Of a DNA stretch of 64,000 bases, positions 1-64,000 are shown piece after piece. The DNA is from an uncultured Kordia sp. (GTDB lineage Bacteria; Bacteroidota; Bacteroidia; Flavobacteriales; Flavobacteriaceae), in assembly GCF_947489565.1 (NCBI RefSeq), contig NZ_CANLEA010000010.1, positions 1 through 64,000 on the forward strand, in the 5' to 3' direction. Both the position numbers and the translations under genes were made by a program. Position 1 is the first letter of the stretch. Each line of letters begins with the position of its first letter. Under the pieces are notes generated by a model, which saw only the letters and a list, made by a program, of their open reading frames with translations, did not search any database and was not told the origin of the DNA.

Positions 1-457
1 TCCTCGCAATGACATCTCAAAAAAAGCTAATTCATAGTAGATCTCGATACTAATTTGTTTTACAAATTCACTCGATCAGACGTTTTGAAAATATTTAGTG
101 AATCAATTTAAAATTCAACATTCAGTATTCAGTATTCAGTATTCAGTATTCAAAATAAAAAATCTAAAAGCGTAAGCGATCTAACAAAATGTCATTGCCA
201 GAATTTTATTGAAACATATTGTTTCTTCATACTTCCTCGCAATGACATCTCAAAAAAAGCTAATTCATAGTAGATCTCGATACTAATTTGTTTTACAAAT
301 TCACTCGATCTGACGTTTTGAAAATATTTAGTGAATCAATTTAAAATTCAGTATTCAGTATTCAGTATTCAGTATTCAGTATTCAAAATAAAAAATCTAA
401 AAGCGAAGCGATCTAATATCTAACAGCGTAAGCGGTCTAAAAGCAAAGCGCTCTAAA
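1..457. repeat. Duplicated non-coding repeat block
   Basis: About 178 nt starting at position 1 recur from 234 to about 411, an offset of 233 nt. Each unit holds the end of a GTCATTGC/GCAATGAC inverted-repeat element, a hairpin element (42-75 and 275-308), a run of ATTCAGT heptamers (about 120-152 and 346-385) and AGCGAAGCGATCTAA-type words. The heptamer run differs between the copies (four against five perfect units), so the block has changed since it was duplicated. No gene is seen. It lies downstream of the minus-strand receptor gene, so part of it may be transcribed as that gene's 3' end. Confidence 0.85.
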
Positions 458-2872
458 CTAATTCCCAATTCGCCCTTTCTCATCTTCTAAACTCCCATCA
501 CGTTTTTTAGCTGTTTTCACATCACTATTTCCGAACGAATATCTTAGGTAAAAGTTGATATTACGGCTGTCGCTTCCTCCATTACCATCAATTCGCAAAT
601 TTCCAAATTGTGTCATTCCTTGCCATGGAATTGTATATAAGACATCATTGGCTGTGATTTTTCCTGTCCAATTTCCCCATGATTTTTGTACTGCAATATT
701 CAATGAGCCTAAGCTTCTCGTTTCATACGTTCCGCCCCAAATAGACGGACTGCTGTACCAACCACTTACTTCTAGTTTTACATCTTTTGGTAATGAAAAG
801 GTGTTTTGTGCATAAAATCCGAAGGTTTCTTGGTCTATAGAGATAAACGCCGGATTTGTTGCAGTATACTTGCTATACGAACCGTATACATTTGCATACG
901 CACGCCACCAATCGTTCACTCGAAACGGATACGAAACACTTAAATTATATACTTGTTGATCAGCAACATTTCGAGTGCTTAAAAAGTTTCTATTCTCTCC
1001 TACAGCTTCTGTTACTTGGGCAAAAAAGTCTGAGATGTACGAATAACTAAAACTCGTAGTTAAGGTATATTTATACGTATGCGATAGTTTAAAGTTGTCT
1101 GTGTATTGCGGTTGTAAAAACGGATTTCCACGTGTAAAACTGAGTTCGTCCAATTGGAATTCGAACGGATTTAAGATTTGATAATTTGGACGTTGAATGC
1201 GTCGGCTGTAACTCAATGCGAAAGAGTTAATCGGATTGGCTTGATATGAGATTCCTGCCGAAGGAAAAAAGTCTGTATAATTTCGAGAAACCACTTGGTT
1301 TTGCGCCGTATTTTCTGCTGTCAATCTTCCTTCTGAGCTTGTGTGTTCCATTCGCAAACCTGCTTGAAATTTCCAATTGTTGATTCCGAAATTGTATTTT
1401 GTATAGACCGCATAAATTTCCTCATCATATTCGAATTGATTGCTGCGATTTAAGTTTAGATTATTTGCACCATTTATCACATCAAAAAAGTTAAACGTAT
1501 TATCCGTCACTACTTTTGATACCTTTCCTCCAGTTTCAAAAGATCCTTTTCCTAATTTTTGTCCATAATCTACTTTTGCTGCATAAATATCAATATCAAT
1601 CGGAGTTTCCTGATAGGTAATATTTGCATTCAACACTTCTCCTGTTGGTGTTGTGTAGAAATTTGGCTGATTATTGAAACGATCGCGACTGTAACGTCCG
1701 TAATCTAAATCGGCACTAAAACTCGTCCCAAGCGTATCTTTATAACGATAATTTATATTGGCATTTAGATTGAAACTGTTGTTTTCAGAACTATTTGGCG
1801 CACGCAAAATGCTATCAATAACACTCGTATTTCTATCAATGATTGGTGTGATGTTGTTTGAAGTTGATTCTGCATCGCGGAAATTTAAAGTAACTACAGT
1901 TCCTAAAATGCTTTCTTTAGACAGATAATAATCGGCTCCAGTTCTAAAGTTATTGCTAAACGATTCATTTTCACTATCTGCTTGTGAATCGAAAATTTTA
2001 TCGCCTTGCGTTCTATATAAATTTATAAAACTCGTAGAACGTCCTAAAAAGTTAGAATAGGTTCCAAAAAAGTTCCATTTTTTAAATCGGCTGTTGACAG
2101 ATACCGAATTGTTTGTTCGTGCATAATCACCAACAGTTACCGTACTAGACACACTTCCGCGCGTTCCCAATCCTTTTTCTCTTTTGAGTTTTATATTGAT
2201 GATTCCTGCATTTCCAGCCGCATCATATTTGGAAGATGGTTGCGTAATAATTTCAATACTTTCTATCGTATCTGCCTGTAACGATTGTAAATATGCGGTG
2301 AGATCGTCTCCTGCTAAAAAACTTTGACGTCCATCTATGTAGACTAACACGCCTGTTTTTCCTTCTACTATGACATTATTATCATTATCCAAGCGTACGC
2401 CAGGTGCTTTTCGCAGAATTTCAAGTCCGTTATTTCCTGCACTTCCCACAGTATTTGCGACATTAAAAACGGTTTTATCAGGTTCAACCTGTATAATTGG
2501 TTTTTCGGCCACAACTGTCACTGCATCCAAAGATTCTGAAGAAACTTTCATCTGAATGCTTCCTATATTCGTTTCTGAACTTACAGCGTTGATTTCTTTT
2601 GAAATTGTTTCATATCCTACAAAAGAAACTTTTAATACATAAGTTCCTTGTGGTATGTTTTTTATGTTGAAATTTCCATCTACATCAGAAATGGTGGCTT
2701 TTACCAAAGTACCATCGGAAGTATTCAATAATACATTTACAAAAGGTAAGCTCTCATTTTTTTCAGAGATTACCTTTCCTTTCACAAATGTTGTTTCTTT
2801 GTTCTGACCATACATCGATACAGAAAAAAAGAAGAGTGATACAAAAATTAGGAGAATGTTCGTTGTTTTCAT
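458..2872 (-). CDS. TonB-dependent receptor-like outer membrane beta-barrel protein
   Basis: 804 residues. A signal peptide (about residues 1-22) is followed by a CarboxypepD_reg-like beta-sandwich (about 29-110), a TonB plug domain (about 120-225, ending in the typical GIINIKLKR stretch) and a long beta-barrel of the OMP_b-brl_3 type with Tyr/Phe-rich strands to the C-terminus. Proteins of this architecture sit in the outer membrane of Bacteroidota and take up unknown ligands or assemble surface structures. No SusD partner is present, so a polysaccharide-utilisation role is not supported. It is divergent from a LytS/LytTR-type two-component pair across about 250 bp that contain repeated GAGTTG boxes, which suggests control by that pair. 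The substrate cannot be read from the sequence. Confidence 0.9.
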   Translation of the reverse strand: MKTTNILLIFVSLFFFSVSMYGQNKETTFVKGKVISEKNESLPFVNVLLNTSDGTLVKATISDVDGNFNIKNIPQGTYVLKVSFVGYETISKEINAVSSETNIGSIQMKVSSESLDAVTVVAEKPIIQVEPDKTVFNVANTVGSAGNNGLEILRKAPGVRLDNDNNVIVEGKTGVLVYIDGRQSFLAGDDLTAYLQSLQADTIESIEIITQPSSKYDAAGNAGIINIKLKREKGLGTRGSVSSTVTVGDYARTNNSVSVNSRFKKWNFFGTYSNFLGRSTSFINLYRTQGDKIFDSQADSENESFSNNFRTGADYYLSKESILGTVVTLNFRDAESTSNNITPIIDRNTSVIDSILRAPNSSENNSFNLNANINYRYKDTLGTSFSADLDYGRYSRDRFNNQPNFYTTPTGEVLNANITYQETPIDIDIYAAKVDYGQKLGKGSFETGGKVSKVVTDNTFNFFDVINGANNLNLNRSNQFEYDEEIYAVYTKYNFGINNWKFQAGLRMEHTSSEGRLTAENTAQNQVVSRNYTDFFPSAGISYQANPINSFALSYSRRIQRPNYQILNPFEFQLDELSFTRGNPFLQPQYTDNFKLSHTYKYTLTTSFSYSYISDFFAQVTEAVGENRNFLSTRNVADQQVYNLSVSYPFRVNDWWRAYANVYGSYSKYTATNPAFISIDQETFGFYAQNTFSLPKDVKLEVSGWYSSPSIWGGTYETRSLGSLNIAVQKSWGNWTGKITANDVLYTIPWQGMTQFGNLRIDGNGGSDSRNINFYLRYSFGNSDVKTAKKRDGSLEDEKGRIGN

Positions 2873-2931
2873 GATGTTTTAATTTTCAACAAATATGCAA
2901 TGTCTTTTTGCGCGATACAATGTATAAGTTA

Positions 2932-2995
2932 CGAGTTGACCCAAATCGCATATGAGTTGCCCAAGGACCATTCGTAAGCGTATAGGGCGACTCGT
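2932..2995. promoter_or_regulatory. Repeated GAGTTG boxes, candidate LytTR-type operator
   Basis: ACGAGTTGACCC (2932-2943) and ATGAGTTGCCC (2952-2962) are direct repeats 21 bp apart, about two helical turns. A third, inverted copy (GGGCGACTCGT, 2985-2995) follows. LytTR domains usually bind paired direct repeats with about this spacing. The site lies between the divergent receptor and histidine kinase genes, next to a gene for a LytTR response regulator. Binding is inference. Confidence 0.45.
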
Positions 2996-3120
2996 TAAAA
3001 GTTTGTTTGATATACAAGCGAATACTGCTAGTTTTGAAATAACTTATTAATAAAAGTATATTCGTTATATTGATGTTTGCTTAGCTACATATTGCGATCG
3101 CTTTGAAAAAGAAACTTATT

Positions 3121-4176
3121 ATGAACAAACGTATTTTTGGGATTAAAACTATAGAATTGCTTGTATTTTCAGGTTTGTATTTTTTATTGTCCTTAGTATA
3201 TCATTTTGCAATATTGTTCAATACACCTGTAAAATATAGAACTACCGCTGATTTTTTTAGTATTGAAAAATGGATTGATCATGCCGGACTTCAGTATTCA
3301 ATCATGTTTATTGTTACTGCTATTATTTGGATGATCGTATTCAAATTATTCAAAAATTGGAAGCTATCGCAGCGATTATTATTACATTTATTGGGTTTAC
3401 CATTGTTTATATTGTTTGCTTGGAAGGTGTTTTATTATATATGCGAAGCGCTAGGGTTTACTCATTTAACTGGCACTGGACAAGTTTGGGATTTGTACAT
3501 TCCGATGTTGATTTACCTAATTCAATTTTCATTATTGCATGCGTATGAACATTATGTGATCAATCAACGGAAAATACAATATGAAGTTGAATTGAAAAAT
3601 ACTGCCTTAAAAAGTGAATTGAGCGCCATAAAAGCACAATTGAATCCGCATTTTTTATATAATGTGTTTAATACGATCAACGCCAGTGTTCCGAAAGAAA
3701 TGGAAGATACTCGCGAAATGATTGCAGAACTCGCCGATTTATTCCGTTACCAATTAAAAGCCAGTCGTGAAGATTTGGTAACCTTGGAAGAAGAGCTCGA
3801 TTTTGTGAATAAATATTTGAAATTAGAGAAGCGCCGATTTGAAGATCGCCTCGAAATTAATATCAATGTTCCAAAAGATTTATTATCGCGAAAAATCCCG
3901 CCAATGCTGCTCCAACCTTTGGTAGAAAACTCTGTAAAGCATGGAATTTCTCCGTTGGTACAAGGTGGAGAAATTGATATTATTATTAAAGAAGCAGATG
4001 AAAAACTCATTTTTGAAATTAATGATACAGGAGTTGGAATGAAGAATAAAGACAGTATTTTTAATCTTGGTGTAGGTGTCAGTAATACGCAGAAACGTTT
4101 GCAAAAAATGTACAATTCTACTTTACAATTCTCTGACAATCTGCCATCTGGACTTAAAGTATATTTTGAATTATAA
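3121..4176 (+). CDS. LytS/YehU-type sensor histidine kinase
   Basis: 351 residues from the ATG at 3121; an in-frame TTG at 3103 would add six residues, but the ATG is preferred. Four hydrophobic segments in the first ~160 residues form a membrane sensor. A coiled-coil linker follows, then a His_kinase (PF06580) domain with the phospho-acceptor in LNPHFLYN (His177). The HATPase_c domain has its N-box in PLVENSVKHG (Asn270) and a NDTGVGM G1 box. It phosphorylates the response regulator encoded six bases downstream, with which it forms a classic LytS/LytTR-like pair. The sensed signal is unknown; the divergent outer-membrane receptor is a plausible partner or target. Confidence 0.93.
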   Translation: MNKRIFGIKTIELLVFSGLYFLLSLVYHFAILFNTPVKYRTTADFFSIEKWIDHAGLQYSIMFIVTAIIWMIVFKLFKNWKLSQRLLLHLLGLPLFILFAWKVFYYICEALGFTHLTGTGQVWDLYIPMLIYLIQFSLLHAYEHYVINQRKIQYEVELKNTALKSELSAIKAQLNPHFLYNVFNTINASVPKEMEDTREMIAELADLFRYQLKASREDLVTLEEELDFVNKYLKLEKRRFEDRLEININVPKDLLSRKIPPMLLQPLVENSVKHGISPLVQGGEIDIIIKEADEKLIFEINDTGVGMKNKDSIFNLGVGVSNTQKRLQKMYNSTLQFSDNLPSGLKVYFEL

Positions 4177-4182
4177 GCGCTC

Positions 4183-4908
4183 ATGAAAAAGGTAATCATA
4201 GTTGATGACGAGAAGTCAGGAAGAACATTGATCAAAGAATATTTGGAGGACCATAAAGAGTTGATTCTTGTTGGAGAAGCCAATAATGGTGTGGATGCGA
4301 TTAAAATTATCAATAAGTTTCAACCCGATTTGGTGTTTATGGACATTCAAATGCCTGGATTGACAGGTTTTGATGTGTTGGAACATTTGAATGAATTGCC
4401 AACGATTATTTTTAGTACTGCGTATGATAAATATGCGCTCAAAGCTTTTGAAGTCCACGCAGTGGATTATTTACTGAAACCGTACACAAAAGATCGTTTC
4501 AATACTGCTATTGGTAAGTTAAAAGACAATTCGCCAAGTCAAATTGCGCCATTAGCCAATGAACATATACTTTCCAAGTCAGATTTTCCAGATCGTATTA
4601 TTGTGGAAAAAGGCACCAAATACGTAACCCTTGCCACCGAAGAAATCATGTATATTGAAGCCTATGGTAGTTATTCTAAAATCTATGATACTAGCGAAGG
4701 TTATTTAAGCAATCGCGGAATTTCTCAATTGGAAGAAAAACTGAATCCGAAGCAATTTATGCGCATTCATCGAAGTGTTATTGTGAATTTGACTGCAGTC
4801 AAAGAAGTTTCTAAATATGGAAAAAGCTACATTTTGATTCTGAAAAACAACGAAAAACTCAAAGTAAGTAGAAGTTATGCCAATAAGATTAAGGAGTTGA
4901 TTCTTTAG
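4183..4908 (+). CDS. LytTR-family response regulator
   Basis: 241 residues. The N-terminal receiver domain has the DDE acidic pair near residues 8-10, the phospho-acceptor Asp54 in DLVFMDIQMPG and a conserved Lys in LLKPY. The C-terminal LytTR DNA-binding domain (about 135-238) carries the typical MRIHRSVIVNL segment. It follows the kinase gene by only six bases, so they are surely co-transcribed. Repeated GAGTTG boxes upstream of the kinase gene fit the spacing of LytTR sites and could mean autoregulation and control of the divergent receptor gene (inference). Confidence 0.95.
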   Translation: MKKVIIVDDEKSGRTLIKEYLEDHKELILVGEANNGVDAIKIINKFQPDLVFMDIQMPGLTGFDVLEHLNELPTIIFSTAYDKYALKAFEVHAVDYLLKPYTKDRFNTAIGKLKDNSPSQIAPLANEHILSKSDFPDRIIVEKGTKYVTLATEEIMYIEAYGSYSKIYDTSEGYLSNRGISQLEEKLNPKQFMRIHRSVIVNLTAVKEVSKYGKSYILILKNNEKLKVSRSYANKIKELIL

Positions 4909-4930
4909 AATGGTAGATGTATTTGTTTTT

Positions 4931-5623
4931 TTATTCTATTACAGTTATTAATTCCATTTCACCAGTTTTCATTTCATTTAGAGCTTCCAAAACATATTCA
5001 AGACCAGAAGTTATAGGATTATGATCTGATAACGAATACACTCCGTTTACAGAATTCTGGATTGCAATTTCGAGTTCTTCCTTTTCAGAATCTGTCCAAT
5101 ATTTTTCTTTCATTCCTTCTAAATCCCCAAAATAATCAATGATCAACTCTTCCAATTTTGAATGTTCTTTGAATGATAAAAATCCAATTTTATAATCGTT
5201 GGTATAACTATTAAATTCCTCAGATGCTTTTAAAGAACGTCCATAAATTAGATATTTCCAAAGTTTAATAAATTCATCATCTTTTGTTTCTAACACTAGT
5301 TTAGTACTTTTTTGATATCTCCATTTATTCATCATCGGACCAAAACCTTCTAATACTTTGTTGTATTCTGAATATTCAACTACAAAGCCAACTGTCATTT
5401 CATCAACAATCTTTTTATCAAGATGATTTATATTGTTATCAATGGTTTTATTATTAGAAAAAAAGTCGATCAACTCAACCGTTCCGTATATTTCGTCAAA
5501 CTCTTCAATTGAAGCTTCATTTCTGTTAACATACCATTGAGCATAGTCAGAATAGTGTTCTAAAATTAAATCTTCGATTTCTTTTCCAGAATTGTTTTTA
5601 TAAAAATGTATGCGTACTCCCAT
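4931..5623 (-). CDS. Hypothetical protein, acidic, 230 aa
   Basis: I do not recognise a family. The 230-residue product is soluble and acidic, with no signal peptide or membrane segment. It is rich in Glu, Asp, Tyr and aromatic residues, with predicted alternating helices. Length and composition resemble the many small cytoplasmic, often immunity-like, proteins of Bacteroidota, but no motif proves this. It is convergent with the LytTR regulator gene (22 bases between ends) and lies about 60 bases downstream of the GNAT acetyltransferase gene on the same strand, so the two may share a transcript. Confidence 0.75.
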   Translation of the reverse strand: MGVRIHFYKNNSGKEIEDLILEHYSDYAQWYVNRNEASIEEFDEIYGTVELIDFFSNNKTIDNNINHLDKKIVDEMTVGFVVEYSEYNKVLEGFGPMMNKWRYQKSTKLVLETKDDEFIKLWKYLIYGRSLKASEEFNSYTNDYKIGFLSFKEHSKLEELIIDYFGDLEGMKEKYWTDSEKEELEIAIQNSVNGVYSLSDHNPITSGLEYVLEALNEMKTGEMELITVIE

Positions 5624-5683
5624 TTTAATTCTTTGTAATTGCTGCTAAGGGTTGATATTCGTATTGTGCATTTGCTATTATAG

Positions 5684-6130
5684 TCATAACTCCTTTGCAA
5701 GGCAAATACTGTCTGGAATATCCTTTAGTTTGCCGTATTTTTCAATTAAATGATACTGATTTTTTTGATAAAGTTTGCTTGCTTCAGGTTGTTTTGAGCC
5801 CATAAAGAGTACACATTTGGTGCTTCCTAATTCTCTAGACCAATTTTCCAATTCAGATAAAACTTTTTCTCCGATTCTTTGCCCTCTAGCTTCGGGCGAA
5901 ACATACATTCTTTTAACTTCCATAGTATTCAAATCATATATAGCGATTGCTCCACAGCCAATTGCTTTGTCATTCTTCAATGCTAAAACCACATAATTTA
6001 CATTGGAAATGTCATTGAATTGAGATAAAGGATGCGTTTTCCCGTCTCTCTTTGCAAGATCCGAATTCAGTAATTGCACTAGTTTTTTGAATTCCAGATT
6101 TTCAGAATTCGTTCTTACTATTTTTATCAT
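5684..6130 (-). CDS. GNAT family N-acetyltransferase
   Basis: 148 residues from the ATG at 6130. An upstream in-frame ATG at 6202 would add 24 residues that do not look like GNAT fold, so the shorter form is chosen. The acetyl-CoA-binding motif A is seen in YVSPEARGQRIGEKVL, preceded by the beta4 strand MEVKRMYV. The tail has the usual LYQKNQYHLIEKYG segment of small-molecule or amino-acid acetyltransferases. The acceptor cannot be deduced. It is transcribed divergently from pheT. Confidence 0.9.
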   Translation of the reverse strand: MIKIVRTNSENLEFKKLVQLLNSDLAKRDGKTHPLSQFNDISNVNYVVLALKNDKAIGCGAIAIYDLNTMEVKRMYVSPEARGQRIGEKVLSELENWSRELGSTKCVLFMGSKQPEASKLYQKNQYHLIEKYGKLKDIPDSICLAKEL

Positions 6131-6302
6131 GTTTTGAAGTAGTCTAAAATAAAGTACAATTTTAAAACTACAATTTTCTTTTTCAAGGTCAAAATCATTC
6201 AAAGGATTTACAAGATGATTTCTATATAAACTACATACTAACTAACTATAAAGCAGTCTTGATTCTAAAAGCAAATCAATCTAAAATCAGGCACAAACTT
6301 AT

Positions 6303-6332
6303 TTGTCAACTTACCGCATTATCTTATCTTTG
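6303..6332 (+). promoter_or_regulatory. Bacteroidetes-type promoter of pheT
   Basis: TTG at 6303-6305 and TATCTTTG at 6325-6332 are separated by exactly 19 bases. This matches the flavobacterial housekeeping consensus TTG-N17-23-TANNTTTG. It places the transcription start near 6340, about 16-20 bases before the pheT ATG at 6356. Confidence 0.75.
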
Positions 6333-6355
6333 CGGACTATACAATACGAATACTA

Positions 6356-8788
6356 ATGAAAATATCATACAATTGGGTAAAGCAATTTATTCAACTTGAC
6401 TGGGACGCTGAAAAAACGGGAGATCTTTTAACTGATTTAGGGCTAGAAGTTGAAGGCATTGAGAAATATGAATCTGTACAAGGCGGATTGGAAGGCATTG
6501 TTGTCGGACATGTACTTACCTGTGTACAACATCCAAATGCAGATCGCCTCAGCGTAACTACCGTTGATTTAGGCACAGGAGAACCTGTACAAATTGTGTG
6601 TGGCGCACCAAATGTAGCTGCTGGACAAAAAGTACCTGTAGCAACGGTTGGGACGACTTTATATGACGCGGAAGGAAAAGGATTTAAGATCAAAAAAGGG
6701 AAAATTCGTGGAGAAGTTTCTAACGGAATGATCTGTGCCGAAGATGAACTTGGTTTAGGAGAAAGTCATGATGGAATTATGGTTTTGGATGAAACTCTAG
6801 TGCCAGGAACACCAGCAAGCGATGTGTTTGACATCGAAAATGATATGGTGTTTGAAATTGGATTGACGCCAAATAGAGCTGATGCAATGAGTCACCACGG
6901 AGTTGCCAGAGATTTAAAAGCTGGTTTACTACAACAAGATATCAACCTAGAATTAATTACTCCTTCTACCAGTAGTTTTAGAGTAGACAATAGAACTCTA
7001 AAAGTGGATGTAGATGTGGAAGATAAAACCTTAGCACCGCGTTATTGTGGTGTGACAATTTCTGGAGTTCAAGTAAAAACATCGCCAGAATGGTTGCAAC
7101 ATCGTTTGAAAGCGATTGGTTTGACGCCAAAAAATAATGTAGTTGATGTGACGAATTATGTATTGCACGAATTGGGACAGCCATTGCATGCGTTTGATGC
7201 GAATTTTATTTCTGGAAATAAAATCATCGTAAAAACCTTAGAAGCTGGCACAAAGTTTACCACCTTAGATGAAATAGAACGCGAATTACATGAAGATGAT
7301 TTAATGATTTGTGATGCGGAAAAGCCTTTATGTATTGCTGGTGTTTTTGGTGGAATTAAATCTGGTGTGACTGAGAATACAACTAATATTTTCTTAGAAA
7401 GTGCCTATTTCAATCCTATTTCTATTCGTAAAACAGCAAAACGTCATGCATTGAACACAGATGCTTCGTTCCGTTTTGAAAGAGGAATTGATCCAAATAT
7501 TACGGAATATGCTTTGAAAAGAGCTGCATTGTTGATTCAAGAATTAGCTGGTGGCGAAATTACAAGCGATGTTTCTGATAGTTATCCAACAAAAATTGAA
7601 GACTTTCAAGTCCGTGTTTCTTTCGAAAATATTACCAAATTGATTGGTGAAGAATTGCCAAGAGAAACCATCAAAAATATTTTGTCTTCTTTAGAGATCA
7701 AAATTAATTCGGTAACAGATGCTGGATTAGGATTGACAATTCCTGCTTTCAGAGTAGATGTGCAACGTGAAGCTGATGTTATTGAAGAAATTTTGCGTGT
7801 GTACGGTTACAACAACATCAAATTTGATGAAAAGTGGCATACGTCAATTTCGAATACTTCTCGACTGGAAGATTATAAATTACAAAATGTAGTTGCTACA
7901 CAAATGGTTTCGCAAGGATTTTATGAAATCATGTCAAATTCCTTGACAAATGCTTCTTATATTGAACTTTCAGAGCAGTTAAAAGCAGAACATAATATTT
8001 CAATGTTGAATCCGTTGAGTAATGATTTGTCAGTAATGCGTCAATCATTATTATTCTCCGGATTGGAAGCAATTTCACATAATGTCAACCGAAAAAGTAA
8101 TGATTTAAAATTATTCGAATTCGGAAAAACCTATCACGCATACAGTGAAGGAAATCGTGAAGAACACAAGCATTTGTCAGTATTCATTACTGGAAATACT
8201 AACTCAGAAAGTTGGACACAAAGCAAGCCTGTTGCTACAGATTTTTTCTATGCAAAAGGAGTTGTAATGTCTATTTTATCTCGTTTGGGAATCAACTCAT
8301 TAAAAGTTGCGCCTGTAAAGAACGATTTATTATCTGAAGGAATTAGCTTGAGTTTAGGAAAAATTAAGTTGGTTGATTTTGGAATTGTGAAACGTAAAGT
8401 TGCCAAAGCTTTTGACATCAAACAACAAATAATTTATGCTGATTTCAATTGGGATAATGTCATTCAAGTTGTAAAAAACAGAAAGATTAAGTTTAAAGAC
8501 ATTCCAAAATTCCCGAAAGTTCGTAGAGATTTTGCTTTGTTGATTGATGAGAAAACAACCTTTGCAGAAATTGATAACATCGCCAAACAAAGCGAACGTA
8601 ACTTATTGAAAGAAGTAAGTTTGTTTGATGTGTATGCTGGTGATAATTTACCAAAAGGAAAGAAAAGTTACGCTGTAAGCTTTACGCTTCAAGATGAAAA
8701 CAAAACCCTGACAGATAAGCAGATTGATAAGATTATGAATAAATTACAGCAGAGTTTTGAAAAACAATTAGGTGCTGAATTGAGATAG
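6356..8788 (+). CDS. pheT: Phenylalanine--tRNA ligase beta subunit
   Basis: 810 residues, the usual length for bacterial PheT. It opens with MKISYNWVKQFIQLDW, followed by the tRNA_bind (EMAP/OB) domain (about 40-150), the B3/B4 editing region, the B5 domain (about 405-475), the catalytic-like core and a C-terminal FDX-ACB anticodon-binding domain (about 715-808, KFPKVRRDFALLID). With PheS it forms the alpha2beta2 enzyme that charges tRNA-Phe in the cytoplasm; pheS is not in this window. It has its own promoter (6303-6332) and a strong hairpin terminator 40 bases after the stop codon, so it is a single-gene unit. Confidence 0.98.
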   Translation: MKISYNWVKQFIQLDWDAEKTGDLLTDLGLEVEGIEKYESVQGGLEGIVVGHVLTCVQHPNADRLSVTTVDLGTGEPVQIVCGAPNVAAGQKVPVATVGTTLYDAEGKGFKIKKGKIRGEVSNGMICAEDELGLGESHDGIMVLDETLVPGTPASDVFDIENDMVFEIGLTPNRADAMSHHGVARDLKAGLLQQDINLELITPSTSSFRVDNRTLKVDVDVEDKTLAPRYCGVTISGVQVKTSPEWLQHRLKAIGLTPKNNVVDVTNYVLHELGQPLHAFDANFISGNKIIVKTLEAGTKFTTLDEIERELHEDDLMICDAEKPLCIAGVFGGIKSGVTENTTNIFLESAYFNPISIRKTAKRHALNTDASFRFERGIDPNITEYALKRAALLIQELAGGEITSDVSDSYPTKIEDFQVRVSFENITKLIGEELPRETIKNILSSLEIKINSVTDAGLGLTIPAFRVDVQREADVIEEILRVYGYNNIKFDEKWHTSISNTSRLEDYKLQNVVATQMVSQGFYEIMSNSLTNASYIELSEQLKAEHNISMLNPLSNDLSVMRQSLLFSGLEAISHNVNRKSNDLKLFEFGKTYHAYSEGNREEHKHLSVFITGNTNSESWTQSKPVATDFFYAKGVVMSILSRLGINSLKVAPVKNDLLSEGISLSLGKIKLVDFGIVKRKVAKAFDIKQQIIYADFNWDNVIQVVKNRKIKFKDIPKFPKVRRDFALLIDEKTTFAEIDNIAKQSERNLLKEVSLFDVYAGDNLPKGKKSYAVSFTLQDENKTLTDKQIDKIMNKLQQSFEKQLGAELR

Positions 8789-8827
8789 CATTTTGATATG
8801 CTAATTTGATGATTTAAAAATATATAG

Positions 8828-8861
8828 AAACGCTTTTACTTCGGTAGGAAGCGTTTTTTTT
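8828..8861 (+). terminator. Rho-independent terminator of pheT
   Basis: AAACGCTT (8828-8835) pairs with AAGCGTTT (8849-8856) around a 13-base loop and is followed by a T-run. Confidence 0.85.
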
Positions 8862-8946
8862 GATCCTTCTACCGTCAATTCGAGCGATTTTTCGAAATGA
8901 AATGTAGAAAAATTATATAGAGAATCGCTTTGATTTGCTCAGTACA

Positions 8947-8980
8947 TCTCGATACTATTTTCTTTTAGAAAATCACTCGA
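8947..8980 (+). repeat. Dispersed TCTCGATAC...CACTCGA hairpin element, copy C
   Basis: Stem ATTTTC/GAAAAT around TTTTA, with flanking TCGA on both sides. It is the same element as at 42-75, 275-308, 32142-32176 and 32216-32248. Confidence 0.8.
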
Positions 8981-9000
8981 TGTAACAGTTTATTTTGATT

Positions 9001-9094
9001 CGTCATTGCGAATGAAGTGAAGCAATCTACTTCAAAGAAAATACCGTTTTCATTAGAAACAGACTACCACGTCGTAAACTCCTCGTAGTGACGT
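9001..9094. repeat. CGTCATTGCGA...CTCGTAGTGACG inverted-repeat element
   Basis: CGTCATTGCGA at the left edge is complementary, with mismatches, to CCTCGTAGTGACG at the right edge. The interior contains GAAGCAATCTACTTC. It resembles the short GTCATTGC-type dispersed repeats found in many bacterial genomes. A relative is at 191-246 and a cut one at 1-14. It fills most of the gap between pheT and the next gene. Confidence 0.6.
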
Positions 9095-9144
9095 TTTATA
9101 AACTGATTCTGAATCCTTGGTACTATTTTTGTGCTGAGTTGAAC

Positions 9145-9567
9145 ATGAAATTACATTACATTTTACTATTCGTTAGCACGTTTGCATTTGGTCAAATTAA
9201 CACAGAAAAATTAGCAGGGAATACTTGGTATCAAGTTTCTAATACTGATGGCATCATTGTATTTTCTGTTTTCAAGAAAAATCAAAATAGAGGTTTTCAA
9301 TTTACGCTACATCGCGATCAATCATTTAGCATACCACATTCAAAAAGACCAAGACGATGTGCTAACTATAATAGTAAACTTATAAAGACTAACAATAATG
9401 TTAGAAATAGAAATCGTACTACTACTACAGAACTTGAAAAAGGAACTTGGAGCATCAAAATTATTGATGGCAATTCAATATTAGTTTTAGACAGTAAACG
9501 ACGCCATATGCTTTATAAAATACACTATCTTAGTTCTAGTACGTTAGAATTAGAGATATACAGATAA
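9145..9567 (+). CDS. Small secreted or periplasmic protein of unknown function
   Basis: 140 residues from the ATG at 9145, where the product begins with a clear signal peptide (MKLHYILLFVSTFAFG, cleaved before QINTEK). An upstream in-frame ATG at 9088 lies inside the inverted-repeat element and would spoil the signal peptide, so it was not used. The mature part (KLAGNTWYQVSN... then GTWSIKIIDGNSILVLDS) has the strand pattern of lipocalin-like or copper-resistance-like small beta-barrels seen in Bacteroidota, but no family can be assigned. It is followed by a tiny Cys-rich peptide gene on the same strand. Confidence 0.7.
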   Translation: MKLHYILLFVSTFAFGQINTEKLAGNTWYQVSNTDGIIVFSVFKKNQNRGFQFTLHRDQSFSIPHSKRPRRCANYNSKLIKTNNNVRNRNRTTTTELEKGTWSIKIIDGNSILVLDSKRRHMLYKIHYLSSSTLELEIYR

Positions 9568-9640
9568 AAAATAAGGAAAAACCATACTTTTTAATACATA
9601 TTTTTTTTGTACATTTAAACCTCATGAAAAAAAGTAAGTT

Positions 9641-9793
9641 ATGTTAGATAAAATCTCAAATCTCGACGGATTTAGTTTTATTAATAAAAATGGACAACGA
9701 AACATTATTGGTGGAGCACCTCGTTTTTGTAGTCATCGTAGGCCTTGTGATTATCCGTATGCATGTTATAACGGAATTTGCAGATTACCTTAG
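9641..9793 (+). CDS. Tiny GG-leader Cys-rich peptide (bacteriocin-like precursor)
   Basis: A 50-codon gene. The product starts MLDKISNLDGFSFINKNGQR and has a double-glycine leader end (NIIGG, residues 21-25). The 25-residue basic core has four Cys at 30, 36, 42 and 47, in the pattern C-x5-C-x5-C-x4-C. GG leaders are cut by C39-peptidase exporters, and short Cys-rich peptides of this kind are annotated in flavobacteria as bacteriocin-like. It differs in leader and core from the MKKK-type precursors at 48-61 kb. Its stop is followed within 80 bases by a terminator hairpin, as expected for a real single-gene transcript. No exporter is nearby. The product is inference; the reading frame is directly seen. 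Confidence 0.6.
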   Translation: MLDKISNLDGFSFINKNGQRNIIGGAPRFCSHRRPCDYPYACYNGICRLP

Positions 9794-9863
9794 TACGTTC
9801 ATTTTTACAATAAAAAGTAAATAGAAATTTCGATTATTCAGTAAATTACTGAATATATTACTT

Positions 9864-9904
9864 ATAAAAAAAGTCCCTTGAAATAATTTCAAGGGACTTT
9901 TTAG
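9864..9904. terminator. Bidirectional terminator
   Basis: AAGTCCCTTGAAAT (from 9871) and ATTTCAAGGGACTT (to 9899) form a near-perfect stem, with an A-run before and a T-run after. It serves the small peptide gene (plus) and the ABC-F gene (minus). Confidence 0.85.
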
Positions 9905-9922
9905 TGCTATACTTTTTGTGAA

Positions 9923-11554
9923 TTATACGCCTACTCCGTACATTTTTTCACGTTGTTCTTTTATTTTCTTATCATTCATATAATCATCAAACGTTAAGTA
10001 TCTGTCAATTACACCTGTTGGTGTCAATTCAATGATTCTGTTAGCAACCGTTTGTGCAAACTCATGATCGTGTGTTGTAAACAATACGGTTCCTTTGAAG
10101 TTTTTTAATGAGTTGTTGAATGCAGTAATACTTTCTAAGTCCAAGTGGTTTGTTGGTTCATCAAGCATTAATACATTCGCTCTAATCATCATCATACGCG
10201 ATAACATACAACGTACTTTTTCTCCTCCCGAAAGTACACGTGCCGTTTTTAAAGCTTCTTCTCCACTGAAAATCATTTTCCCTAAGAATCCACGAACAAA
10301 TACTTCTTCTCTTTCTTCTTCTGTTTTTGACCATTGACGTAACCAATCAACCAATGTCATATCATTATCAAAGAATTCAGAGTTATCTACTGGCAAGTAT
10401 GCTTGTGATGTGGTAACTCCCCATTTGTAAGTTCCAGCTTCAGCTTCAGTATTTCCATTAATAATTTGATAAAAAGCAGACGTTGCACGTGAATTTTTTG
10501 AAATAACGGCAACTTTATCTCCTTTTGCAAGATTGATATCTACATTTTGAAATAACACTTCGCCATCAACAGAAGCTTTTAATCCTTCTATATTTAAAAT
10601 TTGATCTCCAGCCTCACGATCTCTGTCAAAAATAATAGCAGGATAACGACGGCTTGAAGGTTTGATATCTTCTACTTTTAAACGTTCCAACATTTTTTTA
10701 CGAGATGTTGCTTGTTTAGATTTTGCAACATTGGCACTAAATCGCATGATAAATTCTTGCAATTCTTTCGCCTTTTCTTCTGCCTTTTTGTTTTGTTGCG
10801 CACGTTGTCTCGCTGCTAATTGGCTACTTTCGTACCAAAACGTATAGTTACCACTGTAGTGATTTATTTTTGCAAAATCGATATCTGAAATATGTGTACA
10901 AACCGCATCTAAAAAGTGTCTATCATGCGAAACCACAATGACACAGTTATCATAGTTTGCTAAGAAATTTTCTAACCAATTAATGGTTTCAAAATCCAAG
11001 TCATTGGTAGGCTCATCCATAATCAATACATCAGGATTTCCAAAAAGAGCTTGTGCCAATAATACACGTACTTTTTGTTTACCATCCAATTCATTCATTA
11101 ATGAGTAGTGATTGGCTTCAGAAATTCCTAAGTTCGATAATAAAGCGGCTGCATCTGAATCGGCATTCCATCCATTCATTTCTTCAAATTCAATTTGCAA
11201 CTCTCCTACACGCTCGCCATCTTTATCTGAGAAATCTACTTTCGCATAAATTTCATCCATTTCCTTTTTAATCGCAAACAATGGTTTATTTCCCATAATT
11301 ACGGTTTCCAATACAGGAAGATCATCATATGCAAAGTGATCTTGTTCTAAAACAGACATACGTTTACCAGGTTCTAAATGTACGTGCCCAGAAGTAGCGT
11401 CCATCTTTCCTGATAGTATTTTTAAAAAAGTGGATTTACCAGCGCCGTTAGCTCCGATAACACCATAACAATTCCCTGTTGTAAACGTTGTATTTACTTC
11501 GTCAAATAAGACGCGTTTACCGAATTGAACAGATAGATTAGATACAGATAACAT
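9923..11554 (-). CDS. YbiT-like ABC-F family ATPase
   Basis: 543 residues and two nucleotide-binding domains with no membrane segments, as in ABC-F ribosome-associated factors. Sequence style and length match E. coli YbiT. NBD1 has Walker A GANGAGKST (34-42), Walker B VLIMDEPTNDLD (176-187) and His210, but its signature is degenerate (LDGKQ, 156-160). The charged linker (about 240-300) corresponds to the P-site tRNA-interaction motif. NBD2 has a good signature LSGGE (441-445), Walker B VLMLDEPTNHLD (461-472) and His495, but its Walker A is lost (SKNSRATSA, 352-360). ABC-F proteins act on ribosomes in the cytoplasm, either as translation factors or in antibiotic protection; this one looks like a housekeeping type. 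It is a single gene with a terminator at 9864-9904. Confidence 0.93.
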   Translation of the reverse strand: MLSVSNLSVQFGKRVLFDEVNTTFTTGNCYGVIGANGAGKSTFLKILSGKMDATSGHVHLEPGKRMSVLEQDHFAYDDLPVLETVIMGNKPLFAIKKEMDEIYAKVDFSDKDGERVGELQIEFEEMNGWNADSDAAALLSNLGISEANHYSLMNELDGKQKVRVLLAQALFGNPDVLIMDEPTNDLDFETINWLENFLANYDNCVIVVSHDRHFLDAVCTHISDIDFAKINHYSGNYTFWYESSQLAARQRAQQNKKAEEKAKELQEFIMRFSANVAKSKQATSRKKMLERLKVEDIKPSSRRYPAIIFDRDREAGDQILNIEGLKASVDGEVLFQNVDINLAKGDKVAVISKNSRATSAFYQIINGNTEAEAGTYKWGVTTSQAYLPVDNSEFFDNDMTLVDWLRQWSKTEEEREEVFVRGFLGKMIFSGEEALKTARVLSGGEKVRCMLSRMMMIRANVLMLDEPTNHLDLESITAFNNSLKNFKGTVLFTTHDHEFAQTVANRIIELTPTGVIDRYLTFDDYMNDKKIKEQREKMYGVGV

Positions 11555-11747
11555 TCTTTTCGTTTTTTAAACTTTTTTATATATTGCGCAAAAGTAAGAA
11601 TTAGATTGAATATTACTAAGATTTACAACAAATTTTACTTCGGTTAGTCTTAACGTTTTGACAGTTATTTTTAACAGCCTATTAACACCGTATTGCATTT
11701 GTGATGGTTAGTTTTGTTAAAATCCGAAAAGAGGATACCAAATTGCT

Positions 11748-13166
11748 ATGAAATATATTACCCCATTATTACTCATATTAATTTGCTTTGGTTGTAGTGA
11801 CTCCCAAAAAACAAGCACGGAAGATATCGTGTATTTTGGTGGAGAAATTATCAATCCAGGTGACGAATATGTGATTCTATATCATCAAGGAAAGTTCGTA
11901 GACTCTCTGAAACTGGACGATAACAACCGTTTTATGGGTAAATTGAAAAACCTTAAAGACGGACTTTATAAGTTTTATCATTATCCAGAATATCAATATA
12001 TTTATTTAGAAAAGGGCGACAGTTTGTTGTTGCGTTTGAATACATTTAAGTTTGATGAATCTTTAGTTTTTACCGGAAAAGGTGCTGAAAAAAATAATTT
12101 TTATATTGAATTATATCTCTTAAATTCTAGTCACGAACGACCAATTTATCAATACACACGATTGGATAGTGAAAAATTTCTTAACAAAATAGATTCGTTA
12201 CAAGACATAAAACTTGAAAAACAACGCAAATTTTTAGCGGCAAATCCAAATGTTTCTCAAGGATTTAAAACATTTACAGATAAAGCAATTCAATATAGAA
12301 ACTTTAGATATCGTGAAACCTATCAAAATAGATTTTACAATCGTAAGAAAAAAGATTCTTCCTTAAAGATTGTAGATGCTTTTTATAAGTATAAGTCGAA
12401 GGTTGATATGAACGATTCTACCATGAGTTATTATCGTCCGTATGCGCGCTACATCATGCAATACATCAACAATTCATCATATAGTGAATGCTTGCAAAAG
12501 TCGTGGAAAGGCAATAAACCTATCAATACTTCTTTGACATATAATAAAAATAAATTGCATCTTATTGACAGTTTAGTGACGTATCCGTATTTGAGAAATG
12601 AATTGCTTCGTTATACTGCCTATTCATATTTTAGAAACAATACTGAAAACATCATAAAGAATAATGAGTTCTTTAAAATGTATCAAACAGTAGCGACAGA
12701 TAGCAAGTCGAAAGAAGAAATTACAAGTTTACACAACGGAATTAAGAGTTTACAATCTGGAAATAATTTCTCCAATCAAATTTTTGTGTATGACGATAAA
12801 CACACGCGCATTCCAGTAAATCGTTTAAATTCTAAGCGCGGAAAGACACTATTTTACTTTTGGACTTCAAAGCAAAAGCGTCATAAGCGATTTATTACAG
12901 AAAAAATAAAAAACATCGCAAAACAACATCCTAACTTAAATATTGTAGGGATTAGTTTGGATGAAGATCACAAACGTTGGAAGAGAGAAGTAAAAGAATT
13001 CGAATTTCCTAAGAGCAGACAATACCGAATTGGAAAAAGAGAAAATGTAATTCGCGACTTCGCTTTGATTAGCATTAATAAGCTCATTATCACCGATCGT
13101 AGTGGTAATATTATAGATGCATTTGCTAATATTTATGACACTAATTTAAACGATCAATTGAAATAA
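11748..13166 (+). CDS. Lipoprotein with C-terminal thioredoxin-like fold lacking CXXC
   Basis: 472 residues. The signal peptide ends in a lipobox (ICFGC, Cys16), so it is membrane-anchored. The N-terminal DUF4369-like beta domain (about 25-110) and the long helical middle are typical of Bacteroidetes TlpA/ResA-like lipoproteins. The C-terminal part (about 350-472) follows the thioredoxin pattern: a KTLFYFWTS strand, then helix, NLNIVGISLDED, then KLIITDRSGNII. The active-site WCxxC is replaced by WTSKQKRHKR (about 370-380). It is therefore unlikely to be a disulfide oxidoreductase; a binding or structural role is inferred. It is a single gene with a terminator downstream. Confidence 0.82.
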   Translation: MKYITPLLLILICFGCSDSQKTSTEDIVYFGGEIINPGDEYVILYHQGKFVDSLKLDDNNRFMGKLKNLKDGLYKFYHYPEYQYIYLEKGDSLLLRLNTFKFDESLVFTGKGAEKNNFYIELYLLNSSHERPIYQYTRLDSEKFLNKIDSLQDIKLEKQRKFLAANPNVSQGFKTFTDKAIQYRNFRYRETYQNRFYNRKKKDSSLKIVDAFYKYKSKVDMNDSTMSYYRPYARYIMQYINNSSYSECLQKSWKGNKPINTSLTYNKNKLHLIDSLVTYPYLRNELLRYTAYSYFRNNTENIIKNNEFFKMYQTVATDSKSKEEITSLHNGIKSLQSGNNFSNQIFVYDDKHTRIPVNRLNSKRGKTLFYFWTSKQKRHKRFITEKIKNIAKQHPNLNIVGISLDEDHKRWKREVKEFEFPKSRQYRIGKRENVIRDFALISINKLIITDRSGNIIDAFANIYDTNLNDQLK

Positions 13167-13315
13167 TCACACATTTTCAATCACATCTCTACTTTAGATT
13201 AAAATAATAACAAGTGTTAACGTGATTTAGTTACTCATACTATTTCTATACATTTTGTTCTATACATTGAATTCTAAAGTCAGTAGATACTATAAAACAT
13301 ACACCATTGTATAAC

Positions 13316-13352
13316 AAAAAAGCATCTTAGGAATTCCTAAGATGCTTTTTGT
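13316..13352. terminator. Bidirectional hairpin terminator
   Basis: AAAAAGCATCTTAGGAATTC pairs with its complement GAATTCCTAAGATGCTTTTT. It lies between two convergent genes and has both an A-run and a T-run. Confidence 0.85.
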
Positions 13353-13373
13353 TTGTATTTAAAATGGTTTCAA

Positions 13374-15572
13374 CTAGTGAACTGTCACTACCGTTTCAGC
13401 TTCAATATTGGCAGATGATTGTCCTGCAAATACTGTAAATTTTCCTGCATTAATCTCCCAATCTCTGGTGTCTGCACTCCAATATGAAAAAGATTCAGGA
13501 GTCAAATAAAGATCTACTTGCTTTTTTTCTCCTGCTTTTAACCATACTTTTTGAAATGCTTTGAGTTCTTTTACTGGACGTGTTACCGTTGCATTTTGTT
13601 CTCCTACATAGAGTTGAACTGTTGTTGCGCCATCTACTTTACCTGTATTCGCAACTTCTACCGTAACCTTTAGTGTTTCCGTTTTTGCAATTTCATTGGA
13701 AGAAAGTTTTATGTTGCCCAATGCAAATGTTGTGTACGACAAACCGTAGCCAAATGGAAATAAAGGCGCAATCTTTTTTGTGTCATACCAACGATATCCT
13801 ACCAAAACTCCTTCTTTATATTCTACATTATATAAAAGGTCTTTTGCTTCATCAATAGACGTATCAAAGCTCCAACGATTCAATTCAGATTCTGGAATGC
13901 TTGTGTCTAAATATTTTTCATGATCACTTAAAAAAGCAGTGTCTTCCGACACATAGCCGTAAGCTGGCGAATCTTTAAATTCTTTTTCAATACTCATCGG
14001 TAATTTACCACTTGGATTGGTGATTCCCGTAAGGATTTCTGCAAGTGCTACATTACCAATTTGTCCTGGATACCAATTATAAACAATGGCTTTTACATTA
14101 TTCCAATCGCTCATTCTAATTCCGCTTCCAGAGTTGACAACCACCATTGTATTTGCATTCAATGTTGAAGCTTTTTGAACTAATTCTTCTTGCTCAGTAG
14201 TAAGTGCAAATCTTCGGTCGCAACCTTCCCAATCCCATGTTCCAACACTGACAATGACAACATCTGCATTTTTCAGATCGTCCTCAGTAGCTTCTGGTTT
14301 GTATTCAAGATTTGGATATACTTTTTGCAAAGCATCAAGCATCGTTACTTTATTATAGCCTTTTACTTCTCCTGATCCACCACCATAAATAACCTCATCG
14401 ATATAAATTCCGGTAAGTAGTATTTTTTTATTGCTGTCTTTCGAAATTGGCAATACATTGTTTTCATTTCGTAATAATACAATTCCTTCACGAGCAGTTT
14501 TTAACGCTACTTGTTCATGTACTTCAAACTTTTCTAAGTATGTCGTGTCTTTTATCGGACCATCCAAATATCCCATCTGTGCGAGCGTTTTTATAATTCT
14601 GCCACACATTTTGTCTATTTTTTTGATATCTACTTCTCCTTTTTCAACATAACTCTTCAAATTTGCCATCGATTCGCCGCCTGGCATTTCCAAGTCTTGA
14701 CCCGAATTTACCAACGCTTTACAGTCGTTAATACTCCACCAATCAGACATCACTAAACCTGAAAAACCTAGTTTTTCACGCAACAAATAGTTGATTACAA
14801 AATCATTTTGTCCAGCCCATTCTCCATTAATTAAATTGTAAGAAGTCATCACAGCCAGTGCTCCGGCATCTACTCCCGATTTAAATGCTGGCATGTAAAT
14901 TTCGTGCAGTGTTCTTTCATCTACGATGGTATTGGAAGCTCTACGTCTGTAATCTGTATTATTGGCAACAAAGTGTTTCAAAGTAGCAATTACGCCTGTA
15001 TTTTGAACACCAACTATATATTGTTCAACCATTCTAGCTGCCAAATACGGATCTTCGCCCATGTATTCAAAATTTCTACCATTCTGTGAATTTCTGTAGA
15101 TATTCATTCCTGGACCTAATAATACACCAATACCAGCGGCTTTACATTCTTCGCCAATACTCTTTGCATACGTACGCGCAATTTTAGGATTCCACGTAGC
15201 CGCTAAACATAAGGTATTCGGAAAAGCAACAGATTTTGGTAATGCGTATTCAGATAAGTCAGATCCCAAGAAAGATTCGCGAATGTGCACTCCTTGCGAA
15301 GCATCTGTCAAATAAATATCTGGCATTCCATATTTTTCAAATCCTTTTATAAAAAAACCATTGTGTCCTTTTATCAAATCCAGTTTTTCATCTGTAGACA
15401 TAAGCGCTACAATAGAATCGGCTCTCTTTTGAGCAGTTTCTTCAGCTATAGGTGATTCAAATTTAGGTTTGGATTCAGATACAATATTCATTACAGGATT
15501 CTTTTTTTCAGTACAGGAACTGAGGATAATTAATAAACAAAGGGAAAAATAAAGTTTGTAGGACTTCTTCAT
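13374..15572 (-). CDS. GH3 beta-glucosidase, lipoprotein
   Basis: 732 residues. The lipobox LSSC (Cys20) indicates a periplasmic or surface lipoprotein. The GH3 N-terminal TIM barrel carries LKHF in ATLKHFVANN and the catalytic nucleophile Asp277 in LVMSDWW. The GH3 C-terminal alpha/beta domain (about 360-580, GGGSGEVKGY) and a fibronectin type III-like domain (about 640-715) follow. The family removes terminal beta-D-glucose (or xylose and related sugars) from oligosaccharides; the exact substrate is not decidable. No SusC/SusD pair is adjacent, so this is a stand-alone gene. It is convergent with the thioredoxin-like lipoprotein gene and has terminators on both sides. Confidence 0.94.
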   Translation of the reverse strand: MKKSYKLYFSLCLLIILSSCTEKKNPVMNIVSESKPKFESPIAEETAQKRADSIVALMSTDEKLDLIKGHNGFFIKGFEKYGMPDIYLTDASQGVHIRESFLGSDLSEYALPKSVAFPNTLCLAATWNPKIARTYAKSIGEECKAAGIGVLLGPGMNIYRNSQNGRNFEYMGEDPYLAARMVEQYIVGVQNTGVIATLKHFVANNTDYRRRASNTIVDERTLHEIYMPAFKSGVDAGALAVMTSYNLINGEWAGQNDFVINYLLREKLGFSGLVMSDWWSINDCKALVNSGQDLEMPGGESMANLKSYVEKGEVDIKKIDKMCGRIIKTLAQMGYLDGPIKDTTYLEKFEVHEQVALKTAREGIVLLRNENNVLPISKDSNKKILLTGIYIDEVIYGGGSGEVKGYNKVTMLDALQKVYPNLEYKPEATEDDLKNADVVIVSVGTWDWEGCDRRFALTTEQEELVQKASTLNANTMVVVNSGSGIRMSDWNNVKAIVYNWYPGQIGNVALAEILTGITNPSGKLPMSIEKEFKDSPAYGYVSEDTAFLSDHEKYLDTSIPESELNRWSFDTSIDEAKDLLYNVEYKEGVLVGYRWYDTKKIAPLFPFGYGLSYTTFALGNIKLSSNEIAKTETLKVTVEVANTGKVDGATTVQLYVGEQNATVTRPVKELKAFQKVWLKAGEKKQVDLYLTPESFSYWSADTRDWEINAGKFTVFAGQSSANIEAETVVTVH

Positions 15573-15806
15573 TGTAAAAAGTTTTTAAGGTATGGCTTTG
15601 TAATTCTTGGTCAAGATTGATACAAGTATAAGGAAAAACTACCTATGAAAAATGTACTATAATGACTAAGAATGATCAAAAATTGTCAAAAATACTTTTA
15701 CACTAGTCAATTATTTTCTAGCAGATTATAAAGACCAATAAACATGAATATAAATTAACCATTGAAGTGTCAAATCTCTGTATTTACATTACAAAAAATC
15801 CTATAA

Positions 15807-15842
15807 AAAAAAGCGTCTCGGAAGTATCCAAGACGCTTTTGT
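15807..15842. terminator. Hairpin terminator
   Basis: AAAAGCGTCT-C-GGA (15809 on) pairs with TCC-A-AGACGCTTTT (to 15840), with one mismatch and an A-run on the left. It is the minus-strand terminator of the transaldolase gene. Confidence 0.75.
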
Positions 15843-15865
15843 ATATCAGTAATTGAAACTTGAGT

Positions 15866-16519
15866 TTAGTTTCCTTTTTTATAATCTGCTAAGAATTTTT
15901 CCAAACCGATGTCTGTTAAAGGATGTTTCAATAAGCCTACAATCGATTTTAATGGTCCTGTCATCACATCTGCGCCAATCTTAGCACAATCAATCACATG
16001 CATCGTATGACGTACAGAAGCGGCTAAAATTTCCGTTTCAAACGCATAATTATCATAAATCATTCTAATTTCTGCAATTAGGTTTAAACCATCTGTAGAA
16101 ATATCATCCAAACGACCAATAAATGGCGATACATACGTTGCTCCTGCTTTTGCAGCCAATAAAGCTTGTCCGGCAGAAAATACCAACGTTACATTCGTTT
16201 TGATGCCTTTATCAGAAAAATATTTACACGCTTTTATACCATCTGCAATCATCGGTAATTTTACCACAATTTGCGGATTCAAAGCTGCCAATGCTTCTCC
16301 TTCTCTTACCATTCCTTCAAAATCTGTTGCAATTACTTCCGCAGAAACATGTCCGTCTACAATCTCGCAAATGGCTTTGTAATGATTCAAGATATTTTCG
16401 GCACCAGTAATTCCTTCTTTTGCCATTAGTGACGGATTTGTAGTTACACCATCTAAAATACCTAATGTTTGTGCTTCACGAATTTGATCTAAGTTAGCCG
16501 TGTCAATAAAAAATTTCAT
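15866..16519 (-). CDS. Transaldolase / fructose-6-phosphate aldolase family
   Basis: 217 residues, the short TalC/FSA class (TIGR00875). The start [13 protein letters not shown] and the GVTTNPSL motif are family hallmarks, and the Schiff-base lysine is Lys87 in [25 protein letters not shown] and the [10 protein letters not shown] segment follow. The enzyme acts in the cytoplasmic pentose phosphate pathway, moving dihydroxyacetone units between sugar phosphates. Genome annotations call such proteins fructose-6-phosphate aldolase, but most bacterial members are transaldolases; sequence alone does not settle it here. It is a single gene with its own terminator. Confidence 0.95.
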
Positions 16520-16588
16520 TTGTTATCTATTTTAATATATGAAAGTTGTGTTTTCTTTTTTGGGCGTTTTTACAGGCTATTCGCTATA

Positions 16589-16608
16589 TCTCCCGAGCAA
16601 ATCGGGAG
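16589..16608. repeat. Small hairpin in 16520-16804 gap
   Basis: CTCCCGA and TCGGGAG flank a short GCAAA loop. It sits in an otherwise AT-rich 285-bp gap between divergent genes, inside a GC-richer patch (about 16570-16640) unlike its surroundings, probably a dispersed repeat. No gene is seen in the gap. Confidence 0.5.
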
Positions 16609-16804
16609 GATGTCGCTACTATCCTGAACGCAATTTGGCGTAAAATTACAATATTAAAACATGTGATAATCAACTTGTGTCACAGAATAGTTCGTGAGTT
16701 ATTAACATTTTCGAACCAAAAACCACAGGAAACATTTATAATTTTATTAGTACATTTAAAATTTATATACAAGCTGTAAAACGAACCAACCTCAATACCA
16801 TATT

Positions 16805-17071
16805 ATGTCAACTTCAAACGAAACTAGCGGTCAAGCATACAAATTTGGCCCACAAGTATCTCCAGAATTTAAAGGATTATTCAAAGTTTTTGCTGCAGCG
16901 GCAGGAACAGCTGTCGCAGATCAACTAACAGCTTTAGATAGTGAAACGAATGCAAATGCATCCAAAAGCAATTCATTTATTCATAGCCTTTTCCTGTCAG
17001 TAATATATCGGCAATATCTGTCCAAAAATAGTTTTCTTCTTCCATGTTTTCCTCAGTTTCATGAGCTGTAG
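16805..17071 (+). CDS. Small hypothetical ORF, possibly 3'-truncated
   Basis: An 88-codon frame from the ATG at 16805. The first ~57 residues look coding: polar start MSTSNETSGQAYKFGP, then an Ala-rich helix (LFKVFAAAAGTAVADQL) and a Ser/Asn-rich tail. The last ~30 residues are antisense to the 3' end of the minus-strand gene at 16977-17525 and look like that gene's shadow. The natural stop may have been lost by a deletion that joined the two genes, or the frame may be spurious. No family recognised and no signal peptide. Confidence 0.4.
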   Translation: MSTSNETSGQAYKFGPQVSPEFKGLFKVFAAAAGTAVADQLTALDSETNANASKSNSFIHSLFLSVIYRQYLSKNSFLLPCFPQFHEL

Positions 17072-17525
17072 AAACGCTATCTTTATAAAAACGCTCCCAT
17101 CCTGACACCACTTCAGCAATATCAAAGTTATACCATCGTGCTCCTGATGATGACGAGATTCCAAGTCCACGATAAGGATCTTTTAAGACTTTTTCGCCAA
17201 GCCTTCTTAAATCAGCACTAAAAAACCGTATCAGATTTTTAGTAAATTCCAATCTTTCTTCATTTGACATGTCATCATAATTCACAAAAAAATCTATTTC
17301 TACAAGATTGTTCCAGTTATTATCAAATTGAATTGGTTCAGAAGTGAATGACATTTTAAAAATGTGTAATAATAGCTTTGCCGTTACTTTTTCAGTAGCG
17401 TTCAATTCTACTTGAAACAATAATTTTCTATAATATTCTTCTATTGGAATACTAGTTACATCCTCAGCATACACTATTGTTTCAAGTCTTTCCAAAAAAG
17501 TATCGTACTTCATAGTTTTGAACAT
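16977..17525 (-). CDS. Hypothetical protein, 182 aa
   Basis: Not recognised. It is a soluble, acidic product with no signal peptide. MKYDTF at 17513 is an alternative start, four codons in. Length and composition (Trp/Phe-rich, EENMEEENYFWTDI near the end) recall small immunity-like or accessory cytoplasmic proteins, but there is no motif to fix a function. It is followed at its 3' end by the overlapping plus-strand frame at 16805-17071, and upstream, on the same strand, by the CPBP protease gene 60 bases away. Confidence 0.75.
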   Translation of the reverse strand: MFKTMKYDTFLERLETIVYAEDVTSIPIEEYYRKLLFQVELNATEKVTAKLLLHIFKMSFTSEPIQFDNNWNNLVEIDFFVNYDDMSNEERLEFTKNLIRFFSADLRRLGEKVLKDPYRGLGISSSSGARWYNFDIAEVVSGWERFYKDSVSTAHETEENMEEENYFWTDIADILLTGKGYE

Positions 17526-17584
17526 TCAATTGTAGTAATAAACACCAAGATACATAAAGTTCATCTCATTCCTTTTAGATTCTT

Positions 17585-18247
17585 TTATAGACAGTCAAAA
17601 TACACACATAACAACGCAATGGTATCAAAGAAACCATGCACAGCTACCGCGAACCATAAATCATACTTTTTAATATAAAATATAATGGCAATCAAAGCAC
17701 CAATAACTCCAGTAACCAGCTGCCCAGTAATTCCTTGATACGCATGTAAAAACCCAAAAAAGCAAGCAAATACAAGAATGTTTATGACAATACTGATCTT
17801 ACTTTCTCCAAAAAGCTTTACAAATTGTCTCATAAAATAACCGCGGAAAACGATTTCTTCTCCAAATCCTGCTGTAATCCATATATACACAAGGGCAACT
17901 AAACATGCAGGAAGATTTCCTTTGAAGTCTTCAAAACCTGAATAATCTAATGGAACGCCTGTTACTTTTGTGAGTCCTGGAACTAATACAAAAGCATAAA
18001 ATAAAAACAATATACCTGCTACCAATGGTGCAAAAAATAATATGTTTTTTAGTGTAAATTTTTCACGTCGAAATCCGAGCGAAGAAAATAGTTTTCCTTT
18101 GTATTCTACATAACTTGCCAGTATGGTTACCAACGCTGCTACCATCATTGTAAAATATCCCAAATTTAGAGGTACAAACCATATAAAGGTTGTTAAAATA
18201 ATTGTGATGAAAGGAATTAATGCTTGTTTTAAAGTGATTTTGTTCAT
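17585..18247 (-). CDS. CPBP family intramembrane metalloprotease
   Basis: 220 residues with about six to eight membrane segments. The Abi/CPBP (Rce1-like) motifs are present: Glu130-Glu131 and Arg135 in GFGEEIVFRGYF, His168 in FGFLHAYQG and His204 in AVHGFFD. These are the metal-binding and catalytic residues of CAAX-type intramembrane proteases. In bacteria the family includes enzymes of bacteriocin self-immunity and maturation, but many members have no known substrate. Nothing beside it defines one here; the precursor peptides lie more than 8 kb away on one side and 29 kb on the other. Confidence 0.9.
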   Translation of the reverse strand: MNKITLKQALIPFITIILTTFIWFVPLNLGYFTMMVAALVTILASYVEYKGKLFSSLGFRREKFTLKNILFFAPLVAGILFLFYAFVLVPGLTKVTGVPLDYSGFEDFKGNLPACLVALVYIWITAGFGEEIVFRGYFMRQFVKLFGESKISIVINILVFACFFGFLHAYQGITGQLVTGVIGALIAIIFYIKKYDLWFAVAVHGFFDTIALLCVYFDCL

Positions 18248-18364
18248 TGTTTTTCGATTTTAATTTCAAAGCGAAATAATGAACTATATCTCTGATAATC
18301 CCTTTAAAAACCTATACTTTTACTGAATGGTTGCAAATTTACAACTGAATAGTCGCTTGTTTTT

Positions 18365-19210
18365 TCATGTCTTTTGTTCAAACCAATCCATAAACGGTTT
18401 TCGTTTGTAGCGACTGATGTTGATTTCTCCAATTTCTGAATTTTGGATCGCAGATTTTAATCGAACTAGAAGCTTTCCATTTTCTATTTTTTCAATTTCA
18501 TCAATGGAATTTATATGAACAATAATTTGCCGATTTGCTCTAAAAAATAATTGATCGTTGACTTTTTCTTCCAAACCATTCAAGGTAAAATCGGTCGTAA
18601 TGGTTTTACCATCATTTTGCACGGCATACACGATTTTGTTTTCGCTATAAAAACACGCAATATTTTCATACGTAAGCAAGGTCGTTTTTGCGCCATGTTC
18701 TATAGCAATTTCTGCATCTTTGATAGACAGTTTATACAAATCGTATATATCAAATGCATAGTAGGCACTAACGGCAAGAGCACTCAATAAAAGTGTAAGT
18801 AGCAAACCAATTAGGAAATAATAAAAATCAGGTTCTCCGCCACTCAATGGTGTTAATATTAAATATATAGGAATGTAAATTAGAATGATATATAACAACG
18901 TAGAGAGTAAAAATTTTACGATGGTAACGATCTCTATCTTTTTGCTAAAGTATTTTTTCTTGTAGTATTTGAAATTGAAATGCGCTATGAAGCCAATGAT
19001 TGTTCCTAAACCAATAGAAGCCAAAAAACCTTCCCAAGGAAAGACATAGGACTCACTACCTGGAAAATTTTCGCGCGTCATCAAATGATTTACCAATAAT
19101 GAAAAAACTACTAGGATACTCATTTTTTGTAGCCAGCGCCACGAAAAATTATGTATCAGTTTATGAATCAGATTACTAAAAATATTTTTGTTGTTTTGTG
19201 TTGTACTCAT
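18365..19210 (-). CDS. Membrane-anchored LytTR DNA-binding protein
   Basis: 281 residues. Four hydrophobic segments in the first ~165 residues are followed by a LytTR DNA-binding domain (about 175-278, with KIVYAVQNDGK and FFRANRQIIVHINSIDEIEK typical of the fold). There is no receiver domain, so it is a one-component membrane regulator, a type common in Flavobacteriaceae. The target is unknown. It is transcribed alone, upstream of the CPBP gene with a gap of about 117 bp. Confidence 0.9.
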   Translation of the reverse strand: MSTTQNNKNIFSNLIHKLIHNFSWRWLQKMSILVVFSLLVNHLMTRENFPGSESYVFPWEGFLASIGLGTIIGFIAHFNFKYYKKKYFSKKIEIVTIVKFLLSTLLYIILIYIPIYLILTPLSGGEPDFYYFLIGLLLTLLLSALAVSAYYAFDIYDLYKLSIKDAEIAIEHGAKTTLLTYENIACFYSENKIVYAVQNDGKTITTDFTLNGLEEKVNDQLFFRANRQIIVHINSIDEIEKIENGKLLVRLKSAIQNSEIGEINISRYKRKPFMDWFEQKT

Positions 19211-19302
19211 GAATGAGAAATCCCTTTTTTCATTGGGTTCAAAAGTAAAATAATTTTCTTGACGAATGAATTTCGATACGTTTTTAAAGGAAGTTTTTTA
19301 TG

Positions 19303-19330
19303 AAAAAAGCCTGCATTACACAGGCTTTCC
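19303..19330 (-). terminator. Hairpin terminator (minus)
   Basis: AAAGCCTG and CAGGCTTT flank a 7-base loop. On the minus strand the hairpin is followed by TTTTTT. It closes the transcript of the VF530-type gene. The rest of 19211-19492 shows nothing. Confidence 0.7.
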
Positions 19331-19492
19331 AATACAAATTTCAAAGTATGCTACTGCTTATTCTTAAAAAGACAGTAGTATGATGTAATTGTTGAAACAC
19401 AATGATTATATTGTTAATTCAAAGTACGCGAAAACTTGTGAGAATTTTACCGTAATATGTATAGATGTCACAGTAATTTGTAATGTTGGTCA

Positions 19493-19729
19493 TTATTTTT
19501 TGTAGATCGCTTTGTCTATTAACTTCAAGTATAGTTTTTCTACTTTCTCGCGTGCCCAAGGTGTTCTTCGTAAAAATTTTAAGCTCGATTTTATAGATGG
19601 ATTGCTTCTAAAGCAATTGATTTTAATTCGTTCGCCCAATTCTTCAAAACCATAATGGTCAACTAAAGTTTCTACGATTTCCGCCAGTTTTATTCCGTGT
19701 AGCGGATTGTTAGGTTGTTCATTGCTCAT
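19493..19729 (-). CDS. VF530 family (DUF2132) small DNA-binding protein
   Basis: 78 residues, typical for the VF530 family (PF09905). It shows the conserved [20 protein letters not shown] start, then [31 protein letters not shown]. The Vibrio fischeri member has a solved fold and was reported to bind DNA; the biological role is unknown. Its ATG overlaps the stop of the upstream gene by four bases (ATGA), so the pair is translationally coupled. Confidence 0.92.
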
Positions 19730-20088
19730 TGTTTGGTTTTTCGTTTGTAAGTATATTGAGATGTAATTTCTTTATTATTTTCTTTAAAAGACAGCGTATC
19801 TTTATTTATAGATGTAATTTTATACTGCATTTTTCCTATGGTAAGCTCATCGCCTTCTAGTGTATAAGTAGCTTCGAGTAAAAAGTCTGCAAATTCTATT
19901 ACTAAAATATCATCTTGTTTGAATGTAAATACAACGTTTTTGTCAATTAAAGGATTTGCTAGTTCACTTTTTAATTCTCCTGTAATAGTTTCCAATTCCC
20001 AAGTGCCATAAATTTCTTTTTTAAAATTTGTTTGTGCGGTTGTGATATGAATTCCGATTACCAAAAAAAATAAAAGCTTGATACGCAT
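19726..20088 (-). CDS. Small secreted lipocalin-like protein
   Basis: 120 residues. A signal peptide (about 1-18, ending TTAQ) precedes a small all-beta domain with [20 protein letters not shown] and the [15 protein letters not shown] strand pattern of Bacteroidetes lipocalin-like domains. It probably binds a small hydrophobic ligand or forms part of the envelope; this is inferred. It overlaps the downstream VF530 gene by four bases and follows the esterase gene by 20 bases on the same strand, so the three are likely one operon. Confidence 0.75.
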
Positions 20089-20108
20089 CGTTGTTTGTCT
20101 TTATAAAT

Positions 20109-21158
20109 TTAATTGCCAATTGTTCTAATGATGAAGTCTTCATAACTTTCTCCTTCTGTAGTGTCCAAATCAATTTGTGGACAATAATAGATTCCTTTTG
20201 CACCTACTTTTATTGCGTGTTGCTGAATGGTTTTTACATGCAATGGATGATGAAAAATTTCGCCCATATTCTCTGGAATACCACCCGAAGAAGTATCTGT
20301 TTGTAAATAAAACACTGGATCATCTGCCGATAACATTTGCAGCATGTTGGTCTTTTCTAGGTACTTTTTTGTGGTTTCAGAAGTTAAATCTGTACGCGTA
20401 TCTATTCCATAATACAATAAAATACGATGTTCTTGAATCAATTCTTCCAAAGAAGTTGCTGTAAATCCATCTTCTTGAAATGATGCAAATACGGTTTGAT
20501 GCCATTGGGCAATATCATAATTGGCTTGTGTTGAAATGCCAACAAACCCTTTGATCCGTGTAGATTCACTCTCCAATGAGTTTTTACCAGCATCAATCGC
20601 CATATCATCTTGAAAAGCAATCCACATAGCAGCAGCCGAACCTGCCGAACTTCCATACAGCATTACGTTTTCTTTGTCAAAATGCAAACTATCTGAAAAA
20701 TAACGCATGTGTTGCAACGCACGTTTTACATCGTGTAAACTATTGAGAATTCCTTGATTGTTATGTGGATCTACAAATCGGTAATTGATCGTAGCAACCG
20801 CAATATTTTTTTCTAACAGTCTATCAATAAATCCGCGATAGCGATAAGAATCATAATATTTAGATTTATCTCCGTTGACAAATCCGCCACCATGAACTAA
20901 TATTAGTAAGGAAGAAACTTTTTCCGTATTAGGTTTAAAAAAGTCATATCTATTTCGTTTGTCATCACCATATATAATATTTGGATGAAAACTAACCGAA
21001 TTTAAAGAAGTAGAAATAGGTGATTCAAATTCCTGCAAACCCTTTTCTATATGCTGCGAAGGAAGAGAACTTACTTCTGGAGCACAAGCTACTTGCAGTA
21101 TGCATACAATGAGCAGCAATATGCGAAGTAGGATTGAAGGGAAATCTTTTGCAAGCAT
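20109..21158 (-). CDS. Alpha/beta hydrolase, carboxylesterase-like lipoprotein
   Basis: 349 residues from the ATG at 21158. A longer in-frame start at 21254 would overlap the DinB gene and precede the signal peptide wrongly. The lipobox LQVAC (Cys25) makes it a lipoprotein. The esterase/lipase features are the oxyanion motif HGGGF, the nucleophile Ser in YGSSAGSAA, and a late His in the EIFHHPLHV region. The family hydrolyses small acyl esters (BD-FAE/HSL-like). It starts 12 bases after the stop of the DinB-type gene, so they form an operon. Confidence 0.88.
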   Translation of the reverse strand: MLAKDFPSILLRILLLIVCILQVACAPEVSSLPSQHIEKGLQEFESPISTSLNSVSFHPNIIYGDDKRNRYDFFKPNTEKVSSLLILVHGGGFVNGDKSKYYDSYRYRGFIDRLLEKNIAVATINYRFVDPHNNQGILNSLHDVKRALQHMRYFSDSLHFDKENVMLYGSSAGSAAAMWIAFQDDMAIDAGKNSLESESTRIKGFVGISTQANYDIAQWHQTVFASFQEDGFTATSLEELIQEHRILLYYGIDTRTDLTSETTKKYLEKTNMLQMLSADDPVFYLQTDTSSGGIPENMGEIFHHPLHVKTIQQHAIKVGAKGIYYCPQIDLDTTEGESYEDFIIRTIGN

Positions 21159-21169
21159 ATTATTTTCTA

Positions 21170-21739
21170 TTACTTTCTTGGAATTCGTTTGATAATTAAT
21201 CGTATTTGTCCCATATGATTCGCTTGATGTTCCATTACATGATACCAAGCCCAATGATTGTTCATGCTGCTTCCTTCTACTTTTGCTTCAAACCATGCAT
21301 CATTTTTGGTTTTTAATAATCGTAATGTTTCTTTACGCACTTCATCCCAAATATCGAGATAATAACTAATTGGCTTGTTTACAAAGGTTTTTCTACCATT
21401 TTCACCTAAACCTAATGCTGTTTCCCATTCTTTTTCACTTCGATTAAATCCTCTATTTTCAAATGTATATAGTTGGTAATATTTCTCCGTAGCTGCCAAA
21501 TGGTAAATCATTGCTCCTATCCTATTGGCGTCTTCATCTAGCAGAAAGTCTGTTTCTTCCTCAGATAAATTGGCAACACTATACGTAACACGACTTTTTA
21601 AGTCTTCGAGCATAGACACCATATTTCCAATCTGGGTATCATAGCCCGATTTAGCTTTTATTTGTTGTGCCTGTAATGTAGGCGAGCAAATACCAATTAA
21701 TAGTAAGAAAATAGAGATTGGTCGTGTGTATGATTTCAT
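21170..21739 (-). CDS. DinB-family four-helix protein, exported
   Basis: 189 residues with a signal peptide (about 1-24, SPTLQAQQ). The rest is a DinB-like helical bundle with the three-His metal-site pattern: YHLAATEKYY and, near the C-terminus, HVMEHQANHMGQIR. The family comprises metal-dependent thiol transferases and proteins of unknown function; an exported member is somewhat unusual. It is first in a probable operon with the esterase, lipocalin-like and VF530 genes. Confidence 0.88.
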   Translation of the reverse strand: MKSYTRPISIFLLLIGICSPTLQAQQIKAKSGYDTQIGNMVSMLEDLKSRVTYSVANLSEEETDFLLDEDANRIGAMIYHLAATEKYYQLYTFENRGFNRSEKEWETALGLGENGRKTFVNKPISYYLDIWDEVRKETLRLLKTKNDAWFEAKVEGSSMNNHWAWYHVMEHQANHMGQIRLIIKRIPRK

Positions 21740-21837
21740 CAGTAAAAGAATTTCGTTAGTATATTTTACTGGAAATTACTGAATTCTATGATTATTTTGG
21801 ACTAATTAGGAATAAGTTTAAGAATTATTAACGTTCC

Positions 21838-22647
21838 TTATTTTAACTTATAATGATTCATTAGCATTTTTTCATACACTTTATCCGGCAAAGCACGCTT
21901 TAATACAATAGAAAACTTCTGCATAAACGCTCCGACTTTGTAGTGAATTTTAGGTTTTTTGGTTTCAATAATCTTTAAAACGGAAGTTGCCATGATTTTT
22001 GGATCCGATCCGCCATCTACATGTTCGTCCATTTCTTTAAGCATGTTTCCATACACTTCTTTATACGGAGAATCGTCATAAACTGGCGTATGATAACGTC
22101 CTGCGGCAATATTGGTTGCAAAATCACCTGGCGCAACATTCGCAATTTCAACACCAAACATTTTTACTTCCATACGCATGGCTTCTGTCACCAATTCTAA
22201 AGCACCTTTGGTTGCTGAGTAAATTCCTCTATACGGCAATCCCATATAACCTGCAATAGAAGTCACATTGACAATATGACCACTTTTTTGTTTGCGCATT
22301 TGTGGCAAAACTGCTTTCATTACAGCAATTGGACCGTATAAGTTGGTTTGAAAAGCTTTGTGGATTTCTTCGTCTGGAGTTTCTTCAATAGGACCTGTAA
22401 TTCCAACTCCTGCGTTGTTGATTAATATATCCAAACGACCTTCTGCTTCTATAATCGTAGCCACTGCTTTTTGAATAGTTTCCGTGTCACGTACATCCAA
22501 AGCAATGAGTTTAAAAGCTGTAAAATCTTTGAATTTATCGGGGTTTCTACTTGTACCATATACAGTATAGCCTTTTTCTGCTAATAAGATTCCTATAGAT
22601 TTTCCAATTCCTGATGAACCACCAGTAATCAATACAACTTTTGACAT
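21838..22647 (-). CDS. Short-chain dehydrogenase/reductase (SDR)
   Basis: 269 residues. It has the Rossmann motif TGGSSGIG (8-15), NNAG (77-80) and the catalytic set Ser130, Tyr143 and Lys147 (YSATK). It is a classical SDR using NAD(P)H to reduce or oxidise an unknown alcohol or ketone in the cytoplasm. The C-terminal extension after about residue 195 is typical of the retinol-dehydrogenase-like subgroup. Single gene. Confidence 0.95.
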   Translation of the reverse strand: MSKVVLITGGSSGIGKSIGILLAEKGYTVYGTSRNPDKFKDFTAFKLIALDVRDTETIQKAVATIIEAEGRLDILINNAGVGITGPIEETPDEEIHKAFQTNLYGPIAVMKAVLPQMRKQKSGHIVNVTSIAGYMGLPYRGIYSATKGALELVTEAMRMEVKMFGVEIANVAPGDFATNIAAGRYHTPVYDDSPYKEVYGNMLKEMDEHVDGGSDPKIMATSVLKIIETKKPKIHYKVGAFMQKFSIVLKRALPDKVYEKMLMNHYKLK

Positions 22648-22819
22648 TCGTTTAATTTTTGGTTAATTTTTTACAAATATGCTTAAAAAAAAGGAGAAAT
22701 AAAGCCTTGACTTCATAATCGAGATGAACAATGTAAGACTTGCTATCTTGTATTTATAGAACCTTCTTATAAATGATTTGTGAAGTTGTTTTGGGATCGT
22801 TGACTTTAGGGCATAAAAA

Positions 22820-22917
22820 AAGGCAAGCTACCTACATCACACCGCTACGACCGTATACCTTTGCTGCGTTCCCGCCCTGGAGGATTAAACAGGAGCTGGT
22901 TGTGTAGGACTTGCCGC
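22820..22917 (-). ncRNA. ffs: Signal recognition particle RNA (4.5S type)
   Basis: Read on the minus strand, the core GGGCGGGAACGCAGCAAAGG corresponds to the SRP domain IV loop and tetraloop (compare CAGGTCCGGAAGGAAGCAGC). The ends GGCAAGTCCTACACAACC and GGTGTGATGTAGGTAGCTTGCC pair to close a long hairpin of about 98 nt, and TTTTTTT follows as terminator. The small bacterial type has no Alu domain. It forms the SRP with Ffh and targets membrane proteins to the translocon. Confidence 0.93.
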
Positions 22918-23002
22918 TGCAAAGATAAAATGTTTTTACATTTAAGCAACCATTTTTTGAACTGATTTTAATACTTTAGCTCAATAAAAATATTGCATTC
23001 CT

Positions 23003-24067
23003 ATGAAACTTTATAAGATATTCATAATCACATTTTTAAGTTTAACTATTTTTTCTTGCGGAAGCGAAAAAAAACCAACTCCATCCAAGTTTTCACTGAA
23101 AATAGATGGAAAAACGGATAAGTTTCAACTAAGTTCCGCTATAAAAGCGACTTTGATCAACGTAAATAATGGTCCTGTTGAGTCTGTTTCGTATACTTTA
23201 AACGATCAAAAGTTAGAAAATTCTAGTGCAGATCCTTCTGTTTTAGAAACTACAATTCCTGCAGATATGTTGTTAGGAAAACAATTATTGAAAGCTACAG
23301 TAACCTACGGAGGCGGAAAAACGGCACCTGTGGTGAAGAATATTATTGTTTTATCAAACAGTAAACCTAAGATTTACACTTATAAAATTGTCAATACGTA
23401 TCCGCATGACAACAAAGCCTACACTCAAGGATTGGAGTTTTATAGAGATACACTTTTTGAAAGTACAGGACAGCGTGGACAATCATCACTTCGTAAAGTG
23501 AATTATAAAACAGGAGAAATTTACCAAAAAATTGATTTAGATCGTCAATATTTCGGTGAAGGTATTACAGTCTTAAACGATACTTTGTATATGCTGACTT
23601 GGCAGGCAAATAAAGGGTTTGTTTTTAATCCTGATAATTTAAAAGAGATTCGTACTTTCTATTATCAAAAGAGTAATCAAGGTTGGGGATTGTGTACCGA
23701 TGGTGAAAAGTTTTATAAAAGTGATGGAACTGAAAAAATCTGGATTTTAAATCCTACGACATTGAAAGAAGAATACGCAATTCAAGTATGTGACAACAAA
23801 CGTACGTATGTAAAATCGAATGAATTGGAATATATCAATGGGAAGATTTATGCAAATAGCTATCAAAAACCTAGTATGATGATCATTAATCCAAAGAATG
23901 GTGCATTGGAAGGTATTATTGATTTTAGAGGTTTGAAAGAGAAAACAACGGTGCTTCCTACAACCGATGTTTTTAATGGTATTGCGTACAATCCTAAAAC
24001 GAAAACATATTTTGTTACTGGAAAATACTGGGATAAAATGTTTGAAGTTGAGATTATGGAGCGATAG
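23003..24067 (+). CDS. Glutaminyl-peptide cyclotransferase, lipoprotein
   Basis: 354 residues. The lipobox IFSC (Cys19) indicates a lipoprotein. An N-terminal Ig-like region (about 25-125) precedes a beta-propeller glutamine cyclotransferase domain (PF05096, about 130-350). The family signatures are YPHDNKAYTQGLEF, GQSSLRKVNYKTGEI and the ELEYINGKIYANSY stretch. Such enzymes convert N-terminal Gln (or Glu) to pyroglutamate, protecting exported protein N-termini in the periplasm. Single gene, followed at once by the 108-bp repeat array. Confidence 0.93.
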   Translation: MKLYKIFIITFLSLTIFSCGSEKKPTPSKFSLKIDGKTDKFQLSSAIKATLINVNNGPVESVSYTLNDQKLENSSADPSVLETTIPADMLLGKQLLKATVTYGGGKTAPVVKNIIVLSNSKPKIYTYKIVNTYPHDNKAYTQGLEFYRDTLFESTGQRGQSSLRKVNYKTGEIYQKIDLDRQYFGEGITVLNDTLYMLTWQANKGFVFNPDNLKEIRTFYYQKSNQGWGLCTDGEKFYKSDGTEKIWILNPTTLKEEYAIQVCDNKRTYVKSNELEYINGKIYANSYQKPSMMIINPKNGALEGIIDFRGLKEKTTVLPTTDVFNGIAYNPKTKTYFVTGKYWDKMFEVEIMER

Positions 24068-24073
24068 GTTTTT

Positions 24074-24727
24074 TTAGACTTCTTAGATTTGCTTTGCTCT
24101 TAGATTTAGTAGACACAGCTTCGCCTTTTTGTATTTTGGTTGGAATACGTAAACTATTAAACTTATAAACACATAAACTTCTTAGACTTCTTAGATTTGC
24201 TTTGCTCTTAGATTTATTAGACGCAGCTTCGCCTTTTTGTATTTTGATTATAATACGTAAACTCTTAAACTTATAAACACATAAACTTCTTAGACTTCTT
24301 AGATTTGCTTTGCTCTTAGATTTATTAAACGCAGCTTCGCCTTTTTGTATTTTGGTTAGAATACGTAAACTACTAAACTTATAAACACATAAACTTCTTA
24401 GACTTCTTAGATTTGCTGTGCTCTTAGATTTATTAGACACAGCTTCGCCTTTTTGTATTTTGATTACAATACGAAAACTACTAAACTTATAAACACATAA
24501 ACTTCTTAGACTTCTTAGATTTGCTTTGCTCTTAGATTTATTAGACGCAGCTTCGCCTTTTTGTATTTTGATTATAATACGTAAACTATTAAACTTATAA
24601 ACACATAAACTTCTTAGACTTCTTAGATTTGCTATGCTCTTAGATTTATTAGACGCAGCTTCGTCTTTTTGTATTTTGATTATAATACGTAAACTCCTAA
24701 ACTTATAAACACATAAACTTCTTAGAG
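24074..24727. repeat. 108-bp tandem repeat array, six units plus a partial unit
   Basis: The TTAGACTTCTTAGATTTGCT landmark recurs at 24074, 24182, 24290, 24398, 24506 and 24614, with a partial seventh copy at 24722, exactly 108 bp apart. Copies differ by a few substitutions. Since 108 is divisible by three, a 36-residue repeat frame stays open on the minus strand, but it has no leader or folding features and is judged non-coding. The unit carries AGCAAAGC and GCGAAGC words related to those at 165-457 and 54805-54875. It fills the whole gap between the cyclase gene and the AraC gene. Confidence 0.92.
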
Positions 24728-24728
24728 C

Positions 24729-25607
24729 TTAAAGAATTCTTTTAATTCCAGAGAATTCCTCTTTGAATTCAGTCGGTGTGCAATTTTTAATTTTCTTAAA
24801 AACACGATTAAAGTTTGCAATATTATTGAATCCGCATTCAAAAGCAATTTCAGAAATTCGATGATCGCCTTCAATAAGTTTCATGGAAGCGTGACTGATT
24901 CTAATATCATTTAAATATTCAATAAACGTCTTTCCCGTTCTACTTTTTATAAAACGGTTAAAGGACACATTGCTCATATTGACTAAGCTTGATACATCGT
25001 CCAATTTGATTTTATCTTTAAAATGATCGTTGATGTATTCATACACCAATTCTAAACGTTTGTTATTTTCAAAATTAGGTCTGTCTACGGCATAATTTGA
25101 CAATAAAGTTTGTCCTTCGGAAGTTGCTAAATCTTGAAGTATGGATAAGAATTTTATAAAATAATCCATTCCTTGAAATTCAGATAAGCTTGAAATGCTA
25201 TCGTACAGTTTCAGGCTGATTTCTTTGGAAAACAATATTCCGTACGAAGATCGTTCTAACATGTTTTTAATAGGTTTCATGATCTTTTTATCTAATAATC
25301 CTTGATGAAACAAACTGTCATGAAACTGTATGGTGATTTCATGAGCATTTTCATCTAATGATTCATCCGATAGCCAACCATGATGTAAATTGGGTCCTAC
25401 CAACACGAGTTCTACCGCATCAATTTCCTCAAAACTATCTCCTACAAATCGTTTTATTCCTTTTCCATTCCGTATAAAATTGAATTCATATTCAGGATGA
25501 AAATGTATGGGATAATCGAAAATTTTCTTCTTTCTATCAAAAACAAGAAAGCTATCTTCTAAGGTTAAAGGTGTTATTTCTCGTTGTACATTTTTTAGTA
25601 AACGCAT
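24729..25607 (-). CDS. AraC family regulator of the mannan operon (putative)
   Basis: 292 residues. An N-terminal cupin-like ligand domain (about 15-150, with FDYPIHFHPEYEF and LVLVGPNLHHGWL) and a C-terminal double helix-turn-helix (about 190-290, with ISEIAFECGFNNIANFNRVFKK) identify an AraC/XylS regulator. It is divergent from the mannanase operon across only about 100 bp, so it probably controls that operon in response to a mannan-derived sugar (inference from position). The start ATG at 25607 is well supported. Confidence 0.93.
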   Translation of the reverse strand: MRLLKNVQREITPLTLEDSFLVFDRKKKIFDYPIHFHPEYEFNFIRNGKGIKRFVGDSFEEIDAVELVLVGPNLHHGWLSDESLDENAHEITIQFHDSLFHQGLLDKKIMKPIKNMLERSSYGILFSKEISLKLYDSISSLSEFQGMDYFIKFLSILQDLATSEGQTLLSNYAVDRPNFENNKRLELVYEYINDHFKDKIKLDDVSSLVNMSNVSFNRFIKSRTGKTFIEYLNDIRISHASMKLIEGDHRISEIAFECGFNNIANFNRVFKKIKNCTPTEFKEEFSGIKRIL

Positions 25608-25708
25608 AATTTTTTATCAATTTTTTATCAATTTGACAAAATAGTACCATCAAAAATAAGAATGTCTACCTAACTTTGATCCTTTATTTTAAACAAATTA
25701 TCAACATA

Positions 25709-26848
25709 GTGATCAAAAAAAACATATTTAATTACTCCAAAATCTTTATAATAGTATTAGTCGCGTTATCATTTTCTTCGTGTACTTCTTTATATGATGC
25801 TACGTATGCAAAACCACAACTCGTAGATCAGAAACTATCGAAAGAAACAAAAGTGCTTCACAAAAAACTATTCATGATCTCAAAAGCAGGTTTTGCCATT
25901 GGTCAACAAGATGCTACAGCATATGGTATTGGTTGGAAAAAAATTGGAAACGCAAATGTGTGGAGAAGCGATATGCACGACGTTAGCGGTAATTTTCCTT
26001 CCATTTATGGTTTTGATATTGCCAAAATAGAGTTTGATAGTAGTAAAAATATTGATTCCGTTGATTTTAATGTTATGCGGAATTTAATTGTAGAAGCACA
26101 TAAAAAAGGTGGTTTAATCACAATTAGTTGGCATGCATACAATCCTGTAAATGATGCAAGTTCTTGGGACACCATTCCTGCGGTCAGCAAAATTATTAAG
26201 AATGGAAATTTGAAACCAAAATACAAAGCATGGGGAAAGAAAGTTGCTGACTTTTTAACATCGCTAGAATATAAAGGTCGAAAAATTCCTGTCATCTTTC
26301 GTCCGTTTCACGAAATGAATGGCGAATGGTTTTGGTGGGGAAAAGGACATTGTACACCCGAAGAATACCAAACACTTTGGCGGGAAACGGTACACATGCT
26401 TAGAGATGAATATAAAGTTCATAATCTCTTGTATGTATATGCGCCAAACAGACTTAAAAAGAATGAAGATTATCTAAAATATTATCCTGGTGATGAATAT
26501 GTTGATATATTAGGTGTCGATATTTATGATTATAGCAGATCGGATGAATATGTAGTTTCGCTTAAAAATGATCTAAGTCTGGTAAAACGTGTTGCCACCG
26601 AAAAGAATAAACTGTACGCGCTTACAGAAACAGGATTGGAATCGGTTACAACCAACAATTGGTTTACGGAGACATTATATCCTAATATTAAAAATTCTGG
26701 AATATCTTGGATCTTGTTTTGGAGAAATGCCAATAGAAAACATCATTATATGCCTTATAAATTTCATAAAAATGAAGACGATTTTAAAAAGTTTCAGAGC
26801 TTGACAGAAACGCTTTTTTTGAAGGACTTAAATAACCTAAAATTTTGA
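25709..26848 (+). CDS. GH26 beta-mannanase, lipoprotein
   Basis: 379 residues from the GTG at 25709. An in-frame TTG at 25676 lies inside a TAACTTTG promoter-like box (25671-25678) and would spoil the signal peptide, so it is rejected. The lipobox FSSC (Cys25) anchors it. The GH26 TIM barrel has the acid/base Glu202 in RPFHEMNGEW and the nucleophile Glu307 in LTETGLES. It cleaves beta-1,4-mannan, in Bacteroides typically to mannobiose. It is the first gene of the operon with the symporter, GH130 and epimerase genes; its stop overlaps the TTG of the next gene. Confidence 0.94.
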   Translation: MIKKNIFNYSKIFIIVLVALSFSSCTSLYDATYAKPQLVDQKLSKETKVLHKKLFMISKAGFAIGQQDATAYGIGWKKIGNANVWRSDMHDVSGNFPSIYGFDIAKIEFDSSKNIDSVDFNVMRNLIVEAHKKGGLITISWHAYNPVNDASSWDTIPAVSKIIKNGNLKPKYKAWGKKVADFLTSLEYKGRKIPVIFRPFHEMNGEWFWWGKGHCTPEEYQTLWRETVHMLRDEYKVHNLLYVYAPNRLKKNEDYLKYYPGDEYVDILGVDIYDYSRSDEYVVSLKNDLSLVKRVATEKNKLYALTETGLESVTTNNWFTETLYPNIKNSGISWILFWRNANRKHHYMPYKFHKNEDDFKKFQSLTETLFLKDLNNLKF

Positions 26849-28677
26849 AATATTTAAACACTGTAGATCTTTTAATTATTGCTTTTTATCTCTGTACGAT
26901 CGTAGTTATTGGGATTGTATTACGAAAAAAGGCGCAACGCAGTAAAGACGATTATTTATTGGGCGGAAAATCCATTCCATGGTATATGTTAGGACTTTCC
27001 AACGCTTCTGGTATGTTTGATATTTCAGGAACCATTTGGTTAGTTACCTTAATGTTTGTGTACGGTATTAAAAGTGCTTGGATTCCTTGGTTATGGCCCA
27101 TTTTTAATCAAATATTTTTAATGGTGTATTTATCCAAATGGCTTCGAAGGTCCAATGCTACTACTGGCGCCGAATGGATTGGGACACGATTTGGATTTAA
27201 AAAAGGCGCAAAACGCTCGCACTTGATTGTGGTGATATTTGCACTTGTTCTCTGTCTTGGTTTTTTAGCATACGGATTTATTGGTTTAGGAAAATTTGTA
27301 GAAATTTTTGTTCCTTGGGAACTTGTGAGCAACTATGTACCTTTTACCATAAGCCCAGAGTTTGTACCGCATTTCTACGGAATCATTTTTACCATATTTG
27401 CTGTCTTTTATTCGCTTTTAGGCGGAATGTCCGGTATTGTTTGGGCAGATTTTATACAATTTGCCATCATGACTATAGCTGCCGTTGTTGTTGGTTATTT
27501 AGGATATATGGCCGTGATAGATAACGAAGTTTTGGTTCCAGATGGATGGTTAAGTCCGTTTTTTAATTGGGAACTGAATATGGATTGGGTGAATATCATT
27601 CCTGAAGTCAATCAAAAGATAAAAGATGATGGTTTCAATCTATTTACCATTTTCTTTATGATGATGGTTTTTAAAGGTATTCTGGTAAGTTTTGCTGGTC
27701 CTGCTCCTAATTATGACATGCAAAAAATACTATCTACAAAATCGCCTTCTGAAGCTTCCAAAATGAGTGGTTTTGTCTCTGTCGTGCTAATGCCAATCAG
27801 GTATTTAATGATTGCTGGTTTTGCTGCACTGGCATTGATTTACTATGAAAAATTAGACTTAATTACAGCTTCTGGAGATGTTGATTTCGAATTAATTCTT
27901 CCGAGTGCTATCAAAGAATTTGTTCCTATAGGACTTTTAGGATTGCTATTATCTGGGTTGATCGCAGCTTTTATGTCCACTTTTGCTGGAACTTTAAATG
28001 CAGCACAAGCCTATTTAGTCAACGACATTTATCTAAAATATAAAAATCCGAATGCAAGTGCCAAGCAAATTAAGAATATGAATTACACTTCCGGATTGTT
28101 GGTCGTTGTGGTAAGCATCATTTTAGGGCTGTTTGCAAAAGATGTGAATTCTGTATTACAATGGATTGTTTCTGTGTTGTATGGAAGTTATGTAGCTGCC
28201 AATATTTTAAAATGGCATTGGTGGCGATTTAATGGAGAAGGATTCTTTTGGGGAATGACAGCTGGTCTTTTAGCTGCTGCTATTATTCCTGAATTATTCC
28301 CAGATGTTTTAGCGCTCTATTTATTTCCAATACTCCTACTTATTTCTTTGGCTGGATGTGTAATAGGAACTTATTCTGCGCCACCAACAGAAGAATCTGT
28401 ATTGCTGGATTTTTATAAAAATGTAAAACCTTGGGGTTTTTGGAAACCAATCAAAGAAAAATTAATTGCACAAAATATTGAAGTAAAAGACACTTCAAAC
28501 TTTAAAAGTGACATGTTTAACGTGTTTGTCGGCACCATTGCGCAAACCACGCTTGTCATCTTGCCAATGTATCTCGTATTTAACAAAACAACGCCTTTAT
28601 TAATATCGCTATTGGTATTGGTCATTTGTTTGATATTACTAAAAAAATATTGGTGGAATACTTTAACAGAACGGTAA
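26845..28677 (+). CDS. Sodium:solute symporter (SSS), putative mannobiose uptake
   Basis: 610 residues and about 14 transmembrane helices. The SSS signature regions are YLLGGKSIPWYMLGLSNASG near the start and GLLLSGLIAAFMSTFAGTLNAAQAYLVND in the middle. It starts with a TTG that overlaps the mannanase stop (TTGA), indicating coupling. By position, and by the matching B. fragilis locus, it should import mannobiose or other manno-oligosaccharides with sodium across the inner membrane. Substrate is inference. Confidence 0.93.
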   Translation: MKYLNTVDLLIIAFYLCTIVVIGIVLRKKAQRSKDDYLLGGKSIPWYMLGLSNASGMFDISGTIWLVTLMFVYGIKSAWIPWLWPIFNQIFLMVYLSKWLRRSNATTGAEWIGTRFGFKKGAKRSHLIVVIFALVLCLGFLAYGFIGLGKFVEIFVPWELVSNYVPFTISPEFVPHFYGIIFTIFAVFYSLLGGMSGIVWADFIQFAIMTIAAVVVGYLGYMAVIDNEVLVPDGWLSPFFNWELNMDWVNIIPEVNQKIKDDGFNLFTIFFMMMVFKGILVSFAGPAPNYDMQKILSTKSPSEASKMSGFVSVVLMPIRYLMIAGFAALALIYYEKLDLITASGDVDFELILPSAIKEFVPIGLLGLLLSGLIAAFMSTFAGTLNAAQAYLVNDIYLKYKNPNASAKQIKNMNYTSGLLVVVVSIILGLFAKDVNSVLQWIVSVLYGSYVAANILKWHWWRFNGEGFFWGMTAGLLAAAIIPELFPDVLALYLFPILLLISLAGCVIGTYSAPPTEESVLLDFYKNVKPWGFWKPIKEKLIAQNIEVKDTSNFKSDMFNVFVGTIAQTTLVILPMYLVFNKTTPLLISLLVLVICLILLKKYWWNTLTER

Positions 28678-28693
28678 TATAGAATCAATCATA

Positions 28694-29869
28694 ATGCATA
28701 CAAATAAAAACAGATTTGAACGCTTACAAAAAGAGCATGAAGAATTAATCACCAAGAAAAATGAAAGCACGTTCTTATCCAATGGAATATATACACGCTA
28801 TAAATATCCGATTATAACCAGTGATCATATTCCAATTCATTGGCGATATGATTTGAATCCTGAAACCAATCCTAAATTCCTTGAACGTATTGGTTTTAAT
28901 GCGACTTTCAATGCTGGCGCCATCAAATGGAACAACAACTATGTACTTTGCGTACGTGTAGAAGGCAATGATAGAAAGTCCTTTTTTGCGATGGCAGAAA
29001 GCCCAAATGGTATTGATAATTTTCAATTTTGGGACAAACCTTGCGTCATTCCTCAAATAGAGAATAATCCAGATACGAATGTTTATGACATGCGCCTAAC
29101 AAAACATGAAGACGGATTTATTTATGGTATTTTTTGTACCGAACGCAAAGATCCAAATGCTCCAAAAGAAGATACAAGTTCGGCCATTGCAAATGCTGGA
29201 ATTGTAAGAACAAAAGATTTACTTCATTGGGAACGTTTGCCCGATTTAATTTCGAATTCTGGTCAGCAAAGAAATGTGGTTTTACATCCCGAATTTATCA
29301 ATGGAAAATATGCAGTATATACAAGACCTCAAGACGGTTTTATCAATGTTGGTAGCGGTGGCGGAATCGGTCTTGGATATATAAACGATATGAATCATCC
29401 TGAAGTTTTGGATGAAAAAATCATCAATAATAAAGTATATCATACCATTTACGAACTTAAAAATGGTTTGGGTCCTGCTCCAATTAAAACGGACAAAGGT
29501 TGGTTGCATTTGGCACATGGTGTTCGTAATACCGCTGCAGGTTTACGCTATACTTTGTATATGTTTATGACGGATTTGCAAGATATTTCAAAAGTAATTC
29601 ATCAACCTGCAGGACATTTTATGGCGCCTATTGATGAAGAAAGAATTGGCGATGTGTCGAATGTTTTATTCTCTAGCGGTTGGATTGCAGATAATGATGG
29701 TGCAGTTTATATTTATTATGCTTCTTCAGATACTAGAATGCATGTTGCCACCACAACGATTGATACTTTAATTGATTATTGTGAAAATACTGCTGTAGAT
29801 CAATACAAATCGCATCTTTCTGTAAATACGATCATTGATTTAATCGATAAAAATAAAGGTTTGTATTGA
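28694..29869 (+). CDS. GH130 4-O-beta-D-mannosyl-D-glucose phosphorylase
   Basis: 391 residues, typical for GH130 subfamily 1. The fold is a five-bladed propeller, with the conserved IHWRYDLNPETNPKFLERIG start, and Asp132 in NVYDMRLTKHEDG corresponds to the catalytic Asp of the B. fragilis enzyme. The reaction is mannosyl-beta-1,4-glucose + Pi -> alpha-mannose-1-phosphate + glucose in the cytoplasm. The epimerase encoded next makes the substrate from mannobiose, which supports the assignment. Its stop (TGA, 29867-29869) overlaps the next ATG by one base. Confidence 0.93.
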   Translation: MHTNKNRFERLQKEHEELITKKNESTFLSNGIYTRYKYPIITSDHIPIHWRYDLNPETNPKFLERIGFNATFNAGAIKWNNNYVLCVRVEGNDRKSFFAMAESPNGIDNFQFWDKPCVIPQIENNPDTNVYDMRLTKHEDGFIYGIFCTERKDPNAPKEDTSSAIANAGIVRTKDLLHWERLPDLISNSGQQRNVVLHPEFINGKYAVYTRPQDGFINVGSGGGIGLGYINDMNHPEVLDEKIINNKVYHTIYELKNGLGPAPIKTDKGWLHLAHGVRNTAAGLRYTLYMFMTDLQDISKVIHQPAGHFMAPIDEERIGDVSNVLFSSGWIADNDGAVYIYYASSDTRMHVATTTIDTLIDYCENTAVDQYKSHLSVNTIIDLIDKNKGLY

Positions 29870-31059
29870 TGACGGAAGCGTACAAAAATCTCAAATTAGA
29901 ACTTCACAAAGAACTGCTTAACATTCTTCAGTATTGGGAAACACATACCATAGACGAAGAACACGGCGGTTTTGTGGGCAAAATTGATTTCTTTAACAAT
30001 CATGTTCCAAAAGCTTCTAAAGGAATCATCCTGAACACCCGAATTCTTTGGGCATTTTCAGCAAGTGCGAATCACCTTAACACAGAAAAATATAGAACGC
30101 TTTGCGATCAATCCTTTGCGTATATTCAGACGTATTTTAAAGACACATATCACAAAGGAGTCTTTTGGGAAGTAGATTTTACAGGAAAACCTATCAACAA
30201 AAGAAAGCAAATATATGCGCAGGTTTTTACCATATATGCATTGTCAGAATACTACATAACTACAAAAAACGAAAGTGCAAAATCTTGGGCAATTGACCTT
30301 TTTAATACGATTGAAAAGTATGCAAAAGATACATTGCATGGCGGTTATTTTGAAGCTTTTCATGAAGATTGGTCTCCAATTAAAGACATGCGTTTAAGTA
30401 AGAAGGATTTAAATGCTTCTAAAACCATGAACACGCATTTACACATATTGGAAGCCTATACTTCACTTTTAAAAATTCATGACAGTATCGAGGTAAAAAA
30501 GGCGTTACGTTCTTTAATTCACTTGCTTTTTGACAAATTTTTAAATGTTGATTACAATTTTGAATTGTTCTTTGACGACCAATGGAAACTTCTAAGTCAT
30601 TCCATTTCATACGGACATGATATTGAAGCGGCTTGGCTTATCATAGAAGCTGCAAAAGCGGTAGATGATTCCAATCTTATCAAAAAAGCAAACTCCATCG
30701 CGATACAAATTGCGGATAATTTTTTAGCGACTGCATTGCATAAAAACGGCGCTGTTCTCAACGAAAAAAATAGAAAAACCAACGAAATTGACACTGATTT
30801 GCATTGGTGGCCACAAGTAGAAGCCATGATCGGCTTAGATTATGCGTATCAACTTACTCAACATCAAAAATATATAGAAGCTTCGTTAAAAATATGGTCA
30901 TATACTAAAAAACATATCATTGATCATACGCATGGAGAATGGTATTTTAGAGTTGATGAAAATAACAATCCATACACCATTGAAGACAAAGTAAGCATGT
31001 GGAAAGCTCCTTATCACAATGCAAGAGCTTGTATTGTTCTCAATACACAAACTTCTTAA
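29869..31059 (+). CDS. Cellobiose 2-epimerase (AGE family)
   Basis: 396 residues from the ATG at 29869. It is an (alpha/alpha)6 barrel of the N-acylglucosamine 2-epimerase family, with the His-containing motifs NTHLHILEAY, SYGHDIEAAWL and HWWPQVEAM found in cellobiose 2-epimerases. It epimerises the reducing end of beta-1,4 disaccharides, here mannobiose to mannosylglucose, feeding the GH130 phosphorylase. It is the last gene of the operon and converges on the aldose epimerase gene with a gap of 24 bp. Confidence 0.93.
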   Translation: MTEAYKNLKLELHKELLNILQYWETHTIDEEHGGFVGKIDFFNNHVPKASKGIILNTRILWAFSASANHLNTEKYRTLCDQSFAYIQTYFKDTYHKGVFWEVDFTGKPINKRKQIYAQVFTIYALSEYYITTKNESAKSWAIDLFNTIEKYAKDTLHGGYFEAFHEDWSPIKDMRLSKKDLNASKTMNTHLHILEAYTSLLKIHDSIEVKKALRSLIHLLFDKFLNVDYNFELFFDDQWKLLSHSISYGHDIEAAWLIIEAAKAVDDSNLIKKANSIAIQIADNFLATALHKNGAVLNEKNRKTNEIDTDLHWWPQVEAMIGLDYAYQLTQHQKYIEASLKIWSYTKKHIIDHTHGEWYFRVDENNNPYTIEDKVSMWKAPYHNARACIVLNTQTS

Positions 31060-31083
31060 ATTGAATCGCAATTAGGTTAAATT

Positions 31084-31971
31084 TTACATTTTTTCAACCT
31101 CAACATTCCAAGCTATTTCATACGTTTTACCAGATTCCAATGTTTGCAAACCAATACCATTGTTAAAACTATTGGAAAGTCCAACGGTAGGTTCTATAGC
31201 AATGATACTTTTATCTTTTGGCGTGTAAAACTGTACAAAGTTTTTTATTGCATTTCCAACAATCGTTGCTTTATACGTTGGTGTTGTGAATCCAATTGTA
31301 TCATCAAGCATTTTATACGCTGTATCAAACGGATGATCTTTCAATTGAAAAGGCATTTGCATTTCATGTGATGTTGTGCCATTAGTCAAACTTCTATCAT
31401 CGCTTGTAGTGTATTCTTCTTCACAATTAAAATTGATCGTGCTTTCATATAAGTTTTCCGAATTAAAGTACGGATGCCAACCAATCGTAAACGGAAATGT
31501 TTTGATTCCTGTGTTGACCACTTTCATTTGTACATTTAAAGTAGTTTCTGTGAGTGTATACGTAACAAAGAAATCAAACGGAAATGGAAATCCCTGCGAA
31601 GTGCCATCATGTATGTATTGAAGCGTTACAATTGCTGCATCTGAAGTGACTTGTTTTTCAAAAAGTTCAAATTTTCGTGTGTATAACAATCCATGAATCG
31701 CATTGTTTTTTGCTGTTTCATTACATGGAATTTGATAGGTTTCACCTTCAAAAGTATAGGTTCCGTCTTCAATTCTATTGGCAAAAGGAAATAAAATCGC
31801 CGATGCTGAAGAATGATTGTACGGGAAATTCTCGTATTCTGAAATGATAGTTCGATCGTTTAGTCTAACATCAAACAATCGTGCACCTTCAACCAAGTTA
31901 ATGGAAGCAGCTGATTTGTTATTAGTCCTTGTAATGGTGATAAGATGGTTATTTTCTTGTATTTGAAACAC
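31084..31971 (-). CDS. Aldose 1-epimerase family protein
   Basis: 295 residues, a galactose mutarotase-like beta-sandwich. Conserved points are FPFANRIEDG, NAIHGLLYTRKFE (His) and the HPYFN segment (FTIGWHPYFNSENL), with YTPKDKSIIAIEPTVGLSNSFNN near the end. It interconverts the anomers of an aldose in the cytoplasm. Sitting tail to tail with the mannan operon, it could help with mannose or glucose anomers, but transcription is opposite and the substrate is unknown. Confidence 0.92.
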   Translation of the reverse strand: MFQIQENNHLITITRTNNKSAASINLVEGARLFDVRLNDRTIISEYENFPYNHSSASAILFPFANRIEDGTYTFEGETYQIPCNETAKNNAIHGLLYTRKFELFEKQVTSDAAIVTLQYIHDGTSQGFPFPFDFFVTYTLTETTLNVQMKVVNTGIKTFPFTIGWHPYFNSENLYESTINFNCEEEYTTSDDRSLTNGTTSHEMQMPFQLKDHPFDTAYKMLDDTIGFTTPTYKATIVGNAIKNFVQFYTPKDKSIIAIEPTVGLSNSFNNGIGLQTLESGKTYEIAWNVEVEKM

Positions 31972-32064
31972 GCTGTGATACTTTTATAAATCCGAGATCG
32001 AAAATACTACGAAACTCAGTATTGAGCGCATACAATAATGACTTTTTTTGTACGGATTTGTTGG

Positions 32065-32106
32065 TTGCTGATTGCTGATTGCTGATTGCTGATTGCTGAT
32101 TGCTGA
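32065..32106. repeat. TTGCTGA heptamer microsatellite
   Basis: Six perfect copies of TTGCTGA. It is a second heptamer tract next to the dispersed hairpin elements, like the ATTCAGT runs at about 120-152 and 346-385. Confidence 0.9.
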
Positions 32107-32141
32107 TTAAGAAAAACATTTTTCAATTTAAAGACGTCAGA

Positions 32142-32248
32142 TCGAGTGAAATTCTGCTAAGAATTTAGTATCGAGATCTACTTTGATTTTATAATGATTT
32201 TGATTTCAGAGTACTTCTCGATACAATTCGCTTTTACGAATTACTCGA
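32142..32248. repeat. Inverted pair of dispersed hairpin elements, copies E and D
   Basis: Copy E (32142-32176) is in reverse orientation with stem AAATTC/GAATTT. Copy D (32216-32248) is forward with stem AATTCG/CGAATT. They face each other across 39 bases in the gap after the NarL-type regulator gene. No gene is seen in 31972-32277 beyond these repeats and the heptamer run. Confidence 0.85.
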
Positions 32249-32277
32249 AGTGACGTTATGAAGTTCAAAAAAAGTAA

Positions 32278-32928
32278 TCAAATCTTCACAATTTCATTTT
32301 TTAACGCAAACACTACCAAGCCAGCAGTATTGCGGACATTGAGTTTGGACAGCAGATTTTTACGATGTCCTTCTACCGTGCGAAAACTGATAAATAACTG
32401 CTCACCTATTTCTTTGGCGGTATATTCTTTACAGATCAATTCTAACACTTCTAGTTCACGTTCTGATAAATCGTGTATGACAGTCGTTGGTGTTCCCTTG
32501 CCTTTGTACATCATGACTTTCCGCATGATATTCGTAATTTTATTATTGAAATAATAATCGTATTCCAACACACTTTCAATGCATTCAATCACCTCATCAG
32601 AACTAGCATTTTTCATCAAATATCCATTCACGCCCAATTCAATCATTTTAATAATGTGGCGTTCTTCTTGATGCATGGTGAGAATGACAATTTTCATGTC
32701 TGGATATTTTTCCAAGATAATTTTTGCCGTTTCATATCCATCCAAAACGGGCATACGAATGTCCAATAGTACGACTTCGGGTTTAACAACAGCATTGTGT
32801 AAAGCGTCCAAAAATTCCTGTCCGTCAGAAGCTTCTAGTATAATTTCCTTGTCACTTTCATCTTGAAAAATGGCTTTAATTCCTTCTCTAAAGAGCAAAT
32901 GATCGTCTACTAATGCGATGTTTATCAT
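32278..32928 (-). CDS. NarL/LuxR-type response regulator
   Basis: 216 residues. The receiver domain has DD at 8-9, the phospho-acceptor Asp near residue 56 in VVLLDIRMPVLDG and a Lys in YLMKNAS. The C-terminal LuxR helix-turn-helix (about 150-212) has LSERELEVLELICKEYTAKEI. It is the last gene of a four-gene operon and overlaps the kinase gene upstream by four bases (ATGA), so it is the partner of that kinase. Confidence 0.95.
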   Translation of the reverse strand: MINIALVDDHLLFREGIKAIFQDESDKEIILEASDGQEFLDALHNAVVKPEVVLLDIRMPVLDGYETAKIILEKYPDMKIVILTMHQEERHIIKMIELGVNGYLMKNASSDEVIECIESVLEYDYYFNNKITNIMRKVMMYKGKGTPTTVIHDLSERELEVLELICKEYTAKEIGEQLFISFRTVEGHRKNLLSKLNVRNTAGLVVFALKNEIVKI

Positions 32929-33719
32929 GTGTTTTCTTTGTTTAAATGAAGATGGATTATTGTTCCTTCGTCAATAACTCCCGAAACGACTAATTCTGCA
33001 CCCATAATCTGTGCGCGATCATATATATTTCGCAATCCTGCTCCTTTTTGAATCGTTTCTGGGTTGAATCCTTTTCCGTTATCTTTTAAATGTAACTGGA
33101 AGTTTTCTGTATTATTTTCAATGGTGATATCAATATTTGTGGCTTCAGCATGTTTGATAATGTTTGTTAGCAATTCTTGAATGATACGATATAATGCGAG
33201 TTCTTGAGAAAAGCCCAATCGTTGTTCGTCTCCATTCCATTCATAATTTATAATTATACTACTCGATTCTGAAATAGAATAACACAAATCGCTAATGGCT
33301 TCATGCAACCCAAAATCTTCCAAGGTTGGCGGCATGATATTATATGAAATTTCGCGAACTTTTTTTAGCAAATGATTCAGCTGATCGCGAACATTTTGTG
33401 ATTTTAAAACCATTTCTGGTTGATCAGCTTGCTCTTTTTTGATGCGTTCAACACTCAACAAAATGGTAGAAATTCCGCCACCAATTTCATCGTGTAAATC
33501 TGCTGCAAAGCGTTTACGTTCTTCATCTTGGATTTTGATAGCGCTCTGTAATAATTGTTGCTGATGTATGATTTTCTGTTCTTGCAATTTCATTTGCTGC
33601 TTGAGCAAACGTCTTCTGTAAATAATAACAAATCCTACAATGGCAAGCGCTAGGAAAAACATTCCTAACATGCCAATAAATAGTATTAACGAAGTTCCTT
33701 CTTGTGTTTCAGTAGCCAT
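32925..33719 (-). CDS. HisKA_3-type sensor histidine kinase
   Basis: 264 residues from the ATG at 33719; an in-frame ATG at 33776 would add 19 residues and extend the overlap with the upstream gene. One hydrophobic segment near the N-terminus (about 10-35) is followed by a coiled coil and a HisKA_3 dimerisation domain with the phospho-acceptor His in ERKRFAADLHDEIGGG. The HATPase_c domain includes LTNIIKHAEA and DNGKGF. It has almost no sensor domain of its own. The membrane protein encoded just upstream, overlapping it by about 34 bases, could provide sensing (inference). Its cognate regulator is the NarL-type gene at 32278-32928. Confidence 0.93.
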   Translation of the reverse strand: MATETQEGTSLILFIGMLGMFFLALAIVGFVIIYRRRLLKQQMKLQEQKIIHQQQLLQSAIKIQDEERKRFAADLHDEIGGGISTILLSVERIKKEQADQPEMVLKSQNVRDQLNHLLKKVREISYNIMPPTLEDFGLHEAISDLCYSISESSSIIINYEWNGDEQRLGFSQELALYRIIQELLTNIIKHAEATNIDITIENNTENFQLHLKDNGKGFNPETIQKGAGLRNIYDRAQIMGAELVVSGVIDEGTIIHLHLNKENT

Positions 33720-34360
33720 AAACCAATTGAGATGAAAAGATAATGAATCATAATGAATATCCCATGCAATGCCCAAGCTTCAAAATATTCAATAAGCGGA
33801 ATTTCCAACAAAAAATTATTCGTCACAAATAATAAAAAAGCGCCTGAAAAGTAGATTAAAACTGCGGCATTGATCCAAAAAACAGGATGTGTTTCCAAAC
33901 GTCGAATCGATTGGTCTACAAAGATTTTGTAAAACCAACCGATTGCGAAACATAGTAAAAATGCGCTTTCCACAGTTTTGCTATACGAATTATATACATC
34001 TAATGGTTGCCATAAGAATATATTGATAATGGAAAATGTGATGACTAAAAATATAGAACTTACAATTAGTTTTTTAACCAGTTTATTATCAAACAATCGC
34101 ATATATATGAAACTCCAACAGATATATTCTACAATGGTATACAAATGTGAAATCACCATATTATTGATGGCTTGTCGGTGCAAAATATTTCCTATCAGCG
34201 CAAAAATTCCTGCGCTAACCAGTAACAATGCAATTAATTTAAACGTTGTATTGAAGCGTTTGTACCGAAAAACGATAGTGATTAACGGTAACAAAATAAA
34301 CAACTGTGCAATGTTTAAAATAGAAAATAAAGCAGATTTGGAAAGCAGATACATATACAA
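33686..34360 (-). CDS. Seven-helix membrane protein, putative sensor partner
   Basis: 224 residues with about seven hydrophobic segments and a basic C-terminus (LLKHKKELR). No enzymatic motif is seen and I do not recognise a named family. Its 3' end overlaps the kinase start by 34 bases and its ATG directly follows the stop of the upstream gene, so it belongs to a four-gene operon. The kinase lacks a real sensor region, so this integral protein may act as its sensory module; this is inference. Confidence 0.82.
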   Translation of the reverse strand: MYMYLLSKSALFSILNIAQLFILLPLITIVFRYKRFNTTFKLIALLLVSAGIFALIGNILHRQAINNMVISHLYTIVEYICWSFIYMRLFDNKLVKKLIVSSIFLVITFSIINIFLWQPLDVYNSYSKTVESAFLLCFAIGWFYKIFVDQSIRRLETHPVFWINAAVLIYFSGAFLLFVTNNFLLEIPLIEYFEAWALHGIFIMIHYLFISIGLWLLKHKKELR

Positions 34361-35137
34361 TTATTCTTCATGATATAACGGACTATCTACAGCACAGGTT
34401 GTTATAGAATTTTTGGTGCAGAGCGAAGTACTATTTACATACATTTCTTCAATTTTTCCATCTGCATCTTCAGGAAAAATATCAAATCCTTCTTCATTTA
34501 CGCCTACAAGAATAATGCGTTCGTTTCCTTCTTCATCTAAACCAAAATATACACGAATATCGTCTGTTCCAAGTTGTTTGTATATTTCGACTAAATCTTC
34601 TTTTTTAAATAGTACCGATTTTAAATTGAACAATGTTTGCCAAGCTAGTGTTGATGTTCTGGCATCTGCAACTGTTATTTGAAATCCTTCAATATTACAT
34701 TTATCATCGGTACTTGGCGTTCTATCACCATCACGTGGTGCACAATTTTCGGTTCCAATAATTCCCGGACCAGTATTAGAATACAAATAACTACTTGTAT
34801 CACAGGTTCGCGGACAAGGCATGGTAAAATCATAAATTCCCGTTCTGATTTCGTTTTCTGGTCCGATTCCTGAATCCTTTGGAAGTAAAGAAATAATGTC
34901 TCTATTACTTTCATTCACTCCGACGACTATCATATCAGGACATTTAGTATCTCCATCTTCTTTAATTCCCATATAAAAACGTACAGCAACGGCTTGTTTT
35001 TCATCCAAAATACATTCAATATCATTTCGGTGAAATAAAAATGCTTTTAAATCATTTACTTTTTGCCATGATTTTGCATATTCGTCTACAAGACCAAAAG
35101 GAGTTAGGTCATAATTGTTAATTGGTTCTAAAGCCAT
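34361..35137 (-). CDS. Hypothetical protein with internally duplicated domain
   Basis: 258 residues with no signal peptide. It contains two copies of a roughly 70-residue unit: the first about residues 20-90 (SWQKVNDLKAFLFHRNDIE... VRFYMGIKEDGD... IVVGVNE), the second about 165-232 (AWQTLFNLKSVLFKKEDLVE... VYFGLDEEGN... ILVGVNEEG). Each ends in a VGVNE box. A Cys- and Asp-rich stretch joins them. I know no family for it. It is the first gene of the operon with the membrane protein, kinase and NarL regulator, so it may be a ligand-handling or signal protein for that system. Confidence 0.75.
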   Translation of the reverse strand: MALEPINNYDLTPFGLVDEYAKSWQKVNDLKAFLFHRNDIECILDEKQAVAVRFYMGIKEDGDTKCPDMIVVGVNESNRDIISLLPKDSGIGPENEIRTGIYDFTMPCPRTCDTSSYLYSNTGPGIIGTENCAPRDGDRTPSTDDKCNIEGFQITVADARTSTLAWQTLFNLKSVLFKKEDLVEIYKQLGTDDIRVYFGLDEEGNERIILVGVNEEGFDIFPEDADGKIEEMYVNSTSLCTKNSITTCAVDSPLYHEE

Positions 35138-35366
35138 AATTAATTGTTTTTAAATTTAACACTAAAGTATTGAAAACAAGAAAATTAAAAATAAGTATTT
35201 CTACGTATTTACATTCTTAAAATACGTAATATAGTTCAAGTAAAAGCTATCTTTTATATCTTTAGTCAGCATACTAATTTTGAACCATATCAATTTATTA
35301 GTAATGACGTCAAAAACTAATTGATAAAAAAACTAACAATTATTAATCATTTAAAACCTTAAAATT

Positions 35367-35648
35367 ATGTCAACTTATTGCGGAACGATCACTTCTAGTG
35401 GTCAAATTACAAGTAATAACAACTTTTCATGTCAATACGATTCTGGACAGCAAAAGTATACTGTAAGTTATAATGGAAATGTTGCGGCCGGAGCTTCAGT
35501 AGTTGTATCTCCAACGCAACAAATTCCTGGATTAACTTATATGTTATATCCATATACAAATGGTTTTACGCTACAAGTATTTCAAGATGCTGGTGGTGTG
35601 CTTACACCTGTTGCGAGTAGTTCTAACTTTATCGTGAAAGAACTCTAA
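35367..35648 (+). CDS. Small beta-rich hypothetical protein, 93 aa
   Basis: Not recognised. 93 residues without signal peptide or membrane segment. Polar beta-strand pattern with Ser/Thr/Gln/Tyr-rich sequence (TSSGQITSNNNFSCQYDSGQ, then NVAAGASVVVSPTQQ and FTLQVFQDAGG). It could be a single immunoglobulin-like or fimbrial-type sandwich, but this is a guess. It is divergent from the duplicated-domain gene across 229 bp and has its own terminator, so it forms a single-gene transcript. Confidence 0.7.
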   Translation: MSTYCGTITSSGQITSNNNFSCQYDSGQQKYTVSYNGNVAAGASVVVSPTQQIPGLTYMLYPYTNGFTLQVFQDAGGVLTPVASSSNFIVKEL

Positions 35649-35672
35649 TCATTCAAAATTAATACGTAATGA

Positions 35673-35709
35673 ATTCCTTTATTTCGCTATGAAGTAAAGG
35701 AGTTTTTTT
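35673..35709 (+). terminator. Hairpin terminator
   Basis: TCCTTTA (35675-35681) pairs with TAAAGGA (35695-35701) and is followed by TTTTTTT. It ends the transcript of the 93-residue protein gene. Confidence 0.75.
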
Positions 35710-35811
35710 ATGACTGAAAGTTTACTCACCCAAAACGCCTGTTTACTCATTGTTGGTTTCTTTATTATAGGATATGTGCTTTTTTTGAATTGAATTTAAA
35801 AGCGAACCATC

Positions 35812-36654
35812 ATGAAGCATCCTGAACTTATAGTGAAAATTCCTGAGCCTTGTCATGAAGATTGGAACAAAATGTCTCCTACTGAAAAAGGCAAGTTTTG
35901 TCAAGTCTGCACTAAAGAAGTTGTAGATTTTACTGCAAAATCTGACGAAGAAGTATTACGCTACTTATCTAATAACGGAAATATTTGTGGGCGTTTCCAT
36001 GGCTCACAACTCAATAGAACACTGATTGCCGATAGAAAAAAACGAAATCATTGGTTGTCGTATGCAGCTTCACTCCTATTGCCAATGACTTTATTCTCAC
36101 AAGAAACAAAAATCTCTGAGCAAAAAACTACCAATACAGAACAAATAGATACGTCTGGTTTTAAATCATTAAAGATAAGTTCACTCGATAGAAAAACAAA
36201 TCGAAATACCAATGTGCAAAATGATTCTATCACTGTAAATGGTACTATTACAGATGATAGTGGATTGCCACTTCCTGGAGCTTCCATATTTATTAAAGGA
36301 ACAGGAAATGGAACAACAGCAGATTTTGATGGAAATTATAAAATAAAAGCACGTAAAAAAGATCAGTTAGTTTTTGCGTATGTTGGTTTTAATTCGAAAA
36401 CTATAAAGATTAAAGAATCAATTATAAATGTCCAACTCGATGGCACCTCATGTGATTTTCTTGGCAAAGTTGTCACAGCAGGACCTAATGAACGATATCG
36501 AAGTAAATTCACTAAGAAATCATATTCAAAAACTCCAGAAGAAATTAATGAACGTGAGCAACGTACTCAGAATTATTTTGCGTTTCAAAGAAAGAAATGG
36601 TTAGACAAGCGTGCAAAACGCCGTGAAGAGAGACAAACTAAAAATAACCACTAA
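35812..36654 (+). CDS. Cys-motif / CarboxypepD_reg-like protein, paralogue 1
   Basis: 280 residues. The N-terminal ~70 residues hold a conserved Cys pattern: Cys in EPCHEDWNKMSPTEKG, Cys-x2-Cys in KFCQVCTKEVVDFT, and a later ICGRF Cys. This looks like a zinc-ribbon or other metal-binding module. A hydrophobic segment follows (about 83-97, LSYAASLLLPMTLFSQ), then a linker and a CarboxypepD_reg-like beta-sandwich (about 140-215, VNGTITDDSGLPLPGASIFIKG). The C-terminal tail is highly basic (RAKRREERQ). Predicted topology is cytoplasmic Cys module, membrane helix, periplasmic sandwich. Two closely related genes follow, 11 and 10 bases apart. Function unknown. Confidence 0.85.
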   Translation: MKHPELIVKIPEPCHEDWNKMSPTEKGKFCQVCTKEVVDFTAKSDEEVLRYLSNNGNICGRFHGSQLNRTLIADRKKRNHWLSYAASLLLPMTLFSQETKISEQKTTNTEQIDTSGFKSLKISSLDRKTNRNTNVQNDSITVNGTITDDSGLPLPGASIFIKGTGNGTTADFDGNYKIKARKKDQLVFAYVGFNSKTIKIKESIINVQLDGTSCDFLGKVVTAGPNERYRSKFTKKSYSKTPEEINEREQRTQNYFAFQRKKWLDKRAKRREERQTKNNH

Positions 36655-36664
36655 TCTTCTAGTT

Positions 36665-37528
36665 ATGAAAGATTCTAATCTGATTGTCCAAATTGCTGAA
36701 CCTTGCCATGAAAACTGGAAAAACATGTCTCCTACAGAAAAAGGACGATTCTGTAAAGCGTGTACAAAAGAAGTAATCGATTTTACAAGCAAAAGTGATG
36801 AAGAAATTATAACACATGTCAACAATCATGGAAATGCTTGCGGTCGTTTTTATGCTTCGCAATTGAATAGAAAACTCATTGCCGATAGAAAAAAACGGAA
36901 TCATTGGTTATCGTATGCAGCAACATTATTGCTTCCGATGACTTTGTTTTCACAACAAACAAAGTCTGCTGAAAAGAAAACTTCTAAAACAGAGCAATTA
37001 GATACCTTAAAATTTAAAACACTACATATAAGCGCACTCAACAGAACAAAACCAATTGCTCAAAAAGAGAAGTCTACAAAAACTATGACAGTAATTGGCA
37101 CTGTACACGATGATTCTGGAATACCACTTCCGGCTGCTACCGTAATTGTAAAAGGAACTACTACAGGAAAAGCTACCGATTTTGACGGAATATTTTCAAT
37201 AAAAGTAACTTCTGGAGACATTTTAGTAGTTGATTATGTTGGTTATAAAACGAAGGAAATTAAAATACTAGCGGATGTCTCTGAATATAAAATTGAGATG
37301 ATTCCAGATGAAAATGCATTGCTAGAAGTTGTGGTAGTTGGCGGTTATCGTAGTTGTGATACTACTTCGTATCCTTCAACCCATATTGAAACTGCAGAAG
37401 CGAAAGTGCTTAAAGAACGTACTAAAAACTATTTCGAGTTTCAAAGAAAAAAATGGAAAGAGAAACGCGCGCAACGTCGTGCAGAACGTGCTGCTAGAAA
37501 AGCAGAAAAACAAGCTAACAATAACTAA
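36665..37528 (+). CDS. Cys-motif / CarboxypepD_reg-like protein, paralogue 2
   Basis: 287 residues from the ATG at 36665; a longer frame to 36611 runs into the preceding gene. Same architecture as paralogue 1: AEPCHENWKNMSPTEKG, FCKACTKEVIDFT and ACGRF Cys sites, a membrane helix (LSYAATLLLPMTLFSQ), and a CarboxypepD_reg-like domain with VIGTVHDDSGIPLPAATVIVKG. The basic tail is longer (KEKRAQRRAERAARKAE). It starts 11 bases after paralogue 1, so the three are an operon and arose by tandem duplication. Function unknown. Confidence 0.85.
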   Translation: MKDSNLIVQIAEPCHENWKNMSPTEKGRFCKACTKEVIDFTSKSDEEIITHVNNHGNACGRFYASQLNRKLIADRKKRNHWLSYAATLLLPMTLFSQQTKSAEKKTSKTEQLDTLKFKTLHISALNRTKPIAQKEKSTKTMTVIGTVHDDSGIPLPAATVIVKGTTTGKATDFDGIFSIKVTSGDILVVDYVGYKTKEIKILADVSEYKIEMIPDENALLEVVVVGGYRSCDTTSYPSTHIETAEAKVLKERTKNYFEFQRKKWKEKRAQRRAERAARKAEKQANNN

Positions 37529-37538
37529 TCTTCTATGT

Positions 37539-38366
37539 ATGAAACATCCTGAACTTATCGTAAAAATTCCTGAACCTTGTCATGAAGATTGGAACAAAAT
37601 GTCTCCGACTGAAAAAGGTAGGTTTTGTAAAGTCTGTACCAAAGAAGTCGTTGATTTTACCGCAAAAAGTGATGAAGAAATTATCAATCATTTTAGCAAT
37701 CATGGAAACTTATGTGGACGCTTTCAGACTACACAACTCAATAGAAAACTAATTGCAGACCGGAAGAAACGCAATCATTGGTTATCCTATGCTGCAACAT
37801 TACTGTTACCGATGACTGTATTTTCGCAAGGCAAACCCAAAATGACTGAAAAGGTTACAAAAACGGAGCAATTGGATACGTATAACTTTACCCGATTGCA
37901 TATAGGTTCTCTCGATAGAAAAGCTAAAAAGAAGATTCAAAAAGATACACTCTCCATCACAGGAATCATTTTGGACGAAACTAAAATACCTTTTCCTGGC
38001 GCAACAATTCAAATAAACGGAACCAATACAAAGACTTCCACAGATTTTGATGGAAACTTTTCACTACAAGTGACTGTTGGAGATATTCTATTGGTAAGCT
38101 ATGTAGGTTGTGAAAGTCAAGAAGTAAAAATATTAGCAGATAAAACAGTCTACAAGGTAATTTTGAAGCCAGGAGAACCTTTAGAAGAAGTTATAGTTGT
38201 GGCTGGACAAGCTGTAAAACTTAGTGGTGTTGCGGGAGCTGCGATTGCTATAGATGGAGATAAACTTACAACTAATCAAGAAAAAAAGAAGTCAATTATT
38301 ACTTCTTTAAAAGAAAGTTTAAAAAAAATAAAACCAAAAAAAGCTTCAAAAAATAAGAAAGAATAG
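37539..38366 (+). CDS. Cys-motif / CarboxypepD_reg-like protein, paralogue 3
   Basis: 275 residues from the ATG at 37539. N-terminal module as in paralogue 1 (identical IPEPCHEDWNKMSPTEKG, then FCKVCTKEVVDFT), membrane helix and CarboxypepD_reg-like domain (ITGIILDETKIPFPGATIQING). After the sandwich comes a hydrophobic VVAGQAVKLSGVAGAAIAIDG stretch recalling the plug start of TonB-dependent receptors. The Lys-rich tail (KKIKPKKASKNKKE) differs from the Arg-rich tails of the others. It is last in the tandem set; function unknown. Confidence 0.85.
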   Translation: MKHPELIVKIPEPCHEDWNKMSPTEKGRFCKVCTKEVVDFTAKSDEEIINHFSNHGNLCGRFQTTQLNRKLIADRKKRNHWLSYAATLLLPMTVFSQGKPKMTEKVTKTEQLDTYNFTRLHIGSLDRKAKKKIQKDTLSITGIILDETKIPFPGATIQINGTNTKTSTDFDGNFSLQVTVGDILLVSYVGCESQEVKILADKTVYKVILKPGEPLEEVIVVAGQAVKLSGVAGAAIAIDGDKLTTNQEKKKSIITSLKESLKKIKPKKASKNKKE

Positions 38367-38446
38367 GCACCAATTATTCTGTTAACAAACTATGTTTTCT
38401 TCTTAAGAATGGCTACATTTATGCGTATTAAATGTGACTTTTATCT

Positions 38447-40198
38447 GTGAAAAAAATAATCTTCCCCATAATTCTTTTTATTGTACAGTCTTCTCTGTGT
38501 CAAGCGCCAGTTAACATAAATATTGAAGAAACACTGCAAAAAATTCAAGAAACGGATAATGATTCTGTGAAAAGTCAGGAATACTTTAAGCTTTCTGAAA
38601 AGTCAGATTTCACCAAAGATTATAAAGCACAACTACAATATGCAGATTCTGCTTTAAAATATGCCAAACGTGCCAAAAGTCCTGTGCTTCAACTACAAGG
38701 CATGCAAGCGCAAATACTAAATGCGCTGATAAAGAACGATACTGCACGTGTTTCTAATTTATACAAAGAACTATTTTTCGTTGCAGAAACCAACAATGTG
38801 TCAAATTTGAATGAAGTATATGTCATAAATAAACTCAGACATGCTTCGTATTTAATTCGCCATAAAGATGCAAGTTCAGATAGTATTTTGGTGATGTACA
38901 AACAAATTCTCAAAGATTTAGAAGGTTCCGAAAAGTACGATCTGATTACGGAAGTCTTAAGCAGAACTTCATTATTACACAGAAATCGAAAAGAAATTGG
39001 GAAAGCACTAAACTACAACAAACAAGAAGCCATTTTTGCCGAAAAATCAAAAGATCCGTATCTCGTTGCAGCAGCAAAAGTTACAGAGCTCGATTTGTCA
39101 TATCAGCTAATTCCGCGACCGATAAAAGCGGAAGATGTAAGACCATTGATAAAAAAAGCACTTATTGCCGAAAAGTTTATGGAGAAACATGACATTCTGA
39201 ACATTTTAATGTTTACACGACTCTATTTGGCAAAGTTTTACATTCATGAAACAAGCTATGCAAAAAGTGAAGAGATTCTGCTAGCCATTAGCGATTCTCT
39301 GCCAAAAAATATTGTATTCTCAAAATATGAGCAATTGTGCGAGATTGCAAAATCGACCAACAATTTAGAAAGCTACAGAAACTATACACTAAAGTTTAAA
39401 CCTATTGCGTATGCAACCAATCGTGCGTTTGTTTCCTTAAATGTGCATAATTTTCTATTGGATTATTCCATCAAAACAAAAGCAAAAGATTCTGCCAATT
39501 ATTATGCTTCACGACTAGAAGAAAACTTGGCAAAGGTTGATACGACACAGTTTTTGGACTATTTATATTTTACCTATGATGTATTGGCAAAGCATTATAC
39601 AACGGCTGATAAAGACAAAAGTATTCAATATCAAACCTATGCGAACAATATCAATAGAAATATCATAGAAAATCAAAAAGAAGCCTTTGTGAATATTGTA
39701 AAGTATCGTGAAGAAGTTGAAAATTTACAAGATGAAAACACAAGTTTGAACGACTCTGTATCATTTTTAGAGAATAACTTCGTACTGCTTTCTATATTGA
39801 GTATTGGTTTATTAGCCTTGTTAGTTTTTGTGTATAAAAAGTACAAATCGAGCGCGAAGGAAAAAATAGAAGTTGAAAAGGAAAAAGAAATCATCGCACA
39901 AAAAGTAGCACGCAAAAGCATTTTACTGCACAACAAGCAAAAAGTATATTTAGATGATATTACGTATATAAAATCAGATCGAAATTATGTAGAAGTGCAT
40001 ACTGCCGAAAAAACAATTGTCGATCGAAGTACGTTAAGTGAAATTGCCGAACAATTGCCTCCAAATTTCATTAAAACGCATCGTTCTTATATTGTGAATA
40101 AAAACAAAATAAAGTCCATTAGCGGAACCGTTTTGTACATACAGCCAGATATTGAAATTCCAATCTCAAGAACGTTCAAAAAAAATGTAGTTTCTTAA
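38447..40198 (+). CDS. TPR-like/LytTR transcriptional regulator, membrane-anchored
   Basis: 583 residues starting with GTG. A signal peptide (about 1-18) precedes a large helical TPR-like region (about 25-410) predicted to be periplasmic. A short coiled coil, one membrane helix (about 445-464, FVLLSILSIGLLALLVFVY) and a C-terminal LytTR domain (about 495-580, with FIKTHRSYIVN) follow. This is a one-component transmembrane regulator in which a periplasmic TPR sensor controls a cytoplasmic DNA-binding domain, a type known in Flavobacteriia. Target unknown. Confidence 0.88.
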   Translation: MKKIIFPIILFIVQSSLCQAPVNINIEETLQKIQETDNDSVKSQEYFKLSEKSDFTKDYKAQLQYADSALKYAKRAKSPVLQLQGMQAQILNALIKNDTARVSNLYKELFFVAETNNVSNLNEVYVINKLRHASYLIRHKDASSDSILVMYKQILKDLEGSEKYDLITEVLSRTSLLHRNRKEIGKALNYNKQEAIFAEKSKDPYLVAAAKVTELDLSYQLIPRPIKAEDVRPLIKKALIAEKFMEKHDILNILMFTRLYLAKFYIHETSYAKSEEILLAISDSLPKNIVFSKYEQLCEIAKSTNNLESYRNYTLKFKPIAYATNRAFVSLNVHNFLLDYSIKTKAKDSANYYASRLEENLAKVDTTQFLDYLYFTYDVLAKHYTTADKDKSIQYQTYANNINRNIIENQKEAFVNIVKYREEVENLQDENTSLNDSVSFLENNFVLLSILSIGLLALLVFVYKKYKSSAKEKIEVEKEKEIIAQKVARKSILLHNKQKVYLDDITYIKSDRNYVEVHTAEKTIVDRSTLSEIAEQLPPNFIKTHRSYIVNKNKIKSISGTVLYIQPDIEIPISRTFKKNVVS

Positions 40199-40315
40199 TT
40201 CTTTCTAGGAATTCAAAGAAAATTAATCTTCCGAAACAATAATAAGAACTTCAAAAAGTTATATTTTTACAGCTAACTATGTCTGCACAAGACATACGAC
40301 AATTAAAATACCACA

Positions 40316-41890
40316 ATGAAGAAACTTTTATACACGTTTTTAATTCTGACTACCATCATACTTTGGAGTTCTTGCCGAAAGGACTTTGTAACTGTACCAA
40401 GCTCTGGACAACTTCAATTTTCAAAAGATACAGTGTATTTAGACACTGTTTTTACTAATATTGGTTCTAGTACGTACAATTTAAAAGTATACAACCGAAG
40501 TGATGAAGATATTCGCATTCCAACCATTCAATTGGGCGAAGGAGAAAATTCAAGATATCGCTTAAATGTGGATGGAATTGCTGGAAAAGTATTTCAAGAC
40601 ATAGAATTATTAGCGAATGACAGTATGTTTGTTTTTGTGGAAACAACCTTAGATATCAACGATTTTTCTGGTGGGAATCAATTTTTATATACAGATGCCA
40701 TTCAGTTTGATACTGGAAGTAATGAGCAAAAAGTAGAATTGGTAACACTTGTACAAGATGCTGTTTTTCTTTATCCACAACAATTTGACGATGGTACGAT
40801 TGAAACTTTATTACTTGGTGTAGATGAAGAAGGCAATGAATCACGCGTAGAAGGTTTCTTTTTAGAAGATTCTGAATTGAACTGGACCAATGAAAAACCG
40901 TATGTTATTTATGGATATGCGGCCGTAGGACAAAATCAAGTTTTAAATATTGATGCTGGCGCACGTGTGCATTTTCATGCAAATTCGGGTCTCATCGTTG
41001 GAAATTTAGGTTCGTTACAAGTCAATGGAACATTAAGTACAACGGAAGATCTTGAAAACGAAGTTATTTTTGAAGGCGATCGTTTGGAACCTAGTTTTGC
41101 GAATGTTCCAGGACAATGGGGAACGATTTGGCTTACCGATGGAAGTACAAATAACAATATCAATTATGCAACCATAAAGAACGCTTCGGTAGGAATCTTA
41201 ACAGAAAATAGTGATGATCCAGACAATCCGACTCTAACCTTTAACAATTCTAAAATATACAACAGTGCTACCGTAGGTTTATTAGCGCGTACAGGACATG
41301 TAGAAGCGAATAACTCAGTTATTGGAAGTGCAGGACAAGCTTCTTTATATTTGAATTTAGGTGGAAAATATACATTCAGACATTGTACGTTTGCAAACTA
41401 CTGGAGTAATAGTTTTAGAACAGTTCCAACTGTTTTAATAGATAATTTCTTGGATCTTGGTAACGGAACTGTGTTTACGGCAGATTTAGAACAAGCGAAT
41501 TTTTCTAATTGTATTATTGATGGAAATAATAGCATTGAACTACTATTCAATCAAGTTGAAAATGATTCTTCTATTTTATTAGAATATAACTTTAAAAACT
41601 GTTTGATTAAGTTTGATGACTTTAATGATCGTTTTCTCAATGATCCTTTATATAACTTCAATGATCCAACTATGGATAACTTTGAAAATATTTCATTGGT
41701 TATGAATTCAAATACAATTGACTTTAAAAATACAGATACTGGCGAATTCAATATTGGAGAAAACTCAGCCGCCATTGGTATTGGAAATACATCAGCTATT
41801 CCTGCAGTTCAAAGTGATCTTCTAGGCAATCCTAGAACAAATCCTTCGGATGTAGGCGCGTATAATAATGCTCCTTTTGGGGACGATTAA
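40316..41890 (+). CDS. Parallel beta-helix lipoprotein (unknown substrate)
   Basis: 524 residues. The lipobox SSC (about Cys20) is followed by an N-terminal Ig-like segment (about 30-160, LDTVFTNIGSSTYNLKVYN). A right-handed parallel beta-helix of pectate-lyase type (about 200-490) has NxD/N-rich turns such as NLGSLQVNGTLSTTEDLENE and INYATIKNASVGI. The C-terminus has DLLGNPRTNPSDVGAYN, common at the end of choice-of-anchor or right-handed helix proteins. No catalytic residues can be identified. Probably a surface protein, perhaps an adhesin or carbohydrate binder. Single gene. Confidence 0.8.
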   Translation: MKKLLYTFLILTTIILWSSCRKDFVTVPSSGQLQFSKDTVYLDTVFTNIGSSTYNLKVYNRSDEDIRIPTIQLGEGENSRYRLNVDGIAGKVFQDIELLANDSMFVFVETTLDINDFSGGNQFLYTDAIQFDTGSNEQKVELVTLVQDAVFLYPQQFDDGTIETLLLGVDEEGNESRVEGFFLEDSELNWTNEKPYVIYGYAAVGQNQVLNIDAGARVHFHANSGLIVGNLGSLQVNGTLSTTEDLENEVIFEGDRLEPSFANVPGQWGTIWLTDGSTNNNINYATIKNASVGILTENSDDPDNPTLTFNNSKIYNSATVGLLARTGHVEANNSVIGSAGQASLYLNLGGKYTFRHCTFANYWSNSFRTVPTVLIDNFLDLGNGTVFTADLEQANFSNCIIDGNNSIELLFNQVENDSSILLEYNFKNCLIKFDDFNDRFLNDPLYNFNDPTMDNFENISLVMNSNTIDFKNTDTGEFNIGENSAAIGIGNTSAIPAVQSDLLGNPRTNPSDVGAYNNAPFGDD

Positions 41891-42028
41891 TACATTCAGC
41901 TAAAAAACATACAATACACCGAAAAGAATCATAAATATAGTTCGCTATTTTATGATTCTTTTTTTATACGTATATTTAGGAGAACTTATTAACGAAACAA
42001 AGAATAATTAAACACAAAAATTAACGAC

Positions 42029-42406
42029 ATGATTGAGATTATTTTTAAGATTGCCTGTTTAGCTGCCGGAATCTTACTAGGATTAACAGCACTAGACAAA
42101 CTAGATGGAGAAAGCAACTTCTTTAATGATATTGCAAAAAAACTCATGCCTTTTACAACTATGATTGGTGGTGGTATTTTAGGATTGGGAATTTACTACC
42201 TACTTCATTTTGATCATTTAATTTTCAATATACTTGCGATGGCTGCCGGTGTATTATTATTAACACACGTACTGAGTCAAGTACCAAAAATTGGAGATAC
42301 GCTCGTAAAAATTTCTAAAACGTTGATGCCTTTTAAAGTAATTGTTGGTATAGCATTGCTAGTATTAACAGTATTACGCTTTTTAAGTATTCATCCGTTA
42401 GGATAA
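42029..42406 (+). CDS. Small membrane protein with internal duplication
   Basis: 125 residues, four hydrophobic segments and no signal peptide. It contains two related halves: a KKLMPFTTMIGGGILGLGIY segment near residue 40 and a KTLMPFKVIVGIALLVLTVL segment near 98, so it arose by duplication. No known family. It converges on the FG-GAP gene, whose stop is 7 bases away. Confidence 0.78.
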   Translation: MIEIIFKIACLAAGILLGLTALDKLDGESNFFNDIAKKLMPFTTMIGGGILGLGIYYLLHFDHLIFNILAMAAGVLLLTHVLSQVPKIGDTLVKISKTLMPFKVIVGIALLVLTVLRFLSIHPLG

Positions 42407-42413
42407 GAAGAAA

Positions 42414-44126
42414 TTACTGAATTACCACTTTTTGTACAGTTTTGGTAGTTGTGGTGCGAATTTCTACAAAGAACAATCCACTAGAAAGTGAAGAAACGTC
42501 CAATTTTGTTTGACCGTTTTGTTCTTTTTGAACAAACACTTTTCTTCCCAAACTATCAAAAACTGTCACCGTATACGGTTCAGAAACTGTGGTAGCTATC
42601 ATAATATAATCCGATGCAGGATTTGGGAAAACGCTGAATTGTTCGGCGTTTTCTTCGTTTATACTCAAAGTGCTTCCTTCTATAATGGTCATAGTCTGAT
42701 TTGCTGAAACATTATTCAATGTATCTACCAATCCGCTTGGCCAGAAAATTTCTAGCATATCTATAGTTGTGTCTGTTCCCAAGCCAAAAATTTCTGTTGC
42801 CGAATTCTGTCCTAAAAAAGCTTCCCCGCACAGAATATATCTGTACATCTCTTGTCCATTAACCGTCGCTTTTATCTTTGCGCCAATTCCAGCTTTATTG
42901 CTCGTTGTACCTTCCAACTTTACTTTCAGCCAGTTATTTGTACCACCAGCATTTCTCCATAACGCATGATTTTCTGGTGCTTGATTTACCACGACAAAAT
43001 CTTGATAACCATCATTGTTAATGTCTCCAATGGCATTGGAAAAACTTGTAAACGTATCGTTGGTAAAGCCTGCCGATGTCGGAATTGTATAATTGTCTAT
43101 AGCATTGCACTCATAAAAACCAGAAGTCAACAAGCCAGAGGCTGTATTATTGATCATGCTGCACACATACAAATCTAAATCTGTGTCATTGTCTGCATCA
43201 AAGAAATTTGCGCCCCAACCAATACTATTAAAAATAGTCCCTGAAGTTGAAGCGATATCTGTAAAAGTACCGTCGCCATTATTTTTTAATAAATGATTTC
43301 CTTCTACAGTATTGGTTACATAAATATCCAAATAACCATCATAATTATAATCGTCAATCGTAGTAGACATCGCATTTGCCGCAACACCAGCTCCAGAAGA
43401 CGCACTTACATCTGTAAACGTACCATTTCCGTTATTTTTATATAAAATATTGGTGTTTGCAAAACGATCGTTTGAAATGTAGATGTCTAAATATCCATCA
43501 TTGTCATAATCAAAAAAAGAAGAACAGAACGATAAATGACCTACATTACTAATGCCTGCAATGAGTGAAACATCTGTAAATGTTCCGTCACCATTATTTC
43601 TGTATAATTTATTCGGAATGATTTTAGCATCGTCTTTATTGCTCAAAAACAAATCTAAATCGCCATCGTTGTCATAATCTCCAAAAGAAGCGCCGTATGT
43701 AAATAATATAGTCGTGGGAATTCCCGCAGCAAGGGAAACATCTGTAAAATTAAAGCTTCCGTCATTATTGTATAATTTATTTGCGCCATCCAAACGTGCT
43801 ACAAACAAATCGTTATCGCCATCATTATCATAATCAACCCATAATACCTGTTTCGAATGTCCCGTAACAGTCATATTAAAAGTTTCTTCTACAAAAGTGC
43901 CTGAATTGTTTTTAAAAAATCGAACCGGAAAGTTCCCTTTACTCGCAAAAGTAATATCGTCCCAACCATCATTATCGTAGTCATAAAAACTAACGCCTCC
44001 AAGTTGTGTGCTAAAGCTTCCTGTGATGTTGATCCCTAATTCAATCGCTTTTTCTTCAAAAAGTATTTGCGCGTGTACAAGGGGAAAATATAGAAAAGAT
44101 AAGAGTACAATCGTGTAATTTTTCAT
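42414..44126 (-). CDS. FG-GAP/ASPIC repeat protein with T9SS sorting tail
   Basis: 570 residues from the ATG at 44126; an earlier in-frame ATG at 44150 would add eight residues before the signal peptide. Signal peptide (about 1-19, PLVHAQ). Seven or so FG-GAP/VCBS repeats rich in DYDNDG calcium-binding loops form a beta-propeller (about 30-400). A UnbV_ASPIC domain (about 400-470, GIGAKIKATVNG) and a C-terminal type IX secretion signal (PNPASDYIMI... SSGLFFVEI... KVVIQ, last ~80 residues) follow. It is exported by the Por system to the cell surface or medium; its role is probably adhesive or binding. Confidence 0.92.
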   Translation of the reverse strand: MKNYTIVLLSFLYFPLVHAQILFEEKAIELGINITGSFSTQLGGVSFYDYDNDGWDDITFASKGNFPVRFFKNNSGTFVEETFNMTVTGHSKQVLWVDYDNDGDNDLFVARLDGANKLYNNDGSFNFTDVSLAAGIPTTILFTYGASFGDYDNDGDLDLFLSNKDDAKIIPNKLYRNNGDGTFTDVSLIAGISNVGHLSFCSSFFDYDNDGYLDIYISNDRFANTNILYKNNGNGTFTDVSASSGAGVAANAMSTTIDDYNYDGYLDIYVTNTVEGNHLLKNNGDGTFTDIASTSGTIFNSIGWGANFFDADNDTDLDLYVCSMINNTASGLLTSGFYECNAIDNYTIPTSAGFTNDTFTSFSNAIGDINNDGYQDFVVVNQAPENHALWRNAGGTNNWLKVKLEGTTSNKAGIGAKIKATVNGQEMYRYILCGEAFLGQNSATEIFGLGTDTTIDMLEIFWPSGLVDTLNNVSANQTMTIIEGSTLSINEENAEQFSVFPNPASDYIMIATTVSEPYTVTVFDSLGRKVFVQKEQNGQTKLDVSSLSSGLFFVEIRTTTTKTVQKVVIQ

Positions 44127-44207
44127 ATCTGCAACTTTTGATAGAAGCAAATATAATAAATCTTAATTTTATGTTAAAAAATTACACGATTGTTTATTTT
44201 TTATGAA

Positions 44208-45482
44208 TTATGCTTGAAATAAAGGTTTATCAGACATCATTGTATTTACTTTGAATGCAATGTTTTCTAATTTTCCTTCGTCTTCAAAATTTGTAATGGC
44301 TTCATCAATATATTCTACAATCAATGCCATATCGTCTTCTTTTAAACCTCTAGTGGTAATCGCTGCCGTACCAACACGAATTCCAGAAGTTACAAATGGA
44401 CTTTTATCATCAAAAGGAACCATGTTTTTATTCACCGTAATATCGGCAACACCTAAAGCTTTTTCAGCTTCTTTTCCTGTGATGTTTTTGTTACGTAGAT
44501 CTATCAACATCATGTGATTGTCAGTTCCTCCAGAGATAATATTATATCCTTTTGCTACAAATGCTTCTGCCATTGCTTGTGCATTTTTTTGAACTTGCAA
44601 AATATAGTGCATAAATTCATCGGTTAATGCTTCTCCAAAAGCAATTGCTTTTCCGGCAATAACATGCTCTAAAGGTCCACCTTGATTTCCTGGGAATACT
44701 GCACCATCTAACATGGAAGACATTTTACGCAATTTTCCGTTCTTTAATGTAATTCCGAAAGGATTTGGAAAATCTTTCCCCATCAAAATTAATCCTCCAC
44801 GTGGTCCACGTAAAGTTTTATGTGTCGTTGTAGTTACAATATGACAATGCGGAATTGGATCGTTTAAAATTCCTTTTGCAATCAATCCTGCTGGATGCGA
44901 AATATCTGCTAACAATAATGCATCCACACTATCAGCAATTTCACGGAAACGTTTAAAGTCAATATCTCTTGAATATGCAGACGCACCAGCAATGATCATT
45001 TTTGGTTGTTCTTTCGTTGCAATTTCTTGAATCTTATCATAATTTAATACACCAGTCTCCTTCTCTACTCCGTAGAAAGTTGGCGTATATAATTTTCCTG
45101 AAAAGTTTACTGGAGAACCATGTGTTAAGTGACCTCCGTGAGACAAGTCGAATCCTAAAATCTTATCTCCAGGCTTCAAACATGCTGCAAAAACTGCTGT
45201 ATTTGCCTGACTTCCACTATGCGGTTGTACATTTGCATACGCAGCACCAAACAATGCTTTTGCACGTTCAATGGCGATAGTTTCTACCTCATCAACGACT
45301 TCACAGCCGCCGTAATAGCGTTTCCCTGGATAGCCTTCTGCATACTTATTAGTTAATACAGAACCTACAGCTTCCATGACTTGTTCACTTGTAAAATTCT
45401 CCGAAGCGATTAACTCTAATCCTTCAATTTGTCTCTCTTTTTCTGCTTGAATTAATTCAAAAATTTGTTCGTCGCGTTGCAT
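44208..45482 (-). CDS. glyA: Serine hydroxymethyltransferase
   Basis: 424 residues, the typical length. It has [38 protein letters not shown]-like FDLSHGGHL and the PLP-lysine motif [14 protein letters not shown]. It converts serine and tetrahydrofolate to glycine and 5,10-methylene-THF in the cytoplasm, a central one-carbon source. It is divergent from the fumarylacetoacetase gene, 122 bp apart. Confidence 0.98.
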
Positions 45483-45604
45483 TATTTTGACTCTATGTTA
45501 ATAAAAACCAAAAATATGATTTAGATTCCATAACTCATATAGAAAACTCATATATTTGAATAGATATAACAAAATTTTTAAAATTATAAATATTCCACAC
45601 AACT

Positions 45605-46894
45605 ATGCCAGATACAACCAATAATCCCAACCGAAGAACTTGGCTAGAAGTCCCTGACAATAGTGATTTTCCAGTTCAAAATATACCATTTGGAGTTTTT
45701 CTTACTAGAGATGACGTGATTACGATCGGAACCCGAATTGGTGACTATGCCATTGATTTAGGCGCTTTGCACCAATTAGGATACTTTGATGGAATTCCAT
45801 TAACAGACGATATTTTTCTTCAGGATAGTTTAAATGATTTTATCTCTGACGGAAAGAAAACATGGCGTTTGGTACGTAATCGCATTGGAGACATTTTTGA
45901 TGCTGATAATGCCAGTTTACGTGACAATGCTGAACATAGAAATACCATTATTTTTACTTTAGATGAAATAGAAATGCAATTGCCTGTGCAAATTGGTGAT
46001 TATACAGATTTTTACTCTAGTATTGAACACGCTACCAACGTTGGTGTCATGTTTAGAGGAAAAGAAAACGCATTGATGCCAAACTGGCTTCATGTCCCAG
46101 TTGGATACCATGGAAGAAGTTCTTCTATTATTCCTTCAGGAATTCCAATTCACCGTCCACAAGGGCAAACTTTGCCAGCTGGAGCAGATGCGCCTATATT
46201 TGGTCCTTCAAAACGTGTTGACTTTGAATTAGAAATGGCGTTTATCACTACAGATGCCAATCATTTAGGAGAACCAATTCCTATTGATGAAGCAGAAGAT
46301 TATATTTTTGGAGTCGTATTATTCAATGATTGGAGTGCGCGCGATATTCAAAAGTGGGAATATGTGCCATTAGGCCCTTTCTTAGGAAAAAGTTTTGCTT
46401 CTTCAATTTCTGCTTGGATTGTAACGATGGATGCTTTAGAACCATTTAGAGTTGAAACACCAAAGCCGTTAAAACCACAATTAGAGTATTTACAATACAC
46501 GGGAAAGAAAAGCTATGATGTACATTTAGAAGTTGGAATTACGCCAGAGAATGGTGAAGAAACGATTGTTTCGCGTTCTAACTTTAAATATATGTATTGG
46601 AATATGGCGCAGCAACTAACGCACCACACCGTAAATGGTTGTCCTGTAAATTCTGGTGATATGATGGGAAGTGGAACACTTTCTGGAAAAACGCCTGATT
46701 CGTACGGTTCTATGTTAGAATTATCTTGGGCAGGAAAAAATCCTGTGAAATTAAATGATGGTTCTGAACGTACATTTATCAATGATGGTGACACGGTAAC
46801 GATGCGCGGACATTGTAAAAATGAGCATGTGCGTATTGGTTTTGGAGAAGTGACTTCAAAATTATTGCCTGTTTTTGAACCGAAGAAGAAATAA
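45605..46894 (+). CDS. fahA: Fumarylacetoacetase
   Basis: 429 residues, matching FAH of tyrosine degradation. An N-terminal SH3-like domain (about 25-120, DFPVQNIPFGVF) precedes the FAH metal-binding fold with YTDFYSSIEHATNVG, PVGYHGRSSSI and FELEMAFI, and NGCPVNSGDMMGSGTLSGKT in the active-site region. It cleaves fumarylacetoacetate to fumarate and acetoacetate. A hairpin terminator follows the stop; no other tyrosine catabolic genes are in view. Confidence 0.97.
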   Translation: MPDTTNNPNRRTWLEVPDNSDFPVQNIPFGVFLTRDDVITIGTRIGDYAIDLGALHQLGYFDGIPLTDDIFLQDSLNDFISDGKKTWRLVRNRIGDIFDADNASLRDNAEHRNTIIFTLDEIEMQLPVQIGDYTDFYSSIEHATNVGVMFRGKENALMPNWLHVPVGYHGRSSSIIPSGIPIHRPQGQTLPAGADAPIFGPSKRVDFELEMAFITTDANHLGEPIPIDEAEDYIFGVVLFNDWSARDIQKWEYVPLGPFLGKSFASSISAWIVTMDALEPFRVETPKPLKPQLEYLQYTGKKSYDVHLEVGITPENGEETIVSRSNFKYMYWNMAQQLTHHTVNGCPVNSGDMMGSGTLSGKTPDSYGSMLELSWAGKNPVKLNDGSERTFINDGDTVTMRGHCKNEHVRIGFGEVTSKLLPVFEPKKK

Positions 46895-46916
46895 TTCTTT
46901 TAACACAATATTATTT

Positions 46917-46950
46917 TTAAAAGACCAGACTAAATGTCTGGTCTTTTTGA
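46917..46950 (+). terminator. Hairpin terminator
   Basis: AAAAGACCAGAC and GTCTGGTCTTTTT form a 10-11 bp stem with T-run, closing the fumarylacetoacetase gene. Confidence 0.85.
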
Positions 46951-47083
46951 TTTTACACCTTTTCAACTACAACCTTTAATTCGATAATTACGGGCGTTAG
47001 TATCCGTAAACACTGTAGTTTTTAAATTTTATCTATGTAAAATTGTGCATTCAAAAACATAAAAATATTTAATACGCATCGAC

Positions 47084-48025
47084 ATGAAAAAACAAATATT
47101 GTTTGCATTATTTACACTATTCATAGTTTCTACAAGTGTAGCTCAAATGGGCATGAAAAAAAAGATGAAACAAGCTAAATTATTAAAAGAGAAAATCCTA
47201 TTAGTTCCTGTAGAAGATTCTGATTTTGGACAACGATTAAAAACCGCTGTACAAGAAAATTGGACATTTAATAAAGAGATCAAGTTTGTTACTAAAGAAG
47301 AACTAAAAGTGTTTAGGAAAAATAAAAAAGAACGTGATGCATATGCTTACTTAGATTATACTTCATCTCCAAAAATTGGAATGTATCCGGGAAATGTTAT
47401 TAAAGTAAGTTTTTTAGGAGAAGCAAGTCCTATATATTATACAGCCGTTTCTACTGAATATGCCAGAAATATATTTGGAAAGAATGCTTCAAAAGTAGTA
47501 GCTACAAATAAAAAAAAGGATTTTACAAAAGCTGATTTATTATTTGCCGTAAAACAATTGCAATTAAACATTGATTCTTTTACTAAGTATAAAAAAATGA
47601 AACGAAAAGAAATAATGAAAGCATACAAAGAACAGTTAAAAGGAGTATCTGTTTTAAAAAATAAAACACTTTTAATTGATGCAAATACTTTTACAAAAAA
47701 AGCCTTGAAGAAGTTCGAATCAATGTATAAATATGAGTATGAAATCGTAAGCAAAGAAGTAATTGACGATGCTATCATAAATAGTTATGAAGATAAAGCA
47801 TATATAAAAGGAATTGCACAAATACAACCACCCATGCGAAAAAGTAAAAGTATACTTTCTGACGATGGTACGTTATCAATGATCTCATATAGTGTTTATG
47901 ATTCTGCAACTAATGAAGTTATTTATGTTTTTGTTCCATCAAATGGTATCAGTATCTCAATAAATCGTGTAAAAAAGAAAATTACATTCAAAGATTTGAA
48001 ACAATTCATAAAGCTAATCGATTAA
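47084..48025 (+). CDS. Secreted hypothetical protein, 313 aa
   Basis: Signal peptide about 1-20 (FIVSTSVAQ). Basic mature protein with Lys-rich helices (MGMKKKMKQAKLLKEKI) and two similar stretches, ILLVPVEDSDFGQRLK and TLLIDANTFTKKALKKF, which may be an internal duplication. No named domain is recognised. Single gene: a perfect 30-nt palindrome terminator follows, beyond which lies the precursor peptide gene on the other strand. Confidence 0.75.
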   Translation: MKKQILFALFTLFIVSTSVAQMGMKKKMKQAKLLKEKILLVPVEDSDFGQRLKTAVQENWTFNKEIKFVTKEELKVFRKNKKERDAYAYLDYTSSPKIGMYPGNVIKVSFLGEASPIYYTAVSTEYARNIFGKNASKVVATNKKKDFTKADLLFAVKQLQLNIDSFTKYKKMKRKEIMKAYKEQLKGVSVLKNKTLLIDANTFTKKALKKFESMYKYEYEIVSKEVIDDAIINSYEDKAYIKGIAQIQPPMRKSKSILSDDGTLSMISYSVYDSATNEVIYVFVPSNGISISINRVKKKITFKDLKQFIKLID

Positions 48026-48053
48026 AAATTTGTAGATATTATATACCTAAAAA

Positions 48054-48083
48054 ATAAGATCGTCTACTAGTAGACGATCTTAT
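48054..48083. terminator. Perfect 30-nt palindrome, bidirectional terminator
   Basis: ATAAGATCGTCTACT is followed directly by its exact complement AGTAGACGATCTTAT. It sits between convergent genes (secreted protein on plus, precursor peptide on minus). A-rich and T-containing flanks suit both directions. Confidence 0.7.
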
Positions 48084-48096
48084 CAATCAATGCGTA

Positions 48097-48276
48097 TTAA
48101 TAAGCACAAAATGCGCTCATAGAACAATTTAACGGATTGATAGTCGCACACGCTGCACGTATAACCGAAGTCGAAACGGTTGATCCACCTAATACTGATG
48201 TAACTTCTTTATTAGACAATTCAGCGACAACTGACTTCTTTAATTCTAACATATTTGATTTTCTATTTTTTTTCAT
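48097..48276 (-). CDS. Small GG-leader Cys/Ser/Thr-rich precursor peptide (lanthipeptide-like)
   Basis: 59 codons. MKKNRKSNMLELKKSVVAEL leads a leader ending in SVLGG (residues 27-31). The core STVSTSVIRAAC begins a 28-residue segment with three Cys and seven Ser/Thr, as expected for thioether-forming peptides; NCBI-style annotation calls such proteins class I lanthipeptide. The leader has the LKK-x3-A-L-S-x2-E pattern of Bacteroidetes precursor families. The gene is preceded (48302-48327) by a 26-nt element also found before the peptide gene at 53024-53224. No LanB, LanC or exporter is near. Modification is inference. Confidence 0.75.
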   Translation of the reverse strand: MKKNRKSNMLELKKSVVAELSNKEVTSVLGGSTVSTSVIRAACATINPLNCSMSAFCAY

Positions 48277-48301
48277 AATGATAAAAGATTAAAATAATTT
48301 T

Positions 48302-48327
48302 CCTACTCTATTAGCTTTTCGGATTCC
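48302..48327 (-). promoter_or_regulatory. Conserved upstream element of precursor peptide gene (copy 1)
   Basis: CCTACTCTATTAGCTTTTCGGATTCC on the plus strand, 26 nt before the peptide ATG, with a GGCCGTT box further upstream (48348-48354). It matches 53245-53270 with three differences in 26. Confidence 0.5.
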
Positions 48328-48466
48328 GCTATAAAAAGAATGTTTTTGGCCGTTAACAATTCTTTTCAAAGGAAATTAAAAGTGTAAGAAATGACACGTG
48401 AGCCGACAAGGATTGACAAATTTTGAATCCTCCCGATTATGATTGACAAAGCGTTATAAGCGTAGA

Positions 48467-49618
48467 CTAAGAGTCTTTGGAAAACTTTTGTAGATATGCC
48501 GTTGGAGACATGCCCGTTTTCTTTTTGAAAGTTGTATAAAATGAAGAACGATTGTTAAATCCTGTTGCATCAATAATTTCATTAATATTCATTGTATTCG
48601 TACTATCAGACATTAAGTTGATGGCTTCGTTAATACGATAGTTATTTACAAATTCGAAGAAATTTGATTGAAAATACTCATTTATTATTTGTGAAGTATG
48701 ATGTCTGGAAAGATTTAATAAATCTGCCAGTTTGTTTAGTGTGAGTGTATGATCTAAATATACTTTTTCTGTGACCATTAAATCTTCTAACTGCTGCTTC
48801 ATCTCCAGTGCAAAAGATTCTAGCATTCCATTTTTACGATATTTTATGTACGGAATGATTTTTTTTCCTGAAAAAATATCGGGTTGCATAAAGCTAAAAT
48901 ACGAAACAACACCTATAAATAAGACGATACAATAGCCAATAATATAATCGCCTGTAATGGTCATTAATCTAAAATAATTCAACACAAAATATAAGGTAAA
49001 GGCAAACACATACGCAGCAAAACAGACTAATAAACTTGCGATCCAAAGCTTCTTTTGAGTCGAAGGTGTTTCTTCCTTGTATTTGTAATATTCTCTAGAT
49101 ATCAATCCGATATAAAAAAACATGATGAAAATAACGATGATAATCACATACTCTCTATACAACTTAATCAGAGTAATATCGTGAGAAAACACGGTAGTTC
49201 TTAAAGCTCGAATTTTTTCTGAAGCTGGCAATACATAAAAATTTCCATAAACTACTAAAACAGACACTAATGGAATTGCATGCAAACTATCTTTTAGCGT
49301 TAATTTCTTTTGATACAACACACGACGAATGTATAAGTACAATAAGGAACCATAGGAAATCCAAGGAATCAAATTGGTAAATATAAAATGCGGATGGTAT
49401 ACGCCGCCATTTGTAGCCCAATAAGAACAATTGTAAAGTAAATTGTATGAAAATAAAAGTATAAATACGCCAAAAAGTCTATTGGCAACTTTATCGCCTT
49501 TCCGCTTTAGAAAAAATAAAATTCCTAACATGAACGCTTGAAAAGAGAATGCAAAAAAAAGCAGAATCCATATGTCTATTTGAGGTGTGATCACGATAAA
49601 GTATTTTTCATAAAACAA
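48467..49618 (-). CDS. Membrane-bound AraC family regulator (7TM-HTH)
   Basis: 383 residues. About seven membrane helices in residues 12-245 are followed by an AraC helix-turn-helix domain (about 290-380) with LNLSRHHTSQIINEYF and ATGFNNRSSFYTTFKKKTGMSP. This one-component class is common in Flavobacteriia. It is a paralogue of the gene at 54884-55999: the first helix (AFMLGILFFLKRKGD) and the HTH are almost the same. Signal and targets unknown; precursor peptide genes flank it. Confidence 0.9.
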   Translation of the reverse strand: MFYEKYFIVITPQIDIWILLFFAFSFQAFMLGILFFLKRKGDKVANRLFGVFILLFSYNLLYNCSYWATNGGVYHPHFIFTNLIPWISYGSLLYLYIRRVLYQKKLTLKDSLHAIPLVSVLVVYGNFYVLPASEKIRALRTTVFSHDITLIKLYREYVIIIVIFIMFFYIGLISREYYKYKEETPSTQKKLWIASLLVCFAAYVFAFTLYFVLNYFRLMTITGDYIIGYCIVLFIGVVSYFSFMQPDIFSGKKIIPYIKYRKNGMLESFALEMKQQLEDLMVTEKVYLDHTLTLNKLADLLNLSRHHTSQIINEYFQSNFFEFVNNYRINEAINLMSDSTNTMNINEIIDATGFNNRSSFYTTFKKKTGMSPTAYLQKFSKDS

Positions 49619-49798
49619 CTACATTAGTAAGTTAGCCAAAAAAGTAATTCAATGCTATTTGTAAGAAAAGAAATTAATATGAATTTTATTTAAAAGCTTG
49701 AAACTGTCTAAAAATGCAGCTTATTTTTTGTTTTTAGTTATTTAGAAATCAAATTGAAATTCATTGCCAAGCTCTTCATTTGAAAAAATATAGATGCA

Positions 49799-49838
49799 TA
49801 AAAAAATCGTCTGTAAATTTTACTTTATAGACGACTCT
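49799..49838 (-). terminator. Hairpin terminator of PL7 gene
   Basis: TCGTCTGTAAA and TTTATAGACGA pair over 11 positions (one G-T). Reading on minus, a T-run follows. Confidence 0.75.
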
Positions 49839-49860
49839 TTATGTAAGAACTAAGTTTTGA

Positions 49861-51171
49861 TTAGTGTGTAATGCTTAAATTTTTAATTCGAACAATTCCG
49901 TTAGAACCTGTAAAACTTGCACCTTGAACCGATTGCAAATAGTTTCCAACTTTAAAATAATTACCCGAAGTATTTGTTCCGATAGCTTGTGAAAAGATTT
50001 CGTTATTGCCATCAAAAAGTTTTACAACACCATTATTATAGCTAATTTTAAATGTATAATTCGTATTTAATTGATAACCATTATCAATAATCAAGCTGCT
50101 TCCTTGTACATCTTCGGTTATATAACCACTAATTTTCAATCGTACACCTCCAGAAGTTTGATTTTCGTCTCCTAAGAATTGTACTCGAATCACATCATCT
50201 ACAGTATTGGAAGGTCCGTGAATTTGGGCAAAACATAAAATTCCACCATTATTATCGGCATCTTGCGGCAATCGATCTACTCTAACTGTAAACGTCATGG
50301 TATTATTCCCAGAACCGCCATTCCAACTAGCAAGATTTCCATTGCTCATTTCTCTTAATTCCACTCTCGGATTTCCAGAATTTGCCGATCCGCCTAAACC
50401 TCTATAGCATTTAAAATACGTCCATTCGCCATCCGTATAAAAATAATTTGGATCGTTATACGTAGCAAAAGTTTCTCCTGTAGAAGCCAATACATTATCT
50501 CTGTAGGTTGCATTTGATCCTGGACTTCCTGTAAAACCATTCAGTTTCCAGTTATTCGATGTCAATCCTAAAACATCACCTGGAGAATCTCCATTTCCAG
50601 TCCCTGGATCTGTACCGCCACTTCCAAAAATTTCTGCTTCTGTAAGACTATTCCAAGAGCTTGAAGAATTTCCAAAACAAGAAATACGCACATAACGAAC
50701 ATTTACTGCATTAAAACTATAGGTTTCCAAGCTATTCGTGTTTCCACTACTTCCACTGCTCTTTCGATCTACGACCGTTTGTAAATTAGATGTACTGGTT
50801 CCTACTCGAATCTTAAAATAGGCTTTTCTTTGATTTCCCTTATACCAAGCCAATTTTACAGAAGAAACTGATTTCACAGATCCTAAATCGTAGGTAATAT
50901 ACTTTCCGTTATAGCCATTGGAAGACCATCTTGTTCCTAAGTTTCCGTCTAATGTATTCTGTGGAACATTTCCATCATCACCATTGGCAGAAACACTGTT
51001 GGGTATAATTTGACCATTTTTTGCGAGTATAGGAATTTTCCCGTTTTCAATAGCTGCATCTTCGTCTAGCATTATTACTTCATCTTTGGAGCAAGAAGCA
51101 CATAGCAAAAAGCATAATAATAGCATGCATTTAATAGTGTTGTAAAATGAATTCATAAAAAATTGTTTCAT
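49861..51171 (-). CDS. PL7 alginate lyase with F5/8 type C carbohydrate-binding domain
   Basis: 436 residues. The lipobox CASC (Cys27) precedes a F5/8 type C (CBM32-like) domain (about 55-185), a Gly-rich linker and a PL7 alginate lyase fold (about 200-436). The PL7 signature triad is visible: RVELRE (RxELRE), FAQIHG (QIH) and YFKVGNYLQ (YFKAGxYxQ). The enzyme depolymerises alginate by beta-elimination at the cell surface. It is alone here: no SusCD-like pair is adjacent. A GGTAAACCA palindrome lies 30-70 bp upstream and may be its operator. Confidence 0.93.
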   Translation of the reverse strand: MKQFFMNSFYNTIKCMLLLCFLLCASCSKDEVIMLDEDAAIENGKIPILAKNGQIIPNSVSANGDDGNVPQNTLDGNLGTRWSSNGYNGKYITYDLGSVKSVSSVKLAWYKGNQRKAYFKIRVGTSTSNLQTVVDRKSSGSSGNTNSLETYSFNAVNVRYVRISCFGNSSSSWNSLTEAEIFGSGGTDPGTGNGDSPGDVLGLTSNNWKLNGFTGSPGSNATYRDNVLASTGETFATYNDPNYFYTDGEWTYFKCYRGLGGSANSGNPRVELREMSNGNLASWNGGSGNNTMTFTVRVDRLPQDADNNGGILCFAQIHGPSNTVDDVIRVQFLGDENQTSGGVRLKISGYITEDVQGSSLIIDNGYQLNTNYTFKISYNNGVVKLFDGNNEIFSQAIGTNTSGNYFKVGNYLQSVQGASFTGSNGIVRIKNLSITH

Positions 51172-51200
51172 GGTTAAAATTTTTGGTTGATATTATTCTT

Positions 51201-51239
51201 TTGGTAAACCAATCTGGTAAACCAAATTGGTTTACCAAT
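51201..51239. promoter_or_regulatory. TTGGTAAACCAA operator cluster upstream of alginate lyase
   Basis: TTGGTAAACCAA (51201-51212) is followed by a perfect 23-nt palindrome (51215-51237, arms TGGTAAACCAA and TTGGTTTACCA). The three half-sites lie 30-68 bp upstream of the lyase ATG. The symmetric TGGT-N2-ACCA form resembles GntR/FadR-type sites, and a GntR-type repressor (AusR) is known to control alginate genes in Zobellia. The regulator itself is not in the window. Confidence 0.55.
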
Positions 51240-51386
51240 TATACAACAATTTATATACATTGAAAAAATGTAAAACCGTAAAATTGAGAGGGTTTTATAA
51301 TGCAGTTCGTTTTGAGACAATTTATTGCATACAAAATTCTCTTTCTAAGAAAAAAAGAAAGAGTCTAGAATTCGATCAATATGATA

Positions 51387-52136
51387 TTAGACTAAATAAA
51401 TAATAGCAATCGAAAGAAGAAGAATGCCATATACTAGTGTAAAAGCTTTTCCTGAAATTTTACTTCCCATTTTTGCTCCGAAGAAATTCGCAATAAAATA
51501 AGTTCCAAAAAGAATTCCTACCAATTGCCAATCAACAGGACTTTCATAATTATACTTTAAAAATGCACCATAACTCACCGGTGGAATTAAAATGGCTAAG
51601 CTCAACGCACGTGCATATTCTTTTTTTAGTTTAAAAACGCCTATTAAAATTGGCACCATTAATACACCGGCTCCAATTCCAAACATGCCTCCTAAAATTC
51701 CTGTACAAGCTGCCAAAATTCCTATCCAATACACGGAAACATGATCTTTGTGTGCTTCTTTTGCATTTTTTTTCAGGTAAGATTTAAATTGTAACAATGC
51801 AATGAGGATTAACAATACTGCGAAATAATATTTTAAGTCCGTTTCTCCGATATAAAAGGCAAGCTCGGCTCCAAAATATGAAAACACGCAATAGGAAATC
51901 ACGCCTACAGCAATATTGAGCCATTGTTGTTTTACATATCCGTAAAGTGACATTACACCAAGCAAACTCATAGGTCCCAACATCATGGTAAGTACATTAC
52001 CTTGGGCAGCTAATTGTGACATTCCGCAGTATAAAACTAAGAAAGATACTAAAAACGGACCGCCGCCAATTCCAGCAAAACCTCCAATATAACCAATTAC
52101 CAAACCAAGAAGAACATAAATAAGCGGATCACACAT
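51387..52136 (-). CDS. TauE/SafE family sulfite exporter-like permease
   Basis: 249 residues and about eight membrane helices. The duplicated TauE motifs are GYIGGFAGIGGGPFLVSFLVLY at the start and GILGGMFGIGAGVLMVPIL in the second half. The family exports sulfite, sulfoacetate or other organic anions; the true substrate here is unknown. It is transcribed toward the alginate lyase gene with 215 bp between them, so it is probably separate. Confidence 0.93.
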   Translation of the reverse strand: MCDPLIYVLLGLVIGYIGGFAGIGGGPFLVSFLVLYCGMSQLAAQGNVLTMMLGPMSLLGVMSLYGYVKQQWLNIAVGVISYCVFSYFGAELAFYIGETDLKYYFAVLLILIALLQFKSYLKKNAKEAHKDHVSVYWIGILAACTGILGGMFGIGAGVLMVPILIGVFKLKKEYARALSLAILIPPVSYGAFLKYNYESPVDWQLVGILFGTYFIANFFGAKMGSKISGKAFTLVYGILLLSIAIIYLV

Positions 52137-52211
52137 GCAATAAAATTTGGCTGCAATTTACTTTAAAAGTTTAGTTTTTAATACGATCCTGAAAAAAACC
52201 ATTCCAAAAAA

Positions 52212-52239
52212 ATAACTCCAAGCCGAAGCCTGGAGTTAT
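52212..52239. terminator. Hairpin terminator
   Basis: ATAACTCCA (52212-52220) and TGGAGTTAT (52231-52239) flank AGCCGAAGCC. An A-run to the left gives a T-run on the minus strand. It lies after the decayed peptide gene. Confidence 0.7.
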
Positions 52240-52264
52240 CCAACTGTAGTTAAATTAATTAAAA

Positions 52265-52444
52265 TTAATACATGAAATAAGCAATCGTCGTATACTCTGA
52301 GGGATTCATAACAGCATACTATCCTGCCAATACTGAGGTGGAATATGTAGATTCTGATGTATCTGAATCTACTCGCTTCTAAATATTATCGGCTATCGCA
52401 GCTTTCTTAATTTGTGATTATGAGTCTTTGATTTGCTTTTATAA
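52265..52444 (-). pseudogene. Decayed precursor peptide gene, relative of 48097-48276
   Basis: Read on minus to the TAA at 52265, one frame gives an AIADN-stop-KRVDSDTSE leader part and a STYSTSVLAG-stop-YAVMNPSEYTTIAYFMY core. This aligns without gaps over about 45 residues to the intact peptide (VAELSNKEVTSVLGG, then STVSTSVIRAACATINPLNC and on to the end). Two in-frame stops and a frame change near the start kill it, and all three core Cys are changed to Tyr or Phe. No ATG remains. It sits directly downstream of three intact peptide genes on the same strand. Confidence 0.65.
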
Positions 52445-52487
52445 TGCTATGAATTTAAAACTTAACTCTGTTACAACAAACATTTCA

Positions 52488-52730
52488 TTATACTGGACAA
52501 GTGATAATTGTTTCAGTCACACATCTTCTCGGATTAATTGTCTCTTCTCCGCATAATGGTCCGCAAGTATTTGCGCAGGTATTCGCACATGTTGCAGCTA
52601 CTGTTGGTTCTGGGCAACATGAATGTCCATGACATGTATATGTGCCTCCACCTCTAAGCTGACGCTGAATTAAATGTGCTACAGTTGATTTATTTATGTT
52701 TAGCGATGAATTTTTGATTCGTTTTTTCAT
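52488..52730 (-). CDS. GG-leader Cys-rich precursor peptide
   Basis: 80 codons. The leader MKKRIKNSSLNINKSTVAHL ends in LRGGG (residues 25-29). The ~51-residue core has nine Cys, beginning TYTCHGHSCC, with a near-repeat CANTCANTCGPLC, and ends TCPV, as does the next peptide upstream. Leader pattern SLNINKSTVAHL matches L-x-[IL]-x-K-S-x-[VI]-A-x-L of class-I-lanthipeptide-like precursors. It is one of three tandem genes (52488-53224) on minus. Modification enzymes are absent nearby. Confidence 0.8.
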   Translation of the reverse strand: MKKRIKNSSLNINKSTVAHLIQRQLRGGGTYTCHGHSCCPEPTVAATCANTCANTCGPLCGEETINPRRCVTETIITCPV

Positions 52731-52768
52731 AATGTTTCGGTTTTAATGATTTTTAAAAAATTATACTT

Positions 52769-52963
52769 TTATACGGGACACGTACGAAACGTTTCCGTAA
52801 ATGTGCAAGAACGATAGGTAACTAAACAAAGAATTGGAATAAATGTTGGACATAAATGTGGTACCGCTGATCCTCCTTTTATCATATCAACTTTTTTGTC
52901 TGATAAACTTGCAATGTTAGATTTATTAATCTTTAACGTTTTTTCTATCTTTTTTTTCTTCAT
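52769..52963 (-). CDS. GG-leader Cys-rich precursor peptide
   Basis: 64 codons. Leader MKKKKIEKTLKINKSNIASL ... IKGG (residues 28-31); core SAVPHLCPTFIPILC onward with four Cys, ending in TCPV, the same ending as the neighbouring 80-residue peptide. The core is hydrophobic with several Thr, which suits thioether or disulfide cross-links. It lies 38 bp upstream of the 80-codon gene and 60 bp downstream of the 66-codon gene. A CCTACT box about 22 nt before the ATG recalls the conserved upstream element of the peptide loci. Confidence 0.8.
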   Translation of the reverse strand: MKKKKIEKTLKINKSNIASLSDKKVDMIKGGSAVPHLCPTFIPILCLVTYRSCTFTETFRTCPV

Positions 52964-53023
52964 GATGGTTTGTGTTTAATGTTGCCTACTTTTAGTTTTG
53001 GCGTTATTTTTAATTTTTAAGAC

Positions 53024-53224
53024 TTAACAAGTCGTATTTGGACATTGATAACAGTTCGTTTGTAATATGGTAATACAATCTTGTGTTACACAGTCTTCTG
53101 TTTCACAGTTCAATCTGTCTTCAGACTCAATTCCGATAGTTCCTCCTTTTAAATATGAAGTTTCAAAATTTGAAATCACAGACTTATTCAACGATAAACT
53201 TGATTTTAACTCTTGTTTTTTCAT
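53024..53224 (-). CDS. GG-leader Cys-rich precursor peptide
   Basis: 66 codons. Leader MKKQELKSSLSLNKSVISNF ... YLKGG (residues 24-28); core with seven Cys arranged CETEDCVTQDCITILQTNC, then YQCPNTTC. The repeated C-x4-C and C-x3-C spacing with Asp/Glu between is unusual. It is the first of three tandem genes, and the 26-nt conserved element lies 21 nt upstream. Leader style is as in the two following genes, so all are probably handled by the same distant enzymes. Confidence 0.8.
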   Translation of the reverse strand: MKKQELKSSLSLNKSVISNFETSYLKGGTIGIESEDRLNCETEDCVTQDCITILQTNCYQCPNTTC

Positions 53225-53244
53225 GATAAAATATATTAGTAATG

Positions 53245-53270
53245 CCTACTCTAATAGTTTTTCGGCTTCC
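53245..53270 (-). promoter_or_regulatory. Conserved upstream element of precursor peptide gene (copy 2)
   Basis: CCTACTCTAATAGTTTTTCGGCTTCC on plus, 21 nt before the ATG of the 66-codon peptide gene, with GGCCGTT at 53287-53293. 23 of 26 positions match copy 1 at 48302-48327, while the nearby sequence is unrelated. Confidence 0.5.
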
Positions 53271-53505
53271 ACTTTTAGATATAAATGGCCGTTTATTTCT
53301 TTCATAAAGTAAATCAGAAAAGTCTGTAAAAACATCCTAACCGATAAAGGTTGACAAAATTAGATTTGAGCTTTTTTTGGAACTCTTTGTAGTTGTTTTA
53401 TAGCGCGGGTTTTAAAAGTTAAATCATGGTTTTTTAAAAAATCAATGTATTTTTGTGAGTTTGGTATTCATATTGTATACACCTATAAAACCTAACAAAT
53501 AGCGT

Positions 53506-54699
53506 ATGAAAAAATTACTACTTACCATTAGTATTTCTTTAGTATTAATTGCCTGTGGCAGTGTCAAAAAAACACAAGAAGCACTGAATACAGGAGATTA
53601 TGACATGGTGATTAACAATGCCATTAATCAGTTGAAGAAGAATAAAACTCGAAAAAGAAAACAGCAATATGTACATTTGTTAGAAACTGCATATTCAAAA
53701 GCTGTAGCACGTGATTTGGCAGAGATTAAATTCTTAAAGAAAGAAGGAAATCCAGAAAAGTTGGAAACGCTGTATACTATTTATACAGGATTGGACAACC
53801 GTCAAGAATCGATTAAACCTTTGCTCCCTTTACCTATTTTGAAAGAAGGAAGAAATGCACGGTTTGCAATGGAAGATTATTCAGAAGAAATTATTGATAC
53901 AAAAAATAAATTGACCGAACATTTATATGAAAGGGTTTCGCAATCAATGCTTTTAAACAAAGGGAATAAATACGAATACCGAAAAGCCTTTGAAGATCTA
54001 CAATATATTGATGAGATTTCTCCAAATTATAAAAATGTGCAGCGACTCATGGAAGAAGCACATGCCAAAGGAACTGATTTTGTACTTGTGCAACTCAATA
54101 ATGCAACTGACAAGGTAATTCCTAGACGTTTGGAAGATGATTTATTGAACTTTAATACGTATGGATTGAATGATATGTGGACTGTATATCATGGAAATGA
54201 AATTGCAAAAATCAACTATGATTTCGGACTTATCTTAGATTTTAGAGATATTCAAGTTTCCCCTGAGCAAATTAGAGAAAAGCAAATCATCAAAGAAAAA
54301 GAAATCAAAGATGGCTGGAAATATGCACTTGACAACAATGGAAACGTATTAAAAGATAGTCTTGGGAATGATATTAAAGTAGATAAATTTAAAACGATTC
54401 GTTGCGAATTGTATGAATTTACACAATTCAAAGCTGCACAAGTTAATGGACAAGTTCGTTTTGTTGATTACAGAACCAAACAATTAATTGAAGCATTTCC
54501 AATTAGTACAGAATTCATTTTTGAACATGCATATGCTGATTTTGATGGAGATAGAAGAGCTTTGGACGACAGATATCGTGATTTAATTTCTGTACGAGCA
54601 ATACCATTTCCTAGCAATGAGCAAATGATTTACGACTCTGGAGAAGACATAAAAGCACGACTCAAAGCCATTCTTACACGGAATAAATTTAGGCGTTGA
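53506..54699 (+). CDS. Lipoprotein with helical repeats, unknown function
   Basis: 397 residues. The lipobox LIAC (Cys17) makes it a lipoprotein. The N-terminal half is TPR-like helical (ALNTGDYDMVINNAINQLKK, EYRKAFEDLQYIDEISPNYK). The second half is a mixed alpha/beta domain with VDYRTKQLIEAFPISTEFIFEH. It resembles a group of Bacteroidetes lipoproteins of unknown role. Divergent from the peptide genes. A long inverted repeat follows the stop. Confidence 0.8.
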   Translation: MKKLLLTISISLVLIACGSVKKTQEALNTGDYDMVINNAINQLKKNKTRKRKQQYVHLLETAYSKAVARDLAEIKFLKKEGNPEKLETLYTIYTGLDNRQESIKPLLPLPILKEGRNARFAMEDYSEEIIDTKNKLTEHLYERVSQSMLLNKGNKYEYRKAFEDLQYIDEISPNYKNVQRLMEEAHAKGTDFVLVQLNNATDKVIPRRLEDDLLNFNTYGLNDMWTVYHGNEIAKINYDFGLILDFRDIQVSPEQIREKQIIKEKEIKDGWKYALDNNGNVLKDSLGNDIKVDKFKTIRCELYEFTQFKAAQVNGQVRFVDYRTKQLIEAFPISTEFIFEHAYADFDGDRRALDDRYRDLISVRAIPFPSNEQMIYDSGEDIKARLKAILTRNKFRR

Positions 54700-54732
54700 A
54701 CCTAATCTCATTATTTAATACAAATATCAAAT

Positions 54733-54791
54733 CGAGCACAGTTGAGATGCAGTGGAAACATTCGTTTTCTTTAGTTTCTCAACTGTGCTCG
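54733..54791. repeat. Long inverted repeat (15-bp arms)
   Basis: CGAGCACAGTTGAGA (54733-54747) and its exact complement TCTCAACTGTGCTCG (54777-54791) enclose a 29-base loop. It may end both convergent transcripts (53506-54699 and 54884-55999), but no T-run follows, so it looks more like a mobile or dispersed element. Confidence 0.65.
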
Positions 54792-54804
54792 GAATTTCTA
54801 TAAA

Positions 54805-54876
54805 TCTAGTAGCGAAGCAATCTAATATCTAACAGCTAAAGCGGTCTAAAAGTCTAAAAGCAAAGCAAGTCTAAAA
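54805..54876. repeat. AGCNAAGC-ATCTAA word repeats
   Basis: Degenerate copies of TCTAA-AGC-AAAGC words such as TAGCGAAGCAATCTAATATC and TCTAAAAGCAAAGCAAGTCT. The same words occur at 165-183 and 399-457, and inside the 108-bp array at 24074-24727. Confidence 0.6.
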
Positions 54877-54883
54877 ATCTATT

Positions 54884-55999
54884 TCACAAAGCATGCTGAC
54901 TCCGATAGGATTTTGGTGAAATCCCCGTTTTTTTCCGAAAAGCATTGTAAAAGGATGTCCGATTGTTAAATCCTGCAGCATAAATAATTTCGTTAATATT
55001 TAAATCGTTTTGTTTATCCTGTAACAATCGAATAGCCTCGTTAATCCGATAATTATTGACAAATTCAAAAAAATTGACCTGAAAATGCTCGTTAATCAAT
55101 TGCGATGTATGATGTCGTGACATATTCAATTGTGCAGATAATTCATCTAGCGTAAGCGAACTATCTAAAAACAACTTATCGGCTTCCATCAAAGAAATCA
55201 ACTTCTCTTTCATCTCAACAGCAATTGAAGAAGACAAACCGTTATTTTGATACTTTATAAATGGAATCTTTAAAGCGCCCGAAAATATACTAGGCTGCAT
55301 AAAACTAAAATAAGAAACAATTCCTATAAAAAATACCATCGCATAGCCTATCAAATAATCGTTAGACATGGTCATGAGTCGTAAATTGACCAATACAAAA
55401 TAGAGCAAAAAAACCAAAGCATATCCAGTAAAACACAGGCCTAAAGATTTAATCCAAACCCGTTGTGCTTCGGTAACTTTATCTTTTTCTTTTCTATACA
55501 AAAAGTAAATTTTAACAGCATATACCAACATTAAAAGTGTCACTACATCTACCATATATTCTCTGGGAATTGGCCACCAATTTACATACTCAGCATAGTT
55601 TCCTGTACTATCAATTTCATGTTTGAGTTCTATCGGTAATACATAATAACTCCCAAACACAAAAAAGATCCAGACTAAGGGAATGGCATGCCGTAAATCG
55701 CGCCAAGTAAATGGATTTTTATTCAGCACACGCTTCATATATATATATAACAAAGGACCATACAATACCCAAGGAATAAAATTGGTAAATGACATGTGCT
55801 CTATGTAATAGCCATCGTAGGCAGACCAATACGCACAGTTAAATAATTGATTATAAGAAAATAGCAGTAAAAAAACGCCAAATATACTATTGGCAACGCG
55901 ATCACCTTTGCGCTTTAGGAAAAACAAAATTCCGAGTACGAAGGCTTGTATGGCAAATGCAAAAAACAGCATTATCCATATATTAATGGTAGTTTTCAT
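54884..55999 (-). CDS. Membrane-bound AraC family regulator (7TM-HTH)
   Basis: 371 residues. About seven membrane helices (residues 5-240) and a C-terminal AraC helix-turn-helix with LNMSRHHTSQLINEHF and AAGFNNRTSFYNAFRKKTGISP. It is a paralogue of the gene at 48467-49618, and both begin with a shared IWxLLFFAF-type helix. The pair brackets the group of three peptide genes, which may only be chance. Targets unknown. Confidence 0.9.
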   Translation of the reverse strand: MKTTINIWIMLFFAFAIQAFVLGILFFLKRKGDRVANSIFGVFLLLFSYNQLFNCAYWSAYDGYYIEHMSFTNFIPWVLYGPLLYIYMKRVLNKNPFTWRDLRHAIPLVWIFFVFGSYYVLPIELKHEIDSTGNYAEYVNWWPIPREYMVDVVTLLMLVYAVKIYFLYRKEKDKVTEAQRVWIKSLGLCFTGYALVFLLYFVLVNLRLMTMSNDYLIGYAMVFFIGIVSYFSFMQPSIFSGALKIPFIKYQNNGLSSSIAVEMKEKLISLMEADKLFLDSSLTLDELSAQLNMSRHHTSQLINEHFQVNFFEFVNNYRINEAIRLLQDKQNDLNINEIIYAAGFNNRTSFYNAFRKKTGISPKSYRSQHAL

Positions 56000-56123
56000 C
56001 GGCAGTAATTTTTAAGAACGAATTTTGATTGATTGAATGATGTAAATCAATGTACAAAACAGCCCGTAAAATCTGTCTTAAAAAACTCTTAATTCTTATC
56101 CGCGAAAAGTTAAAAAAGAAAAA

Positions 56124-56519
56124 TTACACAAATTGCTCCAGTGGAATTGCGTTGATTTGACTGTGAGAAGCATGCGCAACCGTAATTCCATTTTTAACAA
56201 TAATTAATTGTGGACTTTCATGCCAAACCTGAAAACGTGCAGCAACCTCTTGTGAAATTGGACGAAAACTCAATAAATCTAAATAATACACTTTCATTTG
56301 GTTTTCCTCCAAATCATACGAACTTTCAAACTGTTTAATTACCATTCTGCTAATTCCGCAACGTGTACTATGCTTAAAAATCGCAACAGGTTGTGTTTTC
56401 GATTCTTTAACAATAGTATCTAATTGTGACACATCTGTCAAACGTGTCCATTGCAATTTTGAAGGCTCAGGAGTTTCTGATGTTCCAGAACTTCCAAATA
56501 ATTTATTGAATATTCCCAT
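56124..56519 (-). CDS. ytxJ: Bacillithiol-system redox protein YtxJ
   Basis: 131 residues, a single thioredoxin-like domain of the YtxJ family (DUF2847). The site is one Cys in KHSTRCGISRMVIKQFE, and the later SFRPISQEVAARFQVWHESPQLIIVKNG is conserved. YtxJ is a predicted monothiol bacilliredoxin that removes bacillithiol from proteins, so the organism should make bacillithiol, as many Bacteroidota do. Single gene, divergent from clpB. Confidence 0.9.
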   Translation of the reverse strand: MGIFNKLFGSSGTSETPEPSKLQWTRLTDVSQLDTIVKESKTQPVAIFKHSTRCGISRMVIKQFESSYDLEENQMKVYYLDLLSFRPISQEVAARFQVWHESPQLIIVKNGITVAHASHSQINAIPLEQFV

Positions 56520-56678
56520 AAGTATCTGTAAATTTAAAGTATCAGTCGTATGCTTTTTTTAAAACTTGCACGAATGTCAAAATGTCTTGTAAATACTAGC
56601 ATTAACCGTCATTTTGTCTTGTATTCTGAATTGGAATAACTATTGCAAAATTACTATAAAATTACAGAATTGAACGCT

Positions 56679-59279
56679 ATGAATTTTAATAATTATACCA
56701 TAAAATCACAAGAAGCTGTACAGCAAGCACAGCTTATAACGCAAACATACGGGCACCAACAAATTGAAAATGAACACCTTTTCAAAGCCATTATGGATGT
56801 TGATGACAATGTATTGCCATTTTTATTGAAGAAACTTAATGTAAATATCACTATGCTTTCACAGATTTTAGAAAGCACGTTAAATAGTTTTTCAAAAGTA
56901 AGTGGCGGAAATATTATGTTGTCGCCAGCTACTGGAAAAACTCTGACAGATGCAAGCATTGTAGCAAAAGAAATGAATGACGAATTTGTGTCTACTTCGC
57001 ATTTAGTGTTAGCTATCTTCAAATCTAATAGCAAAATAGCGCAGATTTTAAAAGATCAAGGTGTTACAGAAAAAGAATTAAAAGCAGCCATTCAAGAACT
57101 GCGAAAAGGAGAACGTGTGACTTCTGCTTCTGCTGAGGACACGTATAATTCGCTTAACAAATATGCTAACAACTTGAACCAATTGGCAAACGATGGAAAA
57201 CTAGATCCTGTCATTGGTAGAGATGAAGAAATCCGTAGAGTCTTGCAAATTCTTTCTCGTAGAACCAAAAATAATCCAATCTTAGTAGGTGAACCTGGAG
57301 TTGGTAAAACCGCTATTGCGGAAGGATTAGCGCACAGAATTATTCAAGGTGATGTTCCCGAAAATTTAAAGGACAAACAAATCTATTCGCTCGATATGGG
57401 CGCATTGATTGCCGGTGCAAAATTTAAAGGTGAATTTGAAGAACGTTTAAAAGCAGTAATCAAAGAAGTCACTTCTGCAGATGGCGATATTGTCTTATTC
57501 ATTGATGAAATCCACACTTTAGTTGGTGCTGGTGGCGGACAAGGTGCTATGGATGCCGCAAACATCTTAAAACCTGCTTTAGCACGAGGAGAATTAAGAG
57601 CGATTGGTGCAACAACCTTAGACGAATATCAAAAATATTTTGAGCAGGATAAAGCCTTAGAACGTCGTTTCCAGAAAATTACTGTGAGCGAACCAGATAC
57701 TGAAAGCGCGATTTCTATCTTAAGAGGGATCAAAGAGAAATATGAAACACATCATAAAGTTCGTATCAAAGACGAAGCAATTATTGCCGCAGTCGAACTT
57801 TCGCAACGTTATATTACAAACAGATTTTTACCCGATAAAGCCATCGATCTAATTGATGAAGCTGCTTCTAAATTACGCATGGAAATCAACTCAAAACCTG
57901 AAGAATTGGACGTTTTAGACAGACGTATCATGCAATTAGAAATTGAGATTGAAGCCATCAAACGCGAAAATGATGAAGCAAAACTGAAATCGTTGAATGC
58001 AGAATTGGCAAATATTAAAGAAGAACGCGATGAGATTTTCTCCAAATGGCAATCTGAAAAAGATGTTGTAGATCAAGTACAAGCTACCAAAGAAGCCATT
58101 GAAAATTACCGTGCAGAAGCCGAACGTGCCGAACGCGAAGGAAATTATGGAAAAGTAGCTGAATTGCGTTACGGAAAAATTAAAGAAGCGCAAGGACAAT
58201 TAGATGTCTTACAGAAAGAACTAGAGACGCAGGAAGAAAACGCGCTGATTAAAGAAGAAGTAACGAATGAAGATATCGCCGAAGTAGTAGCAAAATGGAC
58301 GGGAATTCCGGTAACTAAAATGTTGCAAAGCGAACGTGAAAAGCTATTACAACTCGAAAAAGAATTGCACAAACGTGTCGTAGGACAAGAAGAAGCTATT
58401 GTTGCCGTTTCAGACGCGGTTCGTAGAAGTCGCGCAGGACTACAAGATGCCAATCGTCCTATTGGTTCGTTTCTATTTTTAGGAATGACAGGTGTTGGAA
58501 AAACCGAATTGGCAAAAGCACTTGCCTCCTATTTGTTTGACGATGAAAACGCGATGACACGTATTGATATGAGCGAATATCAAGAATCGCATTCGGTGAG
58601 TAGATTGGTTGGTGCGCCTCCAGGATATGTTGGCTATGATGAAGGCGGACAATTGACAGAAGCCGTAAGACGCAGACCGTATTCAGTGGTTTTACTCGAC
58701 GAAATTGAAAAAGCGCATCCAGATACCTTCAATATCTTATTGCAAGTCTTGGATGAAGGACGATTGACTGATAATAAAGGAAGAGTTGCCGATTTTAAAA
58801 ATGCTATCATCATTATGACTTCAAACATGGGAAGTCATATCATTGAAGAAAAGTTTAAGGCAATGCAAGACATGCACAGCGCTACAGAAGCTGCTAAAGT
58901 GGAAGTCTTAGGCTTGTTAAAGAAAACGGTGCGACCTGAGTTCCTAAATCGTATTGATGACATGGTGATGTTTACTCCTTTAACACAAGCTGACATCAAA
59001 GAAATTGTGCGTTTGCAATTAAAAAATGTGGTAAAAAGGCTTTCAAAACAGCAAATTACCTTAGATGCTACCGAAGAAGCCATTCAGTATTTAGCACAAC
59101 AAGGATTTGATCCGCAATTTGGTGCAAGACCTGTAAAACGTGTGATTCAACGAAAAGTACTAAATGAATTATCTAAAGAAATTCTAAGTGGAAAAGTTAC
59201 TGCTGAAAGTATTATTTTATTAGATGAATTCAATGATGAATTGGTCTTTAGAAACCAAACAAGTTTGATTGAGAATTAA
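56679..59279 (+). CDS. clpB: ATP-dependent chaperone ClpB
   Basis: 866 residues from the ATG at 56679; a TTG at 56643 gives a longer frame that is not preferred. It has the Clp-N repeat domain (about 1-145), AAA1 with Walker [11 protein letters not shown] (about 204), the ClpB-specific middle coiled coil (about 400-520) and AAA2 with Walker [11 protein letters not shown] (about 602), plus the C-terminal D2-small domain. This Hsp100 disaggregase works with DnaK in the cytoplasm to rescue aggregated protein. A hairpin terminator follows. Confidence 0.97.
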
Positions 59280-59307
59280 GTAAGATATTCTCTATAAATA
59301 AAAGTAA

Positions 59308-59338
59308 TCAAGAGCAGCTCACAAAAAGCTGCTCTTGA
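59308..59338 (+). terminator. Hairpin terminator of clpB
   Basis: CAAGAGCAGCT pairs with AGCTGCTCTTG around a short loop; a weak T-run follows. The rest of 59339-59631 holds only a doubtful 60-codon minus frame (59345-59527). Confidence 0.75.
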
Positions 59339-59631
59339 TGTTTACTAACAAAGACAGGAAATATTCACATCTCCTGAACTACAAGATTCATACATAAAAC
59401 GCTGTTCGAAAGGCTTTATTTTACAGGGAAAAGTTAAAATTTTGAGAATTCTTTCTGCCAACGAAAGAAAGTTTAAAATAGTATAAAGGCATATAAAATA
59501 GTTTTGAATCGAAAGAAAAGAAGTCATTCAGTGAAATAAATAAAACCTGAATTTTCAATAAAGAATTTACAGTCATTAAAACAATAACTGTAACTTTAAA
59601 AAGTTAAATAATAAACATCTAAAACCAAACC

Positions 59632-60135
59632 ATGTTACAAAGAATAATTTTAAGTACACTTTTGATATTTAGTATTTACGCTCATGCACAAAATGAAAAA
59701 CCAAATAGAGATGCTTTTGTATTAACTGTTGCTGTAGATACTGTCAACTATTACCAACAAGACGTTCCTATTTCACCATATTTTGTAAAAGATAAAATTC
59801 TTCAAATCTATCCTACAGAAAAACTATTTATTGAAACTGAGGTAAAAGCGGATTCTATTCATTCTATGAAAGTTGTCAAAGAAAATTTGAATCCAGAAAA
59901 GACCATTGTTATTGAATTTATTCAAAATGTAAAAGGCAAAAATCATGAAGGAATGATGTTAAAAGTAGACAATCCTTTTGAAAAAGCGTTGCGATACAAA
60001 GCCCTAATGTATATCAATGGTAGAACGGAATGGATTCCAACAAGTATTATTCCTGTCAGACCAAAATTATCGAGTTTTGAAGTTTGGAATGATGTCATTT
60101 TATCGTTGGTTTTAGTCGAATGGAAACTGGAATAA
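59632..60135 (+). CDS. Secreted hypothetical protein, 167 aa
   Basis: Signal peptide about 1-19 (YAHAQ). Mature part is beta-rich with repeated TEVKADSIHSMKVVKENLNPEK-like strands; no named domain seen. Convergent with the peptide genes on minus, 142 bp away. Could be a periplasmic binding or envelope protein; function unknown. Confidence 0.75.
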   Translation: MLQRIILSTLLIFSIYAHAQNEKPNRDAFVLTVAVDTVNYYQQDVPISPYFVKDKILQIYPTEKLFIETEVKADSIHSMKVVKENLNPEKTIVIEFIQNVKGKNHEGMMLKVDNPFEKALRYKALMYINGRTEWIPTSIIPVRPKLSSFEVWNDVILSLVLVEWKLE

Positions 60136-60277
60136 CATTTTTTTTGATTGAGTTGAATATGATGCAATTCCTTTTAAATACTCATAAGCAAAAAAAGATA
60201 GAAGCATATACAAAGCCACACTCCTATCTTTCCTAACTAACTCAAAATTTATAATTATAGTAGGATATAATTCAATA

Positions 60278-60547
60278 CTAATTTTTATTGTATGTACCTG
60301 CACAAGTATCTGGCGCGCAACTTATACCAGGATCCGTAAAACAAGCATCAACCTTCACTGTTTGACAATTTTGATACGGACAGGTTTCTGTATACGGACA
60401 AGTATCCGTAAATGGACATGGACGACCTATGGTTTGTGCTAGTGTATCTGCTGCATTTGCAGTTCCACCTTTGACAGTTCGGGGGCGAAAAGAAGCAATA
60501 TTACTCTTTCCTAAACGCAACTTGACATTCAAATTCTTTTTCTTCAT
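60278..60547 (-). CDS. GG-leader Cys-rich precursor peptide
   Basis: 89 codons from the ATG at 60547; an earlier ATG (60571) precedes the usual MKKKNLN start and is not used. Leader MKKKNLNVKLRLGKSNIASF ends TVKGG (residues 24-28). The core holds CPFTDTCPYTETCPYQNC, then ACFTDP and SCAPDTC: eight Cys in all, and a repeated CPxxTC motif. It is very similar to the next gene upstream (60559-60822), so a tandem duplication. Distant modification enzymes assumed. Confidence 0.82.
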   Translation of the reverse strand: MKKKNLNVKLRLGKSNIASFRPRTVKGGTANAADTLAQTIGRPCPFTDTCPYTETCPYQNCQTVKVDACFTDPGISCAPDTCAGTYNKN

Positions 60548-60558
60548 GATATACTTTT

Positions 60559-60822
60559 TTAAATTTGACAATTAACCATTGATCCACAACCATCAGGAGT
60601 ACAACTGATAATTGGATCCGTATAACAAGCATCTTCTCGCATGGTGATACAATGATAAGGACAGGTTTCTTTATCTGAACAGATATCAGAAGGTTGACAT
60701 ACATCTTGCTCGACAGTAATCGGCGGACTATATGCGATTCCTCCTGTTACTTTTTTACTATTGAAAGAAGCGATCTTATCCTTTCTCAAACGTAACTTCA
60801 TATTCAAATTCTTTTTCTTCAT
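60559..60822 (-). CDS. GG-leader Cys-rich precursor peptide
   Basis: 87 codons. Leader MKKKNLNMKLRLRKDKIASF ... KVTGG (residues 24-28). The core has eight Cys with CQPSDIC, CSDKETCPYHC, ACYTDP and SCTPDGC. Motif order matches the downstream peptide: a CPYxxC block, then ACxTDP, then SCxPDxC. Leader lengths are the same. It is the middle of three tandem genes on minus, 11 bp from the next ATG. Confidence 0.82.
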   Translation of the reverse strand: MKKKNLNMKLRLRKDKIASFNSKKVTGGIAYSPPITVEQDVCQPSDICSDKETCPYHCITMREDACYTDPIISCTPDGCGSMVNCQI

Positions 60823-60891
60823 AGTATTAGATGTATTAGAAATTAATGATTCAACTAAACTAGCAATACGACACCATTTTTTTCAAAAAAA

Positions 60892-61095
60892 TCACTGATT
60901 ATCTACTGGTACTGGCTTGCAATTATCAAATTTAGGATCTGTACATGAACATGTTTCAATTGGGCACAAACTGTTATGTGTTAATGGATCGTCTGAATTA
61001 GCATTGGCGCTTCCTCCTGTAAGTTTTTTAGCATCTAACACAGCAATTACCTTCTTTTTCAATGCCAGCTTTATAGTGAAGTTTCTTTTTTTCAT
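60892..61095 (-). CDS. GG-leader Cys-rich precursor peptide
   Basis: 67 codons. Leader MKKRNFTIKLALKKKVIAVL ... KLTGG (residues 24-28). Shorter core with four Cys (LCPIETCSCTDPKFDNC) that keeps the CTDP box seen in the two following peptides. It is first of three tandem genes. A divergent TetR gene begins 143 bp away. Confidence 0.8.
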   Translation of the reverse strand: MKKRNFTIKLALKKKVIAVLDAKKLTGGSANANSDDPLTHNSLCPIETCSCTDPKFDNCKPVPVDNQ

Positions 61096-61200
61096 GATTT
61101 ATATTTTAAATTAATACTACATAAATTTACTAACAATCAACCACTTAACAATACATAGAAACTATACTTCGACTACGTGTTAACAATAAAAACCATTTTT

Positions 61201-61214
61201 ATACCGATCGGTAT
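61201..61214. promoter_or_regulatory. TetR operator (site 1)
   Basis: Perfect palindrome ATACCGATCGGTAT, 24-37 bp upstream of the TetR gene ATG. It is nearly identical to site 2 (61857-61870). Confidence 0.75.
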
Positions 61215-61237
61215 ATTTTTTTAATTATATTTGAAGT

Positions 61238-61834
61238 ATGATTACGAAAGCCGAAAAAACCGCCGCTTTTATTGTAGAAACTGTCGCACCTATTTTTAAT
61301 AAGAATGGATACGCCGCGACTAGTATTTCTGATATTACCAAAGCAACAGGTTTGACAAAAGGTGCCATTTACGGAAATTTCAAAAACAAAGAAGAACTGG
61401 CCATTGCTTCCTTTAAGTTTATGGTAAAGCTTTTAATGAAAGAACTCGTAAAGCATATGGACAAGAGCAATTCTCCTATCAGAAAGCTGTTTCTGATCTC
61501 CGATTTTTACCGTAATTATTATTTATACACAAACAAAATGGGTGGTTGTCCTATTTTAAATGTTGGCGTGGACGCGAATAATCAAAATACATTACTATTA
61601 CAAAAAGTGCGCACCATTATTCAACGCATACAAGATCAATTAGCAACGATAATTGAAGATGGAATTGAACGTGGAGAAATAAGCACTGAAGTCAACGCCA
61701 TGTTTACCGCAAAACGTATCGATACCATGATTCAAGGAGCAATTTTTATGGCATATACCATGGATGATGAATTTTACATTAAAGACACCATGGATCAAAT
61801 TGATAAAATGATTGATACCGAATTAAGAGCATAA
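61238..61834 (+). CDS. TetR/AcrR family transcriptional regulator
   Basis: 198 residues. N-terminal TetR helix-turn-helix (about 12-58) with FNKNGYAATSISDITKATGLTKGAIYGNFKNKEEL; the C-terminal helical ligand domain has the YYLYTNKMGGCPILNVG segment of TetR_C_16/YfiR-like forms. It probably represses itself and the following thioesterase gene through near-identical ATACCrATyGGTAT palindromes in front of both. The ligand may be an acyl-CoA or a lipophilic compound (inference from the neighbour). Confidence 0.93.
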   Translation: MITKAEKTAAFIVETVAPIFNKNGYAATSISDITKATGLTKGAIYGNFKNKEELAIASFKFMVKLLMKELVKHMDKSNSPIRKLFLISDFYRNYYLYTNKMGGCPILNVGVDANNQNTLLLQKVRTIIQRIQDQLATIIEDGIERGEISTEVNAMFTAKRIDTMIQGAIFMAYTMDDEFYIKDTMDQIDKMIDTELRA

Positions 61835-61856
61835 AACTATTTTTTTAATCAAAAAT

Positions 61857-61870
61857 ATACCAATTGGTAT
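61857..61870. promoter_or_regulatory. TetR operator (site 2)
   Basis: Perfect palindrome ATACCAATTGGTAT, 20-33 bp upstream of the thioesterase ATG. It shares ATACC-N4-GGTAT with site 1. Confidence 0.75.
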
Positions 61871-61889
61871 ATTTTAAAAACAACATATA

Positions 61890-62378
61890 ATGAACGAATT
61901 ACCAAAAATTTTAACCAGCAAAACTAAAATCAGATTTCAAGATTGCGATCCTTTAAATCATCTTAACAACAGTAAATATTTAGATTACCTCATCAATGCA
62001 AGAGAAGATCAATTGATTGAGCACTATGATTTAAATATCTTCGAAAATGCTAAAAAAACAGGCACAACTTGGGTAGTTGGCTCGCATCAAATTGCCTACC
62101 TACGACCTGCAAATGTGATGGAAACCGTTACTATTGAATCACAATTGCTTCACTATGGCAAAAAACAACTCTTAGTTGAAATTCGCATGTACAATGAAGA
62201 AAAAACCGAATTAAAAGCGGTGATGTGGAGTTCTTTTGTGCATTTCAACGTACTCAAAGGAAAAGCACACGAACATAATGAACAGTTTTTATCACTTTTT
62301 GAAAATGTTCAACTTCCTGTAGCTGAGACTAATTTTGACGAACGTGTAAAAAGTTTGCGAATGGTCAGCATTTCTTGA
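61890..62378 (+). CDS. Acyl-CoA thioesterase (4HBT hotdog family)
   Basis: 162 residues, a hotdog-fold thioesterase. It has the 4HBT core motif FQDCDPLNHLNNSKYLDYLINARED (Asp in DPLNHLNN), followed by VGSHQIAYLRPANVMETVTIES. The enzyme hydrolyses an acyl-CoA or aryl-CoA thioester in the cytoplasm; the exact substrate is unknown. It is controlled from a TetR-type palindrome (61857-61870) in front of it and is probably in the TetR regulon. Confidence 0.92.
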   Translation: MNELPKILTSKTKIRFQDCDPLNHLNNSKYLDYLINAREDQLIEHYDLNIFENAKKTGTTWVVGSHQIAYLRPANVMETVTIESQLLHYGKKQLLVEIRMYNEEKTELKAVMWSSFVHFNVLKGKAHEHNEQFLSLFENVQLPVAETNFDERVKSLRMVSIS

Positions 62379-62437
62379 TAATTATCAGTTTTCGAAGTTG
62401 AGTTTTTAAGTATCTTTACAGCAAAACTGAACGTTTT

Positions 62438-63103
62438 ATGAACATTAACCGTTATATCGATCATACGTTACTAAAACCTACAGCAACGATCGCTGACATA
62501 CAACAACTCTGTACAGAAGCTATTGAACATAACTTTTTTTCTGTTTGTGTGCATAGTTCACATGTAAATTTGGCAAAGGATTATCTTTTTCCCAACACCG
62601 ATGTAGTTGTCTGTAGTGTTATTGGTTTTCCGTTGGGCGCAATGAGTACCGAAGCGAAAGTAGCAGAACTGCGACAGGCAAAAATTGATGGTGCTTACGA
62701 ATTTGATATGGTTATCAATTTGGGTTGGCTTAAATCGGGAGAAGAAAATTTAGTCGAAGAAGAAATCAGAAAGCTAAAATTTACTGCTGGAAATAGTGTT
62801 TTAAAAGTCATTATAGAAACCTGTTACCTTTCGGATGAAGAAATTGTAAAAGCATCTCAACTTGCGGTAAATGCAGGTGCTGATTTTGTAAAAACTTCCA
62901 CAGGATTCGGAACTGGCGGCGCTACTTTAGAAGCAATCAATTTGATGAAAAATGCTGTAAACGGAAAAGCAAAACTAAAAGCTTCTGGTGGTATTCGTGA
63001 CTTTGAAACCGCTCAAAAATATATTGATGCTGGTGTTTCTCGTATCGGAACTTCTAACGGAATTGCTATTGTTTCTGGAACTTCAGCTCAAAACAGTTAT
63101 TAA
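62438..63103 (+). CDS. deoC: Deoxyribose-phosphate aldolase
   Basis: 221 residues. It opens [17 protein letters not shown], typical of DeoC. The Schiff-base lysine is in [33 protein letters not shown] and KASGGIRDF also match. It converts 2-deoxyribose-5-phosphate to acetaldehyde and glyceraldehyde-3-phosphate. It is followed after two bases by deoD, an operon for deoxynucleoside salvage. Confidence 0.97.
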
Positions 63104-63105
63104 TT

Positions 63106-63804
63106 ATGAGCATACATATCAATGCAAAAAAAGGTGATATTGCATCCACAGTATTACTTCCTGGCGATCCAGTTCGTGCCAAATGGATTGCAGAAACATT
63201 TTTAGAAAATCCAGTATTATACAACGATATTCGTGGTATGTACGGCTATACAGGAACATTTCAAGGGAAACCTGTTTCTGTACAAGGTACCGGAATGGGC
63301 GCGCCATCAATCTCCATCTATGTACATGAATTGATCAATGAATACGATGTGCAAAAACTCATTCGTGTAGGAAGTGCAGGTTCATATCAAAAAGAAGTGC
63401 AAATTCGTGATATTGTGGTAGCCATGTCAGCTTCTTCAAACAGTAGCATGAATAGTTTGCCTTTTTTGGGAGAAAACTTTGCGCCTACTGCTGATGCGGA
63501 ATTGTTTATGGATGCAATTAATGTTGCCAAAGAAAAAAACATTCCTGTAAAAGCCGGAAACATCTTGACTAGCGATATTTTTTATCAAGAAGATCCTGAT
63601 TATTATAAAAAATGGGCAAAGTATGGCGTTTTGTGTGTAGAAATGGAAACTTCTGCCTTATACACAATTGCTGCGCGTTTTCAAGTAAAAGCATTATCTT
63701 TACTCACAATCTCGGATAGTTTGGTAACGCATGAAACCACAACTTCCGATGAACGAGCGCAAACTTTCAAAGAAATGATCGAAATTGCACTTGCTATTAG
63801 TTAA
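63106..63804 (+). CDS. deoD: Purine-nucleoside phosphorylase
   Basis: 232 residues, hexameric DeoD type (family PNP_UDP_1). It has [32 protein letters not shown] and [15 protein letters not shown], and the catalytic Asp in ISDSLVTHE. It phosphorolyses purine (deoxy)nucleosides to the base and (deoxy)ribose-1-phosphate in the cytoplasm. Starts two bases after deoC. Confidence 0.97.
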
Positions 63805-63824
63805 TCAAAAAACACAAACACCTA

Positions 63825-64000
63825 ATGAAAAAAAATATACTATTCGTGCTAAGTTTATTCTTAGTCGTAAATTGTTTTGCACAAGAAAGAAAAGACACTA
63901 AGAAAGAAGAAAAAGTAAAAACTTCTGTGTACTACTTAATTCGTCATGCGGAAAAAGATCGTTCTGACAAAAGCAATAAAAATCCAGATTTAACAAAACA
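63825..64000 (+). CDS. Histidine phosphatase (phosphoglycerate mutase-like) family protein, partial
   Basis: The first 58 codons are in the window; the gene runs off the end. A signal peptide (about 1-19, VVNCFAQ) and the YLIRHAEKDR catalytic motif (His in RHAE) are visible, so it is a periplasmic phosphatase-like protein of the SixA/PGM superfamily. It starts 21 bases after deoD and could be in the same operon. Confidence 0.85.
   Translation, partial: MKKNILFVLSLFLVVNCFAQERKDTKKEEKVKTSVYYLIRHAEKDRSDKSNKNPDLTK

Follow-up and report, generated by a model that had tools for sequence, protein, structure and literature searches.

Seven putative class I lanthipeptide precursors at a Kordia locus belong to a genome-wide pool whose candidate enzymes lie in one distant cluster

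Genes for lanthipeptide precursors usually, if not obligatorily, cluster with those for LanB and LanC. The prochlorosins of marine bacteria have a layout in which one enzyme locus is accompanied by many precursors that share a leader and carry diverse cores. In Firmicutes, the RRNPP systems (Rap-Phr, PlcR-PapR, and NprR) place a TPR receptor gene directly before a small exported-peptide gene on the same strand. Among the closest described pathways, the class I lanthipeptides of Bacteroidetes have LxLxKx5L...GG leaders and include split-LanB clusters of the pinensin type, as presented in the parts of Walker et al. 2020 (PMC7268733) drawn on here. Prochlorosins and synechococsins depend on one promiscuous LanM, with up to 79 SyncA substrates per strain (PMC9872173). 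PMC11118758, in its relevant sections, presents Kordia as a RiPP-rich genus and gives as many as 176 predicted precursors for Bacteroidota genomes, as well as a LanC and a nucleotidyltransferase near precursors of Kordia.

The stretch analyzed here (64 kb of Kordia DNA, referred to as the window) contains seven small genes that an earlier note had described as intact lanthipeptide-like precursors in tandem groups of one, three, and three. All seven open reading frames are present, all on the minus strand and in that grouping, and the claimed GG endings of the leaders and the 3 to 9 Cys of the cores were likewise found (Table 1). In each of the seven, the GG site is followed by a core with both Cys and Ser/Thr. 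A Pfam search of the seven peptides returned two weak, chance-level matches only (E 0.14 and 0.39). In 9 of the 10 other Kordia genomes, precursor genes are found at the syntenic position; in the tenth, G001, a contig end interrupts the locus, and no precursor gene is seen there.

Table 1. Putative precursor genes and membrane regulators of the window.
Feature	Position	Strand	Characteristics
Precursor A	48097..48276	-	59 aa, 3 Cys in core; leader NF038153 E 0.0011, TIGR04149 E 7e-4
Multi-TM membrane AraC-type regulator	48467..49618	-	HTH_18 E 8e-18; several hydrophobic segments
Precursor D	52488..52730	-	80 aa, 9 Cys; leader NF038153 E 0.0019
Precursor B	52769..52963	-	64 aa; leader NF038153 22.7 bits, above 22-bit cut-off
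Precursor C	53024..53224	-	66 aa; leader NF038153 E 0.0013
Second multi-TM membrane AraC-type regulator	54884..55999	-	
Precursor G	60278..60547	-	89 aa; leader NF038153 E 0.097
Precursor F	60559..60822	-	87 aa; leader NF038153 E 0.0011
Precursor E	60892..61095	-	67 aa; leader NF038153 E 0.0054

NF038153, the NCBIfam model for class I lanthipeptide leaders, matched all seven leaders, which exceeds chance (E 8e-5 to 0.097); its cut-off was passed by precursor B, and the other six fell below it. TIGR04149, a model for RiPPs modified by radical SAM enzymes, matched two of the seven, precursor A and precursor B (E 0.011 for the latter), neither of which passed its 25-bit cut-off (19.4 and 15.6 bits). 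For precursor A, TIGR04149 scored slightly better than NF038153, with both models below cut-off. The leader of precursor G matched profile A1, which was built from 64 rows with this same leader among them, at E 2.9e-8. At a loose threshold (E ≤ 10), NF038153 also found matches in 5 of 14 control genomes, none of them above cut-off.

From the spread of the seven genes, the earlier note had suggested a precursor pool extending over the whole genome, and the search for further GG-leader peptides that it proposed was positive. At least 260 precursor genes of the same kind, the window's seven included, lie on 32 contigs of this one Kordia genome; 212 of them were read and 48 are known mainly from profile A1. 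They fall into 158 groups, 103 of which are singletons. A capture-recapture estimate placed the pool at 302, a figure that assumes an independence that its two profiles lack. All four of the genes found by profile A1 alone that lie in read stretches read as precursors (one runs off its stretch), and the remaining 44 of the 48 were counted from the profile alone. The leader match at C38:24232 also reads as a precursor. Of 150 leader matches scored, the first reading covered 148 with their surroundings, and seven of these were set aside as other kinds of gene (three NHLP-like at C5:273-275 kb and four others); 2 of 71 local regex finds were likewise rejected. Counts made under ceilings of 150, 49, and 23 scored matches per genome are lower bounds.

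It had also been claimed that the window lacks genes for LanB/LanC-like enzymes, radical SAM enzymes, and C39 exporters and that the enzymes might be encoded elsewhere. Whole-genome searches for LanB, LanC, and C39 placed none in the window, no radical SAM gene is evident in its list of open reading frames, and LanB, LanC, and C39 were located together in one cluster on another contig (C2). This cluster is composed of LanC, a LanB glutamylation protein, a separate LanB elimination protein, a membrane fusion protein, and a C39-peptidase ABC exporter, and it holds two precursors with the same leader. Its LanB is the sole one in the genome, and its LanC has the WC..CH zinc-ligand pattern. Both lie far from the window genes, and the layout of a precursor beside LanB/LanC was not found in the window. 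The interpretation offered earlier, a genome-wide pool with its enzymes elsewhere, is supported by these results. Other LanC-like genes adjoin single precursors.

Compared to the Bacteroidetes class I lanthipeptides in the parts of PMC7268733 drawn on here, the Kordia set has the same leader motif, GG ending, C39 protease, and split LanB. However, the precursors presented there lie in biosynthetic gene clusters, whereas those of Kordia are nearly all far from LanB, with about 260 or more precursors to one LanB. Compared to prochlorosins, the Kordia pool is alike in its one enzyme locus, its many precursors of shared leader and diverse core, and its marine origin. It differs in using a split LanB plus LanC of class I in place of a class II LanM, in its larger size, in the conservation of orthologous cores across species (at the locus tested), and in its link to sensors. 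The genome resembles the material of PMC11118758 in genus and in precursor abundance, and the parts of that source drawn on here describe neither a single LanB serving the pool, nor the unlinked layout, nor regulator-peptide cassettes.

Exactly one LanB was found in each of the 11 Kordia genomes. Leader matches per genome, which are lower bounds on the pools, numbered from 38 to at least 49 in all 11 Kordia and from 0 to 7 in 138 others. The combination of one LanB and many precursors in every Kordia genome fits a central enzyme set. A leader pool as a family-wide habit was rejected, as 117 of the 138 non-Kordia genomes had no leader match at E ≤ 0.1. The leader is rare outside Kordia and tracks LanB there: LanB occurs in 7 of the 8 genomes with an above-cut-off leader (one of these 8, G087, was counted in by deduction from a tally of 19) vs 7 of the 130 without (Fisher 1.6e-7).

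All 204 read cores behind GG contain Cys, and all have Ser/Thr ahead of a Cys; these core counts leave out 8 of 143 profile-found precursors without GG. Compared to proteins of the same stretches, the cores are enriched 13-fold in Cys and 2.1-fold in Thr. In 188 thinned cores, Ser/Thr occurred more often than expected at Cys-5 and Cys+2 (z 9.1 and 8.1), with relatedness in these composition and spacing tests handled by thinning at 0.6 similarity alone. Purifying selection acts on the orthologous cores, in which Cys, Thr, and Ser are retained best. Pooled dN/dS of orthologs was 0.19 for the core vs 0.26 for the leader, a small gap with synonymous sites near saturation (pS about 0.6). In the window, core dN/dS was 0.03 for precursor B (aligned with 3 other genomes), 0.07 for C (4 others), 0.11 for A (5 other Kordia genomes), 0.12 for D (3 others), 0.15 for F (2 others), and 0.23 for E (7 others), and precursor G is fast, with the most divergent core of the seven (0.45). 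Outside selection motifs, the conserved cells in ortholog cores were 96 of 108 for Cys, 112 of 152 for Thr, 46 of 71 for Ser, and 312 of 652 for other residues.

Judged from sequence, the products of the seven genes are probably processed by a class I lanthipeptide-type pathway with precursor genes spread genome-wide and one conserved cluster. In such a pathway, the C2-type cluster would recognize the shared LxLxKxx[IV] leader, its enzymes would dehydrate Ser/Thr and then close thioether rings onto Cys, and the peptide would be cut at GG during export by the C39-peptidase ABC exporter. We infer that the central LanB/LanC may act on the window's seven peptides and on the whole pool. If so, we would be aware of no larger natural one-enzyme substrate pool in a class I lanthipeptide system, and the pool would be a test bed for the tolerance of LanB for hundreds of cores.

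The same genes might instead encode Cys-rich peptides that leave the cell through the C39 transporter alone, without enzymatic modification and with disulfides or free thiols. GG leaders and a C39 exporter suffice to explain export, and the Cys count of these Cys-rich cores is even in 122 and odd in 82 of 204 (binomial p 0.006), an excess that points rather to paired Cys. Such an explanation is nevertheless unlikely, given that 82 cores do have an odd count and 10 a single Cys, that Ser/Thr are better conserved than other residues and spaced non-randomly from Cys, and that the leader co-occurs with LanB. A second candidate modifier, missed in the first reading, is a class V-like set on contig C16, in which LxmK-like, HopA1, and LanC-like genes and a precursor with the same leader follow one another; the LxmK-like gene scored 64.9 bits, far below the cut-off of 315. 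HopA1, the one member of this set that was sought across genomes, was found in 10 of the 11 Kordia genomes and in none of 49 others, and its distribution thus follows the genus almost as closely as that of LanB. Yet the Kordia genome G003 has 41 leader matches without HopA1, and outside Kordia leaders track LanB while HopA1 is absent from all 49 genomes searched, the leader-bearing G028, G091, G093, and G106 among them. We therefore give little credence to the explanation that this set, or several enzymes, modify the peptides and that LanB is not the main modifier. It seems improbable that a part or even much of the pool consists of TIGR04149-type products of radical SAM enzymes and not of lanthipeptides, as NF038153 matches all seven leaders and TIGR04149 two, the same leader is found inside the LanB cluster, and the single radical SAM gene observed close to a precursor encodes DUF3641. 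This holds even though TIGR04149 is the best NCBIfam match of precursor A and also matches precursor B, both below cut-off, and rSAM-modified peptides are reported in Kordia in the relevant part of PMC11118758.

Some of the precursors are arranged in cassettes, each directly behind a gene for a membrane AraC regulator. The window's two such regulators are part of the arrangement and were missed in the first reading. The first lies directly upstream of precursor A, which is 190 bp 3' of it, and G005 and G008 carry its orthologs at the same place; in all three genomes precursor A follows about 190 bp downstream. The ortholog of the second is about 150-166 bp upstream of the ortholog of precursor C in 5 relatives; in the window, a gene at 53506-54699 (+) separates the two. 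Close members of this multi-TM type occur at the clpB locus only, and the idea of a large family was rejected. Evidence for co-loss of regulator and peptides is mixed: both the regulator and peptides A-D are absent from G003, in G004 the regulator is broken and the peptides look decayed, and G001 and G010 keep the regulator with no precursor beside it.

The window's two regulators have no TPR, and the TPR cassettes are paralogous. For TPR-membrane-AraC regulators, a peptide gene lies just downstream in 24 of 25 read loci of the same genome and in 38 of 38 further cases from four Kordia genomes. All 23 full-length members have a hydrophobic segment within the range of residues 358-462; the TPR part precedes this membrane segment and the AraC HTH and thus probably faces the periplasm. 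Compared to RRNPP systems, the cassettes are alike in having a TPR gene and then a small peptide gene on the same strand. However, the RRNPP receptor is cytoplasmic with no membrane segment, and the Kordia peptides, with their GG leaders and predicted lanthipeptide type, would need no re-import. Structure comparison of the model gave generic TPR matches, with LGN first and Rap and NprR at ranks 31-42, and alone it therefore lends no support to a pheromone receptor.

The regulator may sense or control the downstream peptide, and the pool may at least partly be a signaling repertoire, a receptor-peptide system operating on lanthipeptide-type peptides. We tentatively propose, at somewhat less than even confidence, a genome-scale signaling network with exported class I lanthipeptides as its pheromones, each of which would be read by its own upstream membrane regulator and all of which would be matured by a single LanB/LanC/C39 machine. 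The sensors would consist of a periplasmic TPR or multi-TM part joined to an AraC DNA-binding domain. Such a network would be to Gram-negative bacteria what Rap-Phr and PlcR-PapR are to Firmicutes, but with modified peptides, and the cassettes would constitute a dedicated Bacteroidota peptide-pheromone system with receptor-peptide pairs readable from the genome by tens. Both this proposal and that of a central enzyme are testable in cultured Kordia algicida OT-1.

AraC regulators often control neighboring genes, and it is quite possible, if less likely than not, that the adjacency reflects such ordinary control, with the sensor answering an outside cue and switching on a downstream defence peptide. 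Most precursors indeed have no such regulator, the genes just upstream of them being mostly unrelated to regulators, and the window-type regulator persists without a precursor in two genomes. Ordinary control is made less likely by the fixed order and near-fixed spacing of the 38 sampled TPR cassettes (36 at 79-136 bp) and by TPR and core distances, which correlate (r 0.24, p 0.003), while HTH and core distances do not (r 0.10, p 0.11). Short cores of shared style, moreover, recur in Aquimarina, where the regulator-peptide pairing is also found at LanB loci. In all 11 Kordia genomes, a TPR-membrane-AraC regulator adjoins LanB.

All seven leader-GG peptide genes that an earlier note had placed in the window (precursors A to G) were found there, 7 of 7 on the minus strand. 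The genome comprises 6.42 Mb on 100 contigs, and the window (positions 1-64000) is the start of contig C10. The NCBIfam class I lanthipeptide leader model NF038153 matches all seven precursors with E values of 8e-5 to 0.097, one of the seven passing the curated cut-off; for precursor A, the radical-SAM-modified RiPP model TIGR04149 scores slightly above NF038153. A Pfam search of the seven ORFs gave chance-level matches only.

The same note held that the modification and export enzymes must be encoded elsewhere if the peptides are classical lanthipeptides, and a genome profile search located genes for LanB, LanC and a C39 exporter together on contig C2, where the gene set around LanB is complete. 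Lant_dehydr_N has a single match in the genome. This LanB shares 97% identity with the one in a Kordia MAG and 88-93% with those of seven further Kordia records, which places the organism in Kordia (Flavobacteriaceae). The order LanC, LanB, LanB_C, TPR regulator(s) with peptides, MFP and C39 is shared by 8/8 Kordia-labelled loci.

Features in the window (positions without a contig name) and on other contigs of the same genome
Feature	Location	Strand	Length	Remark
Precursor A	48097-48276	-
Precursor D	52488-52730	-
Precursor B	52769-52963	-
Precursor C	53024-53224	-
Precursor G	60278-60547	-
Precursor F	60559-60822	-
Precursor E	60892-61095	-
Multi-TM AraC regulator	48467-49618
Intervening gene	53506-54699
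Multi-TM AraC regulator	54884-55999
Repeat ORF	24054-24440	-		repeated KSKANLRSLRSLCVYKF-like units
Three tandem paralogs	35812-38366	+
Lant_dehydr_N match	C2:166694-168664
LanC	C2 cluster		405 aa	WC...CH zinc-ligand pattern present
LanB glutamylation part	C2 cluster		759 aa	E 8e-150
LanB elimination part	C2 cluster		302 aa	E 2e-72
TPR-AraC regulator	C2 cluster
Two GG precursors	C2 cluster			leader type as in pool
HlyD-type fusion protein	C2 cluster
C39-peptidase ABC exporter	C2 cluster
L044, class V-like set	C16:131807-137972
L045, nucleotidyltransferase-like	C6:18800-22062			GG precursor beside/near; LanC-like protein(s)
L046, nucleotidyltransferase-like	C27:28220-30679			GG precursor beside/near; LanC-like protein(s)
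L047, nucleotidyltransferase-like	C2:226449-228495			GG precursor beside/near; LanC-like protein(s)
L079, nucleotidyltransferase-like	C4:284378-286062			GG precursor beside/near
L048 and L083	C5:257-275 kb			second C39/MFP export set
NHLP-leader RiPP precursor	C5:257336			TIGR03793 over cut-off
More NHLP-like peptides	C5:273-275 kb			by eye
Second repeat ORF	C27:34969			Lys/Ser-rich

The suggestion of a genome-wide pool of GG-leader peptides also held, as profiles and sequence scans found at least 260 places on 32 contigs. With NF038153 at E <= 10, a loose threshold at which the model also rings in 5/14 control genomes (0/14 over the cut-off), the best 150 of 289 candidates were scored; 148 of the 150 matches were read and 141 kept, which together with two window genes makes 143 precursors. 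A DNA pattern derived from these leaders recovered 107 of these 143 precursors in the retrieved stretches and gave 55 new places, 53 of them clear precursors, while the same pattern had no match on the reversed sequence. A protein-level scan of these stretches added 69 genes, those 53 included, and a profile built from 64 leaders gave 48 further places (best 150 of 482 candidates, all with E <= 3.3e-4), for a total of at least 260 genes. Grouped by strand and neighbourhood, these genes fall into 158 sets, of which 103 are singles, 28 are pairs, 13 have three members, 9 have four, 4 have five and 1 has six. At E <= 0.001, the 64-leader profile gave at least 126 and at least 143 matches in the Kordia genomes G009 and G002 (best 150 scored in each), and 19, 1 and 0 in three other family members (G087, G028 and G049).

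Such a pool is characteristic of Kordia and goes together with LanB. Across 149 genomes, each of 11 Kordia had from 38 to at least 49 leader matches and the other 138 had 0-7; LanB was present in exactly one copy in 11/11 Kordia and occurred in 14/138 others. Among non-Kordia genomes, LanB was found in seven of the eight with an above-cut-off leader versus 7/130 without. None of 14 control genomes rang in these leader and LanB searches.

In 135 cores, Cys accounts for 11.5% of residues, 13 times its level in proteins of the same stretches, and Thr for 12.8% (2.1 times); Lys is scarce. No core among the 204 read behind GG lacks Cys, and a Ser or Thr stands ahead of a Cys in all 204. Ser/Thr are in excess at five residues before Cys and two after (z 9.1 and 8.1; 188 thinned cores). 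Judged from sequence, the cores resemble products that form rings and are under selection. The parity of Cys counts, however, speaks against rings, even numbers occurring in 122 cores versus odd numbers in 82 (p 0.006).

In the clpB region of the window locus, precursor genes are present in 9/10 Kordia relatives; in the tenth (G001), the locus is broken off by a contig end and no precursor was seen there. In seven ortholog families, with synonymous sites near saturation, dN/dS is 0.03-0.45 for cores (pooled 0.19) and 0.13-0.34 for leaders (pooled 0.26), the core ratio being below the leader ratio in families A-E, slightly above it in F and clearly above it in G. Outside the ortholog-picking motifs, Cys was kept in 96/108 cells, Thr in 112/152, Ser in 46/71 and all other residues in 312/652. 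Because of these core ratios and this residue retention, we conclude that single cores at the window locus are conserved between species, not as in a random library.

The largest family among 537 precursor-near ORFs is a TPR-membrane-AraC regulator (25 genes, 19 loci), with TPR and HTH_18 domains in 3/3 members scanned, a hydrophobic segment near residue 400 in 23/23 full-length members and an N-terminal one in 15/23. An AlphaFold model (mean pLDDT 85) predicts a TPR solenoid at 41-338, then a long helix and then the HTH. A leader-type peptide ORF lies downstream on the same strand of 24/25 regulators, 60-150 bp away in 22/25; for comparison ORFs of the same stretches, this spacing occurs in 20/464 and any such ORF within 620 bp in 55/464 (Fisher 1e-23). 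As a guard against circularity, a second sample was taken from a genome search blind to precursors (8 of 16 matches in G009, 12 of at least 23 each in G002 and G003, and six own-genome matches unseen before). Each of these 38 regulators is followed directly by a leader-type peptide ORF, which in 36 cases lies 79-136 bp past the end of the profile match; nine nearest peptides fell outside the first regex and were accepted on reading. The family numbers from 14 to at least 23 per genome in 11 Kordia and 0-4 in 49 others, and one member is close to LanB in 11/11 Kordia. By eye, several own-genome stretches between regulator and peptide start with a short, terminator-like inverted repeat, which suggests a separate promoter for the peptide gene.

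Across 22 Kordia pairs, the distances between TPR domains are correlated with those between cores (r 0.24, p 0.003) and between leaders (r 0.18, p 0.03), correlations that could also come from the shared descent of linked genes; HTH-domain distances in Kordia correlate with neither (core, r 0.10, p 0.11; leader, r 0.12, p 0.13). In Aquimarina, 14 TPR-AraC regulators lie upstream of LanC-LanB, in 6/6 LanB loci, and for 10/14 the first small downstream ORF is a GG-leader peptide, with a single Cys in 8 and a GGSS start in 6 of these 10; this style also occurs behind two Kordia regulators. No such regulator was found at five Lacinutrix, Leptobacterium, Psychroserpens and unclassified Flavobacteriaceae loci or at one Aminicenantes locus.

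The window's two multi-TM AraC regulators show the same arrangement. Precursor A lies 190 bp 3' of its regulator, and G005 and G008 show the same layout. Five relatives have the second regulator's ortholog 150-166 bp upstream of the precursor C ortholog, while in G009 it stands 413 bp ahead of a different peptide; in the window, another gene intervenes. Among the relatives, two retain the window-type regulator without an adjoining precursor, one has it broken and one lacks both the regulator and peptides A-D. At L162, the clpB locus of the close relative G004, the regulator is interrupted by stops, and the neighbouring peptide C has KGR in place of KGG and has lost one Cys, as though regulator and peptide were decaying jointly.

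Drawing on family knowledge and genomic links, we propose that LanB would bind the translated peptide through its Lys-rich LxLxKxx[IV] leader, that Ser/Thr would be dehydrated and LanC would then close rings, and that the C39 transporter would cut at GG and export the product. In the cassettes, gene order and the weak correlation lead us to propose that the upstream membrane regulator may sense the matured peptide or some associated cue.

Among published reports, Walker et al. 2020 describe the leader type (PMC7268733), a K. antarctica lanthipeptide cluster is mentioned (PMC7477175), and Kordia is called rich in clusters (PMC10734526) and RiPP-rich, with up to 176 precursors in Bacteroidota genomes and LanC plus nucleotidyltransferase near Kordia precursors (PMC11118758). 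A Bacteroidales survey notes TPR-domain genes in RiPP clusters and cites work in which domains of this kind bind pheromones (PMC10352776). The comparable one-enzyme pool is that of SyncM, which has up to 79 substrates (PMC9872173). Searches of the open-access literature gave no account of the unlinked Kordia pool as one LanB's substrates or of TPR-AraC/peptide cassettes.

Further RiPP-like loci occur in the genome. The class V-like set of L044 consists of an LxmK-like kinase (below cut-off), a HopA1 protein, a LanC-like cyclase and a GG precursor. Ahead of the set comes a Cys-rich repeat protein of 585 aa, which contains GPTGTxGCT-like units and matches nothing in Pfam. HopA1 occurs in 10/11 Kordia versus 0/49 others. 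Of the LanC-like proteins at the nucleotidyltransferase loci L045, L046 and L047, two are without the WC..CH zinc pattern. The window's repeat ORF is probably repeat DNA and not a gene. The three tandem paralogs have in common an N-terminal part that contains Cys (PEPCHE..W..MSPTEKG.FC..C), as well as a repeat that we take to be carboxypeptidase-like.
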